A DNA stretch of 64,000 nt from positions 1 to 64,000 of the forward strand of contig JAHCKM010000001.1 in NCBI GenBank assembly GCA_026125795.1, written 5' to 3'. The position numbers and the translations under genes are program-made. Under the pieces are notes generated by a model. The model was not told where the DNA came from, searched no databases, and saw nothing but the letters and a program-made list of their open reading frames with translations. This document shows, piece by piece, positions 1 to 64,000 of the stretch. Each line of letters begins with the position of its first letter. The first letter of the stretch is position 1. This DNA comes from Burkholderiaceae bacterium (GTDB lineage Bacteria; Pseudomonadota; Gammaproteobacteria; Burkholderiales; Burkholderiaceae_C).

Positions 1-780
1 CGGCGGTGGGGCGGCCGGCGGCGGCGGTGATGGGGACGGCGGCGGCCGAGTCGGCGCTTCGGCCAATCCCACCGGCTCCAGCAACAGGTCGACCGGCCAA
101 TCGGCCTCGTCGTCGGACGGTGCGGGTTCGTCCTCAGCCTCCTCGCGCGGCGGCTCGATGTCGGTGTCGCGCCAAGCGGCGGCGTCGACGTCGTCGCCCA
201 CCAAGCTGGGCAGGCGCAGGAACTCGTCGCCGAAGTCGGCGATCCAGCGCGTGTAGCGTTGCAGCGCGCGGTTCTCCAGCTCGTCGACCACCATCAACAC
301 ATGCAGCGGCACGGTGTCCTGCGTGATGCACTCCGACAGCTCCATGTCGAAGCGCTCGATGTCGTGGCGCTCGGGGCGTTCGCCGAGGTGACGCTCGAAT
401 GCATCGAGCACCAGCAGCACGGTGGCGTGGTACTGCTGCCCGATCGCGCGCAGATGTGCGGCCAGCGTATCCGGCGCGCCTTCCGGCCAGACCGCCGTGA
501 ACTCGGCATCGATGCGCGTGCGCAGCGCCTGCAACGGCAGCGGCCCCCAGCCGTCGAAGCGGATCGGTACCTGGCGCCGGCGCGTTTTGCCGCGCGACAG
601 CGGCGCAACCTGGCGCAACAACGGCATCAGGCCGCGCCGCACCATGCCGTCGCGCAGCGGGCCCGGGGGCCCGTACAAGACGGTCAGGCGCTTGCTGCGC
701 AGCGGCGCGGCCAACAGCTCCGGGTGCCAGATCGAAGGGTCGAGCGCCTCGGTTGGTTTGGCCAAGCGGTCACGGTTCAT
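1..780 (-). CDS. nSTAND-like P-loop NTPase, 5' part only
   Basis: The gene reads leftward from ATG at 780 and has no stop before the window edge, so only the first 260 or so residues are seen. The start MNRDRLAKPTEALDPSIWHP is followed by LTVLYGPPGPLRDGMVRRG, which lines up with the Walker A region of nSTAND/NACHT-type ATPases (usually YGPSGxGKSSLLRAG), and by VLLVLDAFERHL, which resembles their Walker B (LLLLDQFEE). The P-loop lacks the GKS/T residues, so nucleotide binding is doubtful. Beyond residue about 190 the chain is acidic and Pro/Glu/Asp-rich (PPREEAEDEPAPSDDEADWP), like a linker. STAND proteins usually act as signal-responsive scaffolds. The family call rests on the two motifs only. 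Confidence 0.6.
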   Translation of the reverse strand, partial: MNRDRLAKPTEALDPSIWHPELLAAPLRSKRLTVLYGPPGPLRDGMVRRGLMPLLRQVAPLSRGKTRRRQVPIRFDGWGPLPLQALRTRIDAEFTAVWPEGAPDTLAAHLRAIGQQYHATVLLVLDAFERHLGERPERHDIERFDMELSECITQDTVPLHVLMVVDELENRALQRYTRWIADFGDEFLRLPSLVGDDVDAAAWRDTDIEPPREEAEDEPAPSDDEADWPVDLLLEPVGLAEAPTRPPPSPSPPPPAAPPP

Positions 781-814
781 ACGTCAACAGTCTCGGGCAT
801 CTTGTCAGGCGCTT

Positions 815-1792
815 TCACCGCATCGAAGCCTTTTGTGGGCTCACCCCTGCAGCTGCAGGGGTTGGGGTGGCCGGCGAGGCCTCACGTCTGGGCAGCGGCG
901 CGGCCTGTTGACGCAGGTGGTCGACCAGCAGCCGCGCGGTCGCCGACAGCGCGTCGCCGGGGCGCGAGCAGATCACGAAGCGGCGCAACGCCCACGGCTC
1001 GGCCAGCGGCACCATCGCCAGCTCGGCCGCACTCGCGTAGGGCGCGGCGGCCTCGCGCGGCAGCACCGCGATGCCCAGGCCCGCGCGCACGATGCGGCAA
1101 GCCGCATCGAGGCCGGACACCTGGATGCGGTGGGTCAGCACGTGGCCGAGCCGCGCCGCCTGGCGCCGCAGCACTGCATCGACGCTGCCCACCGGCGCCA
1201 GACCGATGCTGGCCTCGGCAAAGGTTTCGGCAAAGCGCAGCCGCTTGCGCCCGGCGAAACGGTGCGCCGGATGCACGGCGACGCACAGGTGGTCGGTGCG
1301 GTACGGCCAGGTGCGCAGGCCGGCGAGATCGGCCGCATCCCACAACACGCCGAGGTCGGCGGCGCCCTCGCGCACGCTGCGCAGCACCTCGGGACTGATG
1401 CGTTCGTCGAGGCTCACGCGCACCGACGGGTAGCGTGCCAGGAACGACGAAATGTCTTCGGGAAGCGCTTCGGCCAGCACCGACAGGCTGGCCACGACGC
1501 GCACGCTGCCGTGCGCGCCGCCGGCGAATTCGCTCAGCTCCGCATGCACGCGCTCCATGCTGCCAAGCAGCTCGTGTGCGCGCCGCAACAGCGCCTCGCC
1601 GGCCGCCGTGGGCGCGATGCCGCGGCGCCCGCGCACCAGCAGCGCCGATCCGATCGACTGTTCGAGTGCCGCGATGCGCTTGCTGACCGCCGACGCGACG
1701 ATGGCCTCGCGTGCGGCCGCGCGCGCGATGTTGCGCTCTTCGCAGACCGCGACGAACAGGCGCAGCGTGACCGGATCGAGGGTGCGTCGCAT
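815..1792 (-). CDS. LysR-family transcriptional regulator
   Basis: About 325 residues, usual LTTR length. The N-terminal winged helix-turn-helix (FVAVCEERNIARAAAREAI, then SAVSKRIAALEQSIG) is followed by a periplasmic-binding-like effector domain. The start is placed at ATG 1792 (MRRTLDPVTLRLF) because LTTRs normally begin a few residues before the HTH; in-frame ATGs at 1819 and 1846 would add an atypical leader. It diverges from the lyase gene at 1891, so it probably controls the lyase/CoA-transferase/Bug genes in response to a carboxylate or acyl-CoA. The C-terminus has a Pro/Ala-rich tail of about 25 residues. Confidence 0.9.
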   Translation of the reverse strand: MRRTLDPVTLRLFVAVCEERNIARAAAREAIVASAVSKRIAALEQSIGSALLVRGRRGIAPTAAGEALLRRAHELLGSMERVHAELSEFAGGAHGSVRVVASLSVLAEALPEDISSFLARYPSVRVSLDERISPEVLRSVREGAADLGVLWDAADLAGLRTWPYRTDHLCVAVHPAHRFAGRKRLRFAETFAEASIGLAPVGSVDAVLRRQAARLGHVLTHRIQVSGLDAACRIVRAGLGIAVLPREAAAPYASAAELAMVPLAEPWALRRFVICSRPGDALSATARLLVDHLRQQAAPLPRREASPATPTPAAAGVSPQKASMR

Positions 1793-1890
1793 CGTGGAGA
1801 CCGCGAGGGATTCTGGCATGCCGGAGAAGAAACGATACCCTTCCAAAATACTGCTGGCGCCGCCGATCGGAATGCCTAAAGTGTCGGCGG
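1793..1890. promoter_or_regulatory. divergent LysR / lyase intergenic region
   Basis: A 98-bp gap between two divergent start codons must hold both promoters and, by LTTR habit, the operator. It is more AT-rich than its flanks around 1835-1855 (TTCCAAAATACT). No unambiguous T-N11-A palindrome could be chosen by eye. Confidence 0.4.
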
Positions 1891-2823
1891 ATGACAGCCA
1901 ATGTTCTCGAACCGGTGGTCGTGCGGGAAGTCGGCCTGCGCGACGGCCTGCAGATCCTGCCGCGCACGATGCCCACCGAACACAAGCTGCAGTGGGTGCG
2001 TGCCGCCCACGATGCTGGCTTGCGCGAGCTGGAGGTCGGCTCGTTCGTGCCGACCAGGTTGATGCCGCAGCTCGCCGACACCGCCGAGATCGTGGCGCGC
2101 GCGCTCGAGCTGCCGGGACTCATGGTCTCGGTGCTGGTGCCCAACCTCAAGGGCGCCGAGCGCGCGATCGACGCCGGCGCGCATGCGATGCTGCTGCCGT
2201 TGTCGGCCAGCCATGCGCACAGCGTGGCCAACCTGCGCAGGACGCCCGACGAGGCGGTGGACGAGATCGCGCGCATGCGCGACCTGCGGGATGCGCGCGG
2301 ATCGCGCTGCGTGATCGAGGTCGGGATGAGCACGGCCTTCGGCTGCACCATCCAGGGTCGCGTCGAGCCCGACGAGGTGCTGCGCTTGGTCGACAAGGCG
2401 ATCGCCGCCGGCGCCGAGCGCATCGGCCTGGCCGATACCGTGGGCTATGCCGATCCGCTGGCGGTGAGCCGATTGTTCACGCAGGCGCGTGGCGTGGCCG
2501 GCGAGCGCCTGAGCTGCGCGCACTTCCACGACACGCGCGGGCTCGGCCTGGCCAACGTGTTCGCCGCGTGGCAAACCGGCGTGCGCCGCTTCGACGCCTG
2601 CCTCGGCGGGCTCGGCGGCTGCCCGCATGCGCCGGGTGCGAGCGGCAATGTGGCAACCGAAGACGTGGCCTACCTGTTCGCCAGCATGGGCGTGACCACC
2701 GGCTTGTCGTTCGATCGGCTGATTGCGCTGCGCGAACGGCTCGGCCGCTGGCTCGACGGCGAAACGCTGCACGGAACGCTGTGGCGTGCCGGCCTGCCGA
2801 AGACGCTGCGGTCGGCGGCCTGA
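1891..2823 (+). CDS. HMG-CoA lyase-like aldol lyase
   Basis: 310 residues, DRE-TIM metallolyase family. Active-site elements of HMG-CoA lyase are present: REVGLRDGLQ with Arg17/Asp18, the metal-binding HFHD (His211, His213), and the signature loop GLGGCPHAPGASGNVATED with catalytic Cys244. It is a paralogue of the lyase at 18709, which sits in the leucine pathway and is the better candidate for genuine HMG-CoA lyase. The neighbours here (class III CoA-transferase and dicarboxylate receptor) suggest cleavage of an HMG-CoA-like or citramalyl-CoA-like substrate to acetyl-CoA plus a keto acid. Substrate is inferred from context only. The CoA-transferase gene follows after 11 bp, so the two are probably cotranscribed. 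Confidence 0.85.
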   Translation: MTANVLEPVVVREVGLRDGLQILPRTMPTEHKLQWVRAAHDAGLRELEVGSFVPTRLMPQLADTAEIVARALELPGLMVSVLVPNLKGAERAIDAGAHAMLLPLSASHAHSVANLRRTPDEAVDEIARMRDLRDARGSRCVIEVGMSTAFGCTIQGRVEPDEVLRLVDKAIAAGAERIGLADTVGYADPLAVSRLFTQARGVAGERLSCAHFHDTRGLGLANVFAAWQTGVRRFDACLGGLGGCPHAPGASGNVATEDVAYLFASMGVTTGLSFDRLIALRERLGRWLDGETLHGTLWRAGLPKTLRSAA

Positions 2824-2834
2824 GGGGGTTTGCG

Positions 2835-4040
2835 ATGGAGGCACGACAACCCAAGTTGCCGCAGCCGCTGGCCGGCCTGAAGGTGGTGGAGTTCACCCAC
2901 ATGGTGATGGGCCCCACTTGCGGCATGGTGCTGGCCGACCTCGGCGCCGAGGTGATCAAGGTCGAGCCGATCGACGGCGACCGCACGCGCACGCTGCTCG
3001 GCGCGGGCATCGGCTTCTTCCCGATGTTCAACCGCAACAAGAAGAGCATCCAGATCGATCTGCAGAAGCCGGCCGGCGCCGCGGTGGCGCGCCAGCTCGC
3101 GGCCAGCGCCGACGTGGTGGCCGAGAACTTCAAGCCCGGCACGATGAACAAGTACGGGCTGGACCACGCGTCGCTGTCCAAGACCAACCCGAGGCTGATC
3201 TACGCCAGTTTGAAAGGCTTCCTGCCCGGTCCGTACGACCACCGCACCGCGCTCGACGAAGTGGTGCAGATGATGGGCGGCCTGGCGTACATGACGGGGC
3301 GTCCCGGCGATCCTCTGCGCGCCGGCTCGTCGGTCAACGACATCATGGGCGGCATGTTCGGTGCCATCGCGATCCTGGGCGCGCTGATCCAGCGCGGCAT
3401 CAGCGGGCGCGGCATGGAGGTGCAGAGCGCGCTGTTCGAGAACAACGTGTTCCTGGTCGGGCAGCACATGCTGCAGTACGCGATCACCGGCCAGCCGGCG
3501 GCGCCGATGCCGGCGCGCATCAGCCCGTGGGCGATCTACGACGTGTTCACGGTGAAGGATGGCGAGCAGATCTTCCTGGCCGCGGTGAGCGACGCACAGT
3601 GGGCCACCTTCTGCAAGGTGCTCGGCTTCGAGGATCTGCTGGCCGACCCGGCGCTGAAGACCAACAACGACCGCGTGCATGCGCGCCCCGCGCTGCTGCC
3701 CGAGCTGGGCCGGCGGCTGCAGGCGTTCACCGCGGCGGAGCTGTCACGCCGCTTCGAGGACGCGGGCCTGCCGTTCGCGCCGATCATGCGGCCCGAACAA
3801 CTGCTCGACGACCCGCACCTCGCCGCCACCGGCGGTCTGGCCGACATCACGCTCACCGACGGTGCGCGCGCCGGCGCGCCGGTCAAGACCACGCTGTTCC
3901 CGTTCACGCTCGACGGCCAGCGGCCGGGCGTGCGATTGAATCCACCGAAGCGCGGCGAACACACCCGCGACGTGCTGGCCGCGATCGGCATCGCCGCGCG
4001 CGAGATCGATGCGCTGATCGAAGCGCGTGCGGTGGCCTGA
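2835..4040 (+). CDS. class III (CaiB/BaiF) CoA-transferase
   Basis: 401 residues, normal length for family III CoA-transferases, which move CoA between carboxylic acids through an aspartyl anhydride. The N-terminus LAGLKVVEFTHMVMGPTCG and the segment DVVAENFKPGTMNKYGLD are typical. The aspartate in AGSSVNDIMGGMFGAIAI falls at residue 169, matching catalytic Asp169 of formyl-CoA transferase. ATG 2835 starts the conserved fold with 11 bp after the lyase stop. Together with the lyase and the Bug receptor it would activate an imported dicarboxylate using succinyl-CoA or acetyl-CoA. Mammalian SUGCT, which acts on HMG, glutarate and itaconate, belongs to the same family, so a similar acid is plausible but unproven. 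Confidence 0.9.
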   Translation: MEARQPKLPQPLAGLKVVEFTHMVMGPTCGMVLADLGAEVIKVEPIDGDRTRTLLGAGIGFFPMFNRNKKSIQIDLQKPAGAAVARQLAASADVVAENFKPGTMNKYGLDHASLSKTNPRLIYASLKGFLPGPYDHRTALDEVVQMMGGLAYMTGRPGDPLRAGSSVNDIMGGMFGAIAILGALIQRGISGRGMEVQSALFENNVFLVGQHMLQYAITGQPAAPMPARISPWAIYDVFTVKDGEQIFLAAVSDAQWATFCKVLGFEDLLADPALKTNNDRVHARPALLPELGRRLQAFTAAELSRRFEDAGLPFAPIMRPEQLLDDPHLAATGGLADITLTDGARAGAPVKTTLFPFTLDGQRPGVRLNPPKRGEHTRDVLAAIGIAAREIDALIEARAVA

Positions 4041-4064
4041 TTCCACTTTCCACAGGAGACAACC

Positions 4065-5036
4065 ATGCCCCCATTCCAACGCCGCGACCTGCTCGCACTC
4101 GGTCTCGCCGCATTGGGCAGCAGCGCGTTCGCGCAGGCCGCCGGCGACAAGACGGTGAGGTTCATCCTGCCCAACGCCACCGGCTCGGGCGTCGACGCGA
4201 TCACGCGTGCCGCGCAGCCCGCATTGGCCAAGGCGCTGGGGCACCAGGTGATCGTCGACAACCAGCCCGGCGCCGGCGGCATCGTCGGGCTGCAGGCGCT
4301 GGCGCGCTCGGCGCCCGACGGCTACACGCTCAGCGTGGTCTCGAACAACGTGGTGATCTTTCCGAGCGTGTACAAGAGCATCCCGTTCGACATGCCGGGC
4401 GACTTCACGCCGATCGCCATCGTCGGCGCGACGCCGATCGTGATCGTGGTCAACCCGAACAAGGTACCGGCCAAGAACCACGCGGAATTCGCCGCGCTGC
4501 TGAAGGCCAAGCCCGACGAGTTCACCTACGGCTCGGGCGGCAACGGCACGATCCTGCACCTGACCGGCGAGCAGTACGTCGGCGAGATCGGCGCCAAGGC
4601 GCGCCACATTCCGTACAAGGGCGTCGGCGCCTTCGTCACCGACCTGATCGGCGGCCAGATCGATTTCGGCACGCTGGCGCTGCCGTCGGTGCAGGCGCAC
4701 ATCAAGAGCGGCGCGCTGCGTGCCATCGGCGTCGGCGGTGCGCAGCGCACGCCGGCTGCGCCCGACATCCCGACCATCGCCGAACAAGGCTTGCCGAGCT
4801 ACGTGGTCGAAGCCTGGTTCGGCGTGCTCGGCCCCAAGGGCATGGCCCCGGCCGACGTGAAGCGGGCACACGACGCCATCACTGCCGCGTTCGCCGACCC
4901 GGCGGTGAAGGAGGCGATGGCCAAGCAGGGGAACACGATCAGCATCAGCACCAGCGAGCATGCGCAGTCGTATTTCCGCTCCGAGAAGGAGAAGTACGCC
5001 AAGCTGGTGAAGAAAGCCGGCATCGAACTGCAGTGA
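4065..5036 (+). CDS. Bug family (TctC-type) periplasmic substrate-binding protein
   Basis: 323 residues with a twin-arginine-like or Sec signal (QRRDLLALGLAALGSSAFAQA) and the Bug fold: VRFILPNATGSGVDAITRA, then VDNQPGAGGIVGLQALA and PDGYTLSVVSNNVV. Bug proteins bind carboxylates, often for tripartite TctAB transporters; no TctAB genes are adjacent, which is common in Burkholderiales. The ribosome-binding site is AGGAGAC seven bases before ATG 4065. The gene follows the CoA-transferase by 24 bp and is likely in its operon, supplying the acid that is CoA-activated. Confidence 0.93.
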   Translation: MPPFQRRDLLALGLAALGSSAFAQAAGDKTVRFILPNATGSGVDAITRAAQPALAKALGHQVIVDNQPGAGGIVGLQALARSAPDGYTLSVVSNNVVIFPSVYKSIPFDMPGDFTPIAIVGATPIVIVVNPNKVPAKNHAEFAALLKAKPDEFTYGSGGNGTILHLTGEQYVGEIGAKARHIPYKGVGAFVTDLIGGQIDFGTLALPSVQAHIKSGALRAIGVGGAQRTPAAPDIPTIAEQGLPSYVVEAWFGVLGPKGMAPADVKRAHDAITAAFADPAVKEAMAKQGNTISISTSEHAQSYFRSEKEKYAKLVKKAGIELQ

Positions 5037-5037
5037 T

Positions 5038-5247
5038 TCGGCCGGCGCAGCGTCGATGTGTGCCAACTGCGGGCCGGGTGTGTCGACCGATGCCGCGCAG
5101 GTCACAGTGAGCGCGATCAACCGCAACTTTCCCGGCCGCTCGGGTCCGGGCGCGGTATGGCTGGCGAGCCCGCCGACGGTGGCGGCCAGTGCCATCGTGG
5201 GCGCGCTGGCGTCGTTCGACGAGCTGCGGCAACGCCTCGCGCACTGA
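5038..5247 (+). pseudogene. C-terminal remnant of a LeuC/aconitase-family hydratase
   Basis: About 66 codons open immediately after the Bug stop, containing CANCGPGVSTDAAQVTVSAI, then NRNFPGRSGPGAVWLASPPT and ASAIVGALASFDEL. This matches the C-terminal end of 3-isopropylmalate dehydratase/aconitase large subunits, including a cluster cysteine region and the NRNF(E/P)GR motif. The other roughly 350 residues of such a protein, with the remaining [4Fe-4S] ligands, are absent because the Bug gene lies directly upstream. An ATG at 5056 could initiate a 63-residue peptide, but this reads as a deletion relic. The parent may have been a mesaconate/citraconate-type hydratase belonging to the neighbouring dicarboxylate cluster. 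Confidence 0.7.
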
Positions 5248-5365
5248 CGGCACGCACACCAGACCTCGGCTGCGCGGCGTGCCGGCCCGGTGTGCGAGAC
5301 TCGGCACCCCGCACGGTGGGCCATCCCTCGCATCAGCGCCAAGGCTCCTGCTGCTTGCCTTGTCG

Positions 5366-6268
5366 ATGACATCGTCCGCCCTCAGCCCCAAGGCTTTCCT
5401 TTCGCTGCTGCTGATTGCGTGCATGTTTGCCAGCAATCATGTCGCGGCGCGCATCGCGTTCGATCACGGCGTCAATGTGGTCACCGCCGTCGCGGTGCGC
5501 AGCCTGGGCACCGCGCTGGTGGTGGCGTTGCTGGTGTGGGGGCAGCGTGCGCCCGTGGCGCGCTGGAGCACACGCCACAAGGGCTTCATGCTGCTGATCG
5601 GTCTGCTGATCGGCGTGCAGAGCGCATGCCTCTATGCCGCGGTGGCGCGCTTGCCGGTGGGTCTGGCGCTGCTGGTGTTCAACAGCTATCCGATCTGGGC
5701 CACGTTGGCCGCCCGCATCCTCTACGGTCGCAAGCCCGAGCGTGCGGCCTTGATCGCGATGCCGGTGATCCTGATCGGCCTCGCGCTGGCGCTCAACGTG
5801 GTGGGGCTGTTCGGTTCCCAGGAGGCACGTGCCACGTGGGCCAGCAGCGGTCCGGGCATCGGCTTCGCGCTCGGTGCGGGCGTGACCTTCGGCCTCGTGC
5901 TGGCGTTGACGCAGCACGAGGTGGCCGATCTGGATGGGCGCGTGCGCAGCGCGTTCACGATGGGATTGGTCGGCGTGCTGGCGGCCGTGGTGGCCACGGC
6001 CACCGGCGCATGGCACTGGCCCGCTGCGGCAGCCGGCTGGGGCGGCCTGGCTGCGTTGACGGTGTTGTACGGCACCGCGTTCACCGCGGTGTTCACGCTG
6101 CTGCCCAAGCTCGGCGCGGTGAGCAACTCGCCGATCCTCAACATCGAGCCGGTGGCCGCGCTGCTGCTGGCGTGGGCCGTGCTGGGTCAGGTGGTCAGCC
6201 CGCTGCAGTTTGCCGGCGCGCTGATCGTCGTGGGCGCGGTGATGGCCCTGGGACTGCGCAAGAAGTAG
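5366..6268 (+). CDS. EamA/DMT-superfamily transporter
   Basis: 300 residues with ten predicted hydrophobic segments arranged as two EamA repeats, as in RhaT/YdcZ-type metabolite exporters of the inner membrane. The second repeat ends with ILNIEPVAALLLAWAVLGQ, the typical EamA signature. ATG 5366 is used because the helix-rich region starts there; upstream in-frame sequence is low-complexity Arg-rich. The GDT1-family gene follows after 13 bp. The substrate cannot be told from sequence. Confidence 0.9.
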   Translation: MTSSALSPKAFLSLLLIACMFASNHVAARIAFDHGVNVVTAVAVRSLGTALVVALLVWGQRAPVARWSTRHKGFMLLIGLLIGVQSACLYAAVARLPVGLALLVFNSYPIWATLAARILYGRKPERAALIAMPVILIGLALALNVVGLFGSQEARATWASSGPGIGFALGAGVTFGLVLALTQHEVADLDGRVRSAFTMGLVGVLAAVVATATGAWHWPAAAAGWGGLAALTVLYGTAFTAVFTLLPKLGAVSNSPILNIEPVAALLLAWAVLGQVVSPLQFAGALIVVGAVMALGLRKK

Positions 6269-6281
6269 AACAAACACGGTC

Positions 6282-6860
6282 ATGGAAGCGTTCTGGTGGT
6301 CGACCGGCGTGGTGGCGCTCGGTGAGATGGGCGACAAGACGCAGCTGCTCGCGCTGCTGCTGGCGGCGCGCTTCAGGCGGCCGTGGCCGATCGTGGGCGG
6401 CATCACGCTGGCCACGCTGGCCAACCATGCGATGGCCGGCCTGCTCGGCCACTGGGTCGCGCGCTGGCTCGGCGCGGATGTGTTGCGCTGGGTGGTGGGG
6501 CTGGGCTTTCTCGCGATGGCGCTGTGGATGCTGGTGCCCGATCGCATCGAGGCCGACGGGGCCGAGCGCAGGCGCGGCTTCGGCGTGTTTGCCACCACCA
6601 CGGTCGCGTTCTTCATCGCCGAGATGGGTGACAAGACCCAGATCGCCACCGTGGCGCTGGCCGCTCGCCACCCGGAGCTGGCCGCCGTGGTGATGGGTAC
6701 CACTTTCGGCCTGTTGCTGGCCAACGTGCCGGTCGTCTTTGCCGGCGACCGGCTGCTGCGCCGGGTCTCGATGCCGTTGCTGCACCGTCTGGCGGCGCTG
6801 CTGTTCGCGCTGATGGGCCTGCTCGCGCTGCTCAACGTGGGCGGCGTGGCTTCGGCCTGA
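6282..6860 (+). CDS. GDT1/TMEM165 family (UPF0016) cation exporter
   Basis: 192 residues, six hydrophobic helices. The two family hallmark motifs are present, GEMGDKTQLLAL near residue 14 and AEMGDKTQIATV near residue 113, one per inverted repeat. Bacterial members (MneA-type) export Mn2+, and eukaryotic ones move Mn2+/Ca2+ against protons. It is likely cotranscribed with the EamA gene 13 bp upstream. No manganese riboswitch was recognised upstream. Confidence 0.92.
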   Translation: MEAFWWSTGVVALGEMGDKTQLLALLLAARFRRPWPIVGGITLATLANHAMAGLLGHWVARWLGADVLRWVVGLGFLAMALWMLVPDRIEADGAERRRGFGVFATTTVAFFIAEMGDKTQIATVALAARHPELAAVVMGTTFGLLLANVPVVFAGDRLLRRVSMPLLHRLAALLFALMGLLALLNVGGVASA

Positions 6861-6966
6861 GCGGCAACAGTTCACGCCGCGCAGTGGCATTGCAGCGAGT
6901 GCCCGGCAACCGCAGCGGCGCATCGACACAATGCGGCCGCAACCTTAGCCGCGGAGAAGTCGTTCC

Positions 6967-7533
6967 ATGAAGAAACTGCTGATCGCCACCCTGCTGTGCG
7001 CCGGCGTCGTCGGCGCGCAGGCGCAGGACCGCACGGTGCGCGGCGTGCTCGGCCTCGGCCTCACCGGCGGCGGCGACACGCTGGCCACAGTCGTCTACAC
7101 CGATGGCACCACCGACAACATCAAGGGAGGCGGCCTGGTGCACGTGTTCGGCGGCGCCGAGTTCCGCCTCGGCACGGCGGTGACGATGCAGGCCACGGTG
7201 GGTTATCACCTCGACGAGACCAACGGCGCCGCGGACGGATCGCTGCGCTTCTCCCGCTATCCGATCGAGCTGCTGGCCCACTACCACGTGGCGCCGAACT
7301 TCAAGTTCGGCGGCGGCGCGCGCTTCGTGAACAACGCCAAGATCGACAGCCGCGGTGTGCTGTCGGGCGCGCGCTTCGACTTCGACTCCACCGTCGGCGC
7401 GGTGGTCGAGGGCGAGTGGCTGGTCACCCCCGCCATCGGCCTGAAGGTGCGCTACGTCAGCGAGAAGTACAAAGCGCCCGGCGTCAGCGCCAGCGGCAAC
7501 CACGGCGGCTTCTACTTCAGCTGGTACATCTGA
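6967..7533 (+). CDS. small outer-membrane beta-barrel protein
   Basis: 188 residues. A clear signal peptide (MKKLLIATLLCAGVVGAQAQ) precedes alternating amphipathic strands rich in Gly, Phe and Tyr, such as GFYFSWYI at the C-terminus ending in an aromatic plus Ile. This resembles OmpW/opacity-type eight-stranded porins (WaaY/YfaZ-like). Precise family unrecognised. It has its own promoter region (106 bp after the previous stop), SD CGGAGA about 9 bases before ATG, and a strong hairpin right after its stop. Confidence 0.8.
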   Translation: MKKLLIATLLCAGVVGAQAQDRTVRGVLGLGLTGGGDTLATVVYTDGTTDNIKGGGLVHVFGGAEFRLGTAVTMQATVGYHLDETNGAADGSLRFSRYPIELLAHYHVAPNFKFGGGARFVNNAKIDSRGVLSGARFDFDSTVGAVVEGEWLVTPAIGLKVRYVSEKYKAPGVSASGNHGGFYFSWYI

Positions 7534-7538
7534 GGAGG

Positions 7539-7569
7539 CGCTGAAGAATTGCTGCGCAATTCTTCAGCG
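7539..7569 (+). terminator. perfect 14-bp stem-loop after the beta-barrel gene
   Basis: CGCTGAAGAATTGC (7539-7552), loop TGC, then the exact complement (7556-7569). It begins five bases after the stop codon. There is no run of T after the stem, so it may be a processing or mRNA-stabilising hairpin rather than a classical intrinsic terminator. Confidence 0.6.
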
Positions 7570-7690
7570 AGTCTTGATCAGTGGGGCCAGGCCCGGCAGA
7601 GCCGGATCCTGACCCCAATAGGGACTGTGCTGCGTGTGACTACGCGCAGTCCTCGGAGAGGGCGGCGCGGCCGCCCTCTTCACTGTGCAG
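7570..7690. repeat. hairpin-rich intergenic segment, possible mobile-element trace
   Basis: Between the convergent beta-barrel and TetR genes lies a CAGTGGGGCCAGG ... CCTGACCCCA segment, then a GGACTG/CAGTCC inverted pair (7622-7627 and 7646-7652 region), then a perfect 9-bp hairpin GAGGGCGGC-GCG-GCCGCCCTC (7658-7678), which can act as a terminator for either strand. GGGGTCAGG-type blocks often flank REP-associated transposases in Burkholderiales (from memory); no transposase is present. Confidence 0.45.
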
Positions 7691-8413
7691 CTAGATCTGC
7701 GCCGCCTCGTCGAGCGAGCGCTCGACGGCATCGCGCAGCGCGCGCAGCGCGGCCAGCTCGGCGCCGGGCGCGGCCAGCGCGCTCCATAACAGCATCGACA
7801 TCGCGCGCGCCTGCGCGTTGACGTCCATGCTCTTGCGCGTCGACACGGCTTCCCACAGCAGGTGCTCCATCGGGCCTAGCACCAGCGAGCGCAGCAGGCG
7901 CAGTGGCACGTCGCTGCGCACCACGCCGTCGGCCTGGCCGCGCGCCAGCAGGTCCATCAGCGGCGCGGTGTAGCGTCGGTGCAGCGGCAGCACCGCGTCG
8001 CCGAGGTCGGCCGGACCCTTGTCGCGCCCTTCCGATAGCACCAGCGCACACATGCCGGTGCCATGGCCGAGAAACAGCCGCAGGTGTGCGTGAACGAAGA
8101 AGTCGAATTGCGCGCGCACCGGCTGGTCGCGCGGCAGGCCCCGTTCGATCGCGGCGGTGATTTCGTCGTACCATTCAGCGATCACGCGCACGCATAGCTC
8201 GCGCTTGCCGCGGAAGTAGGTGAACACCGTCGCCTCGCTGATGCCCAGGCGCTGCGCGATCTCGGTGGTGGTGCTGCGCTCATAGCCCCGCTCAGAGAAC
8301 ACCTCGCGCCCCACGCGCAGGATGTCGCGCACGCGCTGCTCGCTCTTGGCGCTGGCCGGCGCGCGCCGTTGAGGGGTGGTGGCTGCCTTTCGCGTGGGCA
8401 TCGCTCGAGTCAT
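7691..8413 (-). CDS. TetR-family regulator, likely of the liu genes
   Basis: 240 residues. The N-terminal TetR helix-turn-helix is clear: VGREVFSERGYERSTTTEIA then ISEATVFTYFRGKRELCVRV. The C-terminal ligand domain is helical. ATG 8413 overlaps the stop of the thioesterase gene (TGATG), so the two are translationally coupled; an internal ATG at 8401 is an alternative. A TetR regulator (LiuQ) has been predicted for leucine-degradation genes of Betaproteobacteria, and this gene lies next to and divergent from liuA. Ligand is inferred to be a branched acyl-CoA. A 12-bp palindrome at 8875 is a candidate operator. Confidence 0.9.
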   Translation of the reverse strand: MTRAMPTRKAATTPQRRAPASAKSEQRVRDILRVGREVFSERGYERSTTTEIAQRLGISEATVFTYFRGKRELCVRVIAEWYDEITAAIERGLPRDQPVRAQFDFFVHAHLRLFLGHGTGMCALVLSEGRDKGPADLGDAVLPLHRRYTAPLMDLLARGQADGVVRSDVPLRLLRSLVLGPMEHLLWEAVSTRKSMDVNAQARAMSMLLWSALAAPGAELAALRALRDAVERSLDEAAQI

Positions 8414-8844
8414 CACGCGCCCGCAGGAGCCTGCAGCAAGCCCCGGGCCCGGGCCACGATGGCGTCGGCAAACGCGACTGACCTGCGCGCCACGGCATCG
8501 AGGTGCACCGCCTTCAGCGTGGTGCGAGCCGCCACCGCGCCGCTGGTCTCGTCGAGCATCTCGTGCTCGAAGCGGATGCTGCGCTCCTTGATCTCCAGCA
8601 GGCGCGTGCGCACGCAGACCACCGCGCCGGCCTGCAACTCCTGCAGGTATGAGATGTGCTGCTCCACCGCCGCCATGCCGCGCTGCGCGTCGCGCAGATA
8701 CGCCGCACTCAGGCCGAGCACGTTGAAAAGCTGCCAGCTGGCTTCGTCGAACTTGCCCACGTACCACATCACGTTCATGTGGCCCACGTGGTCGCAGTGC
8801 CACGGATAGACAGTGCCGCGGTAGGTGAGCAAAGCTTCGGTCAT
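8413..8844 (-). CDS. acyl-CoA thioesterase, 4HBT hotdog fold
   Basis: 143 residues, single hotdog domain. The N-terminal YPWHCDHVGHMNVMWYVGKF carries the D-H-x-G-H-(M)-N motif of 4-hydroxybenzoyl-CoA-thioesterase-type enzymes, with Asp as the usual catalytic residue. It hydrolyses an acyl-CoA; next to liu genes it could release CoA from branched-chain intermediates. It overlaps the TetR gene by one base and diverges from liuA across a 158-bp promoter region. Confidence 0.88.
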   Translation of the reverse strand: MTEALLTYRGTVYPWHCDHVGHMNVMWYVGKFDEASWQLFNVLGLSAAYLRDAQRGMAAVEQHISYLQELQAGAVVCVRTRLLEIKERSIRFEHEMLDETSGAVAARTTLKAVHLDAVARRSVAFADAIVARARGLLQAPAGA

Positions 8845-8874
8845 GATCCCGTCCGTTGCAGCGATGAACTTGAG

Positions 8875-8886
8875 TATTGATCAATA
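8875..8886. promoter_or_regulatory. candidate TetR operator, TATTGATCAATA
   Basis: A perfect 12-bp palindrome, AT-rich against a 70% GC background, lies in the divergent region between the thioesterase/TetR pair and liuA. It sits 31 bp upstream of the thioesterase ATG (8844) and 117 bp from the liuA start. TetR proteins bind such dyads and often autoregulate. Confidence 0.5.
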
Positions 8887-9002
8887 AAGTCTTGAACCGC
8901 AACTTTTACCCTGTTACGCTTGTCACCTGCGCCGTCATGATGGCCGCTAAGCCAATGTAGTTGAGCCACGCTCAATATGGCGCCCTCGCCGAGGAGACAC
9001 CC

Positions 9003-10175
9003 GTGTTCGAGTCCACCTTCCAGATCGACCTGGGGCCCGACGTCGCGATGCTGCGCGATGCGGTGCGCCGCTTCGCCCAAGACGAAATCGCGCCGCGCGC
9101 GGCGGAGATCGACCGCGCCAACGAGTTCCCGGCCGACCTGTGGCCCAAGCTCGGGAACCTCGGCGTCCTGGGCTTGACGGTCGGAGAGGGTTACGGCGGA
9201 ACCGCGCTGGGCTACCTGGCGCACATCGTCGCGATGGAGGAGATCAGCCGCGCCAGCGCGTCGGTGGGGCTGAGTTATGGCGCCCATTCCAACCTGTGCG
9301 TGAACCAGATCCACCGCAACGGCAGCGAGGCGCAGAAAAGAAGGTACCTGCCCCGGCTGGTGAGCGGCGAGCATGTCGGCGCGCTGGCGATGAGCGAACC
9401 CAACGCGGGGTCTGACGTGGTCAGCATGACGCTCAAGGCCGAGCGGCGCGGCGACTTCTATCTGCTCAACGGCAGCAAGATGTGGATCACCAACGGCGGC
9501 GATGCCGACACGCTGATCGTCTATGCCAAGACCGATCCGCAGATGGGCGCGCGCGGCATGACGGCGTTCATCATCGAGAAGGGCTTCAAGGGCTTCAGCC
9601 ACGGCAAGCACCTCGACAAGCTCGGCATGCGCGGCTCCAATACCTATCCGCTGTTCTTCGAGAACTGCGAGGTGCCGGCCGACAACATGCTGGGCGGCGA
9701 GGGTGCCGGCGCCAAGATCCTGATGAGCGGCCTCGACTACGAACGTGCGGTGCTCTCGGGCGGGCCGCTCGGCATCATGGCCGCCTGCATGGACGTGGTG
9801 GTGCCCTATCTGCACGAGCGCAAGCAGTTCGGCCAGAGCATCGGTGAGTTCCAGCTGATGCAGGGCAAGGTGGCCGATCTGTACACCACGCTGCAGGCGT
9901 GCCGTGCCTACGTCTACGCGGTGGGCAAGGCGTGCGACAGCGCCGACCACGCGCGCACGCTGCGCAAGGACGCCGCCGGAGCGATCCTCTACGCGGCCGA
10001 AAAAGCCACCTGGATGGCCGGCGAGACGATCCAGGCGCTCGGCGGCGTGGGCTACACCAACGAGTTCGCCGCCGGGCGGCTGTGGCGCGATGCCAAGTTG
10101 TATGAAATCGGCGCGGGCACTTCGGAGATTCGGCGGATGCTCATCGGCAGAGAGTTGTTTGCGGAGACCATGTGA
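9003..10175 (+). CDS. liuA: isovaleryl-CoA dehydrogenase
   Basis: 390 residues from GTG 9003. GAGGAG lies eight bases before this GTG, so it is preferred over an in-frame TTG at 8961 that would add 14 residues. It oxidises isovaleryl-CoA to 3-methylcrotonyl-CoA with FAD, passing electrons to ETF. The acyl-CoA dehydrogenase pattern is complete: [25 protein letters not shown] and [19 protein letters not shown]. The glutamate in [15 protein letters not shown] (about residue 247) is where isovaleryl-CoA dehydrogenases place their catalytic base, distinguishing them from short/medium-chain enzymes. It is first gene of the liu operon; its stop overlaps the liuB start (TGATG). Confidence 0.95.
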
Positions 10176-11800
10176 TGCCGCAGATCGCGAGCAAGCTGAA
10201 CCCACGCTCCGAGGAGTTCAAGGCCAACGCGGCAGCCATGCGCGCGCAGGTCAACGACCTGCACGCGCAGCTCGAGCGCATCGCGCTGGGAGGACCGCAG
10301 GAATCTCGCAAGCGCCACGCCGCGCGCGGCAAGCTGCTGCCGCGTGAGCGTGTGGAGCGGCTGCTCGACCCCGACACGCCGTTCCTCGAGGTCGGCGCGC
10401 TGGCCGCGCTCAACATGTACAAGGAGAAGGACGGCTCGGATGCCGCGCCGAGTGCCGGCGTGATTACCGGTATCGGCCGCGTCTCGGGCGTCGAATGCAT
10501 GATCGTATGCAACGACGCCACCGTGAAAGGCGGCACCTACTACCCGATGACGGTGAAGAAGCATCTGCGCGCGCAGGAGATCGCGCAGATGAACCGGCTG
10601 CCGTGCATCTACCTGGTCGACTCGGGCGGCGCCAACCTGCCGAACCAGGACGAGGTGTTCCCCGATCGCGAGCACTTCGGGCGCATCTTCTACAACCAGG
10701 CGAATCTGTCGGCGCAGGGCATTCCGCAGATCGCCGTGGTGATGGGCTCGTGCACCGCCGGTGGCGCCTACGTTCCGGCGATGAGCGACGAGACCATCAT
10801 CGTCAAGAACCAGGGCACGATCTTTCTCGGCGGTCCGCCGCTGGTGAAGGCGGCCATCGGCGAGGTGGTGAGCGCCGAGGATCTCGGCGGTGGCGACGTG
10901 CACACGCGCCTGTCGGGCGTGGCCGACCACCTGGCCGAGAACGACCTGCACGCGCTGGCGATCGCGCGCCAGATCGTGGCCACGCTCAACTGGACCAAGC
11001 CGCAGCCGCTGCGCCTGCAGCCGCCGCAGCCGCCCAGGCTGTCCGCCGACGAGCTGCTCGGCATCGTGCCGGTCGACACGCGCAAGCCGTACGACGTGCG
11101 CGAGATCATCGCGCGTATCGTCGACGGCAGCGAATTCGACGAATTCAAGGCGCGCTACGGCGCCACGCTGGTGACCGGCTTCGCGCACATCGAGGGCATG
11201 CCGGTGGGCATCGTCGCCAACAACGGCGTGTTGTTCTCCGAAAGCGCGATGAAAGGGGCGCACTTCATCGAGCTGTGCTGCCAGCGCCGCGTGCCGCTGA
11301 TCTTCCTGCAGAACATCACCGGCTTCATGGTCGGCAAGAAGTACGAGAGCGAAGGCATCGCCAAGCACGGCGCCAAGATGGTCACCGCGGTGGCCACCGC
11401 CACCGTGCCCAAGTTCACCGTCATCATCGGTGGCAGCTTCGGCGCCGGCAACTACGGCATGTGCGGCCGTGCGTACTCGCCGCGCTTTCTGTGGATGTGG
11501 CCCAACGCGCGCATCGGCGTGATGGGCGGCGAGCAGGCGGCCAGCGTGCTGGCCACCGTGCGGCGCGACGGCATCGAGGCCAAGGGCGGCACCTGGAGCG
11601 CCGACGAGGAGGCGGCGTTCAAGCAGCCGATCCTCGATCAGTTCGAGCACCAGGCGCATCCGTACTACGCCAGCGCGCGCCTGTGGGACGATGGCGTGAT
11701 CGCGCCCGCCGACACGCGGCGCGTGCTGGCGCTGGCGATCAGCGCGAGCCTCAATGCGCCGATCCCCGAGCGACCGGCGTTCGGCGTGTTCCGGATGTGA
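10175..11800 (+). CDS. liuB: 3-methylcrotonyl-CoA carboxylase, carboxyltransferase (beta) subunit
   Basis: 541 residues, normal for MCC beta. The crotonase-like carboxyltransferase halves are recognisable: [20 protein letters not shown] and later [19 protein letters not shown] with [18 protein letters not shown]. It transfers CO2 from carboxybiotin to 3-methylcrotonyl-CoA, together with the biotin subunit at 16128. ATG 10175 overlaps the liuA stop; a GTG one codon upstream (10172) is an equal alternative. In most liu operons the beta and alpha subunits are closer; here 4.3 kb of other genes separate them. Confidence 0.95.
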
Positions 11801-12942
11801 GCTTCAGTTTGGAGAACATCTATCTCACGCCCGAGCACGAGCTGCTGCGCGACCAGGTGGCGCGTTTCATCGCGCGCGAGGTCGAGCCGCACGGCGAACA
11901 ATGGGAGCGCGACGGCTGCGTGCCGCGCGAGGTGCTGCGCAAGATGGGCGCGGCCGGCTTCCTCGGCTTGATGTTCTCTCCCGAGCACGGCGGCGCCGGC
12001 GCCGATGCGTTGACCAACCTGGTGTTCGCCGAGGCGCTGTCGCAGTCGACCTTCGGTGGCTTCATCGTCACCGTGCTCGTGCACACCGACATGGCCAGCC
12101 CGCACCTGCACCACGCCGGCACGCCGCAGCAGCAGTCGCGCTACATGCCGCGCATCACCGCCGGCGAGCTGACCACCGCGGTGGCGATCACCGAGCCCGG
12201 GGCCGGATCCGACGTGGCCGGCATCCGCACGCGCGCCGTGCGCGAGGGCGACACCTGGGTGCTCAACGGCAGCAAGCTGTTCATCACCAACGGCGTGCAC
12301 GGCGACCTGTACTTCGTTGCCGCGCGCACCGGCGACACGCGGCACGCGATCTCGATGTTCATCGTCGAGAAGGGAACGCCGGGCTTCAGCGTCGGCCGTG
12401 CGCTCGACAAGACCGGCTGGCGCAGCTCCGACACCGCCGAGCTGGTGCTCGACGGCTGTCGCATTCCGGCCGCCAACCTGCTCGGTGTGGAGCACCAGGG
12501 TTTCCGTTCGGTGATGAAGAACTTCCAGACCGAGCGCATCGCGCTCGGCGCGATGGCCGTCGGCCATTGCACCCAGGCGCTCAAGCTCACGCTCGCACAC
12601 GTGCGCGACCGTCAGGCATTCGGCGCCACCTTGTGGGACAAGCAGGCAGTGCGCCAGCGTCTGGCAATGCTCGACGCCAAGACGCGCGCGGCGCGCCAGT
12701 ACCTCTACCACTGCGCCTGGCTGGTCACGCAGGGCCGCGACGTGGTGCAGGACGTGTCGATGCTGAAGGCGCTGACCGGCGAGCTGGCCAACGAGGTGGT
12801 GCAGGCCTGCCAGCAGTTCCACGGCGGCATGGGCTACATGCGCGAAACGGCCATCGAACGCCTGTGGCGCGATGCGCGTATCCTCGCCATCGGCGGCGGC
12901 GCCACCGAGGTGATGCTCGACGAGGCCGCCAAGCGCTACTGA
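11797..12942 (+). CDS. acyl-CoA dehydrogenase, second of the cluster
   Basis: 381 residues from GTG 11797, which overlaps the liuB stop (ATGTGA). The family motifs are present ([50 protein letters not shown]). The C-terminal segment reads [11 protein letters not shown], without the Glu used by medium-chain enzymes; a Glu in [10 protein letters not shown] matches the alternative helix-G base of long-chain and isovaleryl-type enzymes. It may serve a longer branched acyl-CoA, as citronellyl-CoA dehydrogenase does in acyclic terpene pathways, but its substrate is not determined. It is clearly cotranscribed within the liu operon. Confidence 0.9.
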
Positions 12943-12943
12943 G

Positions 12944-13462
12944 ATGAACGCGCGCGATCACTTCCTGATGCTGGCCCGCTACCACGTGTGGGCCACCGAT
13001 CGGCTGCTCGACCGCCATGTCGCACTGCTTGCCGAAGACGAGTACCGGCGCGACGTGGGCCTGTTCTTCAAGAGCGTGCACGGCACGCTGAACCACCTGC
13101 TGGTGGCCGAGCGCGGCCTGTGGTTCGAGCGTTTCGCGAACGGCCGCTCCCCGGTGCACAAGCTCAACGAAGAGCTGCACACCGAGCGCAGCGCATTGCA
13201 TGCAGCGCTGAAGCAGGCGGTGCGCGAATGGATTCCGGCGATCGAGTCGTGGGACACGGCGCGCTTCGACGGCGCGCTCGGCTACACCAGCACCGAAGGC
13301 GTGACGCGCACCGTACCGTTCGCGCCGACGCTCACGCATGTGTTCAACCACGGCACGCACCACCGCGGCCAGATCAGCGCGGCGCTCACCATGTTGGGCC
13401 ACCCGGCTCCCGAGCTCGACCTGCTGTTCCGGGTGATCGCCGAGGCCGAGAAGGCGAAATGA
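12944..13462 (+). CDS. DinB-family metal-binding protein
   Basis: 172 residues, four-helix DinB/YfiT fold. The three putative metal histidines are visible: one in KSVHGTLNHLLVAERGLW and two in FNHGTHHRGQIS. DinB-like proteins are often thiol-dependent (bacillithiol or mycothiol) transferases or isomerases, but the activity in proteobacteria is mostly unknown. ATG is one base after the upstream stop, and its own stop overlaps liuC (ATGA), so it is fully embedded in the liu operon. Confidence 0.9.
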   Translation: MNARDHFLMLARYHVWATDRLLDRHVALLAEDEYRRDVGLFFKSVHGTLNHLLVAERGLWFERFANGRSPVHKLNEELHTERSALHAALKQAVREWIPAIESWDTARFDGALGYTSTEGVTRTVPFAPTLTHVFNHGTHHRGQISAALTMLGHPAPELDLLFRVIAEAEKAK

Positions 13463-14247
13463 CCACCACGCTCGACATCCAACGCCAGGGCGCGGTCGCG
13501 CGGGTGTTCCTCAACCGGCCCGACGTGCGCAATGCGTTCAACGACGCGGTGATCGCCGAACTGACCGCGGCTTTTCGCGAGCTCGCTGCCGATTCATCGC
13601 TGCGCGCCATCGTGCTCGGCGGCCACGGCAAGGCCTTTTGCGCCGGCGGCGATCTGAACTGGATGCGCGCGATGGCCGGTTATTCGTGGGAGCAGAACCG
13701 CGCCGACGCGCAGGCGCTGGCCGACATGCTGTACACGCTCTACAGCTGCCCTTTGCCGCTGGTGGGCCGTGTGCACGGCGACTGTTATGCCGGTGGCGTC
13801 GGACTGGCCGCGGTGTGCGACGTGCTGGTCGCGGCCGACGGCATGCACTTCTGCCTGAGCGAAGCGAAGCTCGGCCTGCTGCCGGCGACGATCGGGCCGT
13901 ACGTCATGCGCGCGCTCGGGCCTCAGGCATCACGCCGTTATTTCATCAGCGCCGAGCGCTTCAGCGCGGCCGAGGCGCACCGGCTCGGCTTCGTGCACGA
14001 GCTCGCCACCGCCGACACGATCGACGCCAGGGTCGACGCGATCGTGCAGGCGCTGGTGGCCAACGGCCCCGCCGCGGTCCGCGCGAGCAAGAAGCTCGTG
14101 CAGGATCTGGAGGGTGCCCCGCTCACGCCCGAGCTGCGCGCCGACACCGCGCGCCGCATCGCCGACATCCGCGCCAGCGAAGAAGGGCGTGAAGGCGTGC
14201 AGTCGTTCCTCCACAAGCGCACGCCGCGCTGGCTGGACGGGCCATGA
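13459..14247 (+). CDS. liuC: methylglutaconyl-CoA hydratase (enoyl-CoA hydratase family)
   Basis: 262 residues. Crotonase motifs are present: GHGKAFCAGGDLNWM (oxyanion hole) and AGGVGLAAVCDVLVA with LSEAKLGLLPATIGPYV. The Glu in LSEAKLG corresponds to the catalytic Glu164 of rat enoyl-CoA hydratase, while the Glu144 position is Gly. A GVGL in this place is also what I recall for bacterial LiuC-type hydratases. It would hydrate 3-methylglutaconyl-CoA to HMG-CoA. ATG overlaps the DinB stop (ATGA) and its own stop overlaps the next start. Confidence 0.85.
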   Translation: MTTTLDIQRQGAVARVFLNRPDVRNAFNDAVIAELTAAFRELAADSSLRAIVLGGHGKAFCAGGDLNWMRAMAGYSWEQNRADAQALADMLYTLYSCPLPLVGRVHGDCYAGGVGLAAVCDVLVAADGMHFCLSEAKLGLLPATIGPYVMRALGPQASRRYFISAERFSAAEAHRLGFVHELATADTIDARVDAIVQALVANGPAAVRASKKLVQDLEGAPLTPELRADTARRIADIRASEEGREGVQSFLHKRTPRWLDGP

Positions 14248-14942
14248 ACCTTGACACCACCCAGCTCGTCGCGCTGGCCGCCGCGCTCGGCTGGGCCAGC
14301 GGCCTGCGGCTGTACGCGGTGGTGTTCCTCACCGGACTGGCCGGCGCGCTCGGCTGGGTGCCGTTGCCGTCAGGCCTGCAGGTGCTGCAGCACCCCGTGG
14401 TGCTCGGTGCGTCGGGCCTGATGCTGGCGGTGGAGTTCTTCGCCGACAAGATCCCGGGCATCGACTCGATCTGGGACGCGGTGCATACCTTCATCCGCAT
14501 CCCGGCCGGCATGGCGCTGGCCGCCGGCGTGTTCGGCGGCGACTCTGCGGTATGGACCACCGTCGCCGCACTGATGGGCGGGGCGCTCGCCGCCACCTCG
14601 CACGCGGCCAAGACCACGACGCGCGCGGCCGCCAACACATCGCCCGAGCCGCTGTCCAACATCGGGCTGTCGTTGCTCGGCGATGCCGCGGTACCGACGA
14701 TGCTGTGGCTGGCCTGGACCCACCCGGTGTGGTTCTTCGTCGCGCTTGCGGTGGCCTTGCTGCTGATGGGCGTGCTGATCGCCGTGCTGTTTCGGTTTCT
14801 GCGCGCGCTGGTGCGCCGTTTCAAAGCGCCCCCAGGCGGCGGCCAAGGCCCGCCGCCGCCCCCCGAGGCGGCTGAGCCGCTCCGGAGAGGCCCTTCGTTG
14901 ACGCAAGAGCGGCGGATGCTGTCGTCGCCCGCCACGCCGTGA
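14244..14942 (+). CDS. DUF4126 membrane protein
   Basis: 232 residues with about five hydrophobic segments. ALGWASGLRLYAVVFLTGL and FFADKIPGIDSIWDAVHTFI are the DUF4126 core; function unknown. It overlaps the liuC stop by ATGA and the following gene by GTGA. The last 40 residues (from about 194) are Pro/Gly/Arg-rich and are encoded by a copy of the dispersed GC-rich repeat seen elsewhere in the window, so the natural C-terminus may have been extended by repeat insertion. Confidence 0.88.
   Translation: MNLDTTQLVALAAALGWASGLRLYAVVFLTGLAGALGWVPLPSGLQVLQHPVVLGASGLMLAVEFFADKIPGIDSIWDAVHTFIRIPAGMALAAGVFGGDSAVWTTVAALMGGALAATSHAAKTTTRAAANTSPEPLSNIGLSLLGDAAVPTMLWLAWTHPVWFFVALAVALLLMGVLIAVLFRFLRALVRRFKAPPGGGQGPPPPPEAAEPLRRGPSLTQERRMLSSPATP
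14823..14899 (+). repeat. dispersed GC-rich repeat, copy D (within a coding sequence)
   Basis: Contains CCCCCCGAGG, GGCTGAG and GAGGCCCTTCG, matching in order the core of the intergenic copy at 35215 (CCCCCCGAGG, GCTGAGG, GGCCCTTCGG). It encodes the Pro/Gly-rich tail of the DUF4126 protein. Confidence 0.5.
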
Positions 14943-16111
14943 CCGGTGCGCGGACCGTCGGGTCTGTGCTCGGTCTCGCGGCGCTGTGCGCGGGGCTCGC
15001 GCATGCGCAGACCGCGCCCGACGAGCCGACGCTGGCGCAGGATCTGCACGAGCAGGTGCTGCGTCTGCCGGTCAGCGTGAAGAACGGCTATGGCCGCGAG
15101 GAGTCGCGCGACATTGCGCTCACGGTGTTCAAGCCTGCCGGCCACGGGCCGTTCCCGCTGGTGATCGTGAGCCACGGTCGGGGCACTGCCGACCGGCGTG
15201 CGCAGCAAGGCCGGCAACGTTTCGAGCCGCTGTCACGCTATCTGGTGAACAAGGGCTTCGTCGTGCTCGTGCCCACGCGCGTGGGTTACGGCGACACCTA
15301 CGGCGAATTCGATCCCGAAGACCCTGGCGGTTGCGGCGTCATGCGCGTCGAACCGGTGTCGATTGCCGCGTCCGACCAGGTGATGGCTGCGCTGCAGTTC
15401 GCTCGCACGCTGGCCTATGTCGACGCATCGCGCTGGGTCGCCATCGGACAGTCGGTGGGCGGGCTCACCACCGTGGCGGTCGCATGGCGCAACCCGCCCG
15501 GGCTGGTCGGTGCGATCAATTTCGCCGGCGGTGCCGGCGGCGACCCGCAGCGGCGGCCCAGTCAGCCGTGCACGCCGGTGCAGATCGAGCGGTTGTGGCG
15601 CGACAAGGCCGGCGCGGCGCAGGTGCCCATGTTGTGGCTCTACTGGGACAACGACAAGTACTGGGGCGCCGAGGTCCCGAAGCGCTGGCACCAGGCGTTC
15701 ACGGCGGGCGGCGGCAAGGCCGAGCTGCACACGCTGCCAGCCGTCGGCGACGATGGCCATCGTGGACTTCACATCGACATGGACACCTGGGTGCCGCGGG
15801 TAGAGGCCTATCTCGCACGCATCGGCTTCAACCGCAGCGGCGTCATGGCACGGCCGCCGGCCACGCAGCACGCGCGCATCGACGATGTGGCCAAGGTGCC
15901 GACGTCGCGCAACAACCGCGAGGGCGCGTACCGGCGCTTTCTCGAGGCCAGGCCGCCGCGTGCGTTTGCGGTCGGCCCGAAGGGCGCCACCGGCTGGGCC
16001 AGCGGTGACTGGGCGATCGGCCGCGCGCTCGGCTCTTGCCAGCGCCGCAATGGCGACCGCTGCAGGCTCTATGCAGTGGATGACGACGTGGTGTGGTCCA
16101 CGGAACCTTGA
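14939..16111 (+). CDS. secreted dienelactone-hydrolase-like alpha/beta hydrolase
   Basis: 390 residues from GTG 14939, overlapping the DUF4126 stop. A signal peptide (SVLGLAALCAGLAHAQTA) predicts export. The alpha/beta-hydrolase core shows VIVSHGRGTADRR (oxyanion loop), nucleophile elbow GQSVGG (Ser172) and a late Asp/His region GDDGHRGLH. After about residue 300 there is an extra domain of about 90 residues with two Cys (SCQRRNGDRCRLY) and many aromatics, unlike ordinary dienelactone hydrolases. It sits in the liu operon by overlap, but a periplasmic hydrolase has no obvious step in leucine degradation. Confidence 0.82.
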   Translation: MTGARTVGSVLGLAALCAGLAHAQTAPDEPTLAQDLHEQVLRLPVSVKNGYGREESRDIALTVFKPAGHGPFPLVIVSHGRGTADRRAQQGRQRFEPLSRYLVNKGFVVLVPTRVGYGDTYGEFDPEDPGGCGVMRVEPVSIAASDQVMAALQFARTLAYVDASRWVAIGQSVGGLTTVAVAWRNPPGLVGAINFAGGAGGDPQRRPSQPCTPVQIERLWRDKAGAAQVPMLWLYWDNDKYWGAEVPKRWHQAFTAGGGKAELHTLPAVGDDGHRGLHIDMDTWVPRVEAYLARIGFNRSGVMARPPATQHARIDDVAKVPTSRNNREGAYRRFLEARPPRAFAVGPKGATGWASGDWAIGRALGSCQRRNGDRCRLYAVDDDVVWSTEP

Positions 16112-16127
16112 TGCTTCGAGATTCACC

Positions 16128-18146
16128 ATGTTCAACAAGATCCTGATCGCCAATCGCGGAGAGATTGCCTGCCGCGTTGCCGCCACGGCACGCCGGCTGG
16201 GTGTGCGCACCGTCGCCGTGTATTCAGATGCCGATGCGCATGCCGCGCACGTCGCCGCCTGCGACCAGGCGGTGCACATCGGCGCTGCCGCGCCGCGCGA
16301 CAGCTACCTGCGCATCGAGCGCATCCTCGACGCCGCGCGGCAGACCGGTGCGCAGGCCATCCACCCGGGCTACGGTTTTCTGTCGGAGAACGAAGACTTC
16401 GCGCAGGCCTGCGCCGATGCCGGCATCGTCTTCATCGGTCCGCCGGCGTCTGCCATCGCCGCCATGGGCAGCAAGTCGGCGGCGAAATCCCTGATGGAAA
16501 AGGCCCGCGTGCCGCTGGTACCCGGCTATCACGGGCAGGACAACGATCCCGCACTGCTCGCGCGCGAGGCTGCGCGCATCGGATACCCGGTGCTGATCAA
16601 GGCCAGCGCCGGCGGCGGGGGCAAGGGCATGCGGCGCGTCGACCGGCCCGATGACTTCGCCGCCGCGCTCGCCGCCTGCCAGCGCGAGGCCAAGGCGAGT
16701 TTCGGCGACGACCACGTGCTGGTCGAGCGCTACGTCACGCGGCCGCGCCACATCGAGATCCAGGTGTTCGCCGACACGCACGGCCACGCGGTGTACCTGT
16801 TCGAGCGCGATTGTTCGGTGCAGCGCCGCCATCAGAAGGTGCTGGAGGAAGCGCCTGCGCCGGGCCTGAGCGCGCAGCGCCGCGCCGAGATGGGCGCGGC
16901 CGCGGTGGCGGCGGCGCAGGCGGTGGGCTACGTCGGCGCCGGCACGGTGGAGTTCATCGCCGAGCCGCACGAGAACGACCTGCGCTTCTATTTCATGGAA
17001 ATGAACACGAGGCTGCAGGTCGAGCATCCGGTGACCGAAGCGATCACCGGACTCGATCTGGTCGAGTGGCAATTGCGCGTCGCGGCCGGCGAGCCGCTGC
17101 CCATGCAGCAGCACGAGCTGGCGATTGGCGGCCACGCGATCGAGGCGCGCATCTGTGCCGAAAACCCCGATGCCGGGTTCCTGCCCGCCACCGGAACGCT
17201 GCGCACGCTGCGCTGGCCGGCACACGTGGCGTTTCGCCGCAATGCCGATGCCGTGGTCCAGCACGATCCGGCGGCGGTGCGCATCGATGCCGGCGTGCGC
17301 GAAGGCGATCCGATCACGCCGCACTACGATTCGATGATCGCCAAGCTGATCTGCTGGGGCACCACGCGTGAACAGGCGCTGGCGCGGCTCGATGCGGCGC
17401 TGGCCGACACGCACATCGTCGGCCCGCATACCAACGCCGCCTTCCTGCGCCGCGTGGTGAGCTCGCGTGCGTTCGCCCAGGCCGATCTCGACACCGCGCT
17501 GATCGAGCGCGAGCGCGCCGTACTGCTCGATCAGCCGCCGTTGCCGCTCGAAGTGGCCGCCGCCGGCGTGGTGGCGCACGCGCTGGCCGACGAGCGCGCG
17601 CTCGAAGGCGCCGATCCCTGGTCGCGCCGCGATGGCTTTCGGCTACACGGCGGCGCGCGGCGCCACTTTCACCTGCTGCGCGGCGCTGAAGAACACGCCG
17701 TCGCGTTGTCACGCCTGCATGACGGCGCGCTGCGCTTGCAGATCGGCGATGCCAACTGGCCGTTCTCGGTGCGATCGCAGGGCGAGCGACACGACGTCAC
17801 GCTCGGCGAGCGCCGCCTGCCGCTCTCCGTGTATGCGCACGGCGAGCAGGTGGCGGTGTTCGCGCCGGACGGCCGTGCCGACGTGCGCGAGGTCGACGAC
17901 ATCGCGCATGCCGGCGACAGCGCCTCCGGTACCGGCCAGCTCACCGCCCCGATGCCGGGCAAGCTGGTGGCCTACATGGCCAAGCCCGGCGACAAGGTCG
18001 CGCGCGGGCAGGCGCTGGCGGTGATCGAGGCGATGAAGATGGAGCACACCATTCATGCGCCGCGCGACGGCGTGGTGCGCGAGTGCCTCTACGCGCCGGG
18101 TGATCAGGTGGGCGAAGGCAGCGAGCTGCTGCGGCTGCAGGAGTGA
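16128..18146 (+). CDS. liuD: 3-methylcrotonyl-CoA carboxylase, biotin (alpha) subunit
   Basis: 672 residues: biotin carboxylase domain (FNKILIANRGEIACRV start; ATP-grasp loop KASAGGGGKGM near residue 160; MNTRLQVEHPVTE near 295), a linking BT region, and a C-terminal biotinyl domain with EAMKMEH, biotinylated Lys637. It carboxylates biotin and feeds LiuB. ATG 16128 begins the canonical N-terminus 16 bp after the hydrolase stop; the longer upstream open frame is shadow. Acetyl/propionyl-CoA carboxylase alpha is the alternative, but adjacency to liuA, B, C and E makes MCC the best call. Confidence 0.95.
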   Translation: MFNKILIANRGEIACRVAATARRLGVRTVAVYSDADAHAAHVAACDQAVHIGAAAPRDSYLRIERILDAARQTGAQAIHPGYGFLSENEDFAQACADAGIVFIGPPASAIAAMGSKSAAKSLMEKARVPLVPGYHGQDNDPALLAREAARIGYPVLIKASAGGGGKGMRRVDRPDDFAAALAACQREAKASFGDDHVLVERYVTRPRHIEIQVFADTHGHAVYLFERDCSVQRRHQKVLEEAPAPGLSAQRRAEMGAAAVAAAQAVGYVGAGTVEFIAEPHENDLRFYFMEMNTRLQVEHPVTEAITGLDLVEWQLRVAAGEPLPMQQHELAIGGHAIEARICAENPDAGFLPATGTLRTLRWPAHVAFRRNADAVVQHDPAAVRIDAGVREGDPITPHYDSMIAKLICWGTTREQALARLDAALADTHIVGPHTNAAFLRRVVSSRAFAQADLDTALIERERAVLLDQPPLPLEVAAAGVVAHALADERALEGADPWSRRDGFRLHGGARRHFHLLRGAEEHAVALSRLHDGALRLQIGDANWPFSVRSQGERHDVTLGERRLPLSVYAHGEQVAVFAPDGRADVREVDDIAHAGDSASGTGQLTAPMPGKLVAYMAKPGDKVARGQALAVIEAMKMEHTIHAPRDGVVRECLYAPGDQVGEGSELLRLQE

Positions 18147-18150
18147 AACG

Positions 18151-18220
18151 TAGCCCCCACGCTCACTGCGTTCGATGCCCCCGAGGGGGCAGGTCCGGCT
18201 TGGGGCGGCCCGGCGCCGGA
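18151..18220 (+). repeat. dispersed GC-rich repeat, copy A
   Basis: TAGCCCCCACGCTCACTGCG then TTCGATGCCCCCGAGGGGGC, AGGTCCGGCTTGGGGCGGCC. It starts four bases after the liuD stop. It shares CGCTCRCTGCGTTCG with the copy at 42537 and CCCCGAGGGGGC with that at 35215. CCCCCGAGGGGG is itself a near-palindrome and could terminate transcription. Confidence 0.6.
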
Positions 18221-18235
18221 CCGTCGCGCGCCTGA

Positions 18236-18550
18236 TCAGGCAGCTGGCAAGGACTCGGTCCAGCCTTCGCCCGGCATCGACAACTGCGAAGAGCCGAACT
18301 TCGACAGGCCGAACGTCGACGTGCCGGAAGCACCCGCCTCGACCGCTTCCTGCATCGCACCGCGAAACGCGCGCGCCAGCCGCGGCAAGTCGTTGCCCCG
18401 GCAGGCGTCGCACACCAGCAGCACGTCGCGAGCGTACAGAGGCTGCTTCAGCAGGCGGCCGATCTCGATGCCGTGGCCCAGTTCGCGCAGCAACGCGTAG
18501 TGGATGCGGGTGGCCAGTTGCAGGCGACGGTTGGAGCTCGGGATCATCAT
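18236..18550 (-). CDS. conserved hypothetical small protein
   Basis: 104 residues from ATG 18550 (MMIPSSNRRLQLATRIHYAL), codon use like its neighbours. It is mainly helical in the first 70 residues, with two Cys in LLVCDACRGNDLPRL, and ends in a Ser/Gly-rich tail (GASGTSTFGLSKFGSSQL). I do not recognise a domain. It is transcribed against the liu genes, between liuD and liuE; the C-terminal pattern resembles small Burkholderiales proteins of unknown role. A longer frame to 18724 would run over the liuE promoter, so it is rejected. Confidence 0.55.
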   Translation of the reverse strand: MMIPSSNRRLQLATRIHYALLRELGHGIEIGRLLKQPLYARDVLLVCDACRGNDLPRLARAFRGAMQEAVEAGASGTSTFGLSKFGSSQLSMPGEGWTESLPAA

Positions 18551-18603
18551 CTGCGGTGCCTGCTGAGATGCATTGTCCGGCTGCGCTCGTGCGCGGCCAA
18601 TCC

Positions 18604-18652
18604 CGCGACCGCGGCTCGCGCGCACAACGAATCCGCAAAAGCCGCGGTCGCG
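18604..18652. repeat. 13-bp inverted repeat upstream of liuE
   Basis: CGCGACCGCGGCT (18604-18616) and its exact complement (18640-18652), separated by 23 bases. It lies between the divergent hypothetical gene and liuE. It may be an operator dyad or a transcript hairpin. TATAGT at 18674-18679 is a possible -10 for liuE, about 30 bp before its ATG. Confidence 0.5.
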
Positions 18653-18708
18653 CAAGCGGAAACCATGCACCGCTATAGTGGTGCGCAGATCCCGAACGTG
18701 GGCGAGAC

Positions 18709-19629
18709 ATGACGATTCCTTCACGCGTCACGCTGGTCGAGGTCGGGCCGCGCGACGGCCTGCAGAACGAGAAACAACCGGTCGCCACCGAGCACAAGGT
18801 GGCGCTGGTGCAGCACCTGCAGGATGCCGGCCTGCGCGAGATCGAGGTCACCAGTTTCGTCAGCCCCAAGTGGGTGCCGCAGATGGCCGACAACACGCAG
18901 GTGATGGCCGGGATCCGGCGCAGGACCGGCGTGCGCTACTCGGTGCTCACCCCCAACATGAAGGGGCTCGAGGCGGCGCTGCCCTCCAAGCCCGACGAGA
19001 TCGTGGTGTTCGGCGCGGCCACCGAGGCGTTCAGCCAGCGCAACATCAACTGCTCGATCGCCGAGAGCATCGAGCGTTTCGCGCCGGTCGTCTCCGCCGC
19101 GCGCGAGGCCGGCATCAAGGTGCGCGGGGCCGTGTCGTGCGCGCTCGGCTGCCCGTATCAGGGCGACGTCTCGGCCGACGAGGTGGAGCGCGTCGTCAAG
19201 CTGCTGAAGGACATCGGCGTGCAGCATGTCGGCATCGCCGACACCATCGGCACCGGCACGCCGCGCAAGGCGCAGCGCGCGCTCGAGCGAGCGTTGAACC
19301 ACTACCCGCTGCACGAGGTGAGCGGCCATTTCCACGACACCTATGGTCAGGCGCTGGCCAACATCTATGCCTGCATGGAGATCGGCGTGCACACCTTCGA
19401 CGCCAGCGTCGCCGGCTTGGGCGGCTGCCCCTACGCCAAGGGCGCTACCGGCAACGTGGCGACCGAAGACGTGGTGTTCATGCTCGATGGTCTGGGCATC
19501 GAGACCGGCATTGAACTCGATGCGCTGGTCGACGCCGGCGCGTTCATCTCGGAGCAACTGGGCCGGCCGCCGGTCTCGCGCGTCGGGCGCGCGTTGCTGG
19601 CCAGGCGTGGCAAGGTGTTCGTGACGTGA
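18709..19629 (+). CDS. liuE: hydroxymethylglutaryl-CoA lyase
   Basis: 306 residues. It cleaves HMG-CoA to acetoacetate and acetyl-CoA, the last step of leucine degradation. Catalytic elements match HMG-CoA lyase: EVGPRDGLQNE (Arg15, Asp16), TSFVSPKWVPQMAD, metal-binding GHFHDTYGQA (His207, His209), and GLGGCPYAKGATGNVATED with Cys240. Compared with the paralogue at 1891 it retains the canonical SPKWVPQ loop, supporting true HMG-CoA specificity. It has its own upstream region (inverted repeat and possible TATAGT box), and a GTG-start gene overlaps its stop. Confidence 0.95.
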   Translation: MTIPSRVTLVEVGPRDGLQNEKQPVATEHKVALVQHLQDAGLREIEVTSFVSPKWVPQMADNTQVMAGIRRRTGVRYSVLTPNMKGLEAALPSKPDEIVVFGAATEAFSQRNINCSIAESIERFAPVVSAAREAGIKVRGAVSCALGCPYQGDVSADEVERVVKLLKDIGVQHVGIADTIGTGTPRKAQRALERALNHYPLHEVSGHFHDTYGQALANIYACMEIGVHTFDASVAGLGGCPYAKGATGNVATEDVVFMLDGLGIETGIELDALVDAGAFISEQLGRPPVSRVGRALLARRGKVFVT

Positions 19630-20114
19630 GCCTGGAGACGGAGCGTCCCGACGGGTTCAAGCGCGTCGCGCAGGCGCTGCGCGAACTGGGTCATGCGCAC
19701 GCCCCGGTGTGGCTCGACGTCGCCGCGCGCACGTCGCAGGAAGCGGCCGACGCGCTCGGCATCGCCGTGGGCCAGATCGCCAAAAGCGTGGTCTTCCGTC
19801 GCCGCAGCGACGACCGCGCCGTGCTGGTGATTGCATCGGGCGATCGTCGGGTTGACGAGTCCAAGGTCGGCGCCGTCACCGGTGAGCTCGGCCGCGCCGA
19901 CGCGCAGTTCGTGCGCACCGTCACCGGCTTCGTGATCGGCGGCGTCGCGCCGTTGGCGCACGCCACGACGCCGGTCACGCTGATCGATCGCGAGCTGTTT
20001 CGTTTTGCCGAGATCTGGGCCGCCGCCGGGCACCCCAACGGCGTTTTCAAGCTGACGCCGCAAGACCTCGAACGTTACACCGGCGCGCCGGTGGCCGACG
20101 TCGTCGTGGCATGA
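19626..20114 (+). CDS. YbaK/EbsC family aminoacyl-tRNA deacylase
   Basis: 162 residues from GTG 19626, overlapping the liuE stop (GTGA). The fold signature includes GIAVGQIAKSVVFRRR with the conserved Lys, and TGFVIGGVAPLAH (the GGxxP loop). YbaK-type enzymes deacylate mischarged Cys-tRNA(Pro) or related tRNAs. It is unrelated to leucine catabolism but translationally coupled to liuE and to the DUF1289 gene (ATGA). Confidence 0.9.
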   Translation: MSLETERPDGFKRVAQALRELGHAHAPVWLDVAARTSQEAADALGIAVGQIAKSVVFRRRSDDRAVLVIASGDRRVDESKVGAVTGELGRADAQFVRTVTGFVIGGVAPLAHATTPVTLIDRELFRFAEIWAAAGHPNGVFKLTPQDLERYTGAPVADVVVA

Positions 20115-20326
20115 GCGAAGGATCCACCGGCGTGCCTTCGCCGTGCGTCAACGTGTGCCGCATGGACGCGGTCAGCGGGCTGTGCGAAGGCTGCCTGCGC
20201 ACGATCGACGAGATCGCGGCCTGGGGCACGATGGACGACGCCGACAAGCGCGCCGTGTGGCAGCGGCTCGAGCAGCGCCGCGCGCTGCGGCCGGCCGCAA
20301 GCACCGCCCGCGAGGAAGCTTCATGA
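20111..20326 (+). CDS. DUF1289 small cysteine protein
   Basis: 71 residues. It shows PSPCVNVCRMDAVSGLCEGC, the DUF1289 pattern of four Cys (C-x3-C and C-x2-C) suggestive of metal or Fe-S binding, then LRTIDEIAAWGTMDDADKRAV. It overlaps the genes on both sides (ATGA). Function unknown. Confidence 0.88.
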   Translation: MSEGSTGVPSPCVNVCRMDAVSGLCEGCLRTIDEIAAWGTMDDADKRAVWQRLEQRRALRPAASTAREEAS

Positions 20327-20961
20327 AGCGCATCGGCTTTTACTTCGACGTGATCTCGCCGTTCGCCTACCTGGCCTTCGAGCACCTGCCCCAGGCGCTG
20401 GAAGGCTGCAGCTATGAGGTGCAGTACCGCCCGGTGCTGTTCGCCGGGCTGCTCGGCCACTGGGGCAACAAGGGCCCGGCCGAGATCGAGCCGAAGCGAC
20501 AGTGGACCTTCCGCCACATCGCCTGGCTGTCGCACACGCTGCAGATTCCGATGGACACGCCGGCGGTGCACCCGTTTAACCCCCTGCCGCTGCTGCGGCT
20601 TGCGCTGGCCTGCAGCCCGCCCGGCGACACGCCGAACCGGCGTGTGGTCGAGGCGCTGATGCGCCACGTGTGGCGCGGCGGCGCCGACGCCGCCGACCCG
20701 CAGCGTCTGCGCGCGCTCGCCGAGACGCTGGCGCCGCAGCGCGACCCGGCCGGCAATGACGTCAAGCAGGAGCTGCGCGCTTTCAGCGACGAGGCGCTCA
20801 AGCGCGGCGTGTTCGGCGTGCCGACCTTCGAGGTCGAGGGCCGGCTGTTCTGGGGCATCGACGCGCTGCCGATGGTGCGCGCCGCATTGTCGGACGACGC
20901 CTGGTTCCGCGGCGCGCAGTGGGATGCGGCTGCGGTCAAGCGGCCCGGCGTCACGCGCTGA
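20323..20961 (+). CDS. 2-hydroxychromene-2-carboxylate isomerase-like DsbA-fold protein
   Basis: 212 residues, kappa-GST/DsbA fold. MKRIGFYFDVISPFAYLAFE carries the SPF motif whose Ser binds glutathione, and GVFGVPTFEVEGRLFWGID is the cis-Pro segment. Such enzymes are GSH-dependent isomerases in aromatic degradation; physiological substrate unknown. ATG overlaps the DUF1289 stop. Its 3' end overlaps the convergent GST gene by 11 bp. Confidence 0.88.
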   Translation: MKRIGFYFDVISPFAYLAFEHLPQALEGCSYEVQYRPVLFAGLLGHWGNKGPAEIEPKRQWTFRHIAWLSHTLQIPMDTPAVHPFNPLPLLRLALACSPPGDTPNRRVVEALMRHVWRGGADAADPQRLRALAETLAPQRDPAGNDVKQELRAFSDEALKRGVFGVPTFEVEGRLFWGIDALPMVRAALSDDAWFRGAQWDAAAVKRPGVTR

Positions 20962-21640
20962 GCGTGCGCGGCTCGAGCGCCGCGATGCGCGCCGACAGCG
21001 CCGAGCCACGCCGGCGCAGGAACTGCAGCAGCCGCTCGTCGTAGTCGGTCGCCACCGCGCCGCGCACCGAGGCGCGTGCGGCCAGCTGCGCGCGCCACGC
21101 GCCGACCTTCGGCGCCGCATCGAAGAAGCCGAAGTCGTCGATGCGCTCGAAGGCGTCGAAATAGCGGAACACCGGCCCGAACACCGCGTCGACCATCGAG
21201 AAGCACGTGCCGTCGAACCACGGCCCGTCGCCCAAGGCGGCCTCCAGCGTGGCGAAGCGCTGCACCAGCTCGTCGCGGCGCGAGCGCAGCGCGGCAGGGT
21301 CGGGCGCGGCGTAGAACGCGGCGATGCCGTTGAGCACGGCCGAGCCGAACTCCATCCATGCGCGGTGCCGCGCGCGCCGCAGCGGCTCGGCCGGATGCAG
21401 GCGCGGCGCCAGCGTGTCGTCGAGGTATTCGCAGATCACCGCCGACTCGAAGATCGGCGTGTCGCCGACCAGCAGGACCGGCGTCTTGCCCAGCGGCGAC
21501 ACGGCCAGGAACCAATCGGGCTTGTGCGCGAGATCGACGTCGCACCGGGTGAACGCGACGCGCTTTTCGGCCAGCACGATCGCGGCGCGTTGCACGTAGG
21601 GGCACAGCGCGTGGCTGACGAGCGTCAGAGCGGGTGTCAT
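20951..21640 (-). CDS. glutathione S-transferase
   Basis: 229 residues from ATG 21640 (MTPALTLVSHALCPYVQRAA). The N-terminal thioredoxin-like domain has LCPYVQRA, with Cys in the omega-class catalytic position, and cis-Pro segment GKTPVLLVGDTPIFESAVI; the C-terminal domain is all-helical with WFDGTCFSMVDAVFGPVF. Likely GSH-dependent reductase/transferase in the cytosol. The upstream in-frame extension (to 21787) is Arg/Cys-rich and improbable. Followed 3' by overlap with the isomerase. Confidence 0.9.
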   Translation of the reverse strand: MTPALTLVSHALCPYVQRAAIVLAEKRVAFTRCDVDLAHKPDWFLAVSPLGKTPVLLVGDTPIFESAVICEYLDDTLAPRLHPAEPLRRARHRAWMEFGSAVLNGIAAFYAAPDPAALRSRRDELVQRFATLEAALGDGPWFDGTCFSMVDAVFGPVFRYFDAFERIDDFGFFDAAPKVGAWRAQLAARASVRGAVATDYDERLLQFLRRRGSALSARIAALEPRTLSA

Positions 21641-21659
21641 CACGAGGCTCCGCGTCACT

Positions 21660-22115
21660 TCAGCGTGCACCGGGCACGAAGCGTGCACTGCGGCGCAGCG
21701 CGAGCGCGCCGTCGCCGGCCAGCCACAGCACGATCGAGCTGATGCACAGGAACGCCGGGTACTCCCAGCCGCCGCCCTGGGCCACATGCACCCAGCCGTT
21801 GGGCAGGTGCACCCACACGATCACGAGCAGCATCGGCAGCGACAGCAGCGCGGTCTGGCGCGCATAGGCGCCGAGAATCAGCGCCAGGCCGATCGCGACC
21901 TCGGCCGCGAACACCGGGGCCACCAGCGCACCGGCGAGGCCGACCGATTCAAAGTATCTCGCCGTGCCGGCGAAGGTGAACACCAGCGGCTTGAGCAGCG
22001 CATGCGCGGTCCACATGATGCCGAGCGCGAGGCGCAGCAGCGTGAGGGCCCACGCGGTGGAGGAGGCGGCGGCGATCGGCGTTGCGGCCGCTCGGGATGA
22101 CAACACGGCAGACAT
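21660..22115 (-). CDS. DoxX-family membrane protein
   Basis: 151 residues with four hydrophobic segments: LLRLALGIMWTAHALLKPLV, VAPVFAAEVAIGLALILGAY, LSLPMLLVIVWVHLPNGW and YPAFLCISSIVLWLAGDGAL. This is the DoxX/SURF4-like layout. GGAG lies eight bases before ATG 22115, deciding this start. It is followed after 19 bp by the GST gene and probably cotranscribed. The LysR gene at 22197 diverges and likely regulates both. Confidence 0.88.
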   Translation of the reverse strand: MSAVLSSRAAATPIAAASSTAWALTLLRLALGIMWTAHALLKPLVFTFAGTARYFESVGLAGALVAPVFAAEVAIGLALILGAYARQTALLSLPMLLVIVWVHLPNGWVHVAQGGGWEYPAFLCISSIVLWLAGDGALALRRSARFVPGAR

Positions 22116-22147
22116 GGAGGCTCCAGAGGTTGATGCGGACATGGAGC

Positions 22148-22162
22148 GCAATCTAGGATTGC
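22148..22162. promoter_or_regulatory. candidate LysR operator GCAATC-TAG-GATTGC
   Basis: A perfect 6+6 bp inverted repeat with 3-bp centre, 33 bp upstream of doxX and 35 bp upstream of lysR, in the only 81 bp between the divergent genes. LTTRs commonly bind such dyads in divergent promoters. Confidence 0.5.
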
Positions 22163-22196
22163 ACGCATGCATTGAAAATAGGCCATCCTGCAAACA

Positions 22197-23081
22197 ATGA
22201 ATGCACCAATGCAAAGAGAACTCGGGACCGCGGACCTTGCGCTGCTGCTGGCGCTGGTGCGTGCCGGCAACCTGACCGGCGCGGCCCAGCTCGCCGGCGT
22301 CGACGGCTCGACGGTGTTCCGCGCCGTGCAGCGCGCCGAGCGCGTGCTCGGCCAGCGCCTGTTCGAGCGCTCACGCCAGGGCTATCGCGCCACCGAGCTG
22401 GGGCAGCGCCTGGCCGAGCATGCCGAGCGCATCGAGGCCGAGCTGGAGCGCGCACGCGCCGCGGCGCGCTCACCCGAGGCCGCGGTCAGCGGCCTGGTGC
22501 GCATCAGCACCACCGACACGCTGCTCAACGGCCTGCTGCTGCCGTCGCTGCGCGCGCTGTGCCAGGCGCATCCGCAGCTGCGGCTCGAGATCACCGCGCG
22601 CAACGAGCTGGCCAACCTGACGCAGCGCGAGGCCGACGTGGCGCTGCGCGCCACCACACGCGCGCCGGCGCACCTGGTGGGGCGCCAGCTCGGGCCGATC
22701 CGCTCGGCGGTGTTCATCGCGCGCGCGGCCGCGCCGCGCAAGGGCCGGGCGTTCGAACTGTCCGCGGCGCCGTGGATCGCGGTCGACGAGGCCCTGCCCG
22801 AGCATCCGTCGGTGCGCTGGCGCCGCAAGCACCTGCCGCGGGTGGAACCGGCGCTGCGCCTGAACAGCGTGCAAACGGTGTTCGACGCGGTGCGACAGGG
22901 CCTGGGCGTCGGCATCGCGCCGCTGTTTCTGGCACAGCCGTTCGACGACGTGGTCGCGCTGACGCCGCCGCTGCCCGAGTGCGAGACGCAGCTGTGGCTC
23001 TTGACGCACCCGGAGTCGCGCCACCTGCGGCGCATTCAGGCGGTGGCGGCGCACATTGCGCGCACCGTCGAGCTGCATTGA
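22197..23081 (+). CDS. LysR-family transcriptional regulator
   Basis: 294 residues. HTH region: LLLALVRAGNLTGAAQLAG then GSTVFRAVQRAERVLGQRLF. The effector domain follows (VRISTTDTLLNGLLLPSLRA). By position it probably controls the divergent doxX-GST genes. ATG 22197 has no clear SD; a second ATG at 22209 is possible. Confidence 0.92.
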   Translation: MNAPMQRELGTADLALLLALVRAGNLTGAAQLAGVDGSTVFRAVQRAERVLGQRLFERSRQGYRATELGQRLAEHAERIEAELERARAAARSPEAAVSGLVRISTTDTLLNGLLLPSLRALCQAHPQLRLEITARNELANLTQREADVALRATTRAPAHLVGRQLGPIRSAVFIARAAAPRKGRAFELSAAPWIAVDEALPEHPSVRWRRKHLPRVEPALRLNSVQTVFDAVRQGLGVGIAPLFLAQPFDDVVALTPPLPECETQLWLLTHPESRHLRRIQAVAAHIARTVELH

Positions 23082-23085
23082 CGGT

Positions 23086-23105
23086 GTGCGGCGGCTGCGC
23101 CGCGC
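23086..23105. terminator. GC-rich hairpin between convergent genes
   Basis: GCGGCG-GCTG-CGCCGC (23088-23103) lies between the lysR stop and the convergent small gene stop. It lacks a T-run on the plus strand; weak candidate for a shared terminator. Confidence 0.3.
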
Positions 23106-23110
23106 GCCGG

Positions 23111-23302
23111 TCAACGCTGCGGGGTCTGCAGCGTCGCGACCTGCAGCGGCGCGCTGGCTGCCGGTGCGCGGCGCGCCAGCCGGGCCTCCGAGGACGTGGC
23201 CGCGGACTGGTGGTCGGCGACCGCGCCCAGGCCGGTTAGAACGACGGCCGTCACGACGACCGAAAGGACAGCCGAGGTGGCGCGGATCGTGGTGCGGTTC
23301 AT
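23111..23302 (-). CDS. small membrane or exported peptide
   Basis: 63 residues from ATG 23302, preceded by AAGGGGAACGTC (good SD). A hydrophobic helix (SAVLSVVVTAVVLTGLGAVA) follows MNRTTIRAT, then an Ala/Ser-rich hydrophilic tail. It may be a signal peptide or a single anchor. No family recognised; support is the SD, the helix and codon use. Confidence 0.5.
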   Translation of the reverse strand: MNRTTIRATSAVLSVVVTAVVLTGLGAVADHQSAATSSEARLARRAPAASAPLQVATLQTPQR

Positions 23303-23438
23303 GACGTTCCCCTTGGTGACATCGCTGGGTTGCACGCGATGCCACGCCGGTTCACCTGCCGGGCGCCCATGCGTCGCCCGGGCGCTGCCGATGACCTGCG
23401 GCGGGCAGGCTGCGCTCGACCCGGAGCGGCCTTTCGGC

Positions 23439-23984
23439 TCAGTCGATGGCGCGGATGCCGAGCGCGGTCAGCGTGCCGGCGGTCAGCATGCCGGTGTCGC
23501 GCATGCCCTTGAGCGTCTGGAAGTGACGCACGCCTTCGACCAGTTCCGGGTGCATCAGGCCGTCCACCGAGCCTTCGTACAGGCCGAGGCGGGTCAGCTT
23601 GATCTGCACCTGCATGATCTGCAAACGCAGCTTTTCGGTCTCGGTGAGCACGACGGTCGAGCGCTGGCCGATGCGCGCGACTTTCGGCGGCGGTGTCGGC
23701 TCCACATGGGTCGTCGACAGTGCCACCTGGTGGGTGGCGCGCACCACCGCGTTGAGCGCGCGCGACGATGACGATCTGCGCGCCTCCTTGTGCGTCACGG
23801 GCGGCGCGGGCAGCGGCGCGGGGGCCGGCGCATCGGCATCGCTGCCGTTGAGCGGGAACAACGGTGTGGTCAGCGTCGACGGGGCGGTTTGGCTGTCGGT
23901 GGCGTCGGTGCGGGTGTCGCGATCGACCGATGGGCCTCCATGGCCGTTCACCAGCGACGACAGACCCTTGATGAATCGGCTCAT
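23439..23984 (-). CDS. peptidoglycan-binding-domain protein
   Basis: 181 residues. The N-terminal half is low complexity (PAPAPLPAPPVTHKEARRSS). The C-terminal 70 residues form a PG_binding_1-like unit: LQIMQVQIKLTRLGLYEGSV then DGLMHPELVEGVRHFQ and TALGI. No signal peptide is seen, so it is either cytosolic or exported by another route. ATG 23984 is the start consistent with the next gene upstream ending at 24098. Role unknown. Confidence 0.7.
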   Translation of the reverse strand: MSRFIKGLSSLVNGHGGPSVDRDTRTDATDSQTAPSTLTTPLFPLNGSDADAPAPAPLPAPPVTHKEARRSSSSRALNAVVRATHQVALSTTHVEPTPPPKVARIGQRSTVVLTETEKLRLQIMQVQIKLTRLGLYEGSVDGLMHPELVEGVRHFQTLKGMRDTGMLTAGTLTALGIRAID

Positions 23985-24097
23985 GCGGAGACTGCGAGGA
24001 GCGCGGCGCGGACCGCTGTATCCGACAGTAACGCCGATTCGACCGCCGCGGCCAGCCGGGGCAGGGTCGGTCCCACCCCTGAAACCGGGGTGGCGCG

Positions 24098-25405
24098 TCA
24101 GGTGCCGCCGGCTGGCGCGCCGTGGCCGGCGGCCCGCTCCAGCAGCATCGCGCGCTCGCGTTCGTTGTGTGCCAGCGAGGCGGCGCGCATCCACTCGCCC
24201 CGGGCCTCGTCGTGGCGGCCGAGCCTGGCGAGCAGATCGGCGCGCACGCTCGGCAGCCACTGGTAGTTCTGCAGCGTGGGATCGCCGCACAGCCGGTCGA
24301 CGATCTCCAGCGCCGCGGCGGGTCCGATCGCCATGCCGACCGCCACTGCCCGGTTGAGCTGCACCACGGGCGACGGCGAAATCTGCGCCAGCGCGTCGTA
24401 CAGCGCGACGATGCGACTCCAGTCGGTGGCCGCAGCCTCGGCCGCGCGCGCGTGGTAGGCCGCGATGCCGGCCTGCAGTGCATAGGGCCCGAGCGGGTGG
24501 TTGGCCTGCACCGCCAGCATTTCGGCGCGCTCGAGCGCGGTGAGGCCGCGACGGATCAGCAACCGGTCCCAACGCGAACGGTCCTGGTCGGTCAGCAGCA
24601 CCGGTCGCCCGTCGGCGTCGACGCGGGCGGCCGCACGCGACGCATGCAGCTCCATCAGGGCGGCCAGGCCCCAGACCTCGCTTTCCTGCGGCGTCAGCGC
24701 GCACAACATGCGCGCCAGGCGCAACGCCTCCTGCGTCAGGTCGAGCCGCATCCAGTCCGTGCCGCGCGTTGCGGTATAGCCCTCGTTGAAGATCGCGTAC
24801 AGCACCTCGAGCACCGACCCCAGACGCTCGACCAGCTCGTTGGGCCCGGGCAACTCGAACGGCACCTTGGCCGCGCTCAACGTGCGCTTGGCGCGCACGA
24901 TGCGCTGGGCCAGCGTCGCCTCGGGCACCAGGAAGGCGCGCGCGATCTCTTCGGTGGACAGGCCGCCGAGCAGCTTGAGCGTCAGAGCGATGCGGGCATC
25001 GGGGGGCAGCACCGGGTGGCAGGCGGTGAAGATCAGGCGCAGCAGGTCATCGCCGATCACATCGCCTTCGGCCTGCGCGATGGCCTCGGCGATGTCGGGC
25101 ACCACGTGATCTCCGCGCGCATCGGCGTCTGCCCCCAGCTCCTGCTGCTTGCGCACGTGCAGCGTGTGCTGGCGCAGGCGGTCGAGCGCGCGGTGCTTGG
25201 CGGTGGTCATCAGCCAAGCCCCGGGGTTATCCGGCACGCCTTCATCGGGCCAATGCTCGAGCGCAGACACCAGCGCATCCTGTGCCAGCTCTTCGGCCAC
25301 CCCGATGTCGCGCACCAGCCGCGCCACCGCGGCGACGATGGCAGCCGATTCGATGCGCCAGACGGCATCGATCGCGCGGCGGGTGGCGTCATGGCGCTCG
25401 CTCAT
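24098..25405 (-). CDS. ECF sigma factor with C-terminal TPR-like domain (ECF42 type)
   Basis: 435 residues, more than twice an ordinary ECF sigma. Sigma region 2 is at about 15-85 (IVAAVARLVRDIGVAEELAQ, then WLMTTAKHRALDRLR) and region 4 at about 120-180 (LTLKLLGGLSTEEIARAFLV, then TLAQRIVRAKRTL). The rest is the DUF6596/TPR-like helical extension (LYAIFNEGYTATRGTDWMRL; ASLAHNERERAMLLERAAGH). ECF42 sigmas are known for this extension and for neighbouring DGPF/YCII genes, exactly the context here, and are thought to be controlled by the extension rather than by an anti-sigma factor; none is present. ATG 25405 follows the VOC gene stop by 26 bp. Confidence 0.93.
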   Translation of the reverse strand: MSERHDATRRAIDAVWRIESAAIVAAVARLVRDIGVAEELAQDALVSALEHWPDEGVPDNPGAWLMTTAKHRALDRLRQHTLHVRKQQELGADADARGDHVVPDIAEAIAQAEGDVIGDDLLRLIFTACHPVLPPDARIALTLKLLGGLSTEEIARAFLVPEATLAQRIVRAKRTLSAAKVPFELPGPNELVERLGSVLEVLYAIFNEGYTATRGTDWMRLDLTQEALRLARMLCALTPQESEVWGLAALMELHASRAAARVDADGRPVLLTDQDRSRWDRLLIRRGLTALERAEMLAVQANHPLGPYALQAGIAAYHARAAEAAATDWSRIVALYDALAQISPSPVVQLNRAVAVGMAIGPAAALEIVDRLCGDPTLQNYQWLPSVRADLLARLGRHDEARGEWMRAASLAHNERERAMLLERAAGHGAPAGGT

Positions 25406-25431
25406 GGAAAAGAGGGTCCCGTGGGCAACGC

Positions 25432-25833
25432 TCACGCCGGCGGCATGCCGCGCATGTGGACGAGCTCCCAGGTGTGCCCATCGAGGTCCTCGAAGCTGTG
25501 GCTGTACATGAAGCCCATGTCCTGCACCGGGCGCGGAGTGCTGCCGCCGCCGGCAAGCGCCTTCCTGACCAGCGCATCGACCTCGGCGTCGCTGTCGCAC
25601 GACAGGCAGATCAGCGTCTCGGTGTGCGAGCGCGTGTCGGCGATCTGTTTGTGCGTGAAGGTCTTGAAGAACTCGCGGTCGAGCAGCATTGCGAAGATGT
25701 TGTCGCCGACCACCATGCAGGCGCCCTGTTCGTTGGTGAACTGCGGGTTGAAGCCGAAGCCGAGGCCGTCGAAGAACGCCATCGAGCGCTTCAGGTCCTG
25801 GACCGGCAGGTTGATGAAGATCTGCTTGTGCAT
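25432..25833 (-). CDS. VOC (glyoxalase/bleomycin-resistance) family protein
   Basis: 133 residues, two beta-alpha-beta-beta-beta modules: MHKQIFINLPVQDLKRSMAF at the start and SHSFEDLDGHTWELVHM at the end, the latter carrying the Glu of the usual metal site. GGAG precedes ATG 25833; an ATG at 25845 (MERS leader) that overlaps the YCII stop is an alternative giving translational coupling. PhnB/YaeR-like proteins of this type are regular members of ECF42 clusters. Enzymatic role unknown. Confidence 0.88.
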   Translation of the reverse strand: MHKQIFINLPVQDLKRSMAFFDGLGFGFNPQFTNEQGACMVVGDNIFAMLLDREFFKTFTHKQIADTRSHTETLICLSCDSDAEVDALVRKALAGGGSTPRPVQDMGFMYSHSFEDLDGHTWELVHMRGMPPA

Positions 25834-25844
25834 GGAGCGCTCCA

Positions 25845-26261
25845 TCAGCGGCCGTTGCCGATGCCGAGCTCGCGAAAGCGCTCGATCGAAGCGCTCGGGC
25901 CCAGGTCGTCCAGCTCGTAGAGCTGGCGCACCTCGATCTCGGCCACGCCGCCGTCCACCGCCGGGTTCGGAAAGCGCCGCGTCCACTCCAGCGCCTCGTC
26001 GCGGCTGCGCGTCTGGATCAGCGTGTAGCCGGCCACCAGCTCCTTGGTCTCGGCGAAGGGGCCGTCGACCACGTGGCGCTTGCCACCGTCGTACAACACG
26101 CGCCAGCCCTTGCCGCTGGGCTGCAGGCCCGCCGCGTCGAGCAGCACGCCGGCCTTGGCCAGCTGCTCGTGAAAGTCGGTCATGGCCTCGAACATCGCCT
26201 CGCCGGGCATCACGCCGCGCTCGGTCTCGGGCGTGGCCTTCACCAGAAGCATGAATCGCAT
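25845..26261 (-). CDS. YCII/DGPF domain protein
   Basis: 138 residues. MRFMLLVKATPETERGVMPG and the diagnostic HVVDGPFAETKELVAGYTLI, containing the DGPF tetrapeptide, identify the YCII-related DGPF family. These small dimeric proteins are typical targets of ECF42 sigmas; biochemical role unknown. AAAGGA lies six bases before ATG 26261, which is preferred over an in-frame ATG at 26312. Confidence 0.92.
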   Translation of the reverse strand: MRFMLLVKATPETERGVMPGEAMFEAMTDFHEQLAKAGVLLDAAGLQPSGKGWRVLYDGGKRHVVDGPFAETKELVAGYTLIQTRSRDEALEWTRRFPNPAVDGGVAEIEVRQLYELDDLGPSASIERFRELGIGNGR

Positions 26262-26348
26262 GGTCGTCCTTTCGTGAGGAACAGGCCCGGCGCTTCGGGC
26301 CTTCATCCGCACGACGATCCGGCTGGCCGGAAATCGACAACCGATCGG

Positions 26349-26714
26349 TCAGGCCGTGCTCTCGTCGTAGCACGGCGCCAGCGAGCGGACCTCGACGGTG
26401 CACCATTCCGCGGCCGGGCAGCGCTGCGCGATCGCGATTGCCGCCTCGCGCGTCGGCACGTCGATCAGGTAGAAGCCGCCGATCATCTCCTTGGCCTCGG
26501 CGAACGGCCCGTCGACCACGCGCGGCTGGCCGCCGCGCACCTGCACGCGCGCGGCCTTCGAATGCGCCGCCAGCGACTCGACGCCGCGCAGCACCCCCTG
26601 GGACTTCAATTCCTCGGCGAACTGCAGCATGCGGGCAAACACCGCCTCGCCTTCGGCGCGCGTGCGCGTGCGGCGCTGCTCGGGCGGCTCGATCATCAAC
26701 AGCATGTAGGTCAT
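26349..26714 (-). CDS. YCII/DGPF domain protein, second copy
   Basis: 121 residues: MTYMLLMIEPPEQRRTRTRA, then RVVDGPFAEAKEMIGGFYLI with the DGPF motif and EWCTVEVRSL near the end. It is a divergent paralogue of the gene at 25845 and lies 87 bp upstream of it, likely in the same ECF42 regulon. GGAAG precedes ATG 26714. Confidence 0.92.
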   Translation of the reverse strand: MTYMLLMIEPPEQRRTRTRAEGEAVFARMLQFAEELKSQGVLRGVESLAAHSKAARVQVRGGQPRVVDGPFAEAKEMIGGFYLIDVPTREAAIAIAQRCPAAEWCTVEVRSLAPCYDESTA

Positions 26715-26791
26715 GGTGGCTTCCGGCACAAACGTTCTGCGGGACAGGTGATTAGAGCATCGGCTGTGCGATGGCCCCACGGGCGCCGCGG

Positions 26792-28393
26792 TTACGCGGG
26801 CAGGCGTTCGCGCAGCAGCCGCTTCATCAGCTTGCCGTTGGCGTTGCGCGGCAACGGCGCATCGCTCCAGGTGATGCTCTCGGGCACCTTGTAGTCGGCC
26901 AGTCGTTCGGCGCAGAACGTGCGCAACGCGGCATCGTTGGGCACGGCGCCCGGCGCGTGCACGAACGCATGCACACGTTCGCCAAGCACCGGGCACGGCT
27001 TGCCCACGACTGCGGCCTCCACCACGCCGGGCCAGCCCATCAGCACGTTCTCGACCTCGACGGAGTAGATCTTGTAGCCGCCGCGGTTGAGCATGTCTTT
27101 CTTGCGGTCGAACACGCGCACGTAGCCTTGTGCGTCGATCGAGCCGAGGTCGCCCGAGTGCCACCAGCCGGCGGTGAACGACGCGGCGGTCGCCTCGGGG
27201 TTGGACCAGTAGCCGGGCACGACCATCGGGCCGGCGATCCACAGCTCGCCGGTCTCGCCAGGTGGCAACTCGCGCCCGGCGTCGTCCATCACGCGCACCT
27301 CGGCCAACGGCAGCGCAATGCCCACCGAGTCGGCATGGCCGCGCGTGCCGCCCATCGGCATCATCGTGGTCGGCGAGGTGGTCTCGGTGGCGCCGTAGCA
27401 GTTGAGCAGCGTGAGGCCCGGCAGCAACTCGGCCAGCGCGTCGATCGTGCCCACCGGCATCGGCGCGCCGCCATAGCCGCCGATGCGCCAGGCACTCAAG
27501 TCGGCCCGTGCGAAGGTCGGCTCCAGCAGGCACAGGTGGTACATCGCCGGCACCATCAGCGTGTGCGTCACGCGCTCGGCAGCCATCAAAGCGATGAACG
27601 GCTCGGCCTTGAACGACGGCACGATCACCGTGGTGCCGGCCACCTGCAGCATCGTCGCGATGATGGCGATCAGTCCGGTGACGTGGCCGGCCGGCACCGC
27701 CAGCGCTGACACCTCGCCTTGGCGCAGCTTCATGCACACCTGATAGTGCAGCACCGAGTGCACGATGTTCAGGTGCGTCAGCATCGCTCCTTTCGGATGG
27801 CCGGTGGTGCCCGAGGTGTAGAGGATCAGCGCGACGTCGGTCTCGGCTGGCTCGGCCGGCGGCGGCGCCGCCGCGGCGTGCGACAGCAGCTCGTCGTAGG
27901 GCAGGCAACCCGCGGCCGCGCCGATCGCCACGCGCAGACGCAGCGCCGGCGTGTCGTGTGCATCCGGCAGTCGGTCAACCAGGGCCGCATCGGCCACGAT
28001 GCCGATCGCGCCGCATTGCCGCGTGATGTAGGCGAGCCCGGCTCGTTGCTCGCGCACGCCCACCGGCACGGCCACTGCGCCGAGGCGCGCCAGCGCCAGC
28101 AGCACGAGCACGAACTCGGGGCGGTTGTGCATGAACATCACCAGGCGCTCGCCGGCGCGCACGCCTCGCGAAGCCAATCCGCCGGCCAGACGCTGCACGA
28201 TCGCGTCGCATTGCGCATAACTGACGTGCTGGCCCTCGCAACGCAGTGCACAGGCGTGCGGCGCGCGCTGGCACGCCGCAGCAAACATCGCAAACAGGCT
28301 GCGCGGCCGCTCGGCATAGCAGCGCACGATGCGGTCGCCGTACAGCGCCTCGGCGCGTTGTGCCGGCATCGGATGGTCGGCCCAGGCGTTCAT
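26792..28393 (-). CDS. AMP-forming acyl-CoA synthetase
   Basis: 533 residues, ANL superfamily. Motifs in order: P-loop LILYTSGTTGHPKGAMLTHL, A5 YGATETTSPTTMM, A6 GELWIAGPMVVPGYWSNPEA, A7 WWHSGDLGSIDAQGYV, A8 DRKKDMLNRGGYKIYSVEVE and A10 PRNANGKLMKRLL with the catalytic Lys. It activates a carboxylic acid to its CoA ester; medium or long chain acids are most likely for this subgroup but specificity is not readable. ATG 28393 gives the usual N-terminus; a leader to 28447 would overlap the FNR box. Divergent from uspA. Confidence 0.92.
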   Translation of the reverse strand: MNAWADHPMPAQRAEALYGDRIVRCYAERPRSLFAMFAAACQRAPHACALRCEGQHVSYAQCDAIVQRLAGGLASRGVRAGERLVMFMHNRPEFVLVLLALARLGAVAVPVGVREQRAGLAYITRQCGAIGIVADAALVDRLPDAHDTPALRLRVAIGAAAGCLPYDELLSHAAAAPPPAEPAETDVALILYTSGTTGHPKGAMLTHLNIVHSVLHYQVCMKLRQGEVSALAVPAGHVTGLIAIIATMLQVAGTTVIVPSFKAEPFIALMAAERVTHTLMVPAMYHLCLLEPTFARADLSAWRIGGYGGAPMPVGTIDALAELLPGLTLLNCYGATETTSPTTMMPMGGTRGHADSVGIALPLAEVRVMDDAGRELPPGETGELWIAGPMVVPGYWSNPEATAASFTAGWWHSGDLGSIDAQGYVRVFDRKKDMLNRGGYKIYSVEVENVLMGWPGVVEAAVVGKPCPVLGERVHAFVHAPGAVPNDAALRTFCAERLADYKVPESITWSDAPLPRNANGKLMKRLLRERLPA

Positions 28394-28424
28394 GCCGATC
28401 ACTGTAACGCTGGGCCTGCGTGGC

Positions 28425-28438
28425 TTGATAACCGTCAA
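28425..28438 (+). promoter_or_regulatory. FNR/Anr-type box TTGAT-AACC-GTCAA
   Basis: Matches the FNR-family consensus TTGAT-N4-ATCAA at nine of ten positions. Its centre lies about 41.5 bp upstream of a start point predicted from the -10-like TAGAGT at 28461-28466, the classical class II activation geometry, for uspA. Confidence 0.65.
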
Positions 28439-28460
28439 GGCCTGCACGGCGCCGCGGCCC

Positions 28461-28466
28461 TAGAGT
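28461..28466 (+). promoter_or_regulatory. -10 element of uspA
   Basis: TAGAGT, with the FNR-type box in place of a -35 element. It leaves a short leader containing AGGAGG, six bases before the ATG at 28488. Confidence 0.45.
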
Positions 28467-28487
28467 GGCTCGCAGACAGGAGGCTCT

Positions 28488-28931
28488 ATGTACAAGAAAC
28501 TGCTGGTGCCGGTTGACGGGGGCGAACTCACCGACCGGGCCATGACACAGAGCATCGCGTTGGCGCGTCAGCTCGGCGCGTCGATCACCGCGTTCGTGGT
28601 CGAGCCCGACATGCCGCTGCCCAACGTCGGCACGCGGCCGGGGGCCTACCATCGCCAGCTCAACGAGCACGAGACGCGCACCGACACCCATGCCATGGGG
28701 TTGTTGTCGCAGTTCGGCGAGCGCGCGCAGGCGGCGGGCGTCGAGTTCAGCGGCCGCCACGCGCGCACCGATCAGGTCGACACCGCGATCGCGCGGGCCG
28801 CCGCGGATCTGGATTGCGACATGATCGTGATGGCCACGCACGGCCGCGGCGTGTTCGGCGAGTTGCTGTTCGGCTCGCACACCAAGAGCGTGCTGGCCAA
28901 GAGCACGATCCCGCTGCTGGTGCTGCACTGA
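28488..28931 (+). CDS. universal stress protein, UspA family
   Basis: 147 residues. MYKKLLVPVDGGELTDRAMT at the start and the ATP-binding loop ATHGRGVFGELLFGSHTKSV (G-x2-G-x9-G-S/T pattern) at the end mark the ATP-binding UspFG/MJ0577 type. A strong SD (AGGAGG) precedes the start. An FNR-type box suggests induction under low oxygen, as for many proteobacterial Usp genes. It ends 17 bp before the convergent IclR gene. Confidence 0.93.
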   Translation: MYKKLLVPVDGGELTDRAMTQSIALARQLGASITAFVVEPDMPLPNVGTRPGAYHRQLNEHETRTDTHAMGLLSQFGERAQAAGVEFSGRHARTDQVDTAIARAAADLDCDMIVMATHGRGVFGELLFGSHTKSVLAKSTIPLLVLH

Positions 28932-28947
28932 AGCGACCGGTCCCGGG

Positions 28948-29721
28948 TCAGAGGATCGGCCGCAGCGCTTGCGCCGCGTCCTGCAGCAGCGGCAGGAAAC
29001 GTTCGATCGTCTGCTCGCGCGTCAGCGGCATCATCGGCGTGGTCATGCCGAGTGCGCCCACGCAATCGCCCTTGCGGTCCTTCAGCGGCGTGGCGATGCC
29101 GCGCAATCCGGCATCGAGGTGGGCCTCGGTGACCCAGTAGCCCAGTGCGCGCGCCGCGTGCACGTTGTGCAGGAACTCCGCCGGGTCGGTCACCGTGTGC
29201 GGCGTGAACGAGCCGAACTCGTGCTCGGTCACCCAGGCATCGAGCGCGCGCTCGGGCCAGGTTGAGAGCATCACCACGCCCGGTGTCACCACGTGGGCTG
29301 GCAGGCGCGCGCCGGGGTGGTAACCGATGCTGATGACGCGCGGGCTGTTGCTGCGGGCGATGTAGACCACCTCGTGACCGTCCAGCACGCTGACGTTGAC
29401 GGTCTCGCCGCTTTGCATCGACACCCGCTGGATGAACGGCTGCACCAGCCGGGGGAGTCGCGCCGAGTCGAGAAACGCCTGGCCCAGGCGCAGCACTCGC
29501 GGCAGCAGCCAGAACTGCTTGCCGTCGCTGCCGGCGTAGCCGAAATGCACCAGGCTCAGCAGGTAGCGGCGCGCCGCGGTGCGCGAGATCACGGCCCGCG
29601 CCGCCACCTCGGCGGCGGTGACGCGCACATGATCGTCATCGAAGCACTCGATCACCCGAAGGCCCTTGCCCAGGCCTTCGATCAGGTCCTTGCGGTCGAT
29701 GGCGCGCCGCGGCTCGGGCAT
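28948..29721 (-). CDS. IclR-family regulator, PcaR/PobR subgroup
   Basis: 257 residues. RKDLIEGLGKGLRVIECFDD followed by TAAEVAARAVISRTAARRYL is the winged HTH in the form typical of PcaR/PcaU/PobR regulators of protocatechuate and 4-hydroxybenzoate genes; the C-terminal IclR effector domain follows (VNVSVLDGHEVVYIARSNSP). It diverges from the AroE-like gene with 107 bp between, so it probably activates the quinate/shikimate-type operon in response to an aromatic or shikimate-pathway acid. Confidence 0.92.
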   Translation of the reverse strand: MPEPRRAIDRKDLIEGLGKGLRVIECFDDDHVRVTAAEVAARAVISRTAARRYLLSLVHFGYAGSDGKQFWLLPRVLRLGQAFLDSARLPRLVQPFIQRVSMQSGETVNVSVLDGHEVVYIARSNSPRVISIGYHPGARLPAHVVTPGVVMLSTWPERALDAWVTEHEFGSFTPHTVTDPAEFLHNVHAARALGYWVTEAHLDAGLRGIATPLKDRKGDCVGALGMTTPMMPLTREQTIERFLPLLQDAAQALRPIL

Positions 29722-29828
29722 CGGCGTTTACCCTTGGTTGGATCGATGATCGCGCGGCATGCGCGCTTATCGCGCAGATTGTCGGCGCGCACCTTGTGGC
29801 GCGGTGCTGGGGTTTCTATCGTGCCCGC

Positions 29829-30680
29829 ATGCCCATCACCGGCACGACGCGCGTTTTTCTGATCCTCGGCGATCCGGTCGAGCAAGTGCGCGCACCGGAG
29901 GTGTTCAACCACGTGTTCCGCCGCCACGGCATCGATGCCGTGCTGGTGCCGGCGCAGGTCGCGGCGGCCGACCTGCCCGGCTTCGTGCGCCATGTGTTCA
30001 AGGCGCGCAACATCGACGGGCTGTGGCTGGCGATCCCGCACAAGGCGCCGATGGTGGACCTGCTCGACGAGTGTGATCGCGCCGGGCGCATCGCCGGCGC
30101 CGTCAACGCGGTGCGGCGCGGGCCCGATGGCCGCATCGAGGGGGCGCTGTTCGATGGCGCGGGCTTCGTCAAGGCGCTCGACCACCTGGGCATCGCGGCA
30201 CGCGGCCGCAACGCGCTGGTGGTGGGCGTCGGCGGCGGCGGCGTCGCCGTGGCGGCGGCGCTGGCCGAGCGCGGCGTGCGCCGGCTCGACCTGTTCGACA
30301 CCGCGCCCGGCCGCGCCGCCGCGGTGGCGCAACGCCTGCGCGTGGAGTTCGGTACCGACGCCCGCGCCCGCGACGACGCCGACCCGGTGGGCTTCGATCT
30401 CGTGGTCAATGCGTCTCCGCGCGGCCTCAAGCCCGACGACCCGCCGCCGGTCGACGCCGCCCGGCTGCACGCCGGCGCCGCGGTGGTCGACATCGTGATG
30501 AAGAACCAGCCCACCGCGCTGCTGCGGGCCTGCCATGCGCGCGGCATCACCGCGTTTCCCGGCTTCGAGATGCTCGTGCAGCAGGTTCCCGAATACCTGT
30601 CGTTCTTCGGATACGACAACATCGCCCGCGCCATCACGGCAGATGCCAGCGAACTGCGCGCGCTGATCGAAGCGGCGTGA
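29829..30680 (+). CDS. AroE/YdiB-like dehydrogenase with altered substrate site
   Basis: 283 residues from ATG 29829. The shikimate/quinate dehydrogenase fold is clear: LILGDPVEQVRAPEVFN at the start, IPHKAP with Lys72, GAVNAV with Asn93, DGAGF with Asp109, and NAD(P)-binding VVGVGGGGVAVAAALA. However the two substrate-binding Ser of AroE (S-x-S in HSxSP) are Val20 and Ala22 here. It therefore may not use shikimate itself; a quinate-like or other polyol acid is possible. First gene downstream of the divergent IclR regulator and of the ABC importer operon. An earlier ATG at 29796 lacks conserved sequence. Confidence 0.85.
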   Translation: MPITGTTRVFLILGDPVEQVRAPEVFNHVFRRHGIDAVLVPAQVAAADLPGFVRHVFKARNIDGLWLAIPHKAPMVDLLDECDRAGRIAGAVNAVRRGPDGRIEGALFDGAGFVKALDHLGIAARGRNALVVGVGGGGVAVAAALAERGVRRLDLFDTAPGRAAAVAQRLRVEFGTDARARDDADPVGFDLVVNASPRGLKPDDPPPVDAARLHAGAAVVDIVMKNQPTALLRACHARGITAFPGFEMLVQQVPEYLSFFGYDNIARAITADASELRALIEAA

Positions 30681-30720
30681 AGCCAAGAGTTCCCAGACCG
30701 ACCACAGAGGAGACGATCAG

Positions 30721-31866
30721 ATGAACATTTCCCGCCTCGGCTTCATCGCCACCTGCTGCGCCGCGCTGCTCGGCGCGGGCGCGCACGCGCAGAACACCAT
30801 CAAGCTCGCCGTGCTGCAGGAGCTGTCGGGCGCCGGCGCCACCGCCGGCACCAACGCCAAGAACGGCGCGCTGCTGGCGATCAAGGAGATCAACGAGGCC
30901 GGCGGCATCCTCGGCAAGAAGATCGAGGCCACAGTGGCCGACACGCAGTCCAACCCCGGCGTCGCCAAGGGGCTGGCCACCAAGGCGGTCGACGACAACG
31001 TGTTCGCGGTGATCGGCCCGACGTTCTCCGGCTCGATCATGGTCAGCATGGCCGAGACCAAGCGCGCCGAGATCCCCAACTTCACCGGCGGCGAGGCGGC
31101 CGCGATCACGCAGCAGGGCAACCCGTACATCTTTCGCACCAGCTTCACGCAGACCACCGCGATGCCCAAGGTGGCGCGCTACATCGCCAACAACCTGAAG
31201 GCCAAGACGGTGGCGGTGCTGTTCGTCAACAACGATTTCGGCAAGGGCGGGCGCGACTCGTTTGCCAAGGCGGCGCAGCAAGCCGGCCTCAACGTGGTTG
31301 CTGACATCTCCACCGAATCCGGTCAGCTCGACTGGTCGGCGCCGGTGCTGCGCGCCAAGCAGAGCAATGCCGACGTGATCTTCGTCTACACCAACGAGGA
31401 AGAGTCGGCGCGCGCGCTGCGCGAGTTGCGCAAGCAGGGTGTGACCAGGCCGATCGTCGGCGAGACCACGCTGACCGGCCAGAAAGTGATCGAGCTCGCC
31501 GGCGACGCCGCCAACGGCGCGGTGGCCCACGTGGGCCTGACGATCGACGCGCCGAACCCGCTGATGCTGAAGTTCAAGGCCAAGTTCTTCCAGGAATACA
31601 AGTACCTCTCGGACCACAACGGCATCAAGGGCTACACCGGCATCTACCTGCTGAAGGCCGGCATCGAGAAGGTCGGCAAGCTCGACCGGGTGGCGGTGGC
31701 CAAGGCGCTGCACGGCCTGAGCGTCAGCGCGGCCAAGGAGCCCGGCGTGCTGATGGACGTGTCGATCGACGCCAACGGCGACCTCGACCGCGAGAGCTAC
31801 ATCGTCGAGGTGAAGGACGGCAAGCAGGTGGTGAAGGAAACGCTGCCGGCCCTGGTCAAGAAGTAA
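30721..31866 (+). CDS. LivK-type ABC substrate-binding protein
   Basis: 381 residues. Signal peptide MNISRLGFIATCCAALLGAGAHA, then the type I periplasmic-binding fold typical of the HAAT family (TIKLAVLQELSGAGATAGTN, GPTFSGSIMVSMAETK, FVNNDFGKGGRDSFAKAAQQ). GGAG lies upstream of ATG 30721. HAAT importers carry branched-chain amino acids but in Burkholderiales also many aromatic acids. Flanking catabolic genes suggest a quinate/shikimate/protocatechuate-type ligand; that is inference. Confidence 0.93.
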   Translation: MNISRLGFIATCCAALLGAGAHAQNTIKLAVLQELSGAGATAGTNAKNGALLAIKEINEAGGILGKKIEATVADTQSNPGVAKGLATKAVDDNVFAVIGPTFSGSIMVSMAETKRAEIPNFTGGEAAAITQQGNPYIFRTSFTQTTAMPKVARYIANNLKAKTVAVLFVNNDFGKGGRDSFAKAAQQAGLNVVADISTESGQLDWSAPVLRAKQSNADVIFVYTNEEESARALRELRKQGVTRPIVGETTLTGQKVIELAGDAANGAVAHVGLTIDAPNPLMLKFKAKFFQEYKYLSDHNGIKGYTGIYLLKAGIEKVGKLDRVAVAKALHGLSVSAAKEPGVLMDVSIDANGDLDRESYIVEVKDGKQVVKETLPALVKK

Positions 31867-31927
31867 GCAACCGGCGCGGCACAGCACGCACTTTGAAGCG
31901 CCGCACGGCGCTTGGGCGGAGCACTCG

Positions 31928-32803
31928 ATGACCGACTTCCTGCAGTTGCTGGTCTCCGGCATGGCCACCGGCGCCATCTACGGGCTGGCCGCACTCGGCT
32001 TCACGCTGCTGTGGCAGGCCTCTGGCACGATCAACTTCGCGCAGGGCGAATTCGTGATGCTGCCGGCGTTCGTGATGCTGGCGTTCGCCAGCTTCGGCGC
32101 GCCGCTGCTGCTGAGCTTCCTGCTCACCTGCATCGTGGCGGTGGTGGTGCTTGGCTGGGCCTTCAAGCGCGCCATCGCCGACCCGCTGCTCAAGTTCGGG
32201 CTGATGCCGATCGTGGTGGCGACGATCGGCCTGGCGATCGCGATGCGCAACGGCGTGCGCGCCGGCTACAGCGCCGAGGCGCATCCTTTCCCGAGCCTGT
32301 TCGCCGACAAGCTGTTCCAGGTGGCCGGTGTCACGGTCACGCTGGCCGATGTCGGCACGCTGGCGCTCGCGTTGATCCTCGTGTTCGCGACGCAATCCTT
32401 CCTGCAGAAGACGGTGACCGGCCGCGCGATGCAGGCGGTGGCGCAGAACACCGACAGCGCCACCGTGCTCGGCATCAACGTGCCGCGCATGGTTTTCTAC
32501 ACCTTCGCGATCAACGCCGTGCTGGCCTGCGCCGCCGCGCTGCTCGTGACGCCCACCTACCTGGCCAAGTTCGACATCGGCGAGCCCCTGGGCACCAAGG
32601 CGTTCTTCGCCGCCATCATCGGCGGCTTCAACAACAGCCGCGGCGCGCTGCTCGGCGGGCTGATCGTCGGCGTCAGCGAAAACCTGGCCGCCGCCTATGT
32701 GTCGCCGCTGTACAAGGACGCGGTCGCGCTGCTGGTGTTCATGCTGGTGATCCTGTTCAAGCCGCAGGGGCTTCTCGGCCGCAAGGTCGAGCGCAAGGTG
32801 TGA
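31928..32803 (+). CDS. LivH-type ABC permease
   Basis: 291 residues, about eight transmembrane helices. LQLLVSGMATGAIYGLAALG and TINFAQGEFVMLPAFVMLAF are the LivH N-terminal signature, and IGGFNNSRGALLGGLIVGVS is the cytoplasmic coupling region. Forms the heterodimeric channel with the next gene; inner membrane. Confidence 0.95.
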   Translation: MTDFLQLLVSGMATGAIYGLAALGFTLLWQASGTINFAQGEFVMLPAFVMLAFASFGAPLLLSFLLTCIVAVVVLGWAFKRAIADPLLKFGLMPIVVATIGLAIAMRNGVRAGYSAEAHPFPSLFADKLFQVAGVTVTLADVGTLALALILVFATQSFLQKTVTGRAMQAVAQNTDSATVLGINVPRMVFYTFAINAVLACAAALLVTPTYLAKFDIGEPLGTKAFFAAIIGGFNNSRGALLGGLIVGVSENLAAAYVSPLYKDAVALLVFMLVILFKPQGLLGRKVERKV

Positions 32804-32808
32804 ACGCC

Positions 32809-33792
32809 ATGAAGCGCATTCCCCTTGTCATCGCGCTCGTCGGCGCCGCCGTGATGCTCGCGGTGCCGCCCTTCCTCAAGAGCTACGGCATTTACTTGTT
32901 CAGCTACTGGCTGGTGTTCGTGATCGCCACTATGGGCCTGAACCTCACGGTGGGCTACGCCGGACAGAAGTCGCTCGGCCATGCGGCGTTCTTCGGCATC
33001 GGCGCCTACACGGTGGCGATCCTGCTGAAGGCCGGCGTCAGCTTCTGGCTCGGCCTGCCGCTGGCGATGCTGGGCTGCTTTGTGATCGGGCTCATCATCG
33101 GATTCCCCGCGCTGCGCGTGCAGACGATCTATCTCGCCTTCGCCACGCTCGGCTTCAACACCGCCGTGTGGCTGGTGCTGCGCAACGAGGAATGGCTGAC
33201 CGGCGGCACCTTCGGCATCAACAACATCGCGCGGCCATCGCTGTTCGGCCTCAGTCTCGACGGCAACCTCGCGTACTACTACTTCGTGCTCGGTGTGACG
33301 GTGCTGCTGGGCGCGCTGCTGTGGGGCCTGCTGCGCTCGCCGTGGGGCAAGGCCTTCACCGCGCTGCGCGACAACCCGATCCGCGCCGAGAGCCTGGGCG
33401 TCAACATCCAGGCCTACACGCTGCTGTCGTTCGCGATCGGCGCGGTGTATGCGGGCATCGCCGGCGCGCTGTTCGCATCCCTGGTGCAGTTCATCGAGCC
33501 GGCACCGTTCACGGTGGGCGCGTCGATCATGATGTACCTGATGGTGGTGCTCGGCGGGCCCGGCTACTTCTTCGGGCCGCTGCTGGGTTCGGCGGTCGGC
33601 GTGCTGCTGCCCGAGTGGCTGCGTTTCGCGCAGGCCTGGTACCTGTTCGTGTTCGGTGTGGCGGTGATCCTGCTGATGCTGTGGCTGCCCGACGGTTTGC
33701 TGAGCATTCCCGATCGCATTCGCGCCAAGCGACATGCGCGTGAGGCTGCGGCGCAGCGTGCTGCGGCCGCCGCGAGAGTGGGAGTCGTTTGA
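32809..33792 (+). CDS. LivM-type ABC permease
   Basis: 327 residues, eight or more helices; MGLNLTVGYAGQKSLGHAAF and RDNPIRAESLGVNIQAYTLL are LivM hallmarks, with LGGPGYFFGPLLGSAVGVLL near the end. ATG 32809 follows the LivH stop by five bases (a GTG at 32800 is in frame). The positively charged C-terminal tail (RIRAKRHAREAAAQRAAAAA) is longer than usual. A 666-bp non-coding, hairpin-rich stretch follows instead of the expected livG. Confidence 0.95.
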   Translation: MKRIPLVIALVGAAVMLAVPPFLKSYGIYLFSYWLVFVIATMGLNLTVGYAGQKSLGHAAFFGIGAYTVAILLKAGVSFWLGLPLAMLGCFVIGLIIGFPALRVQTIYLAFATLGFNTAVWLVLRNEEWLTGGTFGINNIARPSLFGLSLDGNLAYYYFVLGVTVLLGALLWGLLRSPWGKAFTALRDNPIRAESLGVNIQAYTLLSFAIGAVYAGIAGALFASLVQFIEPAPFTVGASIMMYLMVVLGGPGYFFGPLLGSAVGVLLPEWLRFAQAWYLFVFGVAVILLMLWLPDGLLSIPDRIRAKRHAREAAAQRAAAAARVGVV

Positions 33793-33825
33793 GATGCGAC
33801 GCTCTTTGCGTACGGAGTGCGCGCG

Positions 33826-34061
33826 GCGCGGCGGGCGGTACCCGGTGTGGGCTCCTACTGGGTCGGTCGGCCCTGCGGGCCGACTGCGCTGCGGTGCTCG
33901 CGGCACAAGGGCGGCTGCGATGCCGCTCGCAATCGGCGCTGAACGCGCCGCTGCTTCATGGCTTCTCGCCGGTCCGGTCCCTGCGGGCCCGGACTCCCCC
34001 TTGTGCCGCTGCGCTCCTCGCCGCCCCACAAGTCGCTCACCCCGGGTACCGCCCACCGCGC
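33826..34061. repeat. 236-bp element bounded by 26-bp imperfect inverted repeats
   Basis: Left end 33826-33851 and right end 34036-34061 are complementary at 23 of 26 positions (core GGGCGGTACCCGG). Inside, GCGGCACAAGGG (33900-33911) pairs perfectly with 33998-34009. The whole could fold into one long interrupted hairpin or be a MITE-like unit. Confidence 0.6.
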
Positions 34062-34290
34062 AGCACCGCTCGTGGTGTGCATCGACGAAAACCTCGATGG
34101 TGCCTGGCAAAGCCGTGGTCGGGTGTGAGCCGGCAGCGACATCTGCGGCGCGGAGGACCGCAGAGCGCATGGCCGCGCGCCCGCAGCGCGCGCTTCTACC
34201 TCTGACTCGCGTCGACTGTTTGAGCGTAACGACCGAAGGGAGTGAAGCGAGTTTCGACGCGGGCCATGCGATCGATGGAGTGAGCCCGGA

Positions 34291-34320
34291 CGTGGGACAG
34301 TCCCTGCGGACTGTCCCACG
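34291..34320 (+). repeat. perfect 13-bp hairpin
   Basis: CGTGGGACAGTCC, loop CTGC, GGACTGTCCCACG. It lies about 140 bp upstream of livG and is the strongest single stem of the insert; no T-run follows. Confidence 0.75.
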
Positions 34321-34330
34321 CCTGGCGAAC

Positions 34331-34383
34331 GCCGTTGCGCTTGCAAGTGCAACGGCACGCAGGGGAGTCGGCCGCAGGCCGAC
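34331..34383 (+). repeat. two further hairpins before livG
   Basis: GCCGTTGC (34331-34338) pairs with GCAACGGC (34349-34356). GTCGGCC (34367-34373), loop GCA, pairs with GGCCGAC (34377-34383). The latter repeats the GTCGGCCC/GGGCCGAC stem at 33866-33884. Confidence 0.6.
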
Positions 34384-34458
34384 CGTCGCAGCCGAGCGCC
34401 GGCGCATTCCCGGCCGCGGCTTTGCCCCGCTCGGTCGCACGCAGACGGAGGCACGCAA

Positions 34459-35205
34459 GTGACAGCCCCGGTCCTCAAAGTCACCGACCTGAAGAAGTCC
34501 TACGGCGCGATCAAGGCGGTCGACGGCGTCAGCTTCGAAGTCATGCCCGGCGAGATCTTCGGCGTCATCGGGCCCAACGGCTCCGGCAAGACCACGATGT
34601 TCAACAGCGTGCTCGGGCAGATCACGCCGAACGCCGGCCGCATCGAGTTGAACGGCAAGGACATCACCGGCGAGTCTCCGATGCGGCTCAACCGGCTCGG
34701 CGTCGGGCGCACGTTCCAGACGCTGCAGGTGTTCGGCAAGATGACCGTGCGCGACAACCTGCTGGTGGCGGCGCAGGAACACAAGGGCACGATGTTCGGT
34801 CGTTTGTTCGAGCCCGGCGACTCGGGCCTGGGCCCGAAGGCCGATGCGCTGATCGATCAGTTCCGCATCCGCCACGTCGCCGACAAGAAGGCGGGCGAAC
34901 TGAGCTACGGCCAGCAGAAGCTGGTGGACATCGCGATGGCCTTCATGAGCGAGCCTGCGCTGGTGCTGCTCGACGAGCCGTGCGCCGGCGTCAACCCGAG
35001 CCTGGTGGGCGGCATCAGCACGCTGCTCAAAGAGCTCAACCAGACACGTCGAGGCTCGTTCATCGTGATCGAGCACAACATGGACTTCGTGATGGACCTG
35101 TGCCATCGCATCATGGTGATGGTCGAAGGTCAGGTGATGGCGATCGGCACACCGGCCGAGATCCGCGGCAACAAGCAGGTGCTCGACGCCTACCTGGGGA
35201 GCTGA
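34459..35205 (+). CDS. LivG-type ABC ATPase
   Basis: 248 residues from GTG 34459, with a good SD (GGAGG, seven bases upstream). Walker A GPNGSGKTT near residue 38, Q-loop GRTFQTLQVFGKMTVRDNL, signature LSYGQQKLVDIAMAF, Walker B LVLLDEPCAGVNP, H-loop IEHNMD. The SPMRLNRLGVGRTFQ insert is typical of LivG. Pairs with the LivF ATPase downstream. Confidence 0.95.
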   Translation: MTAPVLKVTDLKKSYGAIKAVDGVSFEVMPGEIFGVIGPNGSGKTTMFNSVLGQITPNAGRIELNGKDITGESPMRLNRLGVGRTFQTLQVFGKMTVRDNLLVAAQEHKGTMFGRLFEPGDSGLGPKADALIDQFRIRHVADKKAGELSYGQQKLVDIAMAFMSEPALVLLDEPCAGVNPSLVGGISTLLKELNQTRRGSFIVIEHNMDFVMDLCHRIMVMVEGQVMAIGTPAEIRGNKQVLDAYLGS

Positions 35206-35214
35206 AGACATGAC

Positions 35215-35287
35215 GACCCCACGCTCACTCCGTTCGCTGCCCCCCGAGGGGGCGCTGAGGGCCCTTCGGGCGGCCGGGCGGGCCCTC
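35215..35287 (+). repeat. dispersed GC-rich repeat, copy B
   Basis: ACCCCACGCTCACTCCGTTC, GCTGCCCCCCGAGGGGGCGC, TGAGGGCCCTTCGGGCGGCC. It fills the gap between livG and livF and ends directly at the livF ATG, leaving livF with no good SD. GGGCCCTTCGGGCGGCC can fold. Confidence 0.65.
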
Positions 35288-35288
35288 G

Positions 35289-36035
<747 letters not shown>

Positions 36036-36060
36036 TCGGGGCTCGTTGATCGGAGCTGAC

Positions 36061-37056
36061 GTGCCGACATCCAACGCGGTTGATCGAACCATCGCACGCT
36101 GGTTGCGCCCAGTCCTTGCGCTCGCTGTGGCCTGCGCCACCGTCAGCGCCGGCGCGCTCGACCTGCAGGGCCACCGCGGCGCTCGGGGGCTGGCGCCGGA
36201 GAACACGCTGGGCGGCTTCGAGGTCGCGCTGCAGCACGGCGTGACCACGCTGGAGCTCGACATCGCGATCACGCGCGACGGCGTGCTGGTGATCCACCAC
36301 GATCTTGCGCTGCACCCGGCGATAGCGCGCGACGCGCAGGGGCGGTGGCTGGCGCAGCCGAGCGCTCCGATCCACGCCATGACCTTCGACGAGCTGCAGC
36401 GCTACGACGTCGGCCGCCTGCAGCCGGGCCATCGCTACAGCGCCAACCACCCTGACCAGGCGCCGGCCGACGGCGCGCGCATCCCGCGCCTGAGCGACTT
36501 GTTCGACCTGGTGAAGACAGGCGGCCACGACCGGGTGCGCTTCGCGATCGAGACCAAGATCGATCCGCGCCGGCCCGAGGCCACGCTGTCGCCAGATGCG
36601 TTCGCCCAGGCGGTGGTCGACGAGATCCGCAAGGCCGGCATGGCGGGGCGCTCGCAGATCCTGTCGTTCGACTGGCGCGCGCTGCAGGTGGTGCAGCGCA
36701 TCGCGCCGGAGATCCCCACCGTCTACCTCAGCGCCCAGCAGAGCTGGCTCGACAACATCGGCGCTTCGGCACCGGAGCCCTCACCCTGGACGGCGGGTCT
36801 CAAGTACGCCGACCATCGGTCGGTGCCGCGGCTGGTCAAGGCCGCGGGTGGCCGGTTCTGGTCGGTGTACCACGGTGATGTCGACGCCGCCAAGGTGAAA
36901 GAGGCGCAGTCGCTCGGGCTGAAGGTGCTGGTCTGGACGGTCAACGATGCGCCGACGATGGAGCGTCTGCTCGACCTCGGCATCGACGGCTTGATCACCG
37001 ACCGGCCCGACATTGCGCGCAAGGTGCTGGACGCGCGCGGCATCGTGCCGCGCTGA
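36061..37056 (+). CDS. glycerophosphodiester phosphodiesterase family protein
   Basis: 331 residues from GTG 36061 (GGAGC seven bases upstream). A hydrophobic signal segment (WLRPVLALAVACATVSAGAL) predicts export. GDPD core: LQGHRGARGLAPENTLGGFE (catalytic His-Arg) and TTLELDIAITRDGVLVIHHD (Glu, Asp, second His); late IETKID and WTVNDAPTMERLLDLGIDGL complete the TIM barrel. Hydrolyses glycerophosphodiesters in the periplasm. It lies 25 bp after livF and may be cotranscribed, but its link to the putative quinate/shikimate pathway is unclear. Confidence 0.92.
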   Translation: MPTSNAVDRTIARWLRPVLALAVACATVSAGALDLQGHRGARGLAPENTLGGFEVALQHGVTTLELDIAITRDGVLVIHHDLALHPAIARDAQGRWLAQPSAPIHAMTFDELQRYDVGRLQPGHRYSANHPDQAPADGARIPRLSDLFDLVKTGGHDRVRFAIETKIDPRRPEATLSPDAFAQAVVDEIRKAGMAGRSQILSFDWRALQVVQRIAPEIPTVYLSAQQSWLDNIGASAPEPSPWTAGLKYADHRSVPRLVKAAGGRFWSVYHGDVDAAKVKEAQSLGLKVLVWTVNDAPTMERLLDLGIDGLITDRPDIARKVLDARGIVPR

Positions 37057-37079
37057 ACGGCAGGACAAGGAGCAAGCCC

Positions 37080-37958
37080 ATGTCGCAGACGATCGAACGC
37101 GAAGCCATTGCCGAAATGGCCAACCCGCTCGGGCTGGACGGCATCGAGTTCGTCGAATACGCCACCAGCCGGCCGCAGGCGCTCGGGCAGGTGCTGGAGA
37201 TGATGGGCTTCAAGCCGGTGGCGCGGCACCGCTCGCGCGAGGTGCTGCTGTACCGCCAGGGGCCGATGAACGTGGTGATCAATGCGCACGTCGATCAGCG
37301 ATCGCGCCGCGTCGCGCCCAACGAGACGCCGGTGATCGCTGCGGTGGCCCTGCGCGTGCGGGACGCCGCGGCGGCCTACAAGCGCGCGCTCGAGCGCGGC
37401 GCCTGGGCGGTGCCGACGCATGTCGAGGTGATGGAGCTCAACATCCCGGCGATCCACGGCGTCGGCACGAGCCGCATCTATTTCGTCGACCGCTACCGCG
37501 AGTTCTCGATCTACGACGTCGACTTCGTGCCCATCCCGACGGTCGAGCGCAACCCGCCCGCGCTCGCCGGGCTGCACTGGTTCGGCCTGGTGCAGTACAT
37601 CGGCAACGACCGCATGGAAGACTGGAGCGAGTTCTACCGCGAGCTGTTCGGCTTCGAGGCATTGCCTGATGAGCAGCGCTTCGGCATCCTGCCCAAGGGG
37701 CGCATCCTGCGCAGCCCGTGCCGCAGCTTCTTTCTGCAGCTGATCGAGCCGGATCCGAGCGTGGTCGACGTCGAAGGCGAAGAGAGCCTGAGCCGCGTCG
37801 GGCTCGGCGCGCCCGACATCGGCGCCGCGGTCAAGGCCTTGCAGGCGCGCGGCGTCGAGTTCATCGAGGCGGCCGATCTGCACACCGAGGCACGCGGCGC
37901 GCTCACCAAGAGCTGGCTCGGCGGCGTGATGTTCGAGCTGGTGCGCGATCCGAAGTGA
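37080..37958 (+). CDS. 4-hydroxyphenylpyruvate dioxygenase-like VOC protein
   Basis: 292 residues. NPLGLDGIEFVEYATSRPQA is the HPPD N-terminal signature, and the second VOC half begins LHWFGLVQYIGNDRMEDWSE. Of the three Fe(II) ligands of HPPD, His166 and Glu286 (GGVMFELVRD) are kept, but the middle His is Arg239 (ESLSRVGLG in place of the usual xIQHIAL), so ordinary HPPD activity is doubtful. QuiC1-type dehydroshikimate dehydratases carry such an HPPD-like domain at their C-terminus, fused to the domain encoded by the next gene here. Likely a separate partner subunit of that enzyme. SD AAGGAG upstream of ATG 37080. Confidence 0.85.
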   Translation: MSQTIEREAIAEMANPLGLDGIEFVEYATSRPQALGQVLEMMGFKPVARHRSREVLLYRQGPMNVVINAHVDQRSRRVAPNETPVIAAVALRVRDAAAAYKRALERGAWAVPTHVEVMELNIPAIHGVGTSRIYFVDRYREFSIYDVDFVPIPTVERNPPALAGLHWFGLVQYIGNDRMEDWSEFYRELFGFEALPDEQRFGILPKGRILRSPCRSFFLQLIEPDPSVVDVEGEESLSRVGLGAPDIGAAVKALQARGVEFIEAADLHTEARGALTKSWLGGVMFELVRDPK

Positions 37959-38040
37959 GCCGGGGCCGGGCTTTTCCCCAGCCGGCCTTTGTCCGCATCG
38001 GGGACCGGCTCATGTACCCGTCAGACGAGGGGCAAATACC

Positions 38041-38934
38041 ATGATCAGCGACTTCGGCATGGACACGATCACGCTGTCGGGCAGCCTGCCCGCCAAGCTG
38101 CGTGCAATGCGCGACGCCGGCTTCACGCAGGTGATGCTGAAGGCAAACGACCTCACCGGGCACCCCGAGGGCGTGGACGACGCGGTGCGCATCGTCAAAC
38201 AGAGCGGGCTGCGCGTCACGGGTTTCCAGGTGCTGCGCGACTTCGAAGGACTCTCGGGCCACCTGCATGGCTACAAGGTCGACATCGCCAAGGCCATGCT
38301 CGAGATGGCGCGCGCCGTCGGCGCGCCCCTGTTGCTGGCCTGTTCGTCGACGAGCACGCATGCCACGCAGGACCTCGACTCGCTGGCGGGCGATCTGCGC
38401 AAGCTGGCCATGCTGGCCGTGCCGCTCGGGTTGAAGATCGCCTACGAGGGTTTGAGCTGGGGCCGCACGGTCAACGAGTTCACCACCGCGTGGGAGGTCG
38501 TGAGCCGCGCCGATGCGCCCAACCTGGGCTTGGGGCTGGATTCGTTCCACATCTTCGCCGCCAAGACGCCGCTCGACGAGCTGGAAGCGCTCGACCCGGA
38601 CCGGATCTTTCTCGTGCAGCTGGCCGACTTCATGTGGCACGAGGTGCGTTCGTTCGAGGAACGCATGGCCACCGCGCGGCACTTTCGCGTCTTTCCGGGC
38701 GAAGGCGTGCACAGCGCCCAGCTGGCCGAGCTGGTGCTCAAGCTCGATGCGCTCGGCTACCGCCGCGACTACAGCTTCGAGGTGTTCAACGACGACTACC
38801 AGCAGATCCCGCCCGAGGCGGTGGCCGAGCGTGCGCGCCGCTCCGCGCTGTGGCTCGGCGAAGAGGTGCTGCGCCGCTCGGTACCATTGCCCAATGCGAT
38901 GCGGCTGCGGCCCCAGCGGCCGGCCGCCGAGTGA
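38041..38934 (+). CDS. 3-dehydroshikimate dehydratase (TIM-barrel domain)
   Basis: 297 residues, sugar-phosphate-isomerase-like barrel. It follows the pattern of the N-terminal domain of QuiC1/AsbF-type enzymes: [87 protein letters not shown] and YSFEVFND. The four divalent-metal ligands expected are present: Glu136, Asp167, Gln193, Glu247. It would convert 3-dehydroshikimate to protocatechuate. The C-terminal HPPD-like domain of fused homologues is missing here and is encoded by the preceding gene. 82 bp separate it from that gene. Confidence 0.88.
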
Positions 38935-38960
38935 TAAGCGGGCATGACGGAGAACATCAT

Positions 38961-39431
38961 TTGAAGATCCTGGTCCTGAACGGCCCCAACCTCAACCTGC
39001 TCGGCCAGCGCGAGCCGGCCGTCTACGGCGCGGCCACGCTGGCCGATGTCGAATCGCTGTGCCGTGACGCCGCGGCGAAAGCCGGCGCCACGGCCGAATG
39101 CCGACAGTCGAACCACGAGGGACTGCTGGTCGACTGGATCCAGGAGGCCGGCGCCGCCTGGCGCGCCGGCACGCTGCTCGGCGTGGTGCTGAACGCCGGT
39201 GCCTACACACACACCTCGGTGGCGCTGCACGACGCGATCAAGGGCAGCGGCGTGCCGGTGATCGAGGTGCACATCTCCAACGTGCACGCGCGCGAGGCGT
39301 TCCGCCACCACTCCTACCTGTCGCCGGTGGCGGCCGGCATCGTGGTCGGCTTCGGCATCGACGGCTACGTGCTGGCGATCCAGGGTCTGGCCCGGCGTGC
39401 CGCCGCTGCCGGGGGTGCGGTGCGTACCTGA
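38961..39431 (+). CDS. aroQ: type II 3-dehydroquinate dehydratase
   Basis: 156 residues from TTG 38961 with GGAG nine bases upstream; no in-frame ATG precedes the conserved start [20 protein letters not shown]. Catalytic Tyr22 (VYG), [33 protein letters not shown] and [11 protein letters not shown] are all present. It interconverts 3-dehydroquinate and 3-dehydroshikimate. Directly after the dehydroshikimate dehydratase it probably serves quinate catabolism (QuiB role), though a biosynthetic role is not excluded. Confidence 0.92.
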
Positions 39432-39543
39432 TGACGGCGCGGGTGCTCGAAACCCTGCTTGCGCCGCAGCGGGCGCTTCACGCGGCGGCCGGTTGTCCTT
39501 ATGCTGTGGCCGTGCCATTCGGGAGGGGCGAGGAGCGCAGCCC

Positions 39544-39999
39544 ATGTCCGTTGTCGATCCCGACATGAACGCCCAATCTGCCACCGGGCCGCTGCGCGGC
39601 AAGGTCCTCTATGTGGAGGACGATGAGACCAACGTGGCGTTGGTGCGCGCCTTGCTGGAGCGCCACCCCGGCATCGAGATGCTGCACGCCGCCTCGGGGC
39701 GCGACGGCATCCGCATGGTGCGCAGCGAGCGGCCCGACTTCGTGCTGCTCGACATGAACCTGCCCGACATCTCGGGGCTGGAGGTGGTGCGCGAGCTCAA
39801 CGTCGACATCACGTCGCGCGGGCTGCGCGTGAACATCCTCACCGGCGATCCGCTGTCGATGGACATCATCAAGGCGATGAGCCTCGGCGCCTATGAATAC
39901 TGGCTCAAGCCGCTGACGCTGCAGGTGTTTGAAGACGGGCTGCGGCGCGCGCTGTCGGGCAAACGGGCCGACCCCAAGCGCACGCTGCCGAGACGTTGA
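39544..39999 (+). CDS. single-domain response regulator (receiver only)
   Basis: 151 residues from ATG 39544; GAGGAG lies 12 bases upstream. Receiver signature: VLYVEDDETNVALVRALLER (acidic pair), FVLLDMNLPDISGLEVVREL (phospho-Asp), ILTGDP, and EYWLKPLTLQVFEDGL (conserved Lys). There is no output domain, so it acts by protein contact, like CheY or Spo0F. No cognate kinase is adjacent. Confidence 0.9.
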   Translation: MSVVDPDMNAQSATGPLRGKVLYVEDDETNVALVRALLERHPGIEMLHAASGRDGIRMVRSERPDFVLLDMNLPDISGLEVVRELNVDITSRGLRVNILTGDPLSMDIIKAMSLGAYEYWLKPLTLQVFEDGLRRALSGKRADPKRTLPRR

Positions 40000-40137
40000 C
40001 CACTCGGTAGCGGCCCGGCGGACGCGTTCCTCTCAAGCGCCGACACCCATCGGCCGGCAACGCGCCGGGTCCACGCGGTCCGCTTGGACGAAACGGCGCG
40101 ATGAGTTCCGAGGTGTTCCGACGCCACAATCGCGCCC

Positions 40138-40767
40138 GTGTCCGATTCCTCCCTTGCGGCCCTGTTCGCACAATCGCTGCTGATCGGCTTCTCGATCGCC
40201 GCGCCGGTCGGCCCGATCGGGCTGTTGACGATCCAGCGCACCTTGAACCAGGGGCCGGCCGCCGGGCTGGCCACCGGCATGGGCGCGGCGGTGGCCGATG
40301 CCGCCTACGGCGCAGTGGGCGCGTTCGGCGTCACGGTGCTGATCCAGGCCCTGACCGCGGCGCGTCTGCCGCTGGCCCTTGGCGGGGCGGCCTTCCTGTT
40401 GTGGATGGCGTGGTCGATCTGGCGCGCGCCGGTGACCGAGCGCGCGGCAAGCGCCGGTGGCGGCGGCGACCTGCTGCGCTGCTTTGCCGGCACCTTCGCG
40501 CTGACGTTGAGCAACCCGGCGACCATCTTGTCGTTCATCGCGGTGTTCGGCGCCATCGCCGGACGCCTGCAGGTGGTCTCACCGTGGACCATGATCGCAG
40601 GCGTGTTGATCGGCTCGGCGCTGTGGTGGCTGCTGCTGGCCACCGCGGTGGGTCGCTTGCGCGAGCGCTTCGATGCGCGCTGGCGGCGCCGCGTCAACGT
40701 GGCGTCGGCCGTCGTGCTGGCGGGTTTTGCGCTGTGGCAGGTGCTGGATCTGCTGTTGGGCCGCTGA
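40138..40767 (+). CDS. LysE/RhtB-family exporter
   Basis: 209 residues from GTG 40138, six hydrophobic segments. LIGFSIAAPVGPIGLLTIQR, ATGMGAAVADAAYGAVGAFG and FALTLSNPATILSFIAVFGA are the LysE family motifs. Exports amino acids or related metabolites; substrate unknown. Its last 74 bp overlap the convergent RNA-ligase-like gene. Confidence 0.92.
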   Translation: MSDSSLAALFAQSLLIGFSIAAPVGPIGLLTIQRTLNQGPAAGLATGMGAAVADAAYGAVGAFGVTVLIQALTAARLPLALGGAAFLLWMAWSIWRAPVTERAASAGGGGDLLRCFAGTFALTLSNPATILSFIAVFGAIAGRLQVVSPWTMIAGVLIGSALWWLLLATAVGRLRERFDARWRRRVNVASAVVLAGFALWQVLDLLLGR

Positions 40768-41296
40768 ACCGGCCGCCCGGATAGAACGCCACGTTGCGAT
40801 AGTGGCCGCCGGCCGAGGCCACCAGCGCGAACGATGACACCAACCAGCGTTGCGGCGGCGGAAGCGCCTGCCATGAGGCGCCCGCCGCACGGCGCGCGAG
40901 CGTGACGTGCGGCCTGAACGGACGGGTTTCCACGCGTTGGCCCGCGCGCCGCAGCGACGAGACGAGCCGCGCATGGAGCTCGTGCAAACCGGCAGCGGTG
41001 TTCAGAGGCTCCACCACCACCAGCCCGCGCGGCCACGTTGCCGCGGCGCCCAGCTCGAGCTCGAGCGGCGCGAACGGCTGCTCGAGCGCCGGCATCAGCG
41101 TTGCGAGCTGCGCGTGCGGCACCGCGCCGAGAAAGTGCAGCGTCAGGTGCCAGCGCGCCGCGCCTTCGCGTGCGGCGCCGGCCGGCAACGCGATCGCCGC
41201 ATCACACGCGCGCAGCCACGCGGCGGCATCACCATCGGGCCACAGCGCCAGGAACAGTCGCAGCGTGCCCGCGGGCGTTGCAGCGGCGGCCGGCAC
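40694..41296 (-). CDS. thpR: RNA 2',3'-cyclic phosphodiesterase/2'-5' RNA ligase-like protein
   Basis: 200 residues, 2H phosphoesterase superfamily. The two H-x-T/S-x motifs are HLTLHFLGAVP and RPHVTLARR, and LRLFLALWPDGDAAAWLRA is the family start. The C-terminal 30 residues (GPTADPAPATAQNPPARRPT) are low complexity and lie within the overlap with lysE on the other strand, suggesting read-through of an original stop. Confidence 0.88.
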   Translation of the reverse strand: MPAAAATPAGTLRLFLALWPDGDAAAWLRACDAAIALPAGAAREGAARWHLTLHFLGAVPHAQLATLMPALEQPFAPLELELGAAATWPRGLVVVEPLNTAAGLHELHARLVSSLRRAGQRVETRPFRPHVTLARRAAGASWQALPPPQRWLVSSFALVASAGGHYRNVAFYPGGRFSGPTADPAPATAQNPPARRPTPR

Positions 41297-41326
41297 GCGT
41301 TGATTTCCGCCCAGGCGCCAATCGTG

Positions 41327-42460
41327 TCAACCGGCCCGGCGCGCCTCGCCGGGCGCGAGCTCGGTGGCCACCCGCTCGGCAATCGCCAGCGCCGAGGTCA
41401 GCCCCGGAGATTCGATGCCGAACAGGTTCACCAGACCGGCCACGCCGTGTTGGGCCGGCCCGTCGATGCAGAAGTCCTGCGCCGGCTCGCCCGGCCCTCG
41501 GATCTTCGGCCGCACGCCGACATAACCCGGCTGCAATGCGCCGTCGGGCAAGCCGGGCCAATAGCGCCGCACCTCGCCGTAGAAATGATCGGCCTCGTGC
41601 TCGTCCACGTGGTAGTCCAGCCCGTTCACCCAGTGAAAGCTCGGGCCGAACTTGGCCTGTCCGCCGAGGTCGAGCGTCAGGTGCACGCCGAGGTGGCTCG
41701 ACTCGCCCGGCGCCGGATAGACCAGGCGCGAGAACGGCGAGCGCCCGCTCAAGGTGAAGTAGTTGCCCTTCGCAAAATACCGTGGCGGCACGTGCTCGGG
41801 GCTCAGGCCCTGCGTGGCGGCGGCCAGCACCGGTGCGCCGTGGCCGGCGCTGTTGACCACCACATCGGCCAGCAGGCGCATCGCGCCTGCGCCGCCCACG
41901 TCGAGCTCGATCCCCTGCGGCGTCACGGCGGCGCTGCGCACCGGCGACTGCAGTGCCAGCATGGCGCCGGCGCGTTGTGCATCGCCGAGCAGCGCCAGCA
42001 TCAGGCCGTGGCTGTCGACGATGCCGGTCGACGGCGACAACAGCGCGCGCACGCAGCGCAGCTGCGGCTCGAGCGCGAGCGCCTCGTCGCGTGTGAGCCA
42101 CTGCAGGTCGGCCACGCCATTGGCGCGCGCGCGTTGTTCGATCAGCTGCAGCTGCGCCACCTCGGCGTCGTTCTGCGCCACGATCAGCTTGCCGCAGCGG
42201 CGGTGGCTTACCTGGTGCGCGGCGCAGTACTCGTACAGCAGCGCCTTGCCGCGCACACACAGTTGTGCGCGCAGCGAACCGGTGGGGTAGTAGATGCCGG
42301 CGTGGATCACTTCGCTGTTGCGCGCGCTGGTGGCGGTGCCGAAGGCGTTCTCGGCTTCGACGATGATCACTTCATGGCCGGCTTGTGCCAGCGCGCGCGC
42401 ACACGCCAGGCCGACCACACCGGCGCCCACGACGACGCATCCCACACGCTCAGCCGACAT
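41327..42460 (-). CDS. FAD-dependent oxidoreductase, LhgO-like
   Basis: 377 residues from ATG 42460 (11-residue longer form from 42493 possible). [20 protein letters not shown] is the Rossmann GxGxxG, and [20 protein letters not shown] is the conserved loop of L-2-hydroxyglutarate oxidases; [20 protein letters not shown] and [20 protein letters not shown] also fit that group. It would oxidise an L-2-hydroxy acid using FAD and pass electrons to quinone. It stands 30 bp after the RNA-ligase-like gene on the same strand order. Confidence 0.9.
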
Positions 42461-42536
42461 GGCGCCATTGTCCGGCAGACGTGCCGGATTCACGGCCGGC
42501 GCCTGCGCGCGGGCGCGGACAATGCGCCGTCATGAG

Positions 42537-42601
42537 ACCTCCTCCGCTCGCTGCGTTCGCTGCCTCCCGACGTCGCGCACCGGCGGCATGGGGCGGCCGA
42601 G
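42537..42601 (+). repeat. dispersed GC-rich repeat, copy C
   Basis: GACCTCCTCCGCTCGCTGCG then TTCGCTGCCTCCCGACGTCG ... GGGGCGGCCGAG. It shares CGCTCRCTGCGTTCGNTGCC and GGGGCGGCC with copy A at 18151, at the same spacing to within a few bases. It lies between two divergent genes, just before the zinc-ribbon gene start. Confidence 0.55.
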
Positions 42602-42611
42602 CACCGCTGAC

Positions 42612-43535
42612 ATGACCGCTCCACCGACCCAGACGCTGCGCAGCTGCCCGCAGTGCCGACAGACCATGGTGCACATGGTGCTGCAAGGTCATCAGGGCAA
42701 CGACGTGGTGGTCGACCACTGTGCGCCGTGCCGCCTGGTCTGGTTCGATGACCTCGAATCGGTGCAGTTGTCCGGGCGCGGCTGGGTGCAGGCGTTGCGC
42801 GAGCTGCAGCGCGGCGCACGCACTGGGCCGAGCGCACAACGGCCGGCGCAGCTGTCGTGTCCGAGTTGCAGCAGCACGCTGAAGTCGGTGCACAACGCCA
42901 CGCGCTACGGGCGCTTTCCGGCGCTGGAGTGTCCGCAACGCCATGGCCACCTGCACAGCGAAAGCGGCATGCTGGCCGAACGTGGTCTGGTGCGTCCGCT
43001 GCTGGGTCCCGAGCGCCAGGCGCTCGCTGAAGAACGTCGCACGTTGATGTGCCTGAACTGCGGCGCCGCCTGCGACGGCCGAGGCGAGCGGTGCAGCTAC
43101 TGCGGCACCCCGCTGATGGTGATCGACCTGCCGCGCCTGGCCCATGCGCTGCGCCAGCGGCCCGGCAACTGGAGCGACTCGCCGCGGCCCGACGGCGTGC
43201 CGATGCGCTGGGAATGCCGGGGCTGCGGACAGCCGCTGGACCCAAGCCGAGAAGTGGCCTGCAGCGCGTGCGGCCACGCGGTGGTGGCGCCGTCGCTGCT
43301 GGACCTGTCGCCGCTGTTGCTGGCGATCGAGCACGAGTTGCGCTCGGCCGAAGTGGCGGCGCGGCCCTACCGCCGGAGGCAGAAGCGGCCGGTGCACTGG
43401 CAGGAGACCGGCTTGGGAATGTTGCACCGGTTCTGGCGCGCGGACGACGACACGCCGGAACAGCGGCTGCGCGGGGGTCTGCTGGTGGCCGCTGCGGTGG
43501 CGATCCTGTTGTGGTGGATGTTGATCAGGCGCTGA
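42612..43535 (+). CDS. multi-zinc-ribbon membrane-anchored protein
   Basis: 307 residues from ATG 42612. Four CxxC-pair modules: RSCPQCRQTMVH...DHCAPCRLVWFD (zf-TFIIB-like), LSCPSCSSTLK with a following Cys/His stretch, LMCLNCGAACDG...CSYCGTPLMV, and WECRGCGQPLD...CSACGHAVV. One hydrophobic helix ends the chain (GLLVAAAVAILLWWMLIRR), so the zinc domains are likely cytosolic and tethered to the inner membrane. No precise family recognised. It precedes the PEP-CTERM kinase gene by 60 bp. Confidence 0.8.
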   Translation: MTAPPTQTLRSCPQCRQTMVHMVLQGHQGNDVVVDHCAPCRLVWFDDLESVQLSGRGWVQALRELQRGARTGPSAQRPAQLSCPSCSSTLKSVHNATRYGRFPALECPQRHGHLHSESGMLAERGLVRPLLGPERQALAEERRTLMCLNCGAACDGRGERCSYCGTPLMVIDLPRLAHALRQRPGNWSDSPRPDGVPMRWECRGCGQPLDPSREVACSACGHAVVAPSLLDLSPLLLAIEHELRSAEVAARPYRRRQKRPVHWQETGLGMLHRFWRADDDTPEQRLRGGLLVAAAVAILLWWMLIRR

Positions 43536-43595
43536 TCCGGCGGCCGCAGACCATGCATCACCCCCTAGCATCGGCCTGGCTTCACGACCGGCGGG

Positions 43596-45716
43596 ATGGC
43601 GTTTCGAATGCGGCCTGACAACTTGCACTTCTCGGCCATCGGCTTCGGGCTTTGCCTGTTGGCCATGGTGGCCTTGCTGGTGCGTCTGCGGCGCGGACCC
43701 CGCTGGGGCCTCGGCGCGTGGGCGCTGGCAGGCGCCGCTGTCGTGTGCATCGGCTGGTCGGCATGTGGACTGGCCTTCGTGATCGGTCCGTCGCCCTCCA
43801 AGTGGGCGGCGCTGCGCTGGGCCGACCTGGTTCGCGCCGCCGGCTGGGTCGTCTTCGTGCTGGTGCTGCTGCGTGAAGGCGGTTCGGTGCAAGCGGGTCA
43901 GCGCTCCGACGGACGGTTTGCGCTCTGGGTGGGTCTCGGCGTCGTCGCTGCCGTGGGCCTGGGAGGCCTGGCGCCGCCGCCTTCGCTGGCGGACGGCGCC
44001 GCCGCCGGCACTGCATCGAAGATCGGCTTGATCGCGTCGCTCGGACTGGCGATCGTCGGCCTGGTGTGCATCGAGCAACTGCTGCGGCGCGTGCCGGGGC
44101 GGCAGCGCTGGAGCGTGTGGCCGCTGGCGATCGCCCTCGGCGGGATCTTCGCGTTCGATCTGTACCTGTATTCGGATGCCGTGCTGCTGGGCGGCCTCGA
44201 CAGCGTGGCCTGGAGCGTGCAAAGCGCGGTGACGGCATGCACCGTGCCTTTGTTGGCCGTGGCGGCGGCGCGCAATCAGCAGTGGTCCAAGCCGCTGGTC
44301 GTCTCCCACGGCGCCGCGTTCCACTCGACGGTGCTGCTGGCCACCGCCGTCTACCTGCTCGCAGTGGCCGGGCTGGGATACCTGGTGCGCTACTTCGGTG
44401 GCGCATGGGGGCCGGCGCTGCAGATTGTGCTGTTCGTCGCGGCAACGATGGTGATGGGCGCCTTGCTGACGCTCGGCACGTTCCGCTCGAAGGTACGCGT
44501 GCTGATCGGCAAGAACTTCTTCAAGCGCCGTTACGACTACCGCGAGGAGTGGTTGCGCTTCACCCGACTGCTTGCGGCGCCCAACGAGTCCGCCGACATT
44601 TATGTGCGTTGCATCCAGGCACTGGCCGATCTCGTCGAGGCGACCGCCGCGTCGGTCTGGCTCCGGCGCGAAGACGGCTGCCGCCAAGTGGCGCAATGGA
44701 ACACGCCGGCCATCACATCCGTGGAGAACGCAAACGGCGGCCTGGTCGCGTTTCTGGCTCGAACCGGCTGGGTGGTCGACCTGCAGGAGTACCGCGACAA
44801 GCCGGGTCGTTACGACCACGTGAAGCTGCCCGATTGGCTGGCGGCGACGGGCGGCGCGTGGTTGCTGGTGCCGCTCGTGGCGGCAGAGGGGCTGACGGGG
44901 TTCGTGGTGCTGATGTCGCCGCGCGTGCGGATCGATGTCGACTGGGAGGTGCGTGATCTGCTGAAGGCCGCCGGATCGGAAGTGGCGGTGCTCCTGCGGC
45001 AGATCGAGGTCAACCAGGCGCTGCTCGAGGCCGAGAAGTTCGCGGCCATCAGCCGCATGTCGACGTTCGTGGTGCACGACCTGAAGAATCTCGTTGCGCA
45101 GCTGTCGTTGATGCTGAAGAACGCACAGCGGCACGGCGACAATCCAGAGTTCCGGCGCGACATGCTCGAGACGGTGCAGCATGTGGTCGACCGGATGAAC
45201 AACATGCTGGCGCAGGCCCGGTTGAGCACCCGCCCGGTGCAGAATCCGCAGGCCGTGGATCTGGCAACGGTGCTGCGGCGGGTCTGCGAGGGCAAGGCCG
45301 CGCAGCGCCCGGGGCTTGTCTGCAGCATCCATGAGTCCGTGTTCGCCCTCGGGCACGCGGACCGCCTCGAACACGTGTTTGCGCACATCGTGCAGAACGC
45401 CATCGATGCGACGACGCCCGAGGGCACCATACGCGTGTCGGCGCAGCGCGGCGAGTCCGACGTGCGCGTCGACATCGTCGATGATGGAGTCGGCATGTCC
45501 GGCGCGTTCGTGCAGCAGAGGTTGTTCAGGCCCTTTCAGACCACCAAGGAGTCCGGCATGGGAATCGGGGTCTACGAAAGCCAGCAGTACGTCAGCAGCC
45601 TGGGAGGCCAGTTGGTCGTCGAGAGCCAGGAGGGTGCCGGCACGCGCGTGTGCATCGTGTTGCCGCTGGCGCAGCCCGAACAGGCAAAACTACCCACCGG
45701 ATTGGAAGCCGCCTAG
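43596..45716 (+). CDS. prsK: XrtA/PEP-CTERM system histidine kinase PrsK
   Basis: 706 residues (start ATG 43596; ATG 43608 is also possible). Seven or more N-terminal helices to about residue 300, a GAF-like sensor at about 330-470, then the kinase core: H-box MSTFVVHDLKNLVAQLSLML with phospho-His near 494, N-box HIVQNAIDATTPEG, G1 DDGVGMSG and G2 SGMGIGVYESQQY. This architecture is the PrsK type that controls exosortase A/PEP-CTERM genes. prsR follows after three bases. Confidence 0.95.
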   Translation: MAFRMRPDNLHFSAIGFGLCLLAMVALLVRLRRGPRWGLGAWALAGAAVVCIGWSACGLAFVIGPSPSKWAALRWADLVRAAGWVVFVLVLLREGGSVQAGQRSDGRFALWVGLGVVAAVGLGGLAPPPSLADGAAAGTASKIGLIASLGLAIVGLVCIEQLLRRVPGRQRWSVWPLAIALGGIFAFDLYLYSDAVLLGGLDSVAWSVQSAVTACTVPLLAVAAARNQQWSKPLVVSHGAAFHSTVLLATAVYLLAVAGLGYLVRYFGGAWGPALQIVLFVAATMVMGALLTLGTFRSKVRVLIGKNFFKRRYDYREEWLRFTRLLAAPNESADIYVRCIQALADLVEATAASVWLRREDGCRQVAQWNTPAITSVENANGGLVAFLARTGWVVDLQEYRDKPGRYDHVKLPDWLAATGGAWLLVPLVAAEGLTGFVVLMSPRVRIDVDWEVRDLLKAAGSEVAVLLRQIEVNQALLEAEKFAAISRMSTFVVHDLKNLVAQLSLMLKNAQRHGDNPEFRRDMLETVQHVVDRMNNMLAQARLSTRPVQNPQAVDLATVLRRVCEGKAAQRPGLVCSIHESVFALGHADRLEHVFAHIVQNAIDATTPEGTIRVSAQRGESDVRVDIVDDGVGMSGAFVQQRLFRPFQTTKESGMGIGVYESQQYVSSLGGQLVVESQEGAGTRVCIVLPLAQPEQAKLPTGLEAA

Positions 45717-45719
45717 TCG

Positions 45720-47099
<1,380 letters not shown>

Positions 47100-47137
47100 A
47101 ACGCGCATGACGCACACATGACCCCTGGCGACTGCGC

Positions 47138-49948
47138 ATGACCCAGGCCCGCGTCCTGCTGCTGACTGACGTGGTCGACAGCACCAAGCTGTCGGAGACC
47201 TTGGGCGATCAACGCATGGCCGATGTCTGGACGGCCCACGACCGCGTCGCGCGCGACCTGCTGCGCGGCTGGCACGGCCGGGAGATCGACAAGACCGACG
47301 GCATGCTGATGATGTTCGAGCGCGTGGACGATGCCGTCGGCTTCGCGCGCGACTACCACCACGCGCTGGCCGGCCTGCCGGTGGCGCTGCGTGCGCGTGC
47401 CGGCGTGCATGTCGGACCGGTGGTGCTGCGCGAGAACAGCGCGGCCGACATCGCGCTCGGTGCCAAGCCGCTCGAGGTCGATGGCATCGCCAAGCCGGCG
47501 ACCGCGCGCGTGATGGCTGTGGCCCGTGGCGGGCAGACCTTGCTCACGGCCGATGCGCGCCATGCGCTGGGCGACGACACCGTGCTCGAAGTCCGCTCGC
47601 ACGGCCACTGGGTGATGAAGGGCCTGGGCGAGCCGATCGAGTTGTTCGAGGTGGGCGATGCTGACACCGCCTTCGAGCCGCCCGTTGACGGAGACAAGGC
47701 CTATCGGGTGGTGCGCGTCGATGACGCCTGGCGGCCGGTGCAGCAGATCCCCAACAACCTGCCGCAGCAGGTCACGTCGTTCATCGGCCGCGAACGCGAA
47801 CTGCGCGAACTGCGCGAGCTGGTGTCCGGCGCACGGCTGGTCACGCTGCTCGGCATGGGCGGGCTGGGCAAGACGAGGCTGTCGTTGCGCGTGGCCGGTG
47901 ACGTGATGGCCCGCTTTCCCGACGGCGTCTGGTTCCTGGACTTCGCGCCGATCCGTGACCCGGCGCTGATCGCCGGCGAGGCAGCGCAAGTGTTGGGCAT
48001 CCGCGAGGAGCCGGGCCAGCCGGTGCTGCAGACCTTGTGCGCAGCGGTTCGCGAGCGCCGGCTGCTGTTGATCTTTGATAACTGCGAGCACGTGATCAAG
48101 GCATCGGCCGACCTGGCCAATGCCTTGCTCAAGGCCGGCCGGCAATTGCAGATTCTGGCGTCGAGCCGTGAGGTGCTTCGTGTGCCGGGCGAGCACGGCT
48201 ATCCGGTGATGCCGCTGCCGGTACCCGGCGCGCGTGCCGGCGTGCAGGCGCTGATGCAGTCGACGGCCGTGCGCCTGTTCGTCGAGCGCGCTCGCCTGCA
48301 CCGGCCGTCGTTCGTGCTGAGCGAAGCCGAGGCGCCCGCGGTGGCTGAACTGGTGGCCCGCCTGGAGGGCATTCCGCTGGCGCTCGAGCTCGCCGCGGCA
48401 CGCATGCGCTCGCTCGGCGTGGCGGACATCAACACCCGGTTGAAGGACCGCTACAAGATCCTCACCGGGGGTGGCCGTGTGCTGCTCGAGCGCCAGCAGA
48501 CGTTTCGGGCGCTGGTGGACTGGTCCTATGACCTGCTGACGCCGCAAGAGCAGACGACGCTGAACCGCCTGAGCGTGTTCGCCGGCGGGTTCGACCTCGC
48601 CGCGGCCGAGGCCGTGTGCGGCGCAGAGCCGCTGCTGGCCGAGGATGTGCTGGATCTGCTGTCGTCCCTGGTGGAGAAGTCGCTGGTGATGACGCGAGAC
48701 GTCGACGACGGCGTGCGCTACGTCATGCTGGAGACCATTCGCGACTATGCGCGCGAAAAGCTTGAGGCCGCCGGTGATGCCGGCGCGGCTGCGCAGCGGC
48801 ACTGCCACCACTACTTTGCGTTCGCGAAGTCCATCCGGGATGGCGTGGCCGGTCCGGAGCAAGCAAGCTGGATCCGTCGCGGCGAGATCGAGCACGACAA
48901 CCTGCGCGTGGCGCTCAGCCTGGCGCTCAGCGGCGCCACCGATCCGTTCATCGTCGTCAAGTTCTCGATCGCACTGATGACCTTCTGGATGTTGCGCGGC
49001 TACACGTCCGAGGGCCGAAGCATTCTGCGCGCCGCCCTGGCGATGCCGGCGATCCAGGAATCCGACGTGGCCCATGCGCATGCGCTCTACGTCGAGGCTG
49101 CCCTGGCCGGCAGCGAAAGCGACCATGCCGAGGCGCGCGCCAAGCTAGAGAAGTGCCTTGCACTCGAACGCACCTTCGCCGATCCGGTGGAGATCGCCGG
49201 AACCTTGTCGACCCTTGCGCTGGCGCGTCTGCAATCGGGCGATCCGCAACGGGCGACCGAAAGCGAAAGCGAGGCGTTGCAGCTCTTCGTTTCAGCGGGC
49301 GAGCGGCTCGGTGAGGCCATCTCGCTGCAGCATCTGGGACAGATCGCGGTGTATGTCGGCGACGAGGCGTTGGCGCAATCGCACCTGCAGAACTGCCTTG
49401 CGATCGCGCGCGAACTCGAAAACCGCGAGCTCGAAGGAGAGGCCGAACTGCTGCTGGGGCAATGCGCCTTTCTGGGCCGTCGTTTCGACGACGCACGGGA
49501 TCGTCTGCAACGTTCTTTGGCGATCTGCAGGGATGCGGGCGATCGGCGCGGCGAAGCCCGTGCGCTTTGGTGGCTGGGCCGGATCGACCTCGAAGTCGAC
49601 GACCTAGCTGCCGCGCGGCAGAAGCTGGGCACCGTGCTGCAGGTGTTCCACGACTTCGCGATGCACGAGGAGTGGGCGGACTGCGTGGAAGACCATGCGA
49701 TGGTCGCGCTGCGAGACGGGCTGTGGGCGGCAGCGGCCCACATGGCAAGCGCCGCGCAGCTGTACCGCCAGCGCCTGGAACTGGTGCTGGCACCGCACGG
49801 TCAGCGTCGTTGGGCCGCGCGGCAGGAGGCTCTGCGTGCCGCAATGCCACGGTCGGTGTTCGATCGGGCCTGGCAGGACGGACAGGCCGCTGCGCGCGAT
49901 GGCGTCATGCGCGCAGCGCTGGCGATTTCAATCGGAGAGCCGACCTGA
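47138..49948 (+). CDS. class III cyclase-like / STAND ATPase / TPR regulator
   Basis: 936 residues. Domain 1 (1-170) resembles a class III nucleotide cyclase: LLTDVVDSTKLSE with Asp11, and KTDGMLMMFE with Asp54 keep both metal Asp, but the catalytic Asn of the VNxAARL motif is Pro120 (GIAKPATARVM), so cyclase activity is doubtful. Domain 2 is NB-ARC/STAND: GMGGLGKTRLSLRVAG, RRLLLIFDNCEH (Walker B) and ASSREVLRVPGE. The C-terminal half is helical with TPR-like repeats (LGQIAVYVGDEALAQSHLQN). Such proteins are signalling regulators. It sits between prsR and the prsT-xrtA part of the locus. Confidence 0.9.
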   Translation: MTQARVLLLTDVVDSTKLSETLGDQRMADVWTAHDRVARDLLRGWHGREIDKTDGMLMMFERVDDAVGFARDYHHALAGLPVALRARAGVHVGPVVLRENSAADIALGAKPLEVDGIAKPATARVMAVARGGQTLLTADARHALGDDTVLEVRSHGHWVMKGLGEPIELFEVGDADTAFEPPVDGDKAYRVVRVDDAWRPVQQIPNNLPQQVTSFIGRERELRELRELVSGARLVTLLGMGGLGKTRLSLRVAGDVMARFPDGVWFLDFAPIRDPALIAGEAAQVLGIREEPGQPVLQTLCAAVRERRLLLIFDNCEHVIKASADLANALLKAGRQLQILASSREVLRVPGEHGYPVMPLPVPGARAGVQALMQSTAVRLFVERARLHRPSFVLSEAEAPAVAELVARLEGIPLALELAAARMRSLGVADINTRLKDRYKILTGGGRVLLERQQTFRALVDWSYDLLTPQEQTTLNRLSVFAGGFDLAAAEAVCGAEPLLAEDVLDLLSSLVEKSLVMTRDVDDGVRYVMLETIRDYAREKLEAAGDAGAAAQRHCHHYFAFAKSIRDGVAGPEQASWIRRGEIEHDNLRVALSLALSGATDPFIVVKFSIALMTFWMLRGYTSEGRSILRAALAMPAIQESDVAHAHALYVEAALAGSESDHAEARAKLEKCLALERTFADPVEIAGTLSTLALARLQSGDPQRATESESEALQLFVSAGERLGEAISLQHLGQIAVYVGDEALAQSHLQNCLAIARELENRELEGEAELLLGQCAFLGRRFDDARDRLQRSLAICRDAGDRRGEARALWWLGRIDLEVDDLAAARQKLGTVLQVFHDFAMHEEWADCVEDHAMVALRDGLWAAAAHMASAAQLYRQRLELVLAPHGQRRWAARQEALRAAMPRSVFDRAWQDGQAAARDGVMRAALAISIGEPT

Positions 49949-49971
49949 ATCGGCGGCTGGCCGAGGCGCGG

Positions 49972-50697
49972 TCACCGCGGCCTGGACACCTCGGCGCGCC
50001 GGCGCGGCCAGCCCCCGACGGCCAGCGCCAACCCCACCAGCGCCAACGTATCGGGCTCGGGCACCCGGGTCCAGGGCGTCGACACCGGCGTATTCGGGTC
50101 ACCCGGTTTGGTGGACGACCAGAGCGTCGTGTCCTTGCACCAAGAATGCTTGTAGTGCGCGGAGCATTGTTCGAAGGTCAACGATATCACCGGACCGGAG
50201 TAGTCGCTGCTCGACCACGGGTTGAAGACGAAGTACAGGTCGATGTCGACGGTCTTGCTCAGAAGGGACTGGTTGTCGAACTCGATCGCCGGCAGTGTGA
50301 AGATCCCCGTGGGGTCCGTGCCGTCGCTGCGAACGAGCAGGATGTTGGCGTCGAAACCGGGATCGGTCTTGTTCCAGGCCAGGTTCAGCAGATCGATTCC
50401 GCCTGGCGCCATGTCGTAGAAGCGCAGCGTGCCTTGCTCCAGCGTGGCTTCGCTGCACGCGCTGCCACCGACCCAGGAGGTTCCGGCCGGGGTCAGGCAG
50501 TCGTCCGCGATCGAGATGAAGGCCTCGCCGCTCCAGCCCACCTGGGTGCCGATCAGTCCGCTGAAGGTGGAGTTGAACTCCGGATCCCAGCGCTTCACGA
50601 AGACGGCGGCGTGCGCGCCGATGCTGCCCAGGGCCACGGCGCTGGCCACCACCCATTTGAGTACCGAAAGACCGAGCGTTCCGAAATGCATGGCCAC
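49972..50697 (-). CDS. PEP-CTERM sorting-signal protein
   Basis: 241 residues. Signal peptide (VLKWVVASAVALGSIGAHAA), a beta-rich body with four Cys, and a C-terminal VPEPDTLALVGLALAVGG then Arg-rich WPRRRAEVSRPR, the PEP-CTERM tripartite signal recognised by exosortase A. The body resembles no domain I recognise. ATG 50697 or 50691 start. It faces the cyclase-like gene and diverges from prsT, whose promoter region of 280 bp it shares. Confidence 0.9.
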   Translation of the reverse strand: MAMHFGTLGLSVLKWVVASAVALGSIGAHAAVFVKRWDPEFNSTFSGLIGTQVGWSGEAFISIADDCLTPAGTSWVGGSACSEATLEQGTLRFYDMAPGGIDLLNLAWNKTDPGFDANILLVRSDGTDPTGIFTLPAIEFDNQSLLSKTVDIDLYFVFNPWSSSDYSGPVISLTFEQCSAHYKHSWCKDTTLWSSTKPGDPNTPVSTPWTRVPEPDTLALVGLALAVGGWPRRRAEVSRPR

Positions 50698-50977
50698 CCC
50701 GAATGACTGGCGTGCTGTGACGCAAGAATCGCGCGAGCCCGCGGCGAGATCCGCCTAACTCATTGATTGCGCGACTCTTTCAGGCATCGATGCGCCGACC
50801 CTTTGAAAGCGGGCGCGGCAGGAACGTCAAGTTCGCCGACACTTGCAGGCCGCCACAGAAGCCGCCTCGCTGGGTTGGTGGTGCGGAAAATGTCGCACCC
50901 TTTTCACGGGGTTCGACCAAAAGGTCTCGGGCATTCGAGGCAGCATCCGCGTGCTGCGCCATTGGGAGGTCCCTCAA

Positions 50978-53752
50978 ATGACTCTGTCTGCGGTGGTCGG
51001 ATCGCGACCCGCGCTCTGCCTCGTGCTGGCGATCGTGTTGAGCGCCTGCTCCAAGTCGCCGGAACAGTTGATGACTGCGGCGCAACGGCACATCGCCGAA
51101 AACAACCCCGCGGCCGCGCAGATCGAGCTGCGCAACGTGATCCAGGCGGCACCGAACCATGGCCTGGCCCATCGGCTTCTGGGCACGCTGCAGTTGAGTC
51201 AGGGGGATCCGGCGGCGGCCGAGGTCACATTGCGCAAAGCGCTGGCACTTGCCCAGAAGCCCGATGACGTGTTGCCCGCCCTCGCCGCGGCCATGCTGCG
51301 GCAGGGTCAGGCGCAAAAGGTGATCGACGAGTTCGGCAACACCACTCTGCAGGATGCGAAGTCCAACGCCGCGCTGCGCGCCAGCGTCGGCCAGGCCTGG
51401 TTGCTGCGCGCCGAGGTCAAGCCGGCGGCCGAAGCCTTCGCGGCTGCGCTGGCCGCTCAACCCGGACAGTCGATGGCGCTGCTGGGCCAGGCGCGCATTG
51501 CCGCGCACGAAGGCAAGCTCGACGACGCGATGGCGCTGACCGACAGCGCGCTGAAGAACGATCCGCTGCTGGCCGATGCCCACGTGTTCAAGAGCCAGCT
51601 GCTGACGGCCAGCGACCAACGCCCGGCTGCGGTGGAGTCCTTGGAGAAGGCGCTGGCCGTCGAGGCTGCGCACGTGCCCGCGCGCTTGGCGTTGGCTTCG
51701 ATGCTGATCGACGCCAAGGACCTGGACAAGGCCAAGACGGTTCTCGGTGCTGCGGGTCCGGCGTCGAAGGATCCGCGCTTGATGTTTCTTCAGGCCTTGC
51801 TGGCGTATCGGCAGAACGACCTGCCCAAGGCCAAGGACACGGTCGCCGCGGTCCTCAAAGCAGCGCCCGAGTACGGCCCGGCGCTCGTGCTGGCCGGTGA
51901 GGCCGAACTGCGCTCCGGCAACCACACGCTCGCCGAACAGCACCTGGGCAAAGCCATGAGGCTGCAGGCGACGCCTGGCGTCCGCCGCTTGTTGGCCGCG
52001 GCGCAGCTGCGCCAGGACCGCCCGGGCAAGGCACTCGAGACGCTGCAACCGCTGCTGCAGGAAGCCGGCAGCAAGGACAGCGCATTGGCCATGCTGGCCG
52101 GGGAGGCGTATCTGGCGCACGGCGACGTGCGGCGTGCCGGGGAGTACTTCGAGGCGGCCAAAACCGCGGGTGGGAACGAAGCCCTGGCGCGCACCCGTCT
52201 GGGCCAGCTGGCCCTGCGGCGCGGCGACCTTGACCGTGGCGAGCAGGAGCTCATAGCCGCCGCCGAACTGGGAGGAGCGAAAACCACCGAGCCGGATCTG
52301 TTGCTGGTGTCACTGCATCTGCGTCGGCAGGAGCCCGCCAAGGCGCTCGCAGCGGCACAGGCGTTCATCAAGAAGCAGCCGCAGAACCCGATCGGGCCCG
52401 TGCTGGCCGGGACCGCCCAAGCGATGCAGCGGGATCGGGTAGGCGCCCGGCAGAGCTTTGATGCCGCCCTGAAGCTCAAGCCCGACCACGTGCCCGCGCT
52501 GCGCGCGCTGGCCGATCTGGACGTGGTGGAGGGCAAGCCTGAGGATGCACACAAGCGCTATGACGCCTTGTTGGCCAAAAAGCCCGACGACGATCAGCTG
52601 CTGCTGGCGCTGGCCAGCCTGCAGGAGCGCACCGGTCGCACCGACGAAGCGGCCAATACGCTGACCAAAGCCATCGCGGCCAACCCGAAGGCGAGCGAAC
52701 CGGTCGTTGCCCTGGTGCAGCACCATCTGCGCCGCAAGAATGCCGCGGCGGCGCTGCAAGTGGCCCAAGACGCGGTCCGAAACAACCCCGACGAGCTGAA
52801 CCTGGCCATGCTGCTGGGCATGACGCAGGAGGCCGCCGGTGCCAGCAAGGATGCGCTGCGCACGTTGAGCGCGCTCGTGCTGAAGGAGCCGAATGCGTTG
52901 GCCCCGCTGCTTCGGCTGGCACAGATCCAGGCGAAGCAGCGCGACTTCGACGGTGCCGCAGCGACCCTGCAGCGCGCGCAGGAGAAGGCGCCGCAAAACG
53001 ATGCCGTTACGCGCGAGCTGGCGAACATGCTCGTCCAGGGCGGCAAGCCCGACCAGGCCATGAAGGTCGCCAGGGAGCTGCAGTCGCGGCGGCCCGAGTC
53101 GATTGCGGGTCACATACTGGAAGGCGACCTTCGGGCGCACGACAAGAAGTGGACGGAGGCAGAGCGTGGCTACCGAGCGGCGCTCAGGATCGACGCCAAC
53201 GCCACCGCCGCCGCCATCAAGATTTACGGCGCACTGCGCGCAGGGGGCAAGCAGAAGGAGGCCGAAGCCTTTGGTGCCGATTGGATTGCGCGGCACAAGA
53301 CCGACGTGCCCATGCGTGTGCTTCTGGCCGAGGCCTCGCTGCGCGCCCGGAGCTACCCTGCCGCGATCAAGCATTACGAGGACGCGCTCGCCATCAGCCC
53401 GAACCAGCCGATGGTGCTCAACAACCTGGCCTGGGCGCTCGGTCAGACCAACGACGCCAAGGCCATCAGTGTCGCCGAACGGGCGGCGGCGCTGGCACCC
53501 CAAAGTGCCGATGTGCTCGACACGCTGGGCATGCTGCACCTCAAGTCCGGCGATCCCAAGAAGGGCCTCGAGCTGCTCGAGCGCGTGCGCAAGTTGCAGC
53601 CCGAGCGCCTGGACCTGCGGCTTCACTATGCGAAGGGATTGCTGCGCAATGGCCGCACCGATGAAGGCAGGGCCGAGTTGCGCGAGCTGGCGGCGAACAA
53701 GGCCGATTTCGCCGGCAAAGCCGAGGTCGCTGCGTTGCTGGCCGCGCCCTAG
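50978..53752 (+). CDS. prsT: XrtA/PEP-CTERM system TPR lipoprotein PrsT
   Basis: 924 residues from ATG 50978 with GGGAGG ten bases upstream. A lipobox (VLAIVLSAC, then SKSPEQLM) predicts an acylated outer-membrane or periplasmic lipoprotein. The rest is about twenty TPR repeats, for example NNPAAAQIELRNVIQAAPNH and LDTLGMLHLKSGDPKKGLEL. Length and repeat content match PrsT, the TPR partner of PrsK/PrsR, thought to assist exopolysaccharide or PEP-CTERM protein assembly. xrtA follows after nine bases. Confidence 0.93.
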   Translation: MTLSAVVGSRPALCLVLAIVLSACSKSPEQLMTAAQRHIAENNPAAAQIELRNVIQAAPNHGLAHRLLGTLQLSQGDPAAAEVTLRKALALAQKPDDVLPALAAAMLRQGQAQKVIDEFGNTTLQDAKSNAALRASVGQAWLLRAEVKPAAEAFAAALAAQPGQSMALLGQARIAAHEGKLDDAMALTDSALKNDPLLADAHVFKSQLLTASDQRPAAVESLEKALAVEAAHVPARLALASMLIDAKDLDKAKTVLGAAGPASKDPRLMFLQALLAYRQNDLPKAKDTVAAVLKAAPEYGPALVLAGEAELRSGNHTLAEQHLGKAMRLQATPGVRRLLAAAQLRQDRPGKALETLQPLLQEAGSKDSALAMLAGEAYLAHGDVRRAGEYFEAAKTAGGNEALARTRLGQLALRRGDLDRGEQELIAAAELGGAKTTEPDLLLVSLHLRRQEPAKALAAAQAFIKKQPQNPIGPVLAGTAQAMQRDRVGARQSFDAALKLKPDHVPALRALADLDVVEGKPEDAHKRYDALLAKKPDDDQLLLALASLQERTGRTDEAANTLTKAIAANPKASEPVVALVQHHLRRKNAAAALQVAQDAVRNNPDELNLAMLLGMTQEAAGASKDALRTLSALVLKEPNALAPLLRLAQIQAKQRDFDGAAATLQRAQEKAPQNDAVTRELANMLVQGGKPDQAMKVARELQSRRPESIAGHILEGDLRAHDKKWTEAERGYRAALRIDANATAAAIKIYGALRAGGKQKEAEAFGADWIARHKTDVPMRVLLAEASLRARSYPAAIKHYEDALAISPNQPMVLNNLAWALGQTNDAKAISVAERAAALAPQSADVLDTLGMLHLKSGDPKKGLELLERVRKLQPERLDLRLHYAKGLLRNGRTDEGRAELRELAANKADFAGKAEVAALLAAP

Positions 53753-53761
53753 TCGATCGCC

Positions 53762-55351
53762 TTGCGCGCACTGCACCTCTCATTGGGACAACCTGAGCGC
53801 GCGATGGCCGCGATCGCGGCGATCGTTGGCGCCATCGCGCTGATCTTCTGGAGCACCAGTGCATCGATGGTCTCCGTGTGGAACGCCTCGGGCACCTACT
53901 CGCACGGCTACTTCATCGTGCCGGCTTTTCTCTGGCTCGTGTGGGGGCGCCGGCAGGTGCTGTCACGCCTGCCTATCGCACCCGCATGGTGGGCGCTGCT
54001 GCCGCTGGCCATCGTGGTTGGGGTGTGGCTCGTCGGGCAATGGATGGTGCTGGCGCAGCCGGCGCAGTTTGCGATGGTGACGATGGTGCCGCTGGCGATC
54101 GCCAGCGTGCTCGGCGTCGCATGGGTGCGTGCGCTGGCCTTTCCGCTTGCGTTTCTGTTCTTCGCAGTTCCGTTCGGCGAGTCGTGGGTGCCGGTGCTGA
54201 TGAACTGGACCGCCGACTTCACGGTGGCTGCGCTCAAGCTGTCAGGCGTGCCGGTCTATCGCGACGGGCTGCACTTCGAGATCCCGAACGGCAGGTGGTC
54301 GGTCGTCGATTCTTGCAGCGGCATCCGCTATCTCTTCGCATGCCTGTCGGTGTCGTCGCTGTATGCGTGGACGATCTACCGCGGTCGATTGCGTCGGCTG
54401 ACGTTCGTCGGTCTTGCGCTCTTGATCGCTATCGTGGCCAACTGGCTGCGTGCCTACATCATCGTGATGCTGGGTCACCTGAGCAACAACCAGATCGCCA
54501 CCGGCGCCGACCATCTCGTTTACGGCGCCCTGTTCTTCGGCGTCATCATGGCGTTGGTATTTGCGCTCGGAGCCTTGTGGCGCGAGGACCGGGCGCCGTC
54601 GCGCCCGGCGGCCATTTCATCGGTACGCCCGCTGCCCACCCCGCTCCTGGCCAGTACGCCGCAGCGCGTCATGGCGGCACTGGGGACTGCATTGGTCCTG
54701 TTGGCAGCACCCCTGCTGTCGAGCGGCGCGTCGCATGAACCACGTCGCCTGTCGATTGTGCCAAGTGACATCCGCTCCAGTGGCGGCTGGTTGCCGGTCG
54801 GCGAGCCCGTGGCGTCGTGGCAGCCGCGCCTGAACAATCCGGTGGCCCTGATTGCGCAGTCGTTCGAAAAGGACTCCCGCCGGGTCGGTGTACATCTGGG
54901 CTTGTTCGAGCGGCCGACGCTGGACTCCAAGCTGACGTCCGCCCGCAACCGCCTGCTCGAGCCGGACGGACTCAACCCGCAGTGGAAGCTGGCGGGGCAG
55001 GGCTTCGCTCAGGCGCGCTGGGCCGGTGACACCGTCGACGTACGCACAGGGGTGCTCATCGGCGGTGAGCGTCGCCTGCTGGCGTGGCATTGGTACTGGG
55101 TCGATGGCGTCGCCACGACGAGCCCAACGCGGGCCGCACTGCTGCAGATTCTGGCGCGGTTGCGGGGGCGTAGCGAAGTGTCCGCCTGGGTCAGCGCATA
55201 CACGGTTGTGGGCGACGAACCATCGGCCGCAACGCGGGCACTTGAAGAGTTCGTTGCCGACATGTCGACATCCATCGATCAGACGCTGGCGTCGGCATTG
55301 CCCGCAGCGCCCCGACAAGCCCTATCGGCAGAATCGACGACCCCGCGCTAA
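53762..55351 (+). CDS. xrtA: exosortase A with C-terminal EpsI domain
   Basis: 529 residues from TTG 53762 (ATG 53804 is an alternative). Eight or so helices carry the exosortase triad: VVDSCSGIRYLFACL with Cys185, NWLRAYIIVMLGH with Arg230, and TGADHLVYGALFFG with His251. From about residue 330 there is the soluble EpsI/DUF3485 domain (SSGGWLPVGEPVASWQPRL; GGERRLLAWHWYWVDG). Exosortase A cleaves and anchors PEP-CTERM proteins at the inner membrane, and EpsI domain fusions are typical of the XrtA branch. The two PEP-CTERM genes nearby are natural substrates. Confidence 0.95.
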   Translation: MRALHLSLGQPERAMAAIAAIVGAIALIFWSTSASMVSVWNASGTYSHGYFIVPAFLWLVWGRRQVLSRLPIAPAWWALLPLAIVVGVWLVGQWMVLAQPAQFAMVTMVPLAIASVLGVAWVRALAFPLAFLFFAVPFGESWVPVLMNWTADFTVAALKLSGVPVYRDGLHFEIPNGRWSVVDSCSGIRYLFACLSVSSLYAWTIYRGRLRRLTFVGLALLIAIVANWLRAYIIVMLGHLSNNQIATGADHLVYGALFFGVIMALVFALGALWREDRAPSRPAAISSVRPLPTPLLASTPQRVMAALGTALVLLAAPLLSSGASHEPRRLSIVPSDIRSSGGWLPVGEPVASWQPRLNNPVALIAQSFEKDSRRVGVHLGLFERPTLDSKLTSARNRLLEPDGLNPQWKLAGQGFAQARWAGDTVDVRTGVLIGGERRLLAWHWYWVDGVATTSPTRAALLQILARLRGRSEVSAWVSAYTVVGDEPSAATRALEEFVADMSTSIDQTLASALPAAPRQALSAESTTPR

Positions 55352-55566
55352 GGCACTCTTGTCGAACTGCCTCGCGTCGCCTCGAACCGACGTGATCCGT
55401 CTGCAACTCGAGCTCCGGTTGACCTCGGTACTTCGGGCTTTGCAGCATGGCTGTTCCCGCACAGCCGAAGACCGCTTGGCACCGTGGCGAAGGCCACCAG
55501 TTGAGACATGCCATCGACGACACGCTGACCGTGAATTGTTCCTGACTGTGAAGGCCAGAAAGACAA

Positions 55567-55589
55567 GCGGCGGCCACCATGGCCGCCGC
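55567..55589 (-). terminator. 10-bp hairpin, shared by xrtA and DUF1194 gene ends
   Basis: GCGGCGGCCA, loop CCA, TGGCCGCCGC. It lies 22 bp past the stop of the leftward PEP-CTERM gene and is followed on that strand by a pyrimidine-rich CTTGTCTTTCT, weak but acceptable for an intrinsic terminator. xrtA ends 215 bp to its left. Confidence 0.6.
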
Positions 55590-55610
55590 AGCGTCGGGTT
55601 GATGACGAGC

Positions 55611-56432
55611 CTAAGCCCCGTGTCTGCGCCTGCGTCCCACCACGCCAAGGCCGGCCATCGCCACACCGAGCAATGCCAGCGTCGAAGGCTCCGGAACGTT
55701 GTTGCCAGGGTTCACTTCGCGCTCGAGCTTCGAGAGGATCGCCGATTGGAAGCCCGCGAAATCCTGGACGATGGACTGGAATGCACCGCTCCCACCGATG
55801 ACGTTGGTCGTGCCGTAGGTCAAGGCATTGATGGTGTCGCCTGGATCGTCACCGAAAAAGGTGCGATCGTCGATCCACAGAGCGTTGATGGAGGTCACAT
55901 CACCCGTCAGCGCGTTTGACCGCGCAGTCTGAAGCGGAACGCAGTTCATCTGGCTGAACGCACAGACATTGCCCTCGGAGCCATCGCCCGCCACGTCGAT
56001 CACTCGCCTCGTTCCCTCGTAGCCATTGGCGGCGAACAGGCCAGCAGAGTAGTTCAAGCCCTGCGTCAGTCCGGTACCACCAGCGAAGGGCCGGGGTGTC
56101 GAGAAGATCAGGTTGCCAAAGTTGTTCGCATCGGTCGCTGTATCGATGAGGGTCCAACCGATCGACTGTGCAACGCCGTCGGAGAAGTAGACCAGCGTCG
56201 CGGCGATCCTGCCCAACGCGCCCTGTTCAACGGCGGCCTGGAACGAAGCGCTTTGAAACGCGTCACGATAACCGGTTCGCATCAGATCGAAGTCGGCCGC
56301 GTCAACGCTTCCCGAGACGTCCGTCAGCAGAACCAGTTCGAGGTCAACTGCTGCCGCAGACGCGGGCGCTGAAAACACCGCTGTCGTCGCCAAGACTGTC
56401 GCGGCCAGCTTGTGCCTGAGCCTTTGCATCAT
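55611..56432 (-). CDS. PEP-CTERM protein with DUF1194 (VWA-like) domain
   Basis: 273 residues from ATG 56432 (GGAGGAG nine bases upstream; a leader to 56468 is unlikely). Signal peptide (HKLAATVLATTAVFSAPASA), then VDLELVLLTDVSGSVDAADF, the metal-ion-dependent adhesion-like motif D-x-S-x-S of VWA/DUF1194, and RRVIDVAGDGSEG. The C-terminus is VPEPSTLALLGVAMAGLG with VGRRRRHGA, a textbook PEP-CTERM signal. Four-metal-site VWA proteins often mediate surface adhesion. A sigma-54 promoter lies 91 bp upstream, so PrsR is the likely activator. Confidence 0.94.
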   Translation of the reverse strand: MMQRLRHKLAATVLATTAVFSAPASAAAVDLELVLLTDVSGSVDAADFDLMRTGYRDAFQSASFQAAVEQGALGRIAATLVYFSDGVAQSIGWTLIDTATDANNFGNLIFSTPRPFAGGTGLTQGLNYSAGLFAANGYEGTRRVIDVAGDGSEGNVCAFSQMNCVPLQTARSNALTGDVTSINALWIDDRTFFGDDPGDTINALTYGTTNVIGGSGAFQSIVQDFAGFQSAILSKLEREVNPGNNVPEPSTLALLGVAMAGLGVVGRRRRHGA

Positions 56433-56522
56433 TTGCGTCACTCCTCCGTAGGTTGTTCCCGTAACCATCTCGCGGATCCGAGCCTGTTGCCCACTCCCTC
56501 AGAACCACTTGGCGAACCAAAC

Positions 56523-56537
56523 GCAAACCGCGTGCCA
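56523..56537 (-). promoter_or_regulatory. sigma-54 promoter TGGCAC-N5-TTGC
   Basis: On the minus strand TGGCACGCGGTTTGC matches the -24/-12 consensus, with the invariant GG and GC ten bases apart. It lies about 91 bp upstream of the DUF1194 PEP-CTERM gene. PrsR, the sigma-54 activator of this locus, is the obvious partner. The 190 bp beyond (to the divergent response regulator gene) would hold its enhancer sites, not resolved by eye. Confidence 0.8.
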
Positions 56538-56728
56538 GACGTCTAAGCCATTGATTTCGAAGCCCCACGGCAAGCCATCGAGCAACTGCTGTAAAGCTGG
56601 TCGACGCTTCGGCCTCTCAACCGCGCTACGCGTCGTTGACCCCGTAGCTTTCGAGACACCGCCGCGGCGTTCCGCCAAGCCTTGCGTTCAGTTAGTCTGT
56701 CGCCACGCAACCGCCGGAGCCTCTCGCG

Positions 56729-57412
56729 ATGAAGGTGCTGCTGATCGACGACCACGAGATCGTGTGGAACGGTACGCGGCGCGTGCTGGCGGATCTGGCC
56801 GAGCAGCTCGGCTGGGGCGAGCGCTTCGGCTTCCACGCCGTGCGCGACGTGGCCGAGGCGTGCCGGCAACCGCGTGACGCGTTCGGGCTCGTTCTGCTCG
56901 ACTACCACCTGCCCGGCGTGTCGGGCGTGGAGGCGCTGCGCGCCGTCAAGGCGCACTTCGAGGCGACGCCGGTGTGCATGATGTCGGGCGAGGGCGAGTC
57001 GGCACGGGTGCGCGAGCTGATCGAGCTGGGTGCGGCCGGCTTCATTCCCAAGTCGTACAGCCTCGACGACATGAACGCCGCGCTGCGCGTGGTGCTGCAG
57101 CACCGGATCTTCCTGCCGGCGGAGTTCGTGCTGGCCGAGCAGACCACGCGCGAGCGGCTGCCCGATGAGCTCAAGCGCGAGGAGCTGGCCGCGTTCCTGC
57201 GCGCCGAGCTGTCGCCGCGGCAGCGGCAGGTGCTGGCGCTGGCCGTGCGCGGCACACCGATCAAGCTGATCGCGCGGCAGCTGTCGATCGCCGAGGGCAC
57301 GGTCAAGGTGCACCTGTCGATGGTCTATCGCGCACTGGGCGCGCGCAACCGCACCGACGCGCTGTGTCGCGTGTTCGAGGCGCAGGCGGCGACCGCGCTC
57401 GACGCGATGTAG
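56729..57412 (+). CDS. NarL/LuxR-type response regulator
   Basis: 227 residues. Receiver MKVLLIDDHEIVWNGTRRVL, phospho-Asp in VLLDYHLPGVSG, Lys in FIPKSYSLDDMNAAL; HTH LSPRQRQVLALAVRG followed by IKLIARQLSIAEGTVKVHLS. GGAG precedes ATG 56729. It converges with the giant fusion gene, and the hybrid kinase at 62803 on the other side of that gene is a plausible sensor partner. Confidence 0.93.
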   Translation: MKVLLIDDHEIVWNGTRRVLADLAEQLGWGERFGFHAVRDVAEACRQPRDAFGLVLLDYHLPGVSGVEALRAVKAHFEATPVCMMSGEGESARVRELIELGAAGFIPKSYSLDDMNAALRVVLQHRIFLPAEFVLAEQTTRERLPDELKREELAAFLRAELSPRQRQVLALAVRGTPIKLIARQLSIAEGTVKVHLSMVYRALGARNRTDALCRVFEAQAATALDAM

Positions 57413-57429
57413 CGCGGCGCAGCGCGCGC

Positions 57430-60400
57430 CTAACGCAGCTCCATGCGGCAATCGGTCGTGGCGCCGCTCGAGGCGCGCAGGCTCACGTCGAGCCACGTGC
57501 TGCCATCGTCCCTGTGCTCGACGGCCACCACGGCGTGGCCCGGGTGCGCCGACATCGCGTGCAGCGTCACCGATCCGACAAGAGGGCGGCCCGGCCAACC
57601 CAGATCGATCCCACCTTGGAGCACCAGCTCATCGGGGCGCTGGTTCACGAACGGCCAAGGTGTGTACAGCCCCGACGACACGATCGACAGCACGCGATTC
57701 GTGCCGCCATCGAACCGAAGGCTACTTACGCTCGACAGGTGCGCGTCGCCCGAGAGAAACACCACGCGTCGGATGTCGTGGTCGCGAATGAAGGCGAGCA
57801 GCTCGACCGTCGATGCCGGATAGCCGCTCCAGGTGTCGGAGCGCAGGCGCTCGGCCGGGTGCGCGGCATCAAAGCGCTCGGGCGGCAGGAGCGGCGAGGG
57901 CGACACCACGAACTTCACCAACGCCGCCGCGGCCGGGTCGGCGAGCCGCGCGCGCAGCGCCTGCATCACGGTGGACGGCACGATCTGCGCCTCGCGGAGG
58001 TTCGCGGCGTCGCGCAGCGAGCGCCGGCTGCGAGTGTCGAGCACGATCAGCGGCACGCCGCCGGGGTAGCTCACGAAGCTGCCCCCGGTTGCCGGGTCAG
58101 CGACCAGCGATTTTCCCGGGTTCGCCAACCCCTGGTAGCGCTGAAACGCGGCGAGCGCGCGCACCACCTCGACGGGCGGCTGTTCGGTCTCGCCGTTCAG
58201 GCCCTTCCAGTCGTTGCGGATCTCGTGGTCGTCGAACATCGCCACCACGGGCAGGCGCGCCACAGTCTTGCGCATCGGCGGCAGTTGCCAGTTCAGTTCG
58301 TAGCTGCGGTCGATCGGCGCGTCGTGCACGTCGCTGAAGGTGCGCGCGGCGGCGATCGGGTCGAACGCGCCGGCCGTTTCGTCGAGATAGACCTGGTCGC
58401 CGCACAACACGAGCCACTGCGGCCCGTCGGCACTGGCGGCATCGGCATGCAGTCGCTCGTACGCGGCCTGCGCGGGCTGCTGATCGAACAGCCCCGGCGG
58501 GTACTGGCAGCTCGCCAGCGCGAACGACAATCGCTCGGTCGGCGCGCTCGCCTGGCCCCGGTCCATCGCGGCCTCCAGCCTGGGCGCCAGCGTGAAGACG
58601 CTGGCGGCTAGCGCGGTGGCTTCGCTCGGGTTGGCGCACCAACGCTCGAGCGCGGTCTCGATCGCGCCGCCGATCGGCTCGCCGTCGATCGACCAATCGA
58701 AGCGCCGTGGATCGATCCCGGGCTCGAGCTTGAGGTCGTCGTGCACCGTCAGCACCGCGAAGCGGCGATAGCGCTGCTCGAGCGCCGCCTGGGCGACGCG
58801 CAGGTTCAACAGCATGTGGTGCGCACCGGGCTGCGGCGGCCGCCAGGGCCACACGCGGGCGTGGTCGGCCAGCGGCACAAGCGCGCCTGCGCGCTCCTGC
58901 ATCGGCATCACCACCACCTGCCGCGTGCCGGCGCGGCGCGGTGCCGCGTGGATCAGCACCCGGGTGCGCCACCACCGCTTGCCCCCCTCGCCGATCTCGA
59001 GTTGCAGCCAGCCGAGCATCGGTCCGATCCACGGTGCCTCGAACTGTGGGTCGACGCCGGCTGCGCCGCGGTTCGGCAGCCGGTGCGCCTCGGCCAGGAA
59101 GGCGGTCACGAGCGGGAACACATCGGCGTGGGCCTGCGTGCCGATCATGCAGTCGAGGTGGCCGTAGCGTTCGAACACAGCGAGCTGCGTGCGCGTGCCG
59201 CGGCCGTAGAGCTCGCCGCCGGCGGCCAGCGGCTCGGGCGGCGCGGCGTGGTTGTCGCGGCGCAGTTGCGCGAGCAGCCGCCAGCTCGCCAGGCTCCCGC
59301 GCCAGTCGAACACGCGGTTGCGCCGGCCGTGCACGATCAGCGTGGGGAACGCGAAGCGGCGCGCGAAGTTGGCGTGGTGCAGCACGGTGTTGCGGCCGCT
59401 CGCGTCGGTGAGCATGTTGCGCCGCGCGAAGTGGATCGCCTGCGCCAGCATCGGCACGAACACCCAGCCGAGCACCGCCTGCAGCCGCAAGAGCACCGCG
59501 TCGCTCACGTTGGCCAGCTCGAACAGCTGGCCGAAGATGGCGTCGCCGCGGTGGCGCACGCGGCGAAAGTCAGAGTCCCGCAACGCCTTGCTCTGCTGGC
59601 GCCCGGCCTCGTCGTCGTCGTCGGGGTAGGGAAACGTGAACAGCAGCAGGTCGACGAGCAGTTGCAGCAACTTGCCACTGATGTCGTCGTCGGGCCGCCG
59701 GTCCCACTTCACGTCGCCGTTCTCGATGCGGCTGACGAAGTCGGGCGCGGTGTCGAGCATCTGAATGCCCAGGAACTGCTGCAGGTAGCTCGCCACGTAG
59801 CCGCGCAGGCGGTTCATCGGGCTGAAGCGCACCAACGGCCCCACCTGCGACAGCACCGCGGCGCCCACCTTGCCCTGCAGGTGCTCGCTGCCGAGCGAGG
59901 CCAGACAGAACATCACCGCACCCATGCAGTGCGCGAATACGTCGACCTGCGGCGCTCCGGTCTGGCGCAGCACCTCGTCGACGGCGGCCGGCAGATCGTC
60001 GCGGGCCACGCTGTCGACCGTCCAGCGGTGGGCAGCAATCGCCAAGCAGGGATCGCGGCGAGCGAACTCGTTGCCGGTGCTGCTGCGCACGTCGAGCACC
60101 CACACGTCGCGACCGGCTTCGCGCAGCGTGGTCGCGAGGCCGTGCGGCAATGAAGCGTCGATGGCGCTGGCGCCCGACGAGCCCAGGCCGTGAATGAGCA
60201 CCACCGGCAGCAGCCCCGGCGCCGCGGTCCCGGCGGGCGGGAAGCGCGTGAGCCGAGCGCCGTCGCACAGGCGCGTGACCTGGCCGTCGGGCGCGACCGG
60301 CCAGCGCTCCGCGAGCCCTTCCATGCTCGGCTGCAGCTGTTTGAACAGGTCGTGGTAGCCGAGCAGGCGCTTCAGCAGACGCCGCAACACATAGAACACG

Positions 60401-62775
60401 ACCGCGCCGGCGTCATCGAGCAGGTCGGGCATCGACGACAGGCGCACCGCGCGCAGCAGCGGGTCGCGCCGTTGGGCCAGGTCGGCCAGATCGAGCGCCC
60501 AGCGGCCGACGGCAGCGCCGTCGTAGCGCATCTGCATCTCGGAAAGCTGCCGCCACGGGCTGACATCGCAGCCTTCGGGCTCGCGCCCGATCACTTTCAC
60601 GCCGTCGAGCCGGCCGCCGACCGCGAGCGGACCCTCGCCTTGCACCGACTGCACGCTCAGCCGGTACACGAGGCGCGTACGCTCGTCGTCGGGCGGCGCA
60701 CCGGGCATCGGCGCGAACAGCTCCACGCTGCCGGCCAGCGTGGCTCGACACAACGGCTGCCGTGCGTCGGGGTCGTCGACGGTGAACTCGTCGTCGTGGG
60801 GCCGCGCGGCGTACAGCGCCAGATCGGCGCGCCGCACGGTCACCGCGCGCGAGGTCAGCGCCAGCGCGCGGCGAAAGCCCGGGATCTCCTCGAACTGAAT
60901 CTCCAGGCGCGCCCAGCAGGGGCGCCAGCCATCGATCGAGAAGCGCCCCTGCACGCGTTCGCGGATCGACCACACCACATCGCGTGCCGGCAGCTCGCGG
61001 CGACGGCCCTGCGGCCGCGGCGCAAGTGTGGCAACCGTCCCGGCCGACCGCCATTTCCAGTCCAGCAGCAACCGCGGCATCGCCCGCTCCGCCAATGCGG
61101 CGATCGTTAGCGCCGGGTTGATGCCGAGCGCGCGCGGCACGATCGAGCCGTCGAGCACGAACAGGCCGTCGTGCACGCCGCCGCCCTTCGGATCGAACAC
61201 GCGTCCGCAATGATCGACAACGCCGGCGTCGGGCCCATCGGCCATTCGGCACCCGCCGAGCGGGTGCACGGTGACCGGCGGCAGCACCAGCAGCAGCGGC
61301 AGGTCGGAGTCAGGCGGGCTCGGGTTGGGCACGGTGATCGCCGGCCGCTGCCGGTCGCGCAGCCACGTTCCGACCCGCTCGAACAGCGGGTGCAATCGCA
61401 GATCGAACCAATCGATCCGCACGCCCTCGCTACGGCTGCCATCGGCCGGCGGCGTGGGCAATGCGATCTTGCCCTTCGCGCCGTCGTCGCCCATCGAGCC
61501 GTACAGCGCGATACGGTCGATGTCGTGATCGGTCACCGCGTAGGGATCGGCCGCGCCGATGCAGTCCTCGCCCAGCGCGGCGAGCAGCGCCACGACCTCG
61601 CCGTACACGTGGCGCAAGCCGGCCGGCACGGCGAACTCTTCGAGCGCGAACGCGGCAGCCTCGTCGTCCTGAGGCACGCGGATCAGCCCGGTGATCGTGG
61701 GTCCGACGCGTCGCGCCTCGGGGTCGGCCGGGTCGCTTTCGGGGTCGCCGACCGCGCCCACGCGAAGGGCGTGCTTCGCGCCGGCGGTGATCTTGTCGCC
61801 GTTGGCGGAGAAGCGGCAGCCGACCCGGTCGGATAGTGCCAGACCTGCGGCCTTCGATCGCAGCAGGATCTCAGTCGAGCCCAGCGTGCCGGCGGCCAGC
61901 ACCACGCGGCGCGCGCGCACGACGAATTCGCTATCGTCGTTGTTCAGGCTGTGGTCGGTGTACTGCCACTTCACCGCCCAGCCACCTCGTTCGCCGCGCG
62001 CCACGGTACGCACCGTGCCGCCGCAGAACATCTCCACGCCGCGGGCGCGCGCGAAGGCGAGGTAGTTGGTGTCGAGCGAGCCCTTGGCGCCCTGGTTGCA
62101 GCCGGTCAGGCAATCGCCGCACAGCGTGCACGCGTGCATCGCCACGCCGGCGAAGTTGTATTCGTCGTGCCAGTGCACGGTCACGTCGCAGCGCCGCGCC
62201 TTCTCGAACGGGATCAACGTGTCGAGCACGTGCAGCTTGCTGCACTCCTGCTCCTGAGGCACTGGGCGCGGCGTGAGCATGTCGCGCACCTTCTCGCAGC
62301 CGTCGTCGAGCTCCCGGCGCGTGAGCGCCGCGGGCCAGCCGATGTCGAACACCGAGCCGGCCGGCTTCTCCATCACGCCGGCGTTGATCAGCGAGCCGCC
62401 TCCCAGGCCGTTGCCGAGCAGCACGCACACGTCTTTGCCCAGGCGGACATCGAACAGCCCCTCGGCGCGACCGAGCGCGGCGCGGCCGCTTTGTGTGTCG
62501 AAGCGCACGTGGCCGGCGAGCTCGGCAAAGCGCGACGGGAACCGGCCCGGCAGGTATTCGTTGCCGCGTTCGAGCACCCACACGCGCGCGGCCCGGAAGC
62601 TGCCGTCGACCTGCTGCGTTTCGTGGCCCGCGGCGCGCGCCGCGGCGACCGCGCCGCCGTAGCCGCTGCCCACAATCAACAGGTCGCAGTCGAATTGGTC
62701 CGTTGCGCTGTCGTGCAGCCGCGCGACCAGCTCGGGGGCCTGCCGCGACAACCAGGTTCTTCCCGTCGGAGTCAT
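57430..62775 (-). CDS. GMC oxidoreductase / alpha-beta hydrolase / PhoD-like phosphoesterase fusion
   Basis: 1781 residues from ATG 62775 (AAGGAGG eight bases upstream decides the start). (1) Residues about 30-570: GMC flavoprotein like cholesterol oxidases. LLIVGSGYGGAVAA binds FAD, CTLCGDCLTGCNQGAK has four Cys in C-x2-C-x2-C-x3-C, and VHPLGGCRMAD holds the active His. (2) A linker of about 260 residues. (3) About 855-1235: alpha/beta hydrolase (VVLIHGLGSSGASA; nucleophile elbow FAHCMGA with Cys in place of Ser; LIVHGRRNRVFD; RYGHLD). (4) About 1415-1780: PhoD-type metallophosphoesterase (LASCQYPPGLF, CGDQVYLD, MFDDHEIRNDW, SGDAHLSSVSS). No frame break is seen. Cytosolic; no signal peptide. 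Probable combined oxidation and ester/phosphoester hydrolysis of a lipid or sterol-like compound. Preceded by the hybrid kinase after 27 bp. Confidence 0.9.
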   Translation of the reverse strand: MTPTGRTWLSRQAPELVARLHDSATDQFDCDLLIVGSGYGGAVAAARAAGHETQQVDGSFRAARVWVLERGNEYLPGRFPSRFAELAGHVRFDTQSGRAALGRAEGLFDVRLGKDVCVLLGNGLGGGSLINAGVMEKPAGSVFDIGWPAALTRRELDDGCEKVRDMLTPRPVPQEQECSKLHVLDTLIPFEKARRCDVTVHWHDEYNFAGVAMHACTLCGDCLTGCNQGAKGSLDTNYLAFARARGVEMFCGGTVRTVARGERGGWAVKWQYTDHSLNNDDSEFVVRARRVVLAAGTLGSTEILLRSKAAGLALSDRVGCRFSANGDKITAGAKHALRVGAVGDPESDPADPEARRVGPTITGLIRVPQDDEAAAFALEEFAVPAGLRHVYGEVVALLAALGEDCIGAADPYAVTDHDIDRIALYGSMGDDGAKGKIALPTPPADGSRSEGVRIDWFDLRLHPLFERVGTWLRDRQRPAITVPNPSPPDSDLPLLLVLPPVTVHPLGGCRMADGPDAGVVDHCGRVFDPKGGGVHDGLFVLDGSIVPRALGINPALTIAALAERAMPRLLLDWKWRSAGTVATLAPRPQGRRRELPARDVVWSIRERVQGRFSIDGWRPCWARLEIQFEEIPGFRRALALTSRAVTVRRADLALYAARPHDDEFTVDDPDARQPLCRATLAGSVELFAPMPGAPPDDERTRLVYRLSVQSVQGEGPLAVGGRLDGVKVIGREPEGCDVSPWRQLSEMQMRYDGAAVGRWALDLADLAQRRDPLLRAVRLSSMPDLLDDAGAVVFYVLRRLLKRLLGYHDLFKQLQPSMEGLAERWPVAPDGQVTRLCDGARLTRFPPAGTAAPGLLPVVLIHGLGSSGASAIDASLPHGLATTLREAGRDVWVLDVRSSTGNEFARRDPCLAIAAHRWTVDSVARDDLPAAVDEVLRQTGAPQVDVFAHCMGAVMFCLASLGSEHLQGKVGAAVLSQVGPLVRFSPMNRLRGYVASYLQQFLGIQMLDTAPDFVSRIENGDVKWDRRPDDDISGKLLQLLVDLLLFTFPYPDDDDEAGRQQSKALRDSDFRRVRHRGDAIFGQLFELANVSDAVLLRLQAVLGWVFVPMLAQAIHFARRNMLTDASGRNTVLHHANFARRFAFPTLIVHGRRNRVFDWRGSLASWRLLAQLRRDNHAAPPEPLAAGGELYGRGTRTQLAVFERYGHLDCMIGTQAHADVFPLVTAFLAEAHRLPNRGAAGVDPQFEAPWIGPMLGWLQLEIGEGGKRWWRTRVLIHAAPRRAGTRQVVVMPMQERAGALVPLADHARVWPWRPPQPGAHHMLLNLRVAQAALEQRYRRFAVLTVHDDLKLEPGIDPRRFDWSIDGEPIGGAIETALERWCANPSEATALAASVFTLAPRLEAAMDRGQASAPTERLSFALASCQYPPGLFDQQPAQAAYERLHADAASADGPQWLVLCGDQVYLDETAGAFDPIAAARTFSDVHDAPIDRSYELNWQLPPMRKTVARLPVVAMFDDHEIRNDWKGLNGETEQPPVEVVRALAAFQRYQGLANPGKSLVADPATGGSFVSYPGGVPLIVLDTRSRRSLRDAANLREAQIVPSTVMQALRARLADPAAAALVKFVVSPSPLLPPERFDAAHPAERLRSDTWSGYPASTVELLAFIRDHDIRRVVFLSGDAHLSSVSSLRFDGGTNRVLSIVSSGLYTPWPFVNQRPDELVLQGGIDLGWPGRPLVGSVTLHAMSAHPGHAVVAVEHRDDGSTWLDVSLRASSGATTDCRMELR

Positions 62776-62802
62776 AAGACCTCCTTGCACCTCGTGGGAG
62801 GG

Positions 62803-64000
62803 CTAGCGCGTCGCGCCGGCCACGCTGGCGTTGCTGCCGGCTTCGCGCAGCGCGTCGTTGATCACTGCCGCCAGCATCGCGTCGGTCACCGGCTTGCGCA
62901 GCACGGCCACCGCGGCCTGCGCGGCCCGCTCGCGCAGCGTGCCCGTGGTGTCGGCCGACACGATGACCGCCGCCAGCGACGGCCGCGCGGCGCGCAGGCG
63001 CGCCACAGCCTGCAGTCCGTCGCAGCCGTCGGCCAAGCGGTAATCCACCAGCGCGACTTCGGGTTCGTGTTCCGACAGCGCCTGCAGCGCCTCGTCGAGC
63101 GAGGCGTTGCACACCACCTTGCAGCCCAGACTCGTCAGCGCGTTTGCGTAGGAGGCCCGCACCGCGGCATCGTCGTCGAGCACCAGCAGCCGCCGGGCGA
63201 TGAGGCCCGGATGCGCCGTCCGGTATCCCGGCACCACCGGCGCCGCATTGTCCGCGAGCGGCAGCCGCAGCACGAAGGTTGTGCCGCGGCCGGGCTCGGA
63301 GTGCATCTCGTGTTCGATGCCGAGCACCCGCGCGAGCCGGCGCACGATGCCCAACCCCAGCCCGTGGCCCGCGGTGCGGTCGCGCTGCGGGTTGCCGAGT
63401 TGTGCCAGGTCCTCGAACACGCGTTCGCGATCGTGCGCGTCGATGCCGATGCCGGTGTCGGCGACCGACACGACCACCTTGTCGCCATCGCGGCGCGCGA
63501 TCATTGCAATCGAGCCCGCCGGAGTGAACTTGATCGCGTTGTCAACGAGGTTGGCCAGAATCCGGCGCAGCATCTGCGCATCGCTTGTCACGGCCAGCGT
63601 GTCCGGCGTGCATTCGTGCGTGAGCGCCAGGCCCTTGGCCAACGCGGCGGGGCGAAAGCGCGCGCACACGCCATCCAGCAGGCTTGCCAGCGCCACGTTC
63701 TGCAGGTGCGGCGAGACCGCGCCGGCATCGAGCTGCGACACGTCGAGCAGCGCATCGAGCATCTGGCGCAGCGCTTCGATGCCCTCGCCGATGTCACCGG
63801 CGATCGCGCGGCTCTCGGCGTCGATCGGCCGGCGCGACAGCGCGCTGCTGTTGAGCAGCAGGCTTTGCAGCGGCTGGCGCAGGTCGTGGCTGGCCGAGGC
63901 CAGGAACCGGCTTTTCGACAGGTCGGTCTGCACCGCGGTGTCACGCGCCTGCGCCAGCTGTGCGCGCTCGGCCGACAGCTCGCGCAACAGCGTTTCGTTT
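62803..64000 (-). CDS. hybrid histidine kinase / receiver, 3' part only
   Basis: The frame is open to the right window edge, so the N-terminal sensor is missing; 398 residues are visible. A coiled lead-in is followed by the HisKA H-box SRFLASASHDLRQPLQSLLL, ATPase motifs NLVDNAIKFTPAG (N), SVADTGIGIDAHDRERVFED (G1) and GHGLGLGIVRRLARVLGIEH (G2), then a receiver: LLVLDDDAAVRASYANALTS, VALVDYRLADGCDG (phospho-Asp) and LRKPV. The SHDLRQPLQ box is of the type seen in NahK/ErcS-like and PAS-linked hybrid kinases. Upstream of the fusion gene on the same strand, 27 bp apart. Confidence 0.93.
   Translation of the reverse strand, partial: NETLLRELSAERAQLAQARDTAVQTDLSKSRFLASASHDLRQPLQSLLLNSSALSRRPIDAESRAIAGDIGEGIEALRQMLDALLDVSQLDAGAVSPHLQNVALASLLDGVCARFRPAALAKGLALTHECTPDTLAVTSDAQMLRRILANLVDNAIKFTPAGSIAMIARRDGDKVVVSVADTGIGIDAHDRERVFEDLAQLGNPQRDRTAGHGLGLGIVRRLARVLGIEHEMHSEPGRGTTFVLRLPLADNAAPVVPGYRTAHPGLIARRLLVLDDDAAVRASYANALTSLGCKVVCNASLDEALQALSEHEPEVALVDYRLADGCDGLQAVARLRAARPSLAAVIVSADTTGTLRERAAQAAVAVLRKPVTDAMLAAVINDALREAGSNASVAGATR

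Follow-up and report, generated by a model that had tools for sequence, protein, structure and literature searches.

The domain families described here are known ones; what appears to be new is a conserved unit of three enzymes with linked sensor genes. Within the window, by which we mean the whole stretch of 64,000 nucleotides of Burkholderiaceae DNA that was analysed, this unit is a single gene on the minus strand (57430..62775) whose 1781-residue product joins a GMC oxidoreductase, an alpha/beta hydrolase with cysteine as its nucleophile and a PhoD-type metallophosphoesterase. Because the trio is conserved, repeatedly fused or split and paired with sensor genes, it points to a single pathway in many Proteobacteria, one that has been masked by names such as "alpha/beta fold hydrolase". 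In addition, two claims about mechanism can be tested: that an enzyme resembling acid lipases works with cysteine, and that flavoproteins resembling cholesterol oxidase carry a ferredoxin-type site. Our proposal, to which we give an even chance, is that the fusion is a three-step enzyme acting on a single lipophilic alcohol that is phosphorylated, acylated or both, and that a membrane two-component system of its own switches it.

One frame, three enzymes and two further domains

The fusion was delimited from its open reading frame, its Pfam domains and the Shine-Dalgarno sequence upstream. The open frame on the minus strand spans 57430..62790, giving 1786 residues if counted from a GTG and 1781 from the ATG at 62775. 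We favour the ATG over the GTG at 62790 because the Shine-Dalgarno sequence AAGGAGGT (62786-62779) immediately precedes it and because the upstream gene ends 27 bases before it. The sole stop codon is the final one, and the frame is likewise intact in the 6.57 Mb genome assembly. All domains score above their Pfam cut-offs (given in brackets), in the order GMC_oxred_N at 48.0 bits (23), GMC_oxred_C at 46.2 (24.6), Abhydrolase_1 at 48.2 (25.8) and PhoD at 75.6 (27), so the claim of a single uninterrupted frame of 1781 residues in the order GMC, hydrolase, PhoD, made earlier from the letters of the DNA, stands. Uniform codon use, claimed at the same time, is seen as well: GC at the third codon position is 0.89-0.93 across the five domain segments, with a value of 0.815 for the 27 residues at the N-terminus.

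Structure models predicted for the two halves of the protein have mean pLDDT values of 87.9 and 88.5. In Foldseek searches the models matched cholesterol oxidase and then iron-sulphur GMC dehydrogenases, and PhoD and then lysosomal acid and gastric lipase. Two further parts accompany the three enzymes, a beta-rich region at about residues 586-780 and a beta domain at about 1246-1405; the earlier domain list thus had the three enzymes right and missed the two beta domains, together with the linked kinase and regulator described below.

The GMC domain and its four-cysteine motif

The GMC oxidoreductase domain (residues 28-575; 61051..62694, minus strand) is identified by Pfam, conservation and Foldseek. 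It carries GxGxxG at residues 36-41, with the FAD glycines G36, G38 and G40 conserved, and in the alignment of the GMC family His504 is kept in 41/42 sequences and Asn553 in 40/42. Its nearest fold is cholesterol oxidase (2gew, E 3.6e-27), which agrees with its earlier description as sterol-oxidase-like; against the cholesterol oxidase equivalog itself (NCBIfam NF058674), the fusion scores 146.1 bits and does not reach the cut-off of 850.

The domain also contains a CxxCxxCxxxC motif formed by C216, C219, C222 and C226 (62098..62130, minus strand), a probable iron-sulphur site judging by conservation, a loop profile and spacing. Across the aligned GMC family, C216 is present in 42/42, C219 in 41/42, C222 in 42/42 and C226 in 41/41, and the only row without the full set, L042, is an interrupted frame. 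The motif had been described as an addition to the domain; it is indeed present, but it is not peculiar to the fusion, being conserved in the family as aligned here. When a profile of the cysteine loop was compared with the PDB, ferredoxins and 4Fe-4S proteins were the top matches (E 6e-5). According to a paper on the FAD glucose dehydrogenase (FAD-GDH) of Burkholderia cepacia, the 3Fe-4S ligands of that enzyme are C212, C218 and C222 (PMC6719666), a spacing equal to that of C216-x5-C222-x3-C226 as judged by spacing and numbering. Since a ferredoxin-type four-cysteine motif is conserved in the aligned GMC family, an Fe-S dehydrogenase is likelier than an oxidase, the cluster itself being a prediction from sequence. 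Apart from the glucose dehydrogenase paper, we found no earlier study, judged by title and opening abstract, of Fe-S motifs in enzymes resembling cholesterol oxidase. A gene for a RoxA-like cytochrome c lies 3' of two relatives that join GMC and hydrolase (L093 and L100), where it is a possible electron acceptor.

A cysteine in the hydrolase domain

The alpha/beta hydrolase domain (residues 839-1245; 59041..60261, minus strand) is identified by Pfam and is acid-lipase-like by its profile and fold matches. Lysosomal acid and gastric lipases are its best matches in a profile search, followed by a PHA synthase, and they are also the best Foldseek matches of the C-terminal half after PhoD. The GxSxG serine nucleophile of the acid lipases LIPA and LIPF is absent: the nucleophile position, located by alignment at Cys950 in an A-H-C-M-G elbow (codon at 59926..59928, minus strand), is cysteine in 36/36 aligned sequences, that of the window included. 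His1206 is conserved in 36/36 as well. The position aligned to the lipases' aspartate is asparagine in 33/36 and serine in 3/36, in a stretch whose alignment to the lipases scores only 3-7 bits. The statement that all three catalytic domains are complete therefore survives for the GMC and PhoD signatures and has to be corrected for the hydrolase, in which cysteine replaces serine.

On sequence grounds this domain would be a cysteine enzyme and may have a transferase role. Given the Cys950 nucleophile and the asparagine at the weakly aligned acid position, we consider acyl transfer or thioester chemistry to be no less likely than simple hydrolysis of an ester. Hydrolase chemistry may thus have been lost or altered through the changes from serine to cysteine and, on a weak alignment, from aspartate to asparagine. 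Among the five Pfam families matched by 34 hydrolase members, PhaC was not found.

The PhoD domain and the two beta domains

The C-terminal PhoD-type metallophosphoesterase domain (residues 1406-1781; 57433..58560, minus strand) is assigned by Pfam PF09423, conservation and Foldseek, and Bacillus PhoD (2yeq) is closest to it both by fold and by sequence. D1460 is conserved in 25/25 sequences, D1515, D1516, H1517 and E1518 in 25/25, and D1677 and H1679 in 23/23; we take GDxxY, DDHE and GDxH to be the metal-site motifs of PhoD. The beta domain in front of it (residues 1246-1405; 58561..59040, minus strand), recognised in the model and by Foldseek, probably corresponds to the domain with which PhoD enzymes begin, as suggested by a Foldseek alignment of the C-terminal half to 2yeq that spans 613 columns.

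The middle of the protein (residues 586-838; 60262..61020, minus strand) is predicted to be a beta-rich domain followed by a long helix, with eight strands at about 601-761 in a confident model. No Pfam family scored above its cut-off for this region of the window protein, the best match in the PDB reached just E 0.13, and a viral fold library searched with the N-terminal half returned GMC and other flavin enzymes at low E-values and nothing convincing for residues 586-838. That it is a ligand-binding barrel is our guess.

The trio recurs, fused and split

Besides the window, 15 complete single frames contain all three domains (L023, L025, L028, L029, L034, L043, L044, L086-L091, L106 and L107), at about 25-57% identity by domain; these loci are related, not independent, and L043 and L044 are near-copies, both on complete Ensifer plasmids. 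A further two frames, L024 and L027, are truncated by contig ends, and another three, L026, L042 and L108, are interrupted. Counting the window's own genome, single-frame triples occur in 3/60 relatives, in at least 7/399 genomes of the order, at least 3/369 of the class and at least 1/398 of the phylum; the samples overlap, and the last three counts are lower bounds because scoring in those samples stopped at two candidates per genome. Matches were found in 44 of 72,556 plasmid records, with query coverage of 79-82% in seven Ensifer records; of these seven, two hold whole frames and one (L042) an interrupted frame. The three-domain order is therefore recurrent yet sporadic. The sequence-only reading had suspected that the PhoD extension is uncommon and had suggested counting the architecture, and both the count within the order and the 15 other complete frames, rather than thousands of same-order homologues in the collections searched, are in keeping with this. 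Its statement that cholesterol-oxidase-like proteins joined to a hydrolase are known was also correct, as GMC-hydrolase fusions without PhoD exist in annotation. A phage origin was rejected, as just two GMC-only matches, of 60 query residues, were found on contigs labelled Acinetobacter phage. We found no description of the conserved trio or gene group by title and opening abstract in the open-licence literature searched.

The same functions also occur as separate genes. PhoD follows the GMC-hydrolase gene as a gene of its own in L030, L092 and L096, and the same parts lie at contig edges in three genomes (G033, G034 and G305), so that the junction is out of view there. A metallophosphoesterase lies within two genes of nine of the 15 GMC-hydrolase genes that lack a PhoD domain (the 15 being L035, L036, L045, L046, L047, L093, L094, L095, L097, L100 and L109-L113); this is a raw count. 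The neighbour is PhoD in L095 and L110 and calcineurin-like in L035, L045, L047, L093, L100, L112 and L113; at L045 the Pfam match is below the cut-off (E 0.0014) and the PLSDB product name is metallophosphoesterase. L110, L112 and L113 were added after the pattern had been noticed and were assigned by BLAST to the others. The remaining six show no metallophosphoesterase neighbour, four among the neighbours scanned for domains (L036, L046, L094 and L097) and two by BLAST only (L109 and L111). Because GMC-hydrolase genes without PhoD often adjoin a metallophosphoesterase gene, the three enzymes seem to form one functional unit, and the shared pathway proposed from the window alone gains from relatives that hold the same functions as separate neighbouring genes.

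A tree of the GMC domain was built from 41 rows, L042 being omitted as an interrupted frame. The window belongs to a 17-row starred clade (100/99) with 12 triples, L026 included, and 5 split cases, and a second starred clade of 13 (99/100) comprises L045, three single GMC genes and nine GMC-hydrolase-only rows. The triples L086-L088, L090 and L091, together with L092, fall outside both starred clades, at a place that the tree leaves unresolved. The label "triple" requires 6 changes on this tree, at least 3 of them forced by starred branches, with L026 entered as a triple though interrupted and L045 as "split, PhoD next door" though its neighbour is really calcineurin-like. The trio has thus been fused or split more than once.

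A kinase and a regulator adjoin the fusion

Immediately upstream and on the same strand lies a gene for a hybrid histidine kinase (62803..64000 in the window and on to contig base 64686, minus strand), in which a membrane N-terminus is combined with HisKA, HATPase_c and receiver domains. Since its stop is 27 bases before the ATG of the fusion, the two genes probably form a single operon. Convergent with the fusion, and 17 bases from its stop, is a gene for an ErdR-like response regulator of the LuxR/GerE type (56729..57412, plus strand). The window also holds an exosortase and PEP-CTERM proteins, which are unmatched in the other loci compared.

A kinase like that of the window adjoins 16/16 non-Ensifer triples with upstream DNA (divergently in L088), and a like regulator is found in the examined flank of 15/16, L106 being the exception. 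These 16 are the window, L023-L025, L027-L029, L034, L086-L091, L106 and L107, whose frames are complete or truncated by nothing but a contig end; L106 and L107 were added to the counts after the pattern was noticed. Left out are the interrupted frames L026, which has the end of a kinase upstream, and L108, which begins at a contig edge, as well as the Ensifer loci L042-L044. No such kinase or regulator is nearby in the Ensifer triples (3/3), nor in the flank of L096, and the two-component link is therefore not universal. Of the 15 GMC-hydrolase genes without PhoD, three have such a kinase within one gene (L094, L112 and L113), a count that excludes L046, where a weakly similar kinase (24%) lies two genes away. 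When 20 genomes were searched with the window kinase, scoring up to 63 candidates per genome, the cassette kinase was the top match in 10 of the 13 other genomes with a PhoD cassette; in G132, G209 and G376 a different kinase outscored it.

Between 4 and 6 candidate membrane helices were found in 19/20 kinases and one in that of L027, and no Pfam sensor domain in the six such kinases scanned. Neither protein reaches the cut-off of its nearest NCBIfam model: the regulator scores 97.7 against 390 for ErdR (NF041830), and the kinase 279 against 400 for NahK/ErcS (NF041832), only its 394-residue part inside the window having been scored. Other lineages have other neighbours. L043, L044 and L096 (Ensifer; G486) adjoin a gene for a guanylate-cyclase/AAA_16 protein about 1370 residues long; the shorter neighbour of L042 has a BLAST match to this protein and no Pfam family. 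At L040 and L103, unfused GMC and hydrolase genes stand beside a 7TMR-DISM hybrid kinase. A role as a defence system was rejected, PADLOC having no model for the fusion and only two weak matches for the kinase (18-20 bits), to its ATPase and receiver parts.

Possible function and alternatives

Taken together, these findings support a single pathway that combines three chemistries and has linked regulation. The fusion is probably cytoplasmic. Its PhoD domain would cut a phosphate ester, and the acid-lipase-like domain would take an acyl group onto Cys950 and then release or transfer it. The freed alcohol would be oxidised by the GMC domain, with the FAD electrons leaving through an Fe-S cluster on C216/C219/C222/C226 rather than passing directly to oxygen. 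The upstream membrane hybrid kinase may sense the hydrophobic substrate or product and, via the neighbouring LuxR-type regulator, could set expression of the operon. Two folds typical of lipid enzymes, together with the membrane kinase, suggest that the substrate is lipophilic. A sterol or hopanoid made by the cell itself was rejected, since hopene cyclase is found in 0/16 carrier genomes at E 1e-20; the sterol suggested from the sequence has no support as a product of the cell.

As first proposed from the sequence, the cholesteryl-ester-hydrolase-like and cholesterol-oxidase-like domains might break down sterol or steroid esters or phosphates, and the closest folds are indeed cholesterol oxidase and lysosomal acid lipase/cholesteryl ester hydrolase. 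The score of 146.1 against the equivalog's 850, the cysteine nucleophile and the lack of hopene cyclase in the 16 carrier genomes make this decidedly unlikely. The same cysteine, invariant in 36/36 and a feature of the PHA synthase PhaC, could instead mark a PhaC-like acyltransferase in a chain that builds a lipid or polymer. PHA synthases do occur among the profile and fold matches, but acid lipases score better in both searches and PhaC is not among the five Pfam families of the 34 members; we regard biosynthetic acyl transfer as unlikely. That the fusion is an artefact of assembly or annotation, or a chance joining of unrelated genes, is almost certainly wrong. Several relatives are metagenome-assembled genomes and three have interrupted frames, but third-position GC is even across the domains, and an assembly fusion is rejected because 15 other complete single frames exist, in separate assemblies and with two on complete Ensifer plasmids.

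The neighbouring genes invite another reading, that of enzyme-coupled sensing, in which the fusion would make or destroy a lipophilic signal read by the kinase or would itself be the kinase's ligand-binding partner. The kinase and regulator genes adjoin the fusion, the kinases have membrane helices and no Pfam sensor domain in the six scanned, and other clades pair the enzymes with a guanylate-cyclase/AAA_16 protein or a 7TMR-DISM hybrid kinase. There is also a precedent in the Pseudomonas alcohol dehydrogenase YiaY/ErcA, which is co-cistronic with a hybrid kinase and is proposed to stimulate that kinase (PMC12997753). Plain two-component regulation explains the same layout, however, and no chemistry ties the product to a signal, so that we think this improbable, to the same degree as the acyltransferase. 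Quite unlikely, in our estimate, is a related module for communication or lipid sensing, in which a lipophilic keto-signal would be made or erased from a phosphorylated acyl alcohol and read by the kinase and the LuxR-type regulator. Such a signal would involve the cysteine acyl-transfer step and Fe-S flavin oxidation. In other lineages the enzymes would be retained, with a guanylate-cyclase/AAA_16 protein or a 7TMR-DISM kinase taking over as the reader and the phosphoesterase changing between PhoD and a calcineurin-like enzyme.

Comparison with known systems

Each part of the proposed three-step enzyme has a known counterpart from which it differs. Cholesterol oxidase (2gew, 1coy) shares the fold and the FAD, His and Asn motifs of the GMC domain, but it is unfused, and the Streptomyces enzyme lacks the ferredoxin-type cysteine motif in our alignment. 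The GMC fold is also common to the B. cepacia FAD glucose dehydrogenase (6a2u) and fructose dehydrogenase (FDH; 8jej). Compared with the three cluster cysteines of the former, the fusion has an additional Cys219, which gives a ferredoxin-like pattern, and where FAD-GDH and FDH have gamma and cytochrome c subunits, the immediate neighbours of the fusion are a kinase and a regulator. Lysosomal acid and gastric lipase (6v7n, 1hlg) share with the hydrolase domain its fold and a conserved His-x-Asp loop, but their nucleophile is serine whereas that of the fusion is cysteine, and the fusion has asparagine at the weakly aligned acid position. Bacillus PhoD (2yeq) has the fold and metal-site residues of the C-terminal domain, which in the fusion is only part of a larger chain.

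Closest in architecture is a protein of Ensifer sp. PDNC004 (WP_205239617.1), with the same three-domain order in a single frame and about 30-41% identity by domain; its neighbour is a guanylate-cyclase/AAA_16 gene, with no window-like kinase or regulator near. It is annotated as "alpha/beta fold hydrolase", the sole annotation given to the L044 protein, and so are GMC-alpha/beta-hydrolase proteins of about 1150 residues from Azospirillum oryzae (WP_149201188.1) and Leptospira borgpetersenii (WP_002741297.1), which resemble the fusion in their first domains, cysteine motif and cysteine nucleophile and, unlike it, have no PhoD domain. Finally, the ErcS/NahK kinases and ErdR regulators of alcohol oxidation offer a like kinase core, a like regulator type and an enzyme gene beside a hybrid kinase. 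The window kinase is set apart from ErcS/NahK by its membrane N-terminus, and both it and the regulator score below the NCBIfam cut-offs for these families.

At two other loci (L040 and L103), the GMC oxidoreductase and Cys-hydrolase are encoded by separate genes, which adjoin a 7TMR-DISM hybrid kinase of 1167-1183 residues with an Hpt domain. A genome of the same genus as the window (G003) carries an additional kinase-regulator pair on contig C231, with the fusion on a different contig; the regulator of this pair is 69% identical to that of the window. In Ensifer canadensis (L042, 8770-14758), two frames share the triple gene, and this split may reflect decay or a sequencing error.

On the plus strand of the window, at 47138-49948, lies a gene for a STAND/TPR protein of 936 residues, the N-terminus of which reads, from its sequence, like a nucleotide cyclase domain; a Pfam scan matched no Pfam cyclase family in this protein. 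A Variovorax protein encoded beside a GMC-hydrolase gene, the two-domain relative lacking PhoD, is 38% identical to it over 394 residues. On a Leptospira borgpetersenii plasmid (L046, interval 12461-14299), a cyclase-domain gene is found near the GMC-hydrolase gene, and a gene annotated as sphingomyelin phosphodiesterase lies about 3.5 kb away from that GMC-hydrolase gene.

The plus-strand gene at 53762-55351 encodes exosortase A (304 bits to XrtA, above the cut-off), the C-terminal domain of which is of the EpsI type; the adjoining plus-strand gene at 50843-53752 encodes a long protein that, by eye, reads like a TPR protein. These two genes (50843-55351) constitute a PEP-CTERM sorting region. 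The DUF1194 protein at 55611-56468 (minus strand; Pfam scan) bears a PEP-CTERM sorting signal at its C-terminus.

Directly downstream of two further GMC-hydrolase genes are genes for RoxA-like cytochromes c, RoxA being of the rubber-oxygenase type (L093, 3567-5723; L100, 9200-11137), each followed by a calcineurin-like phosphoesterase gene.
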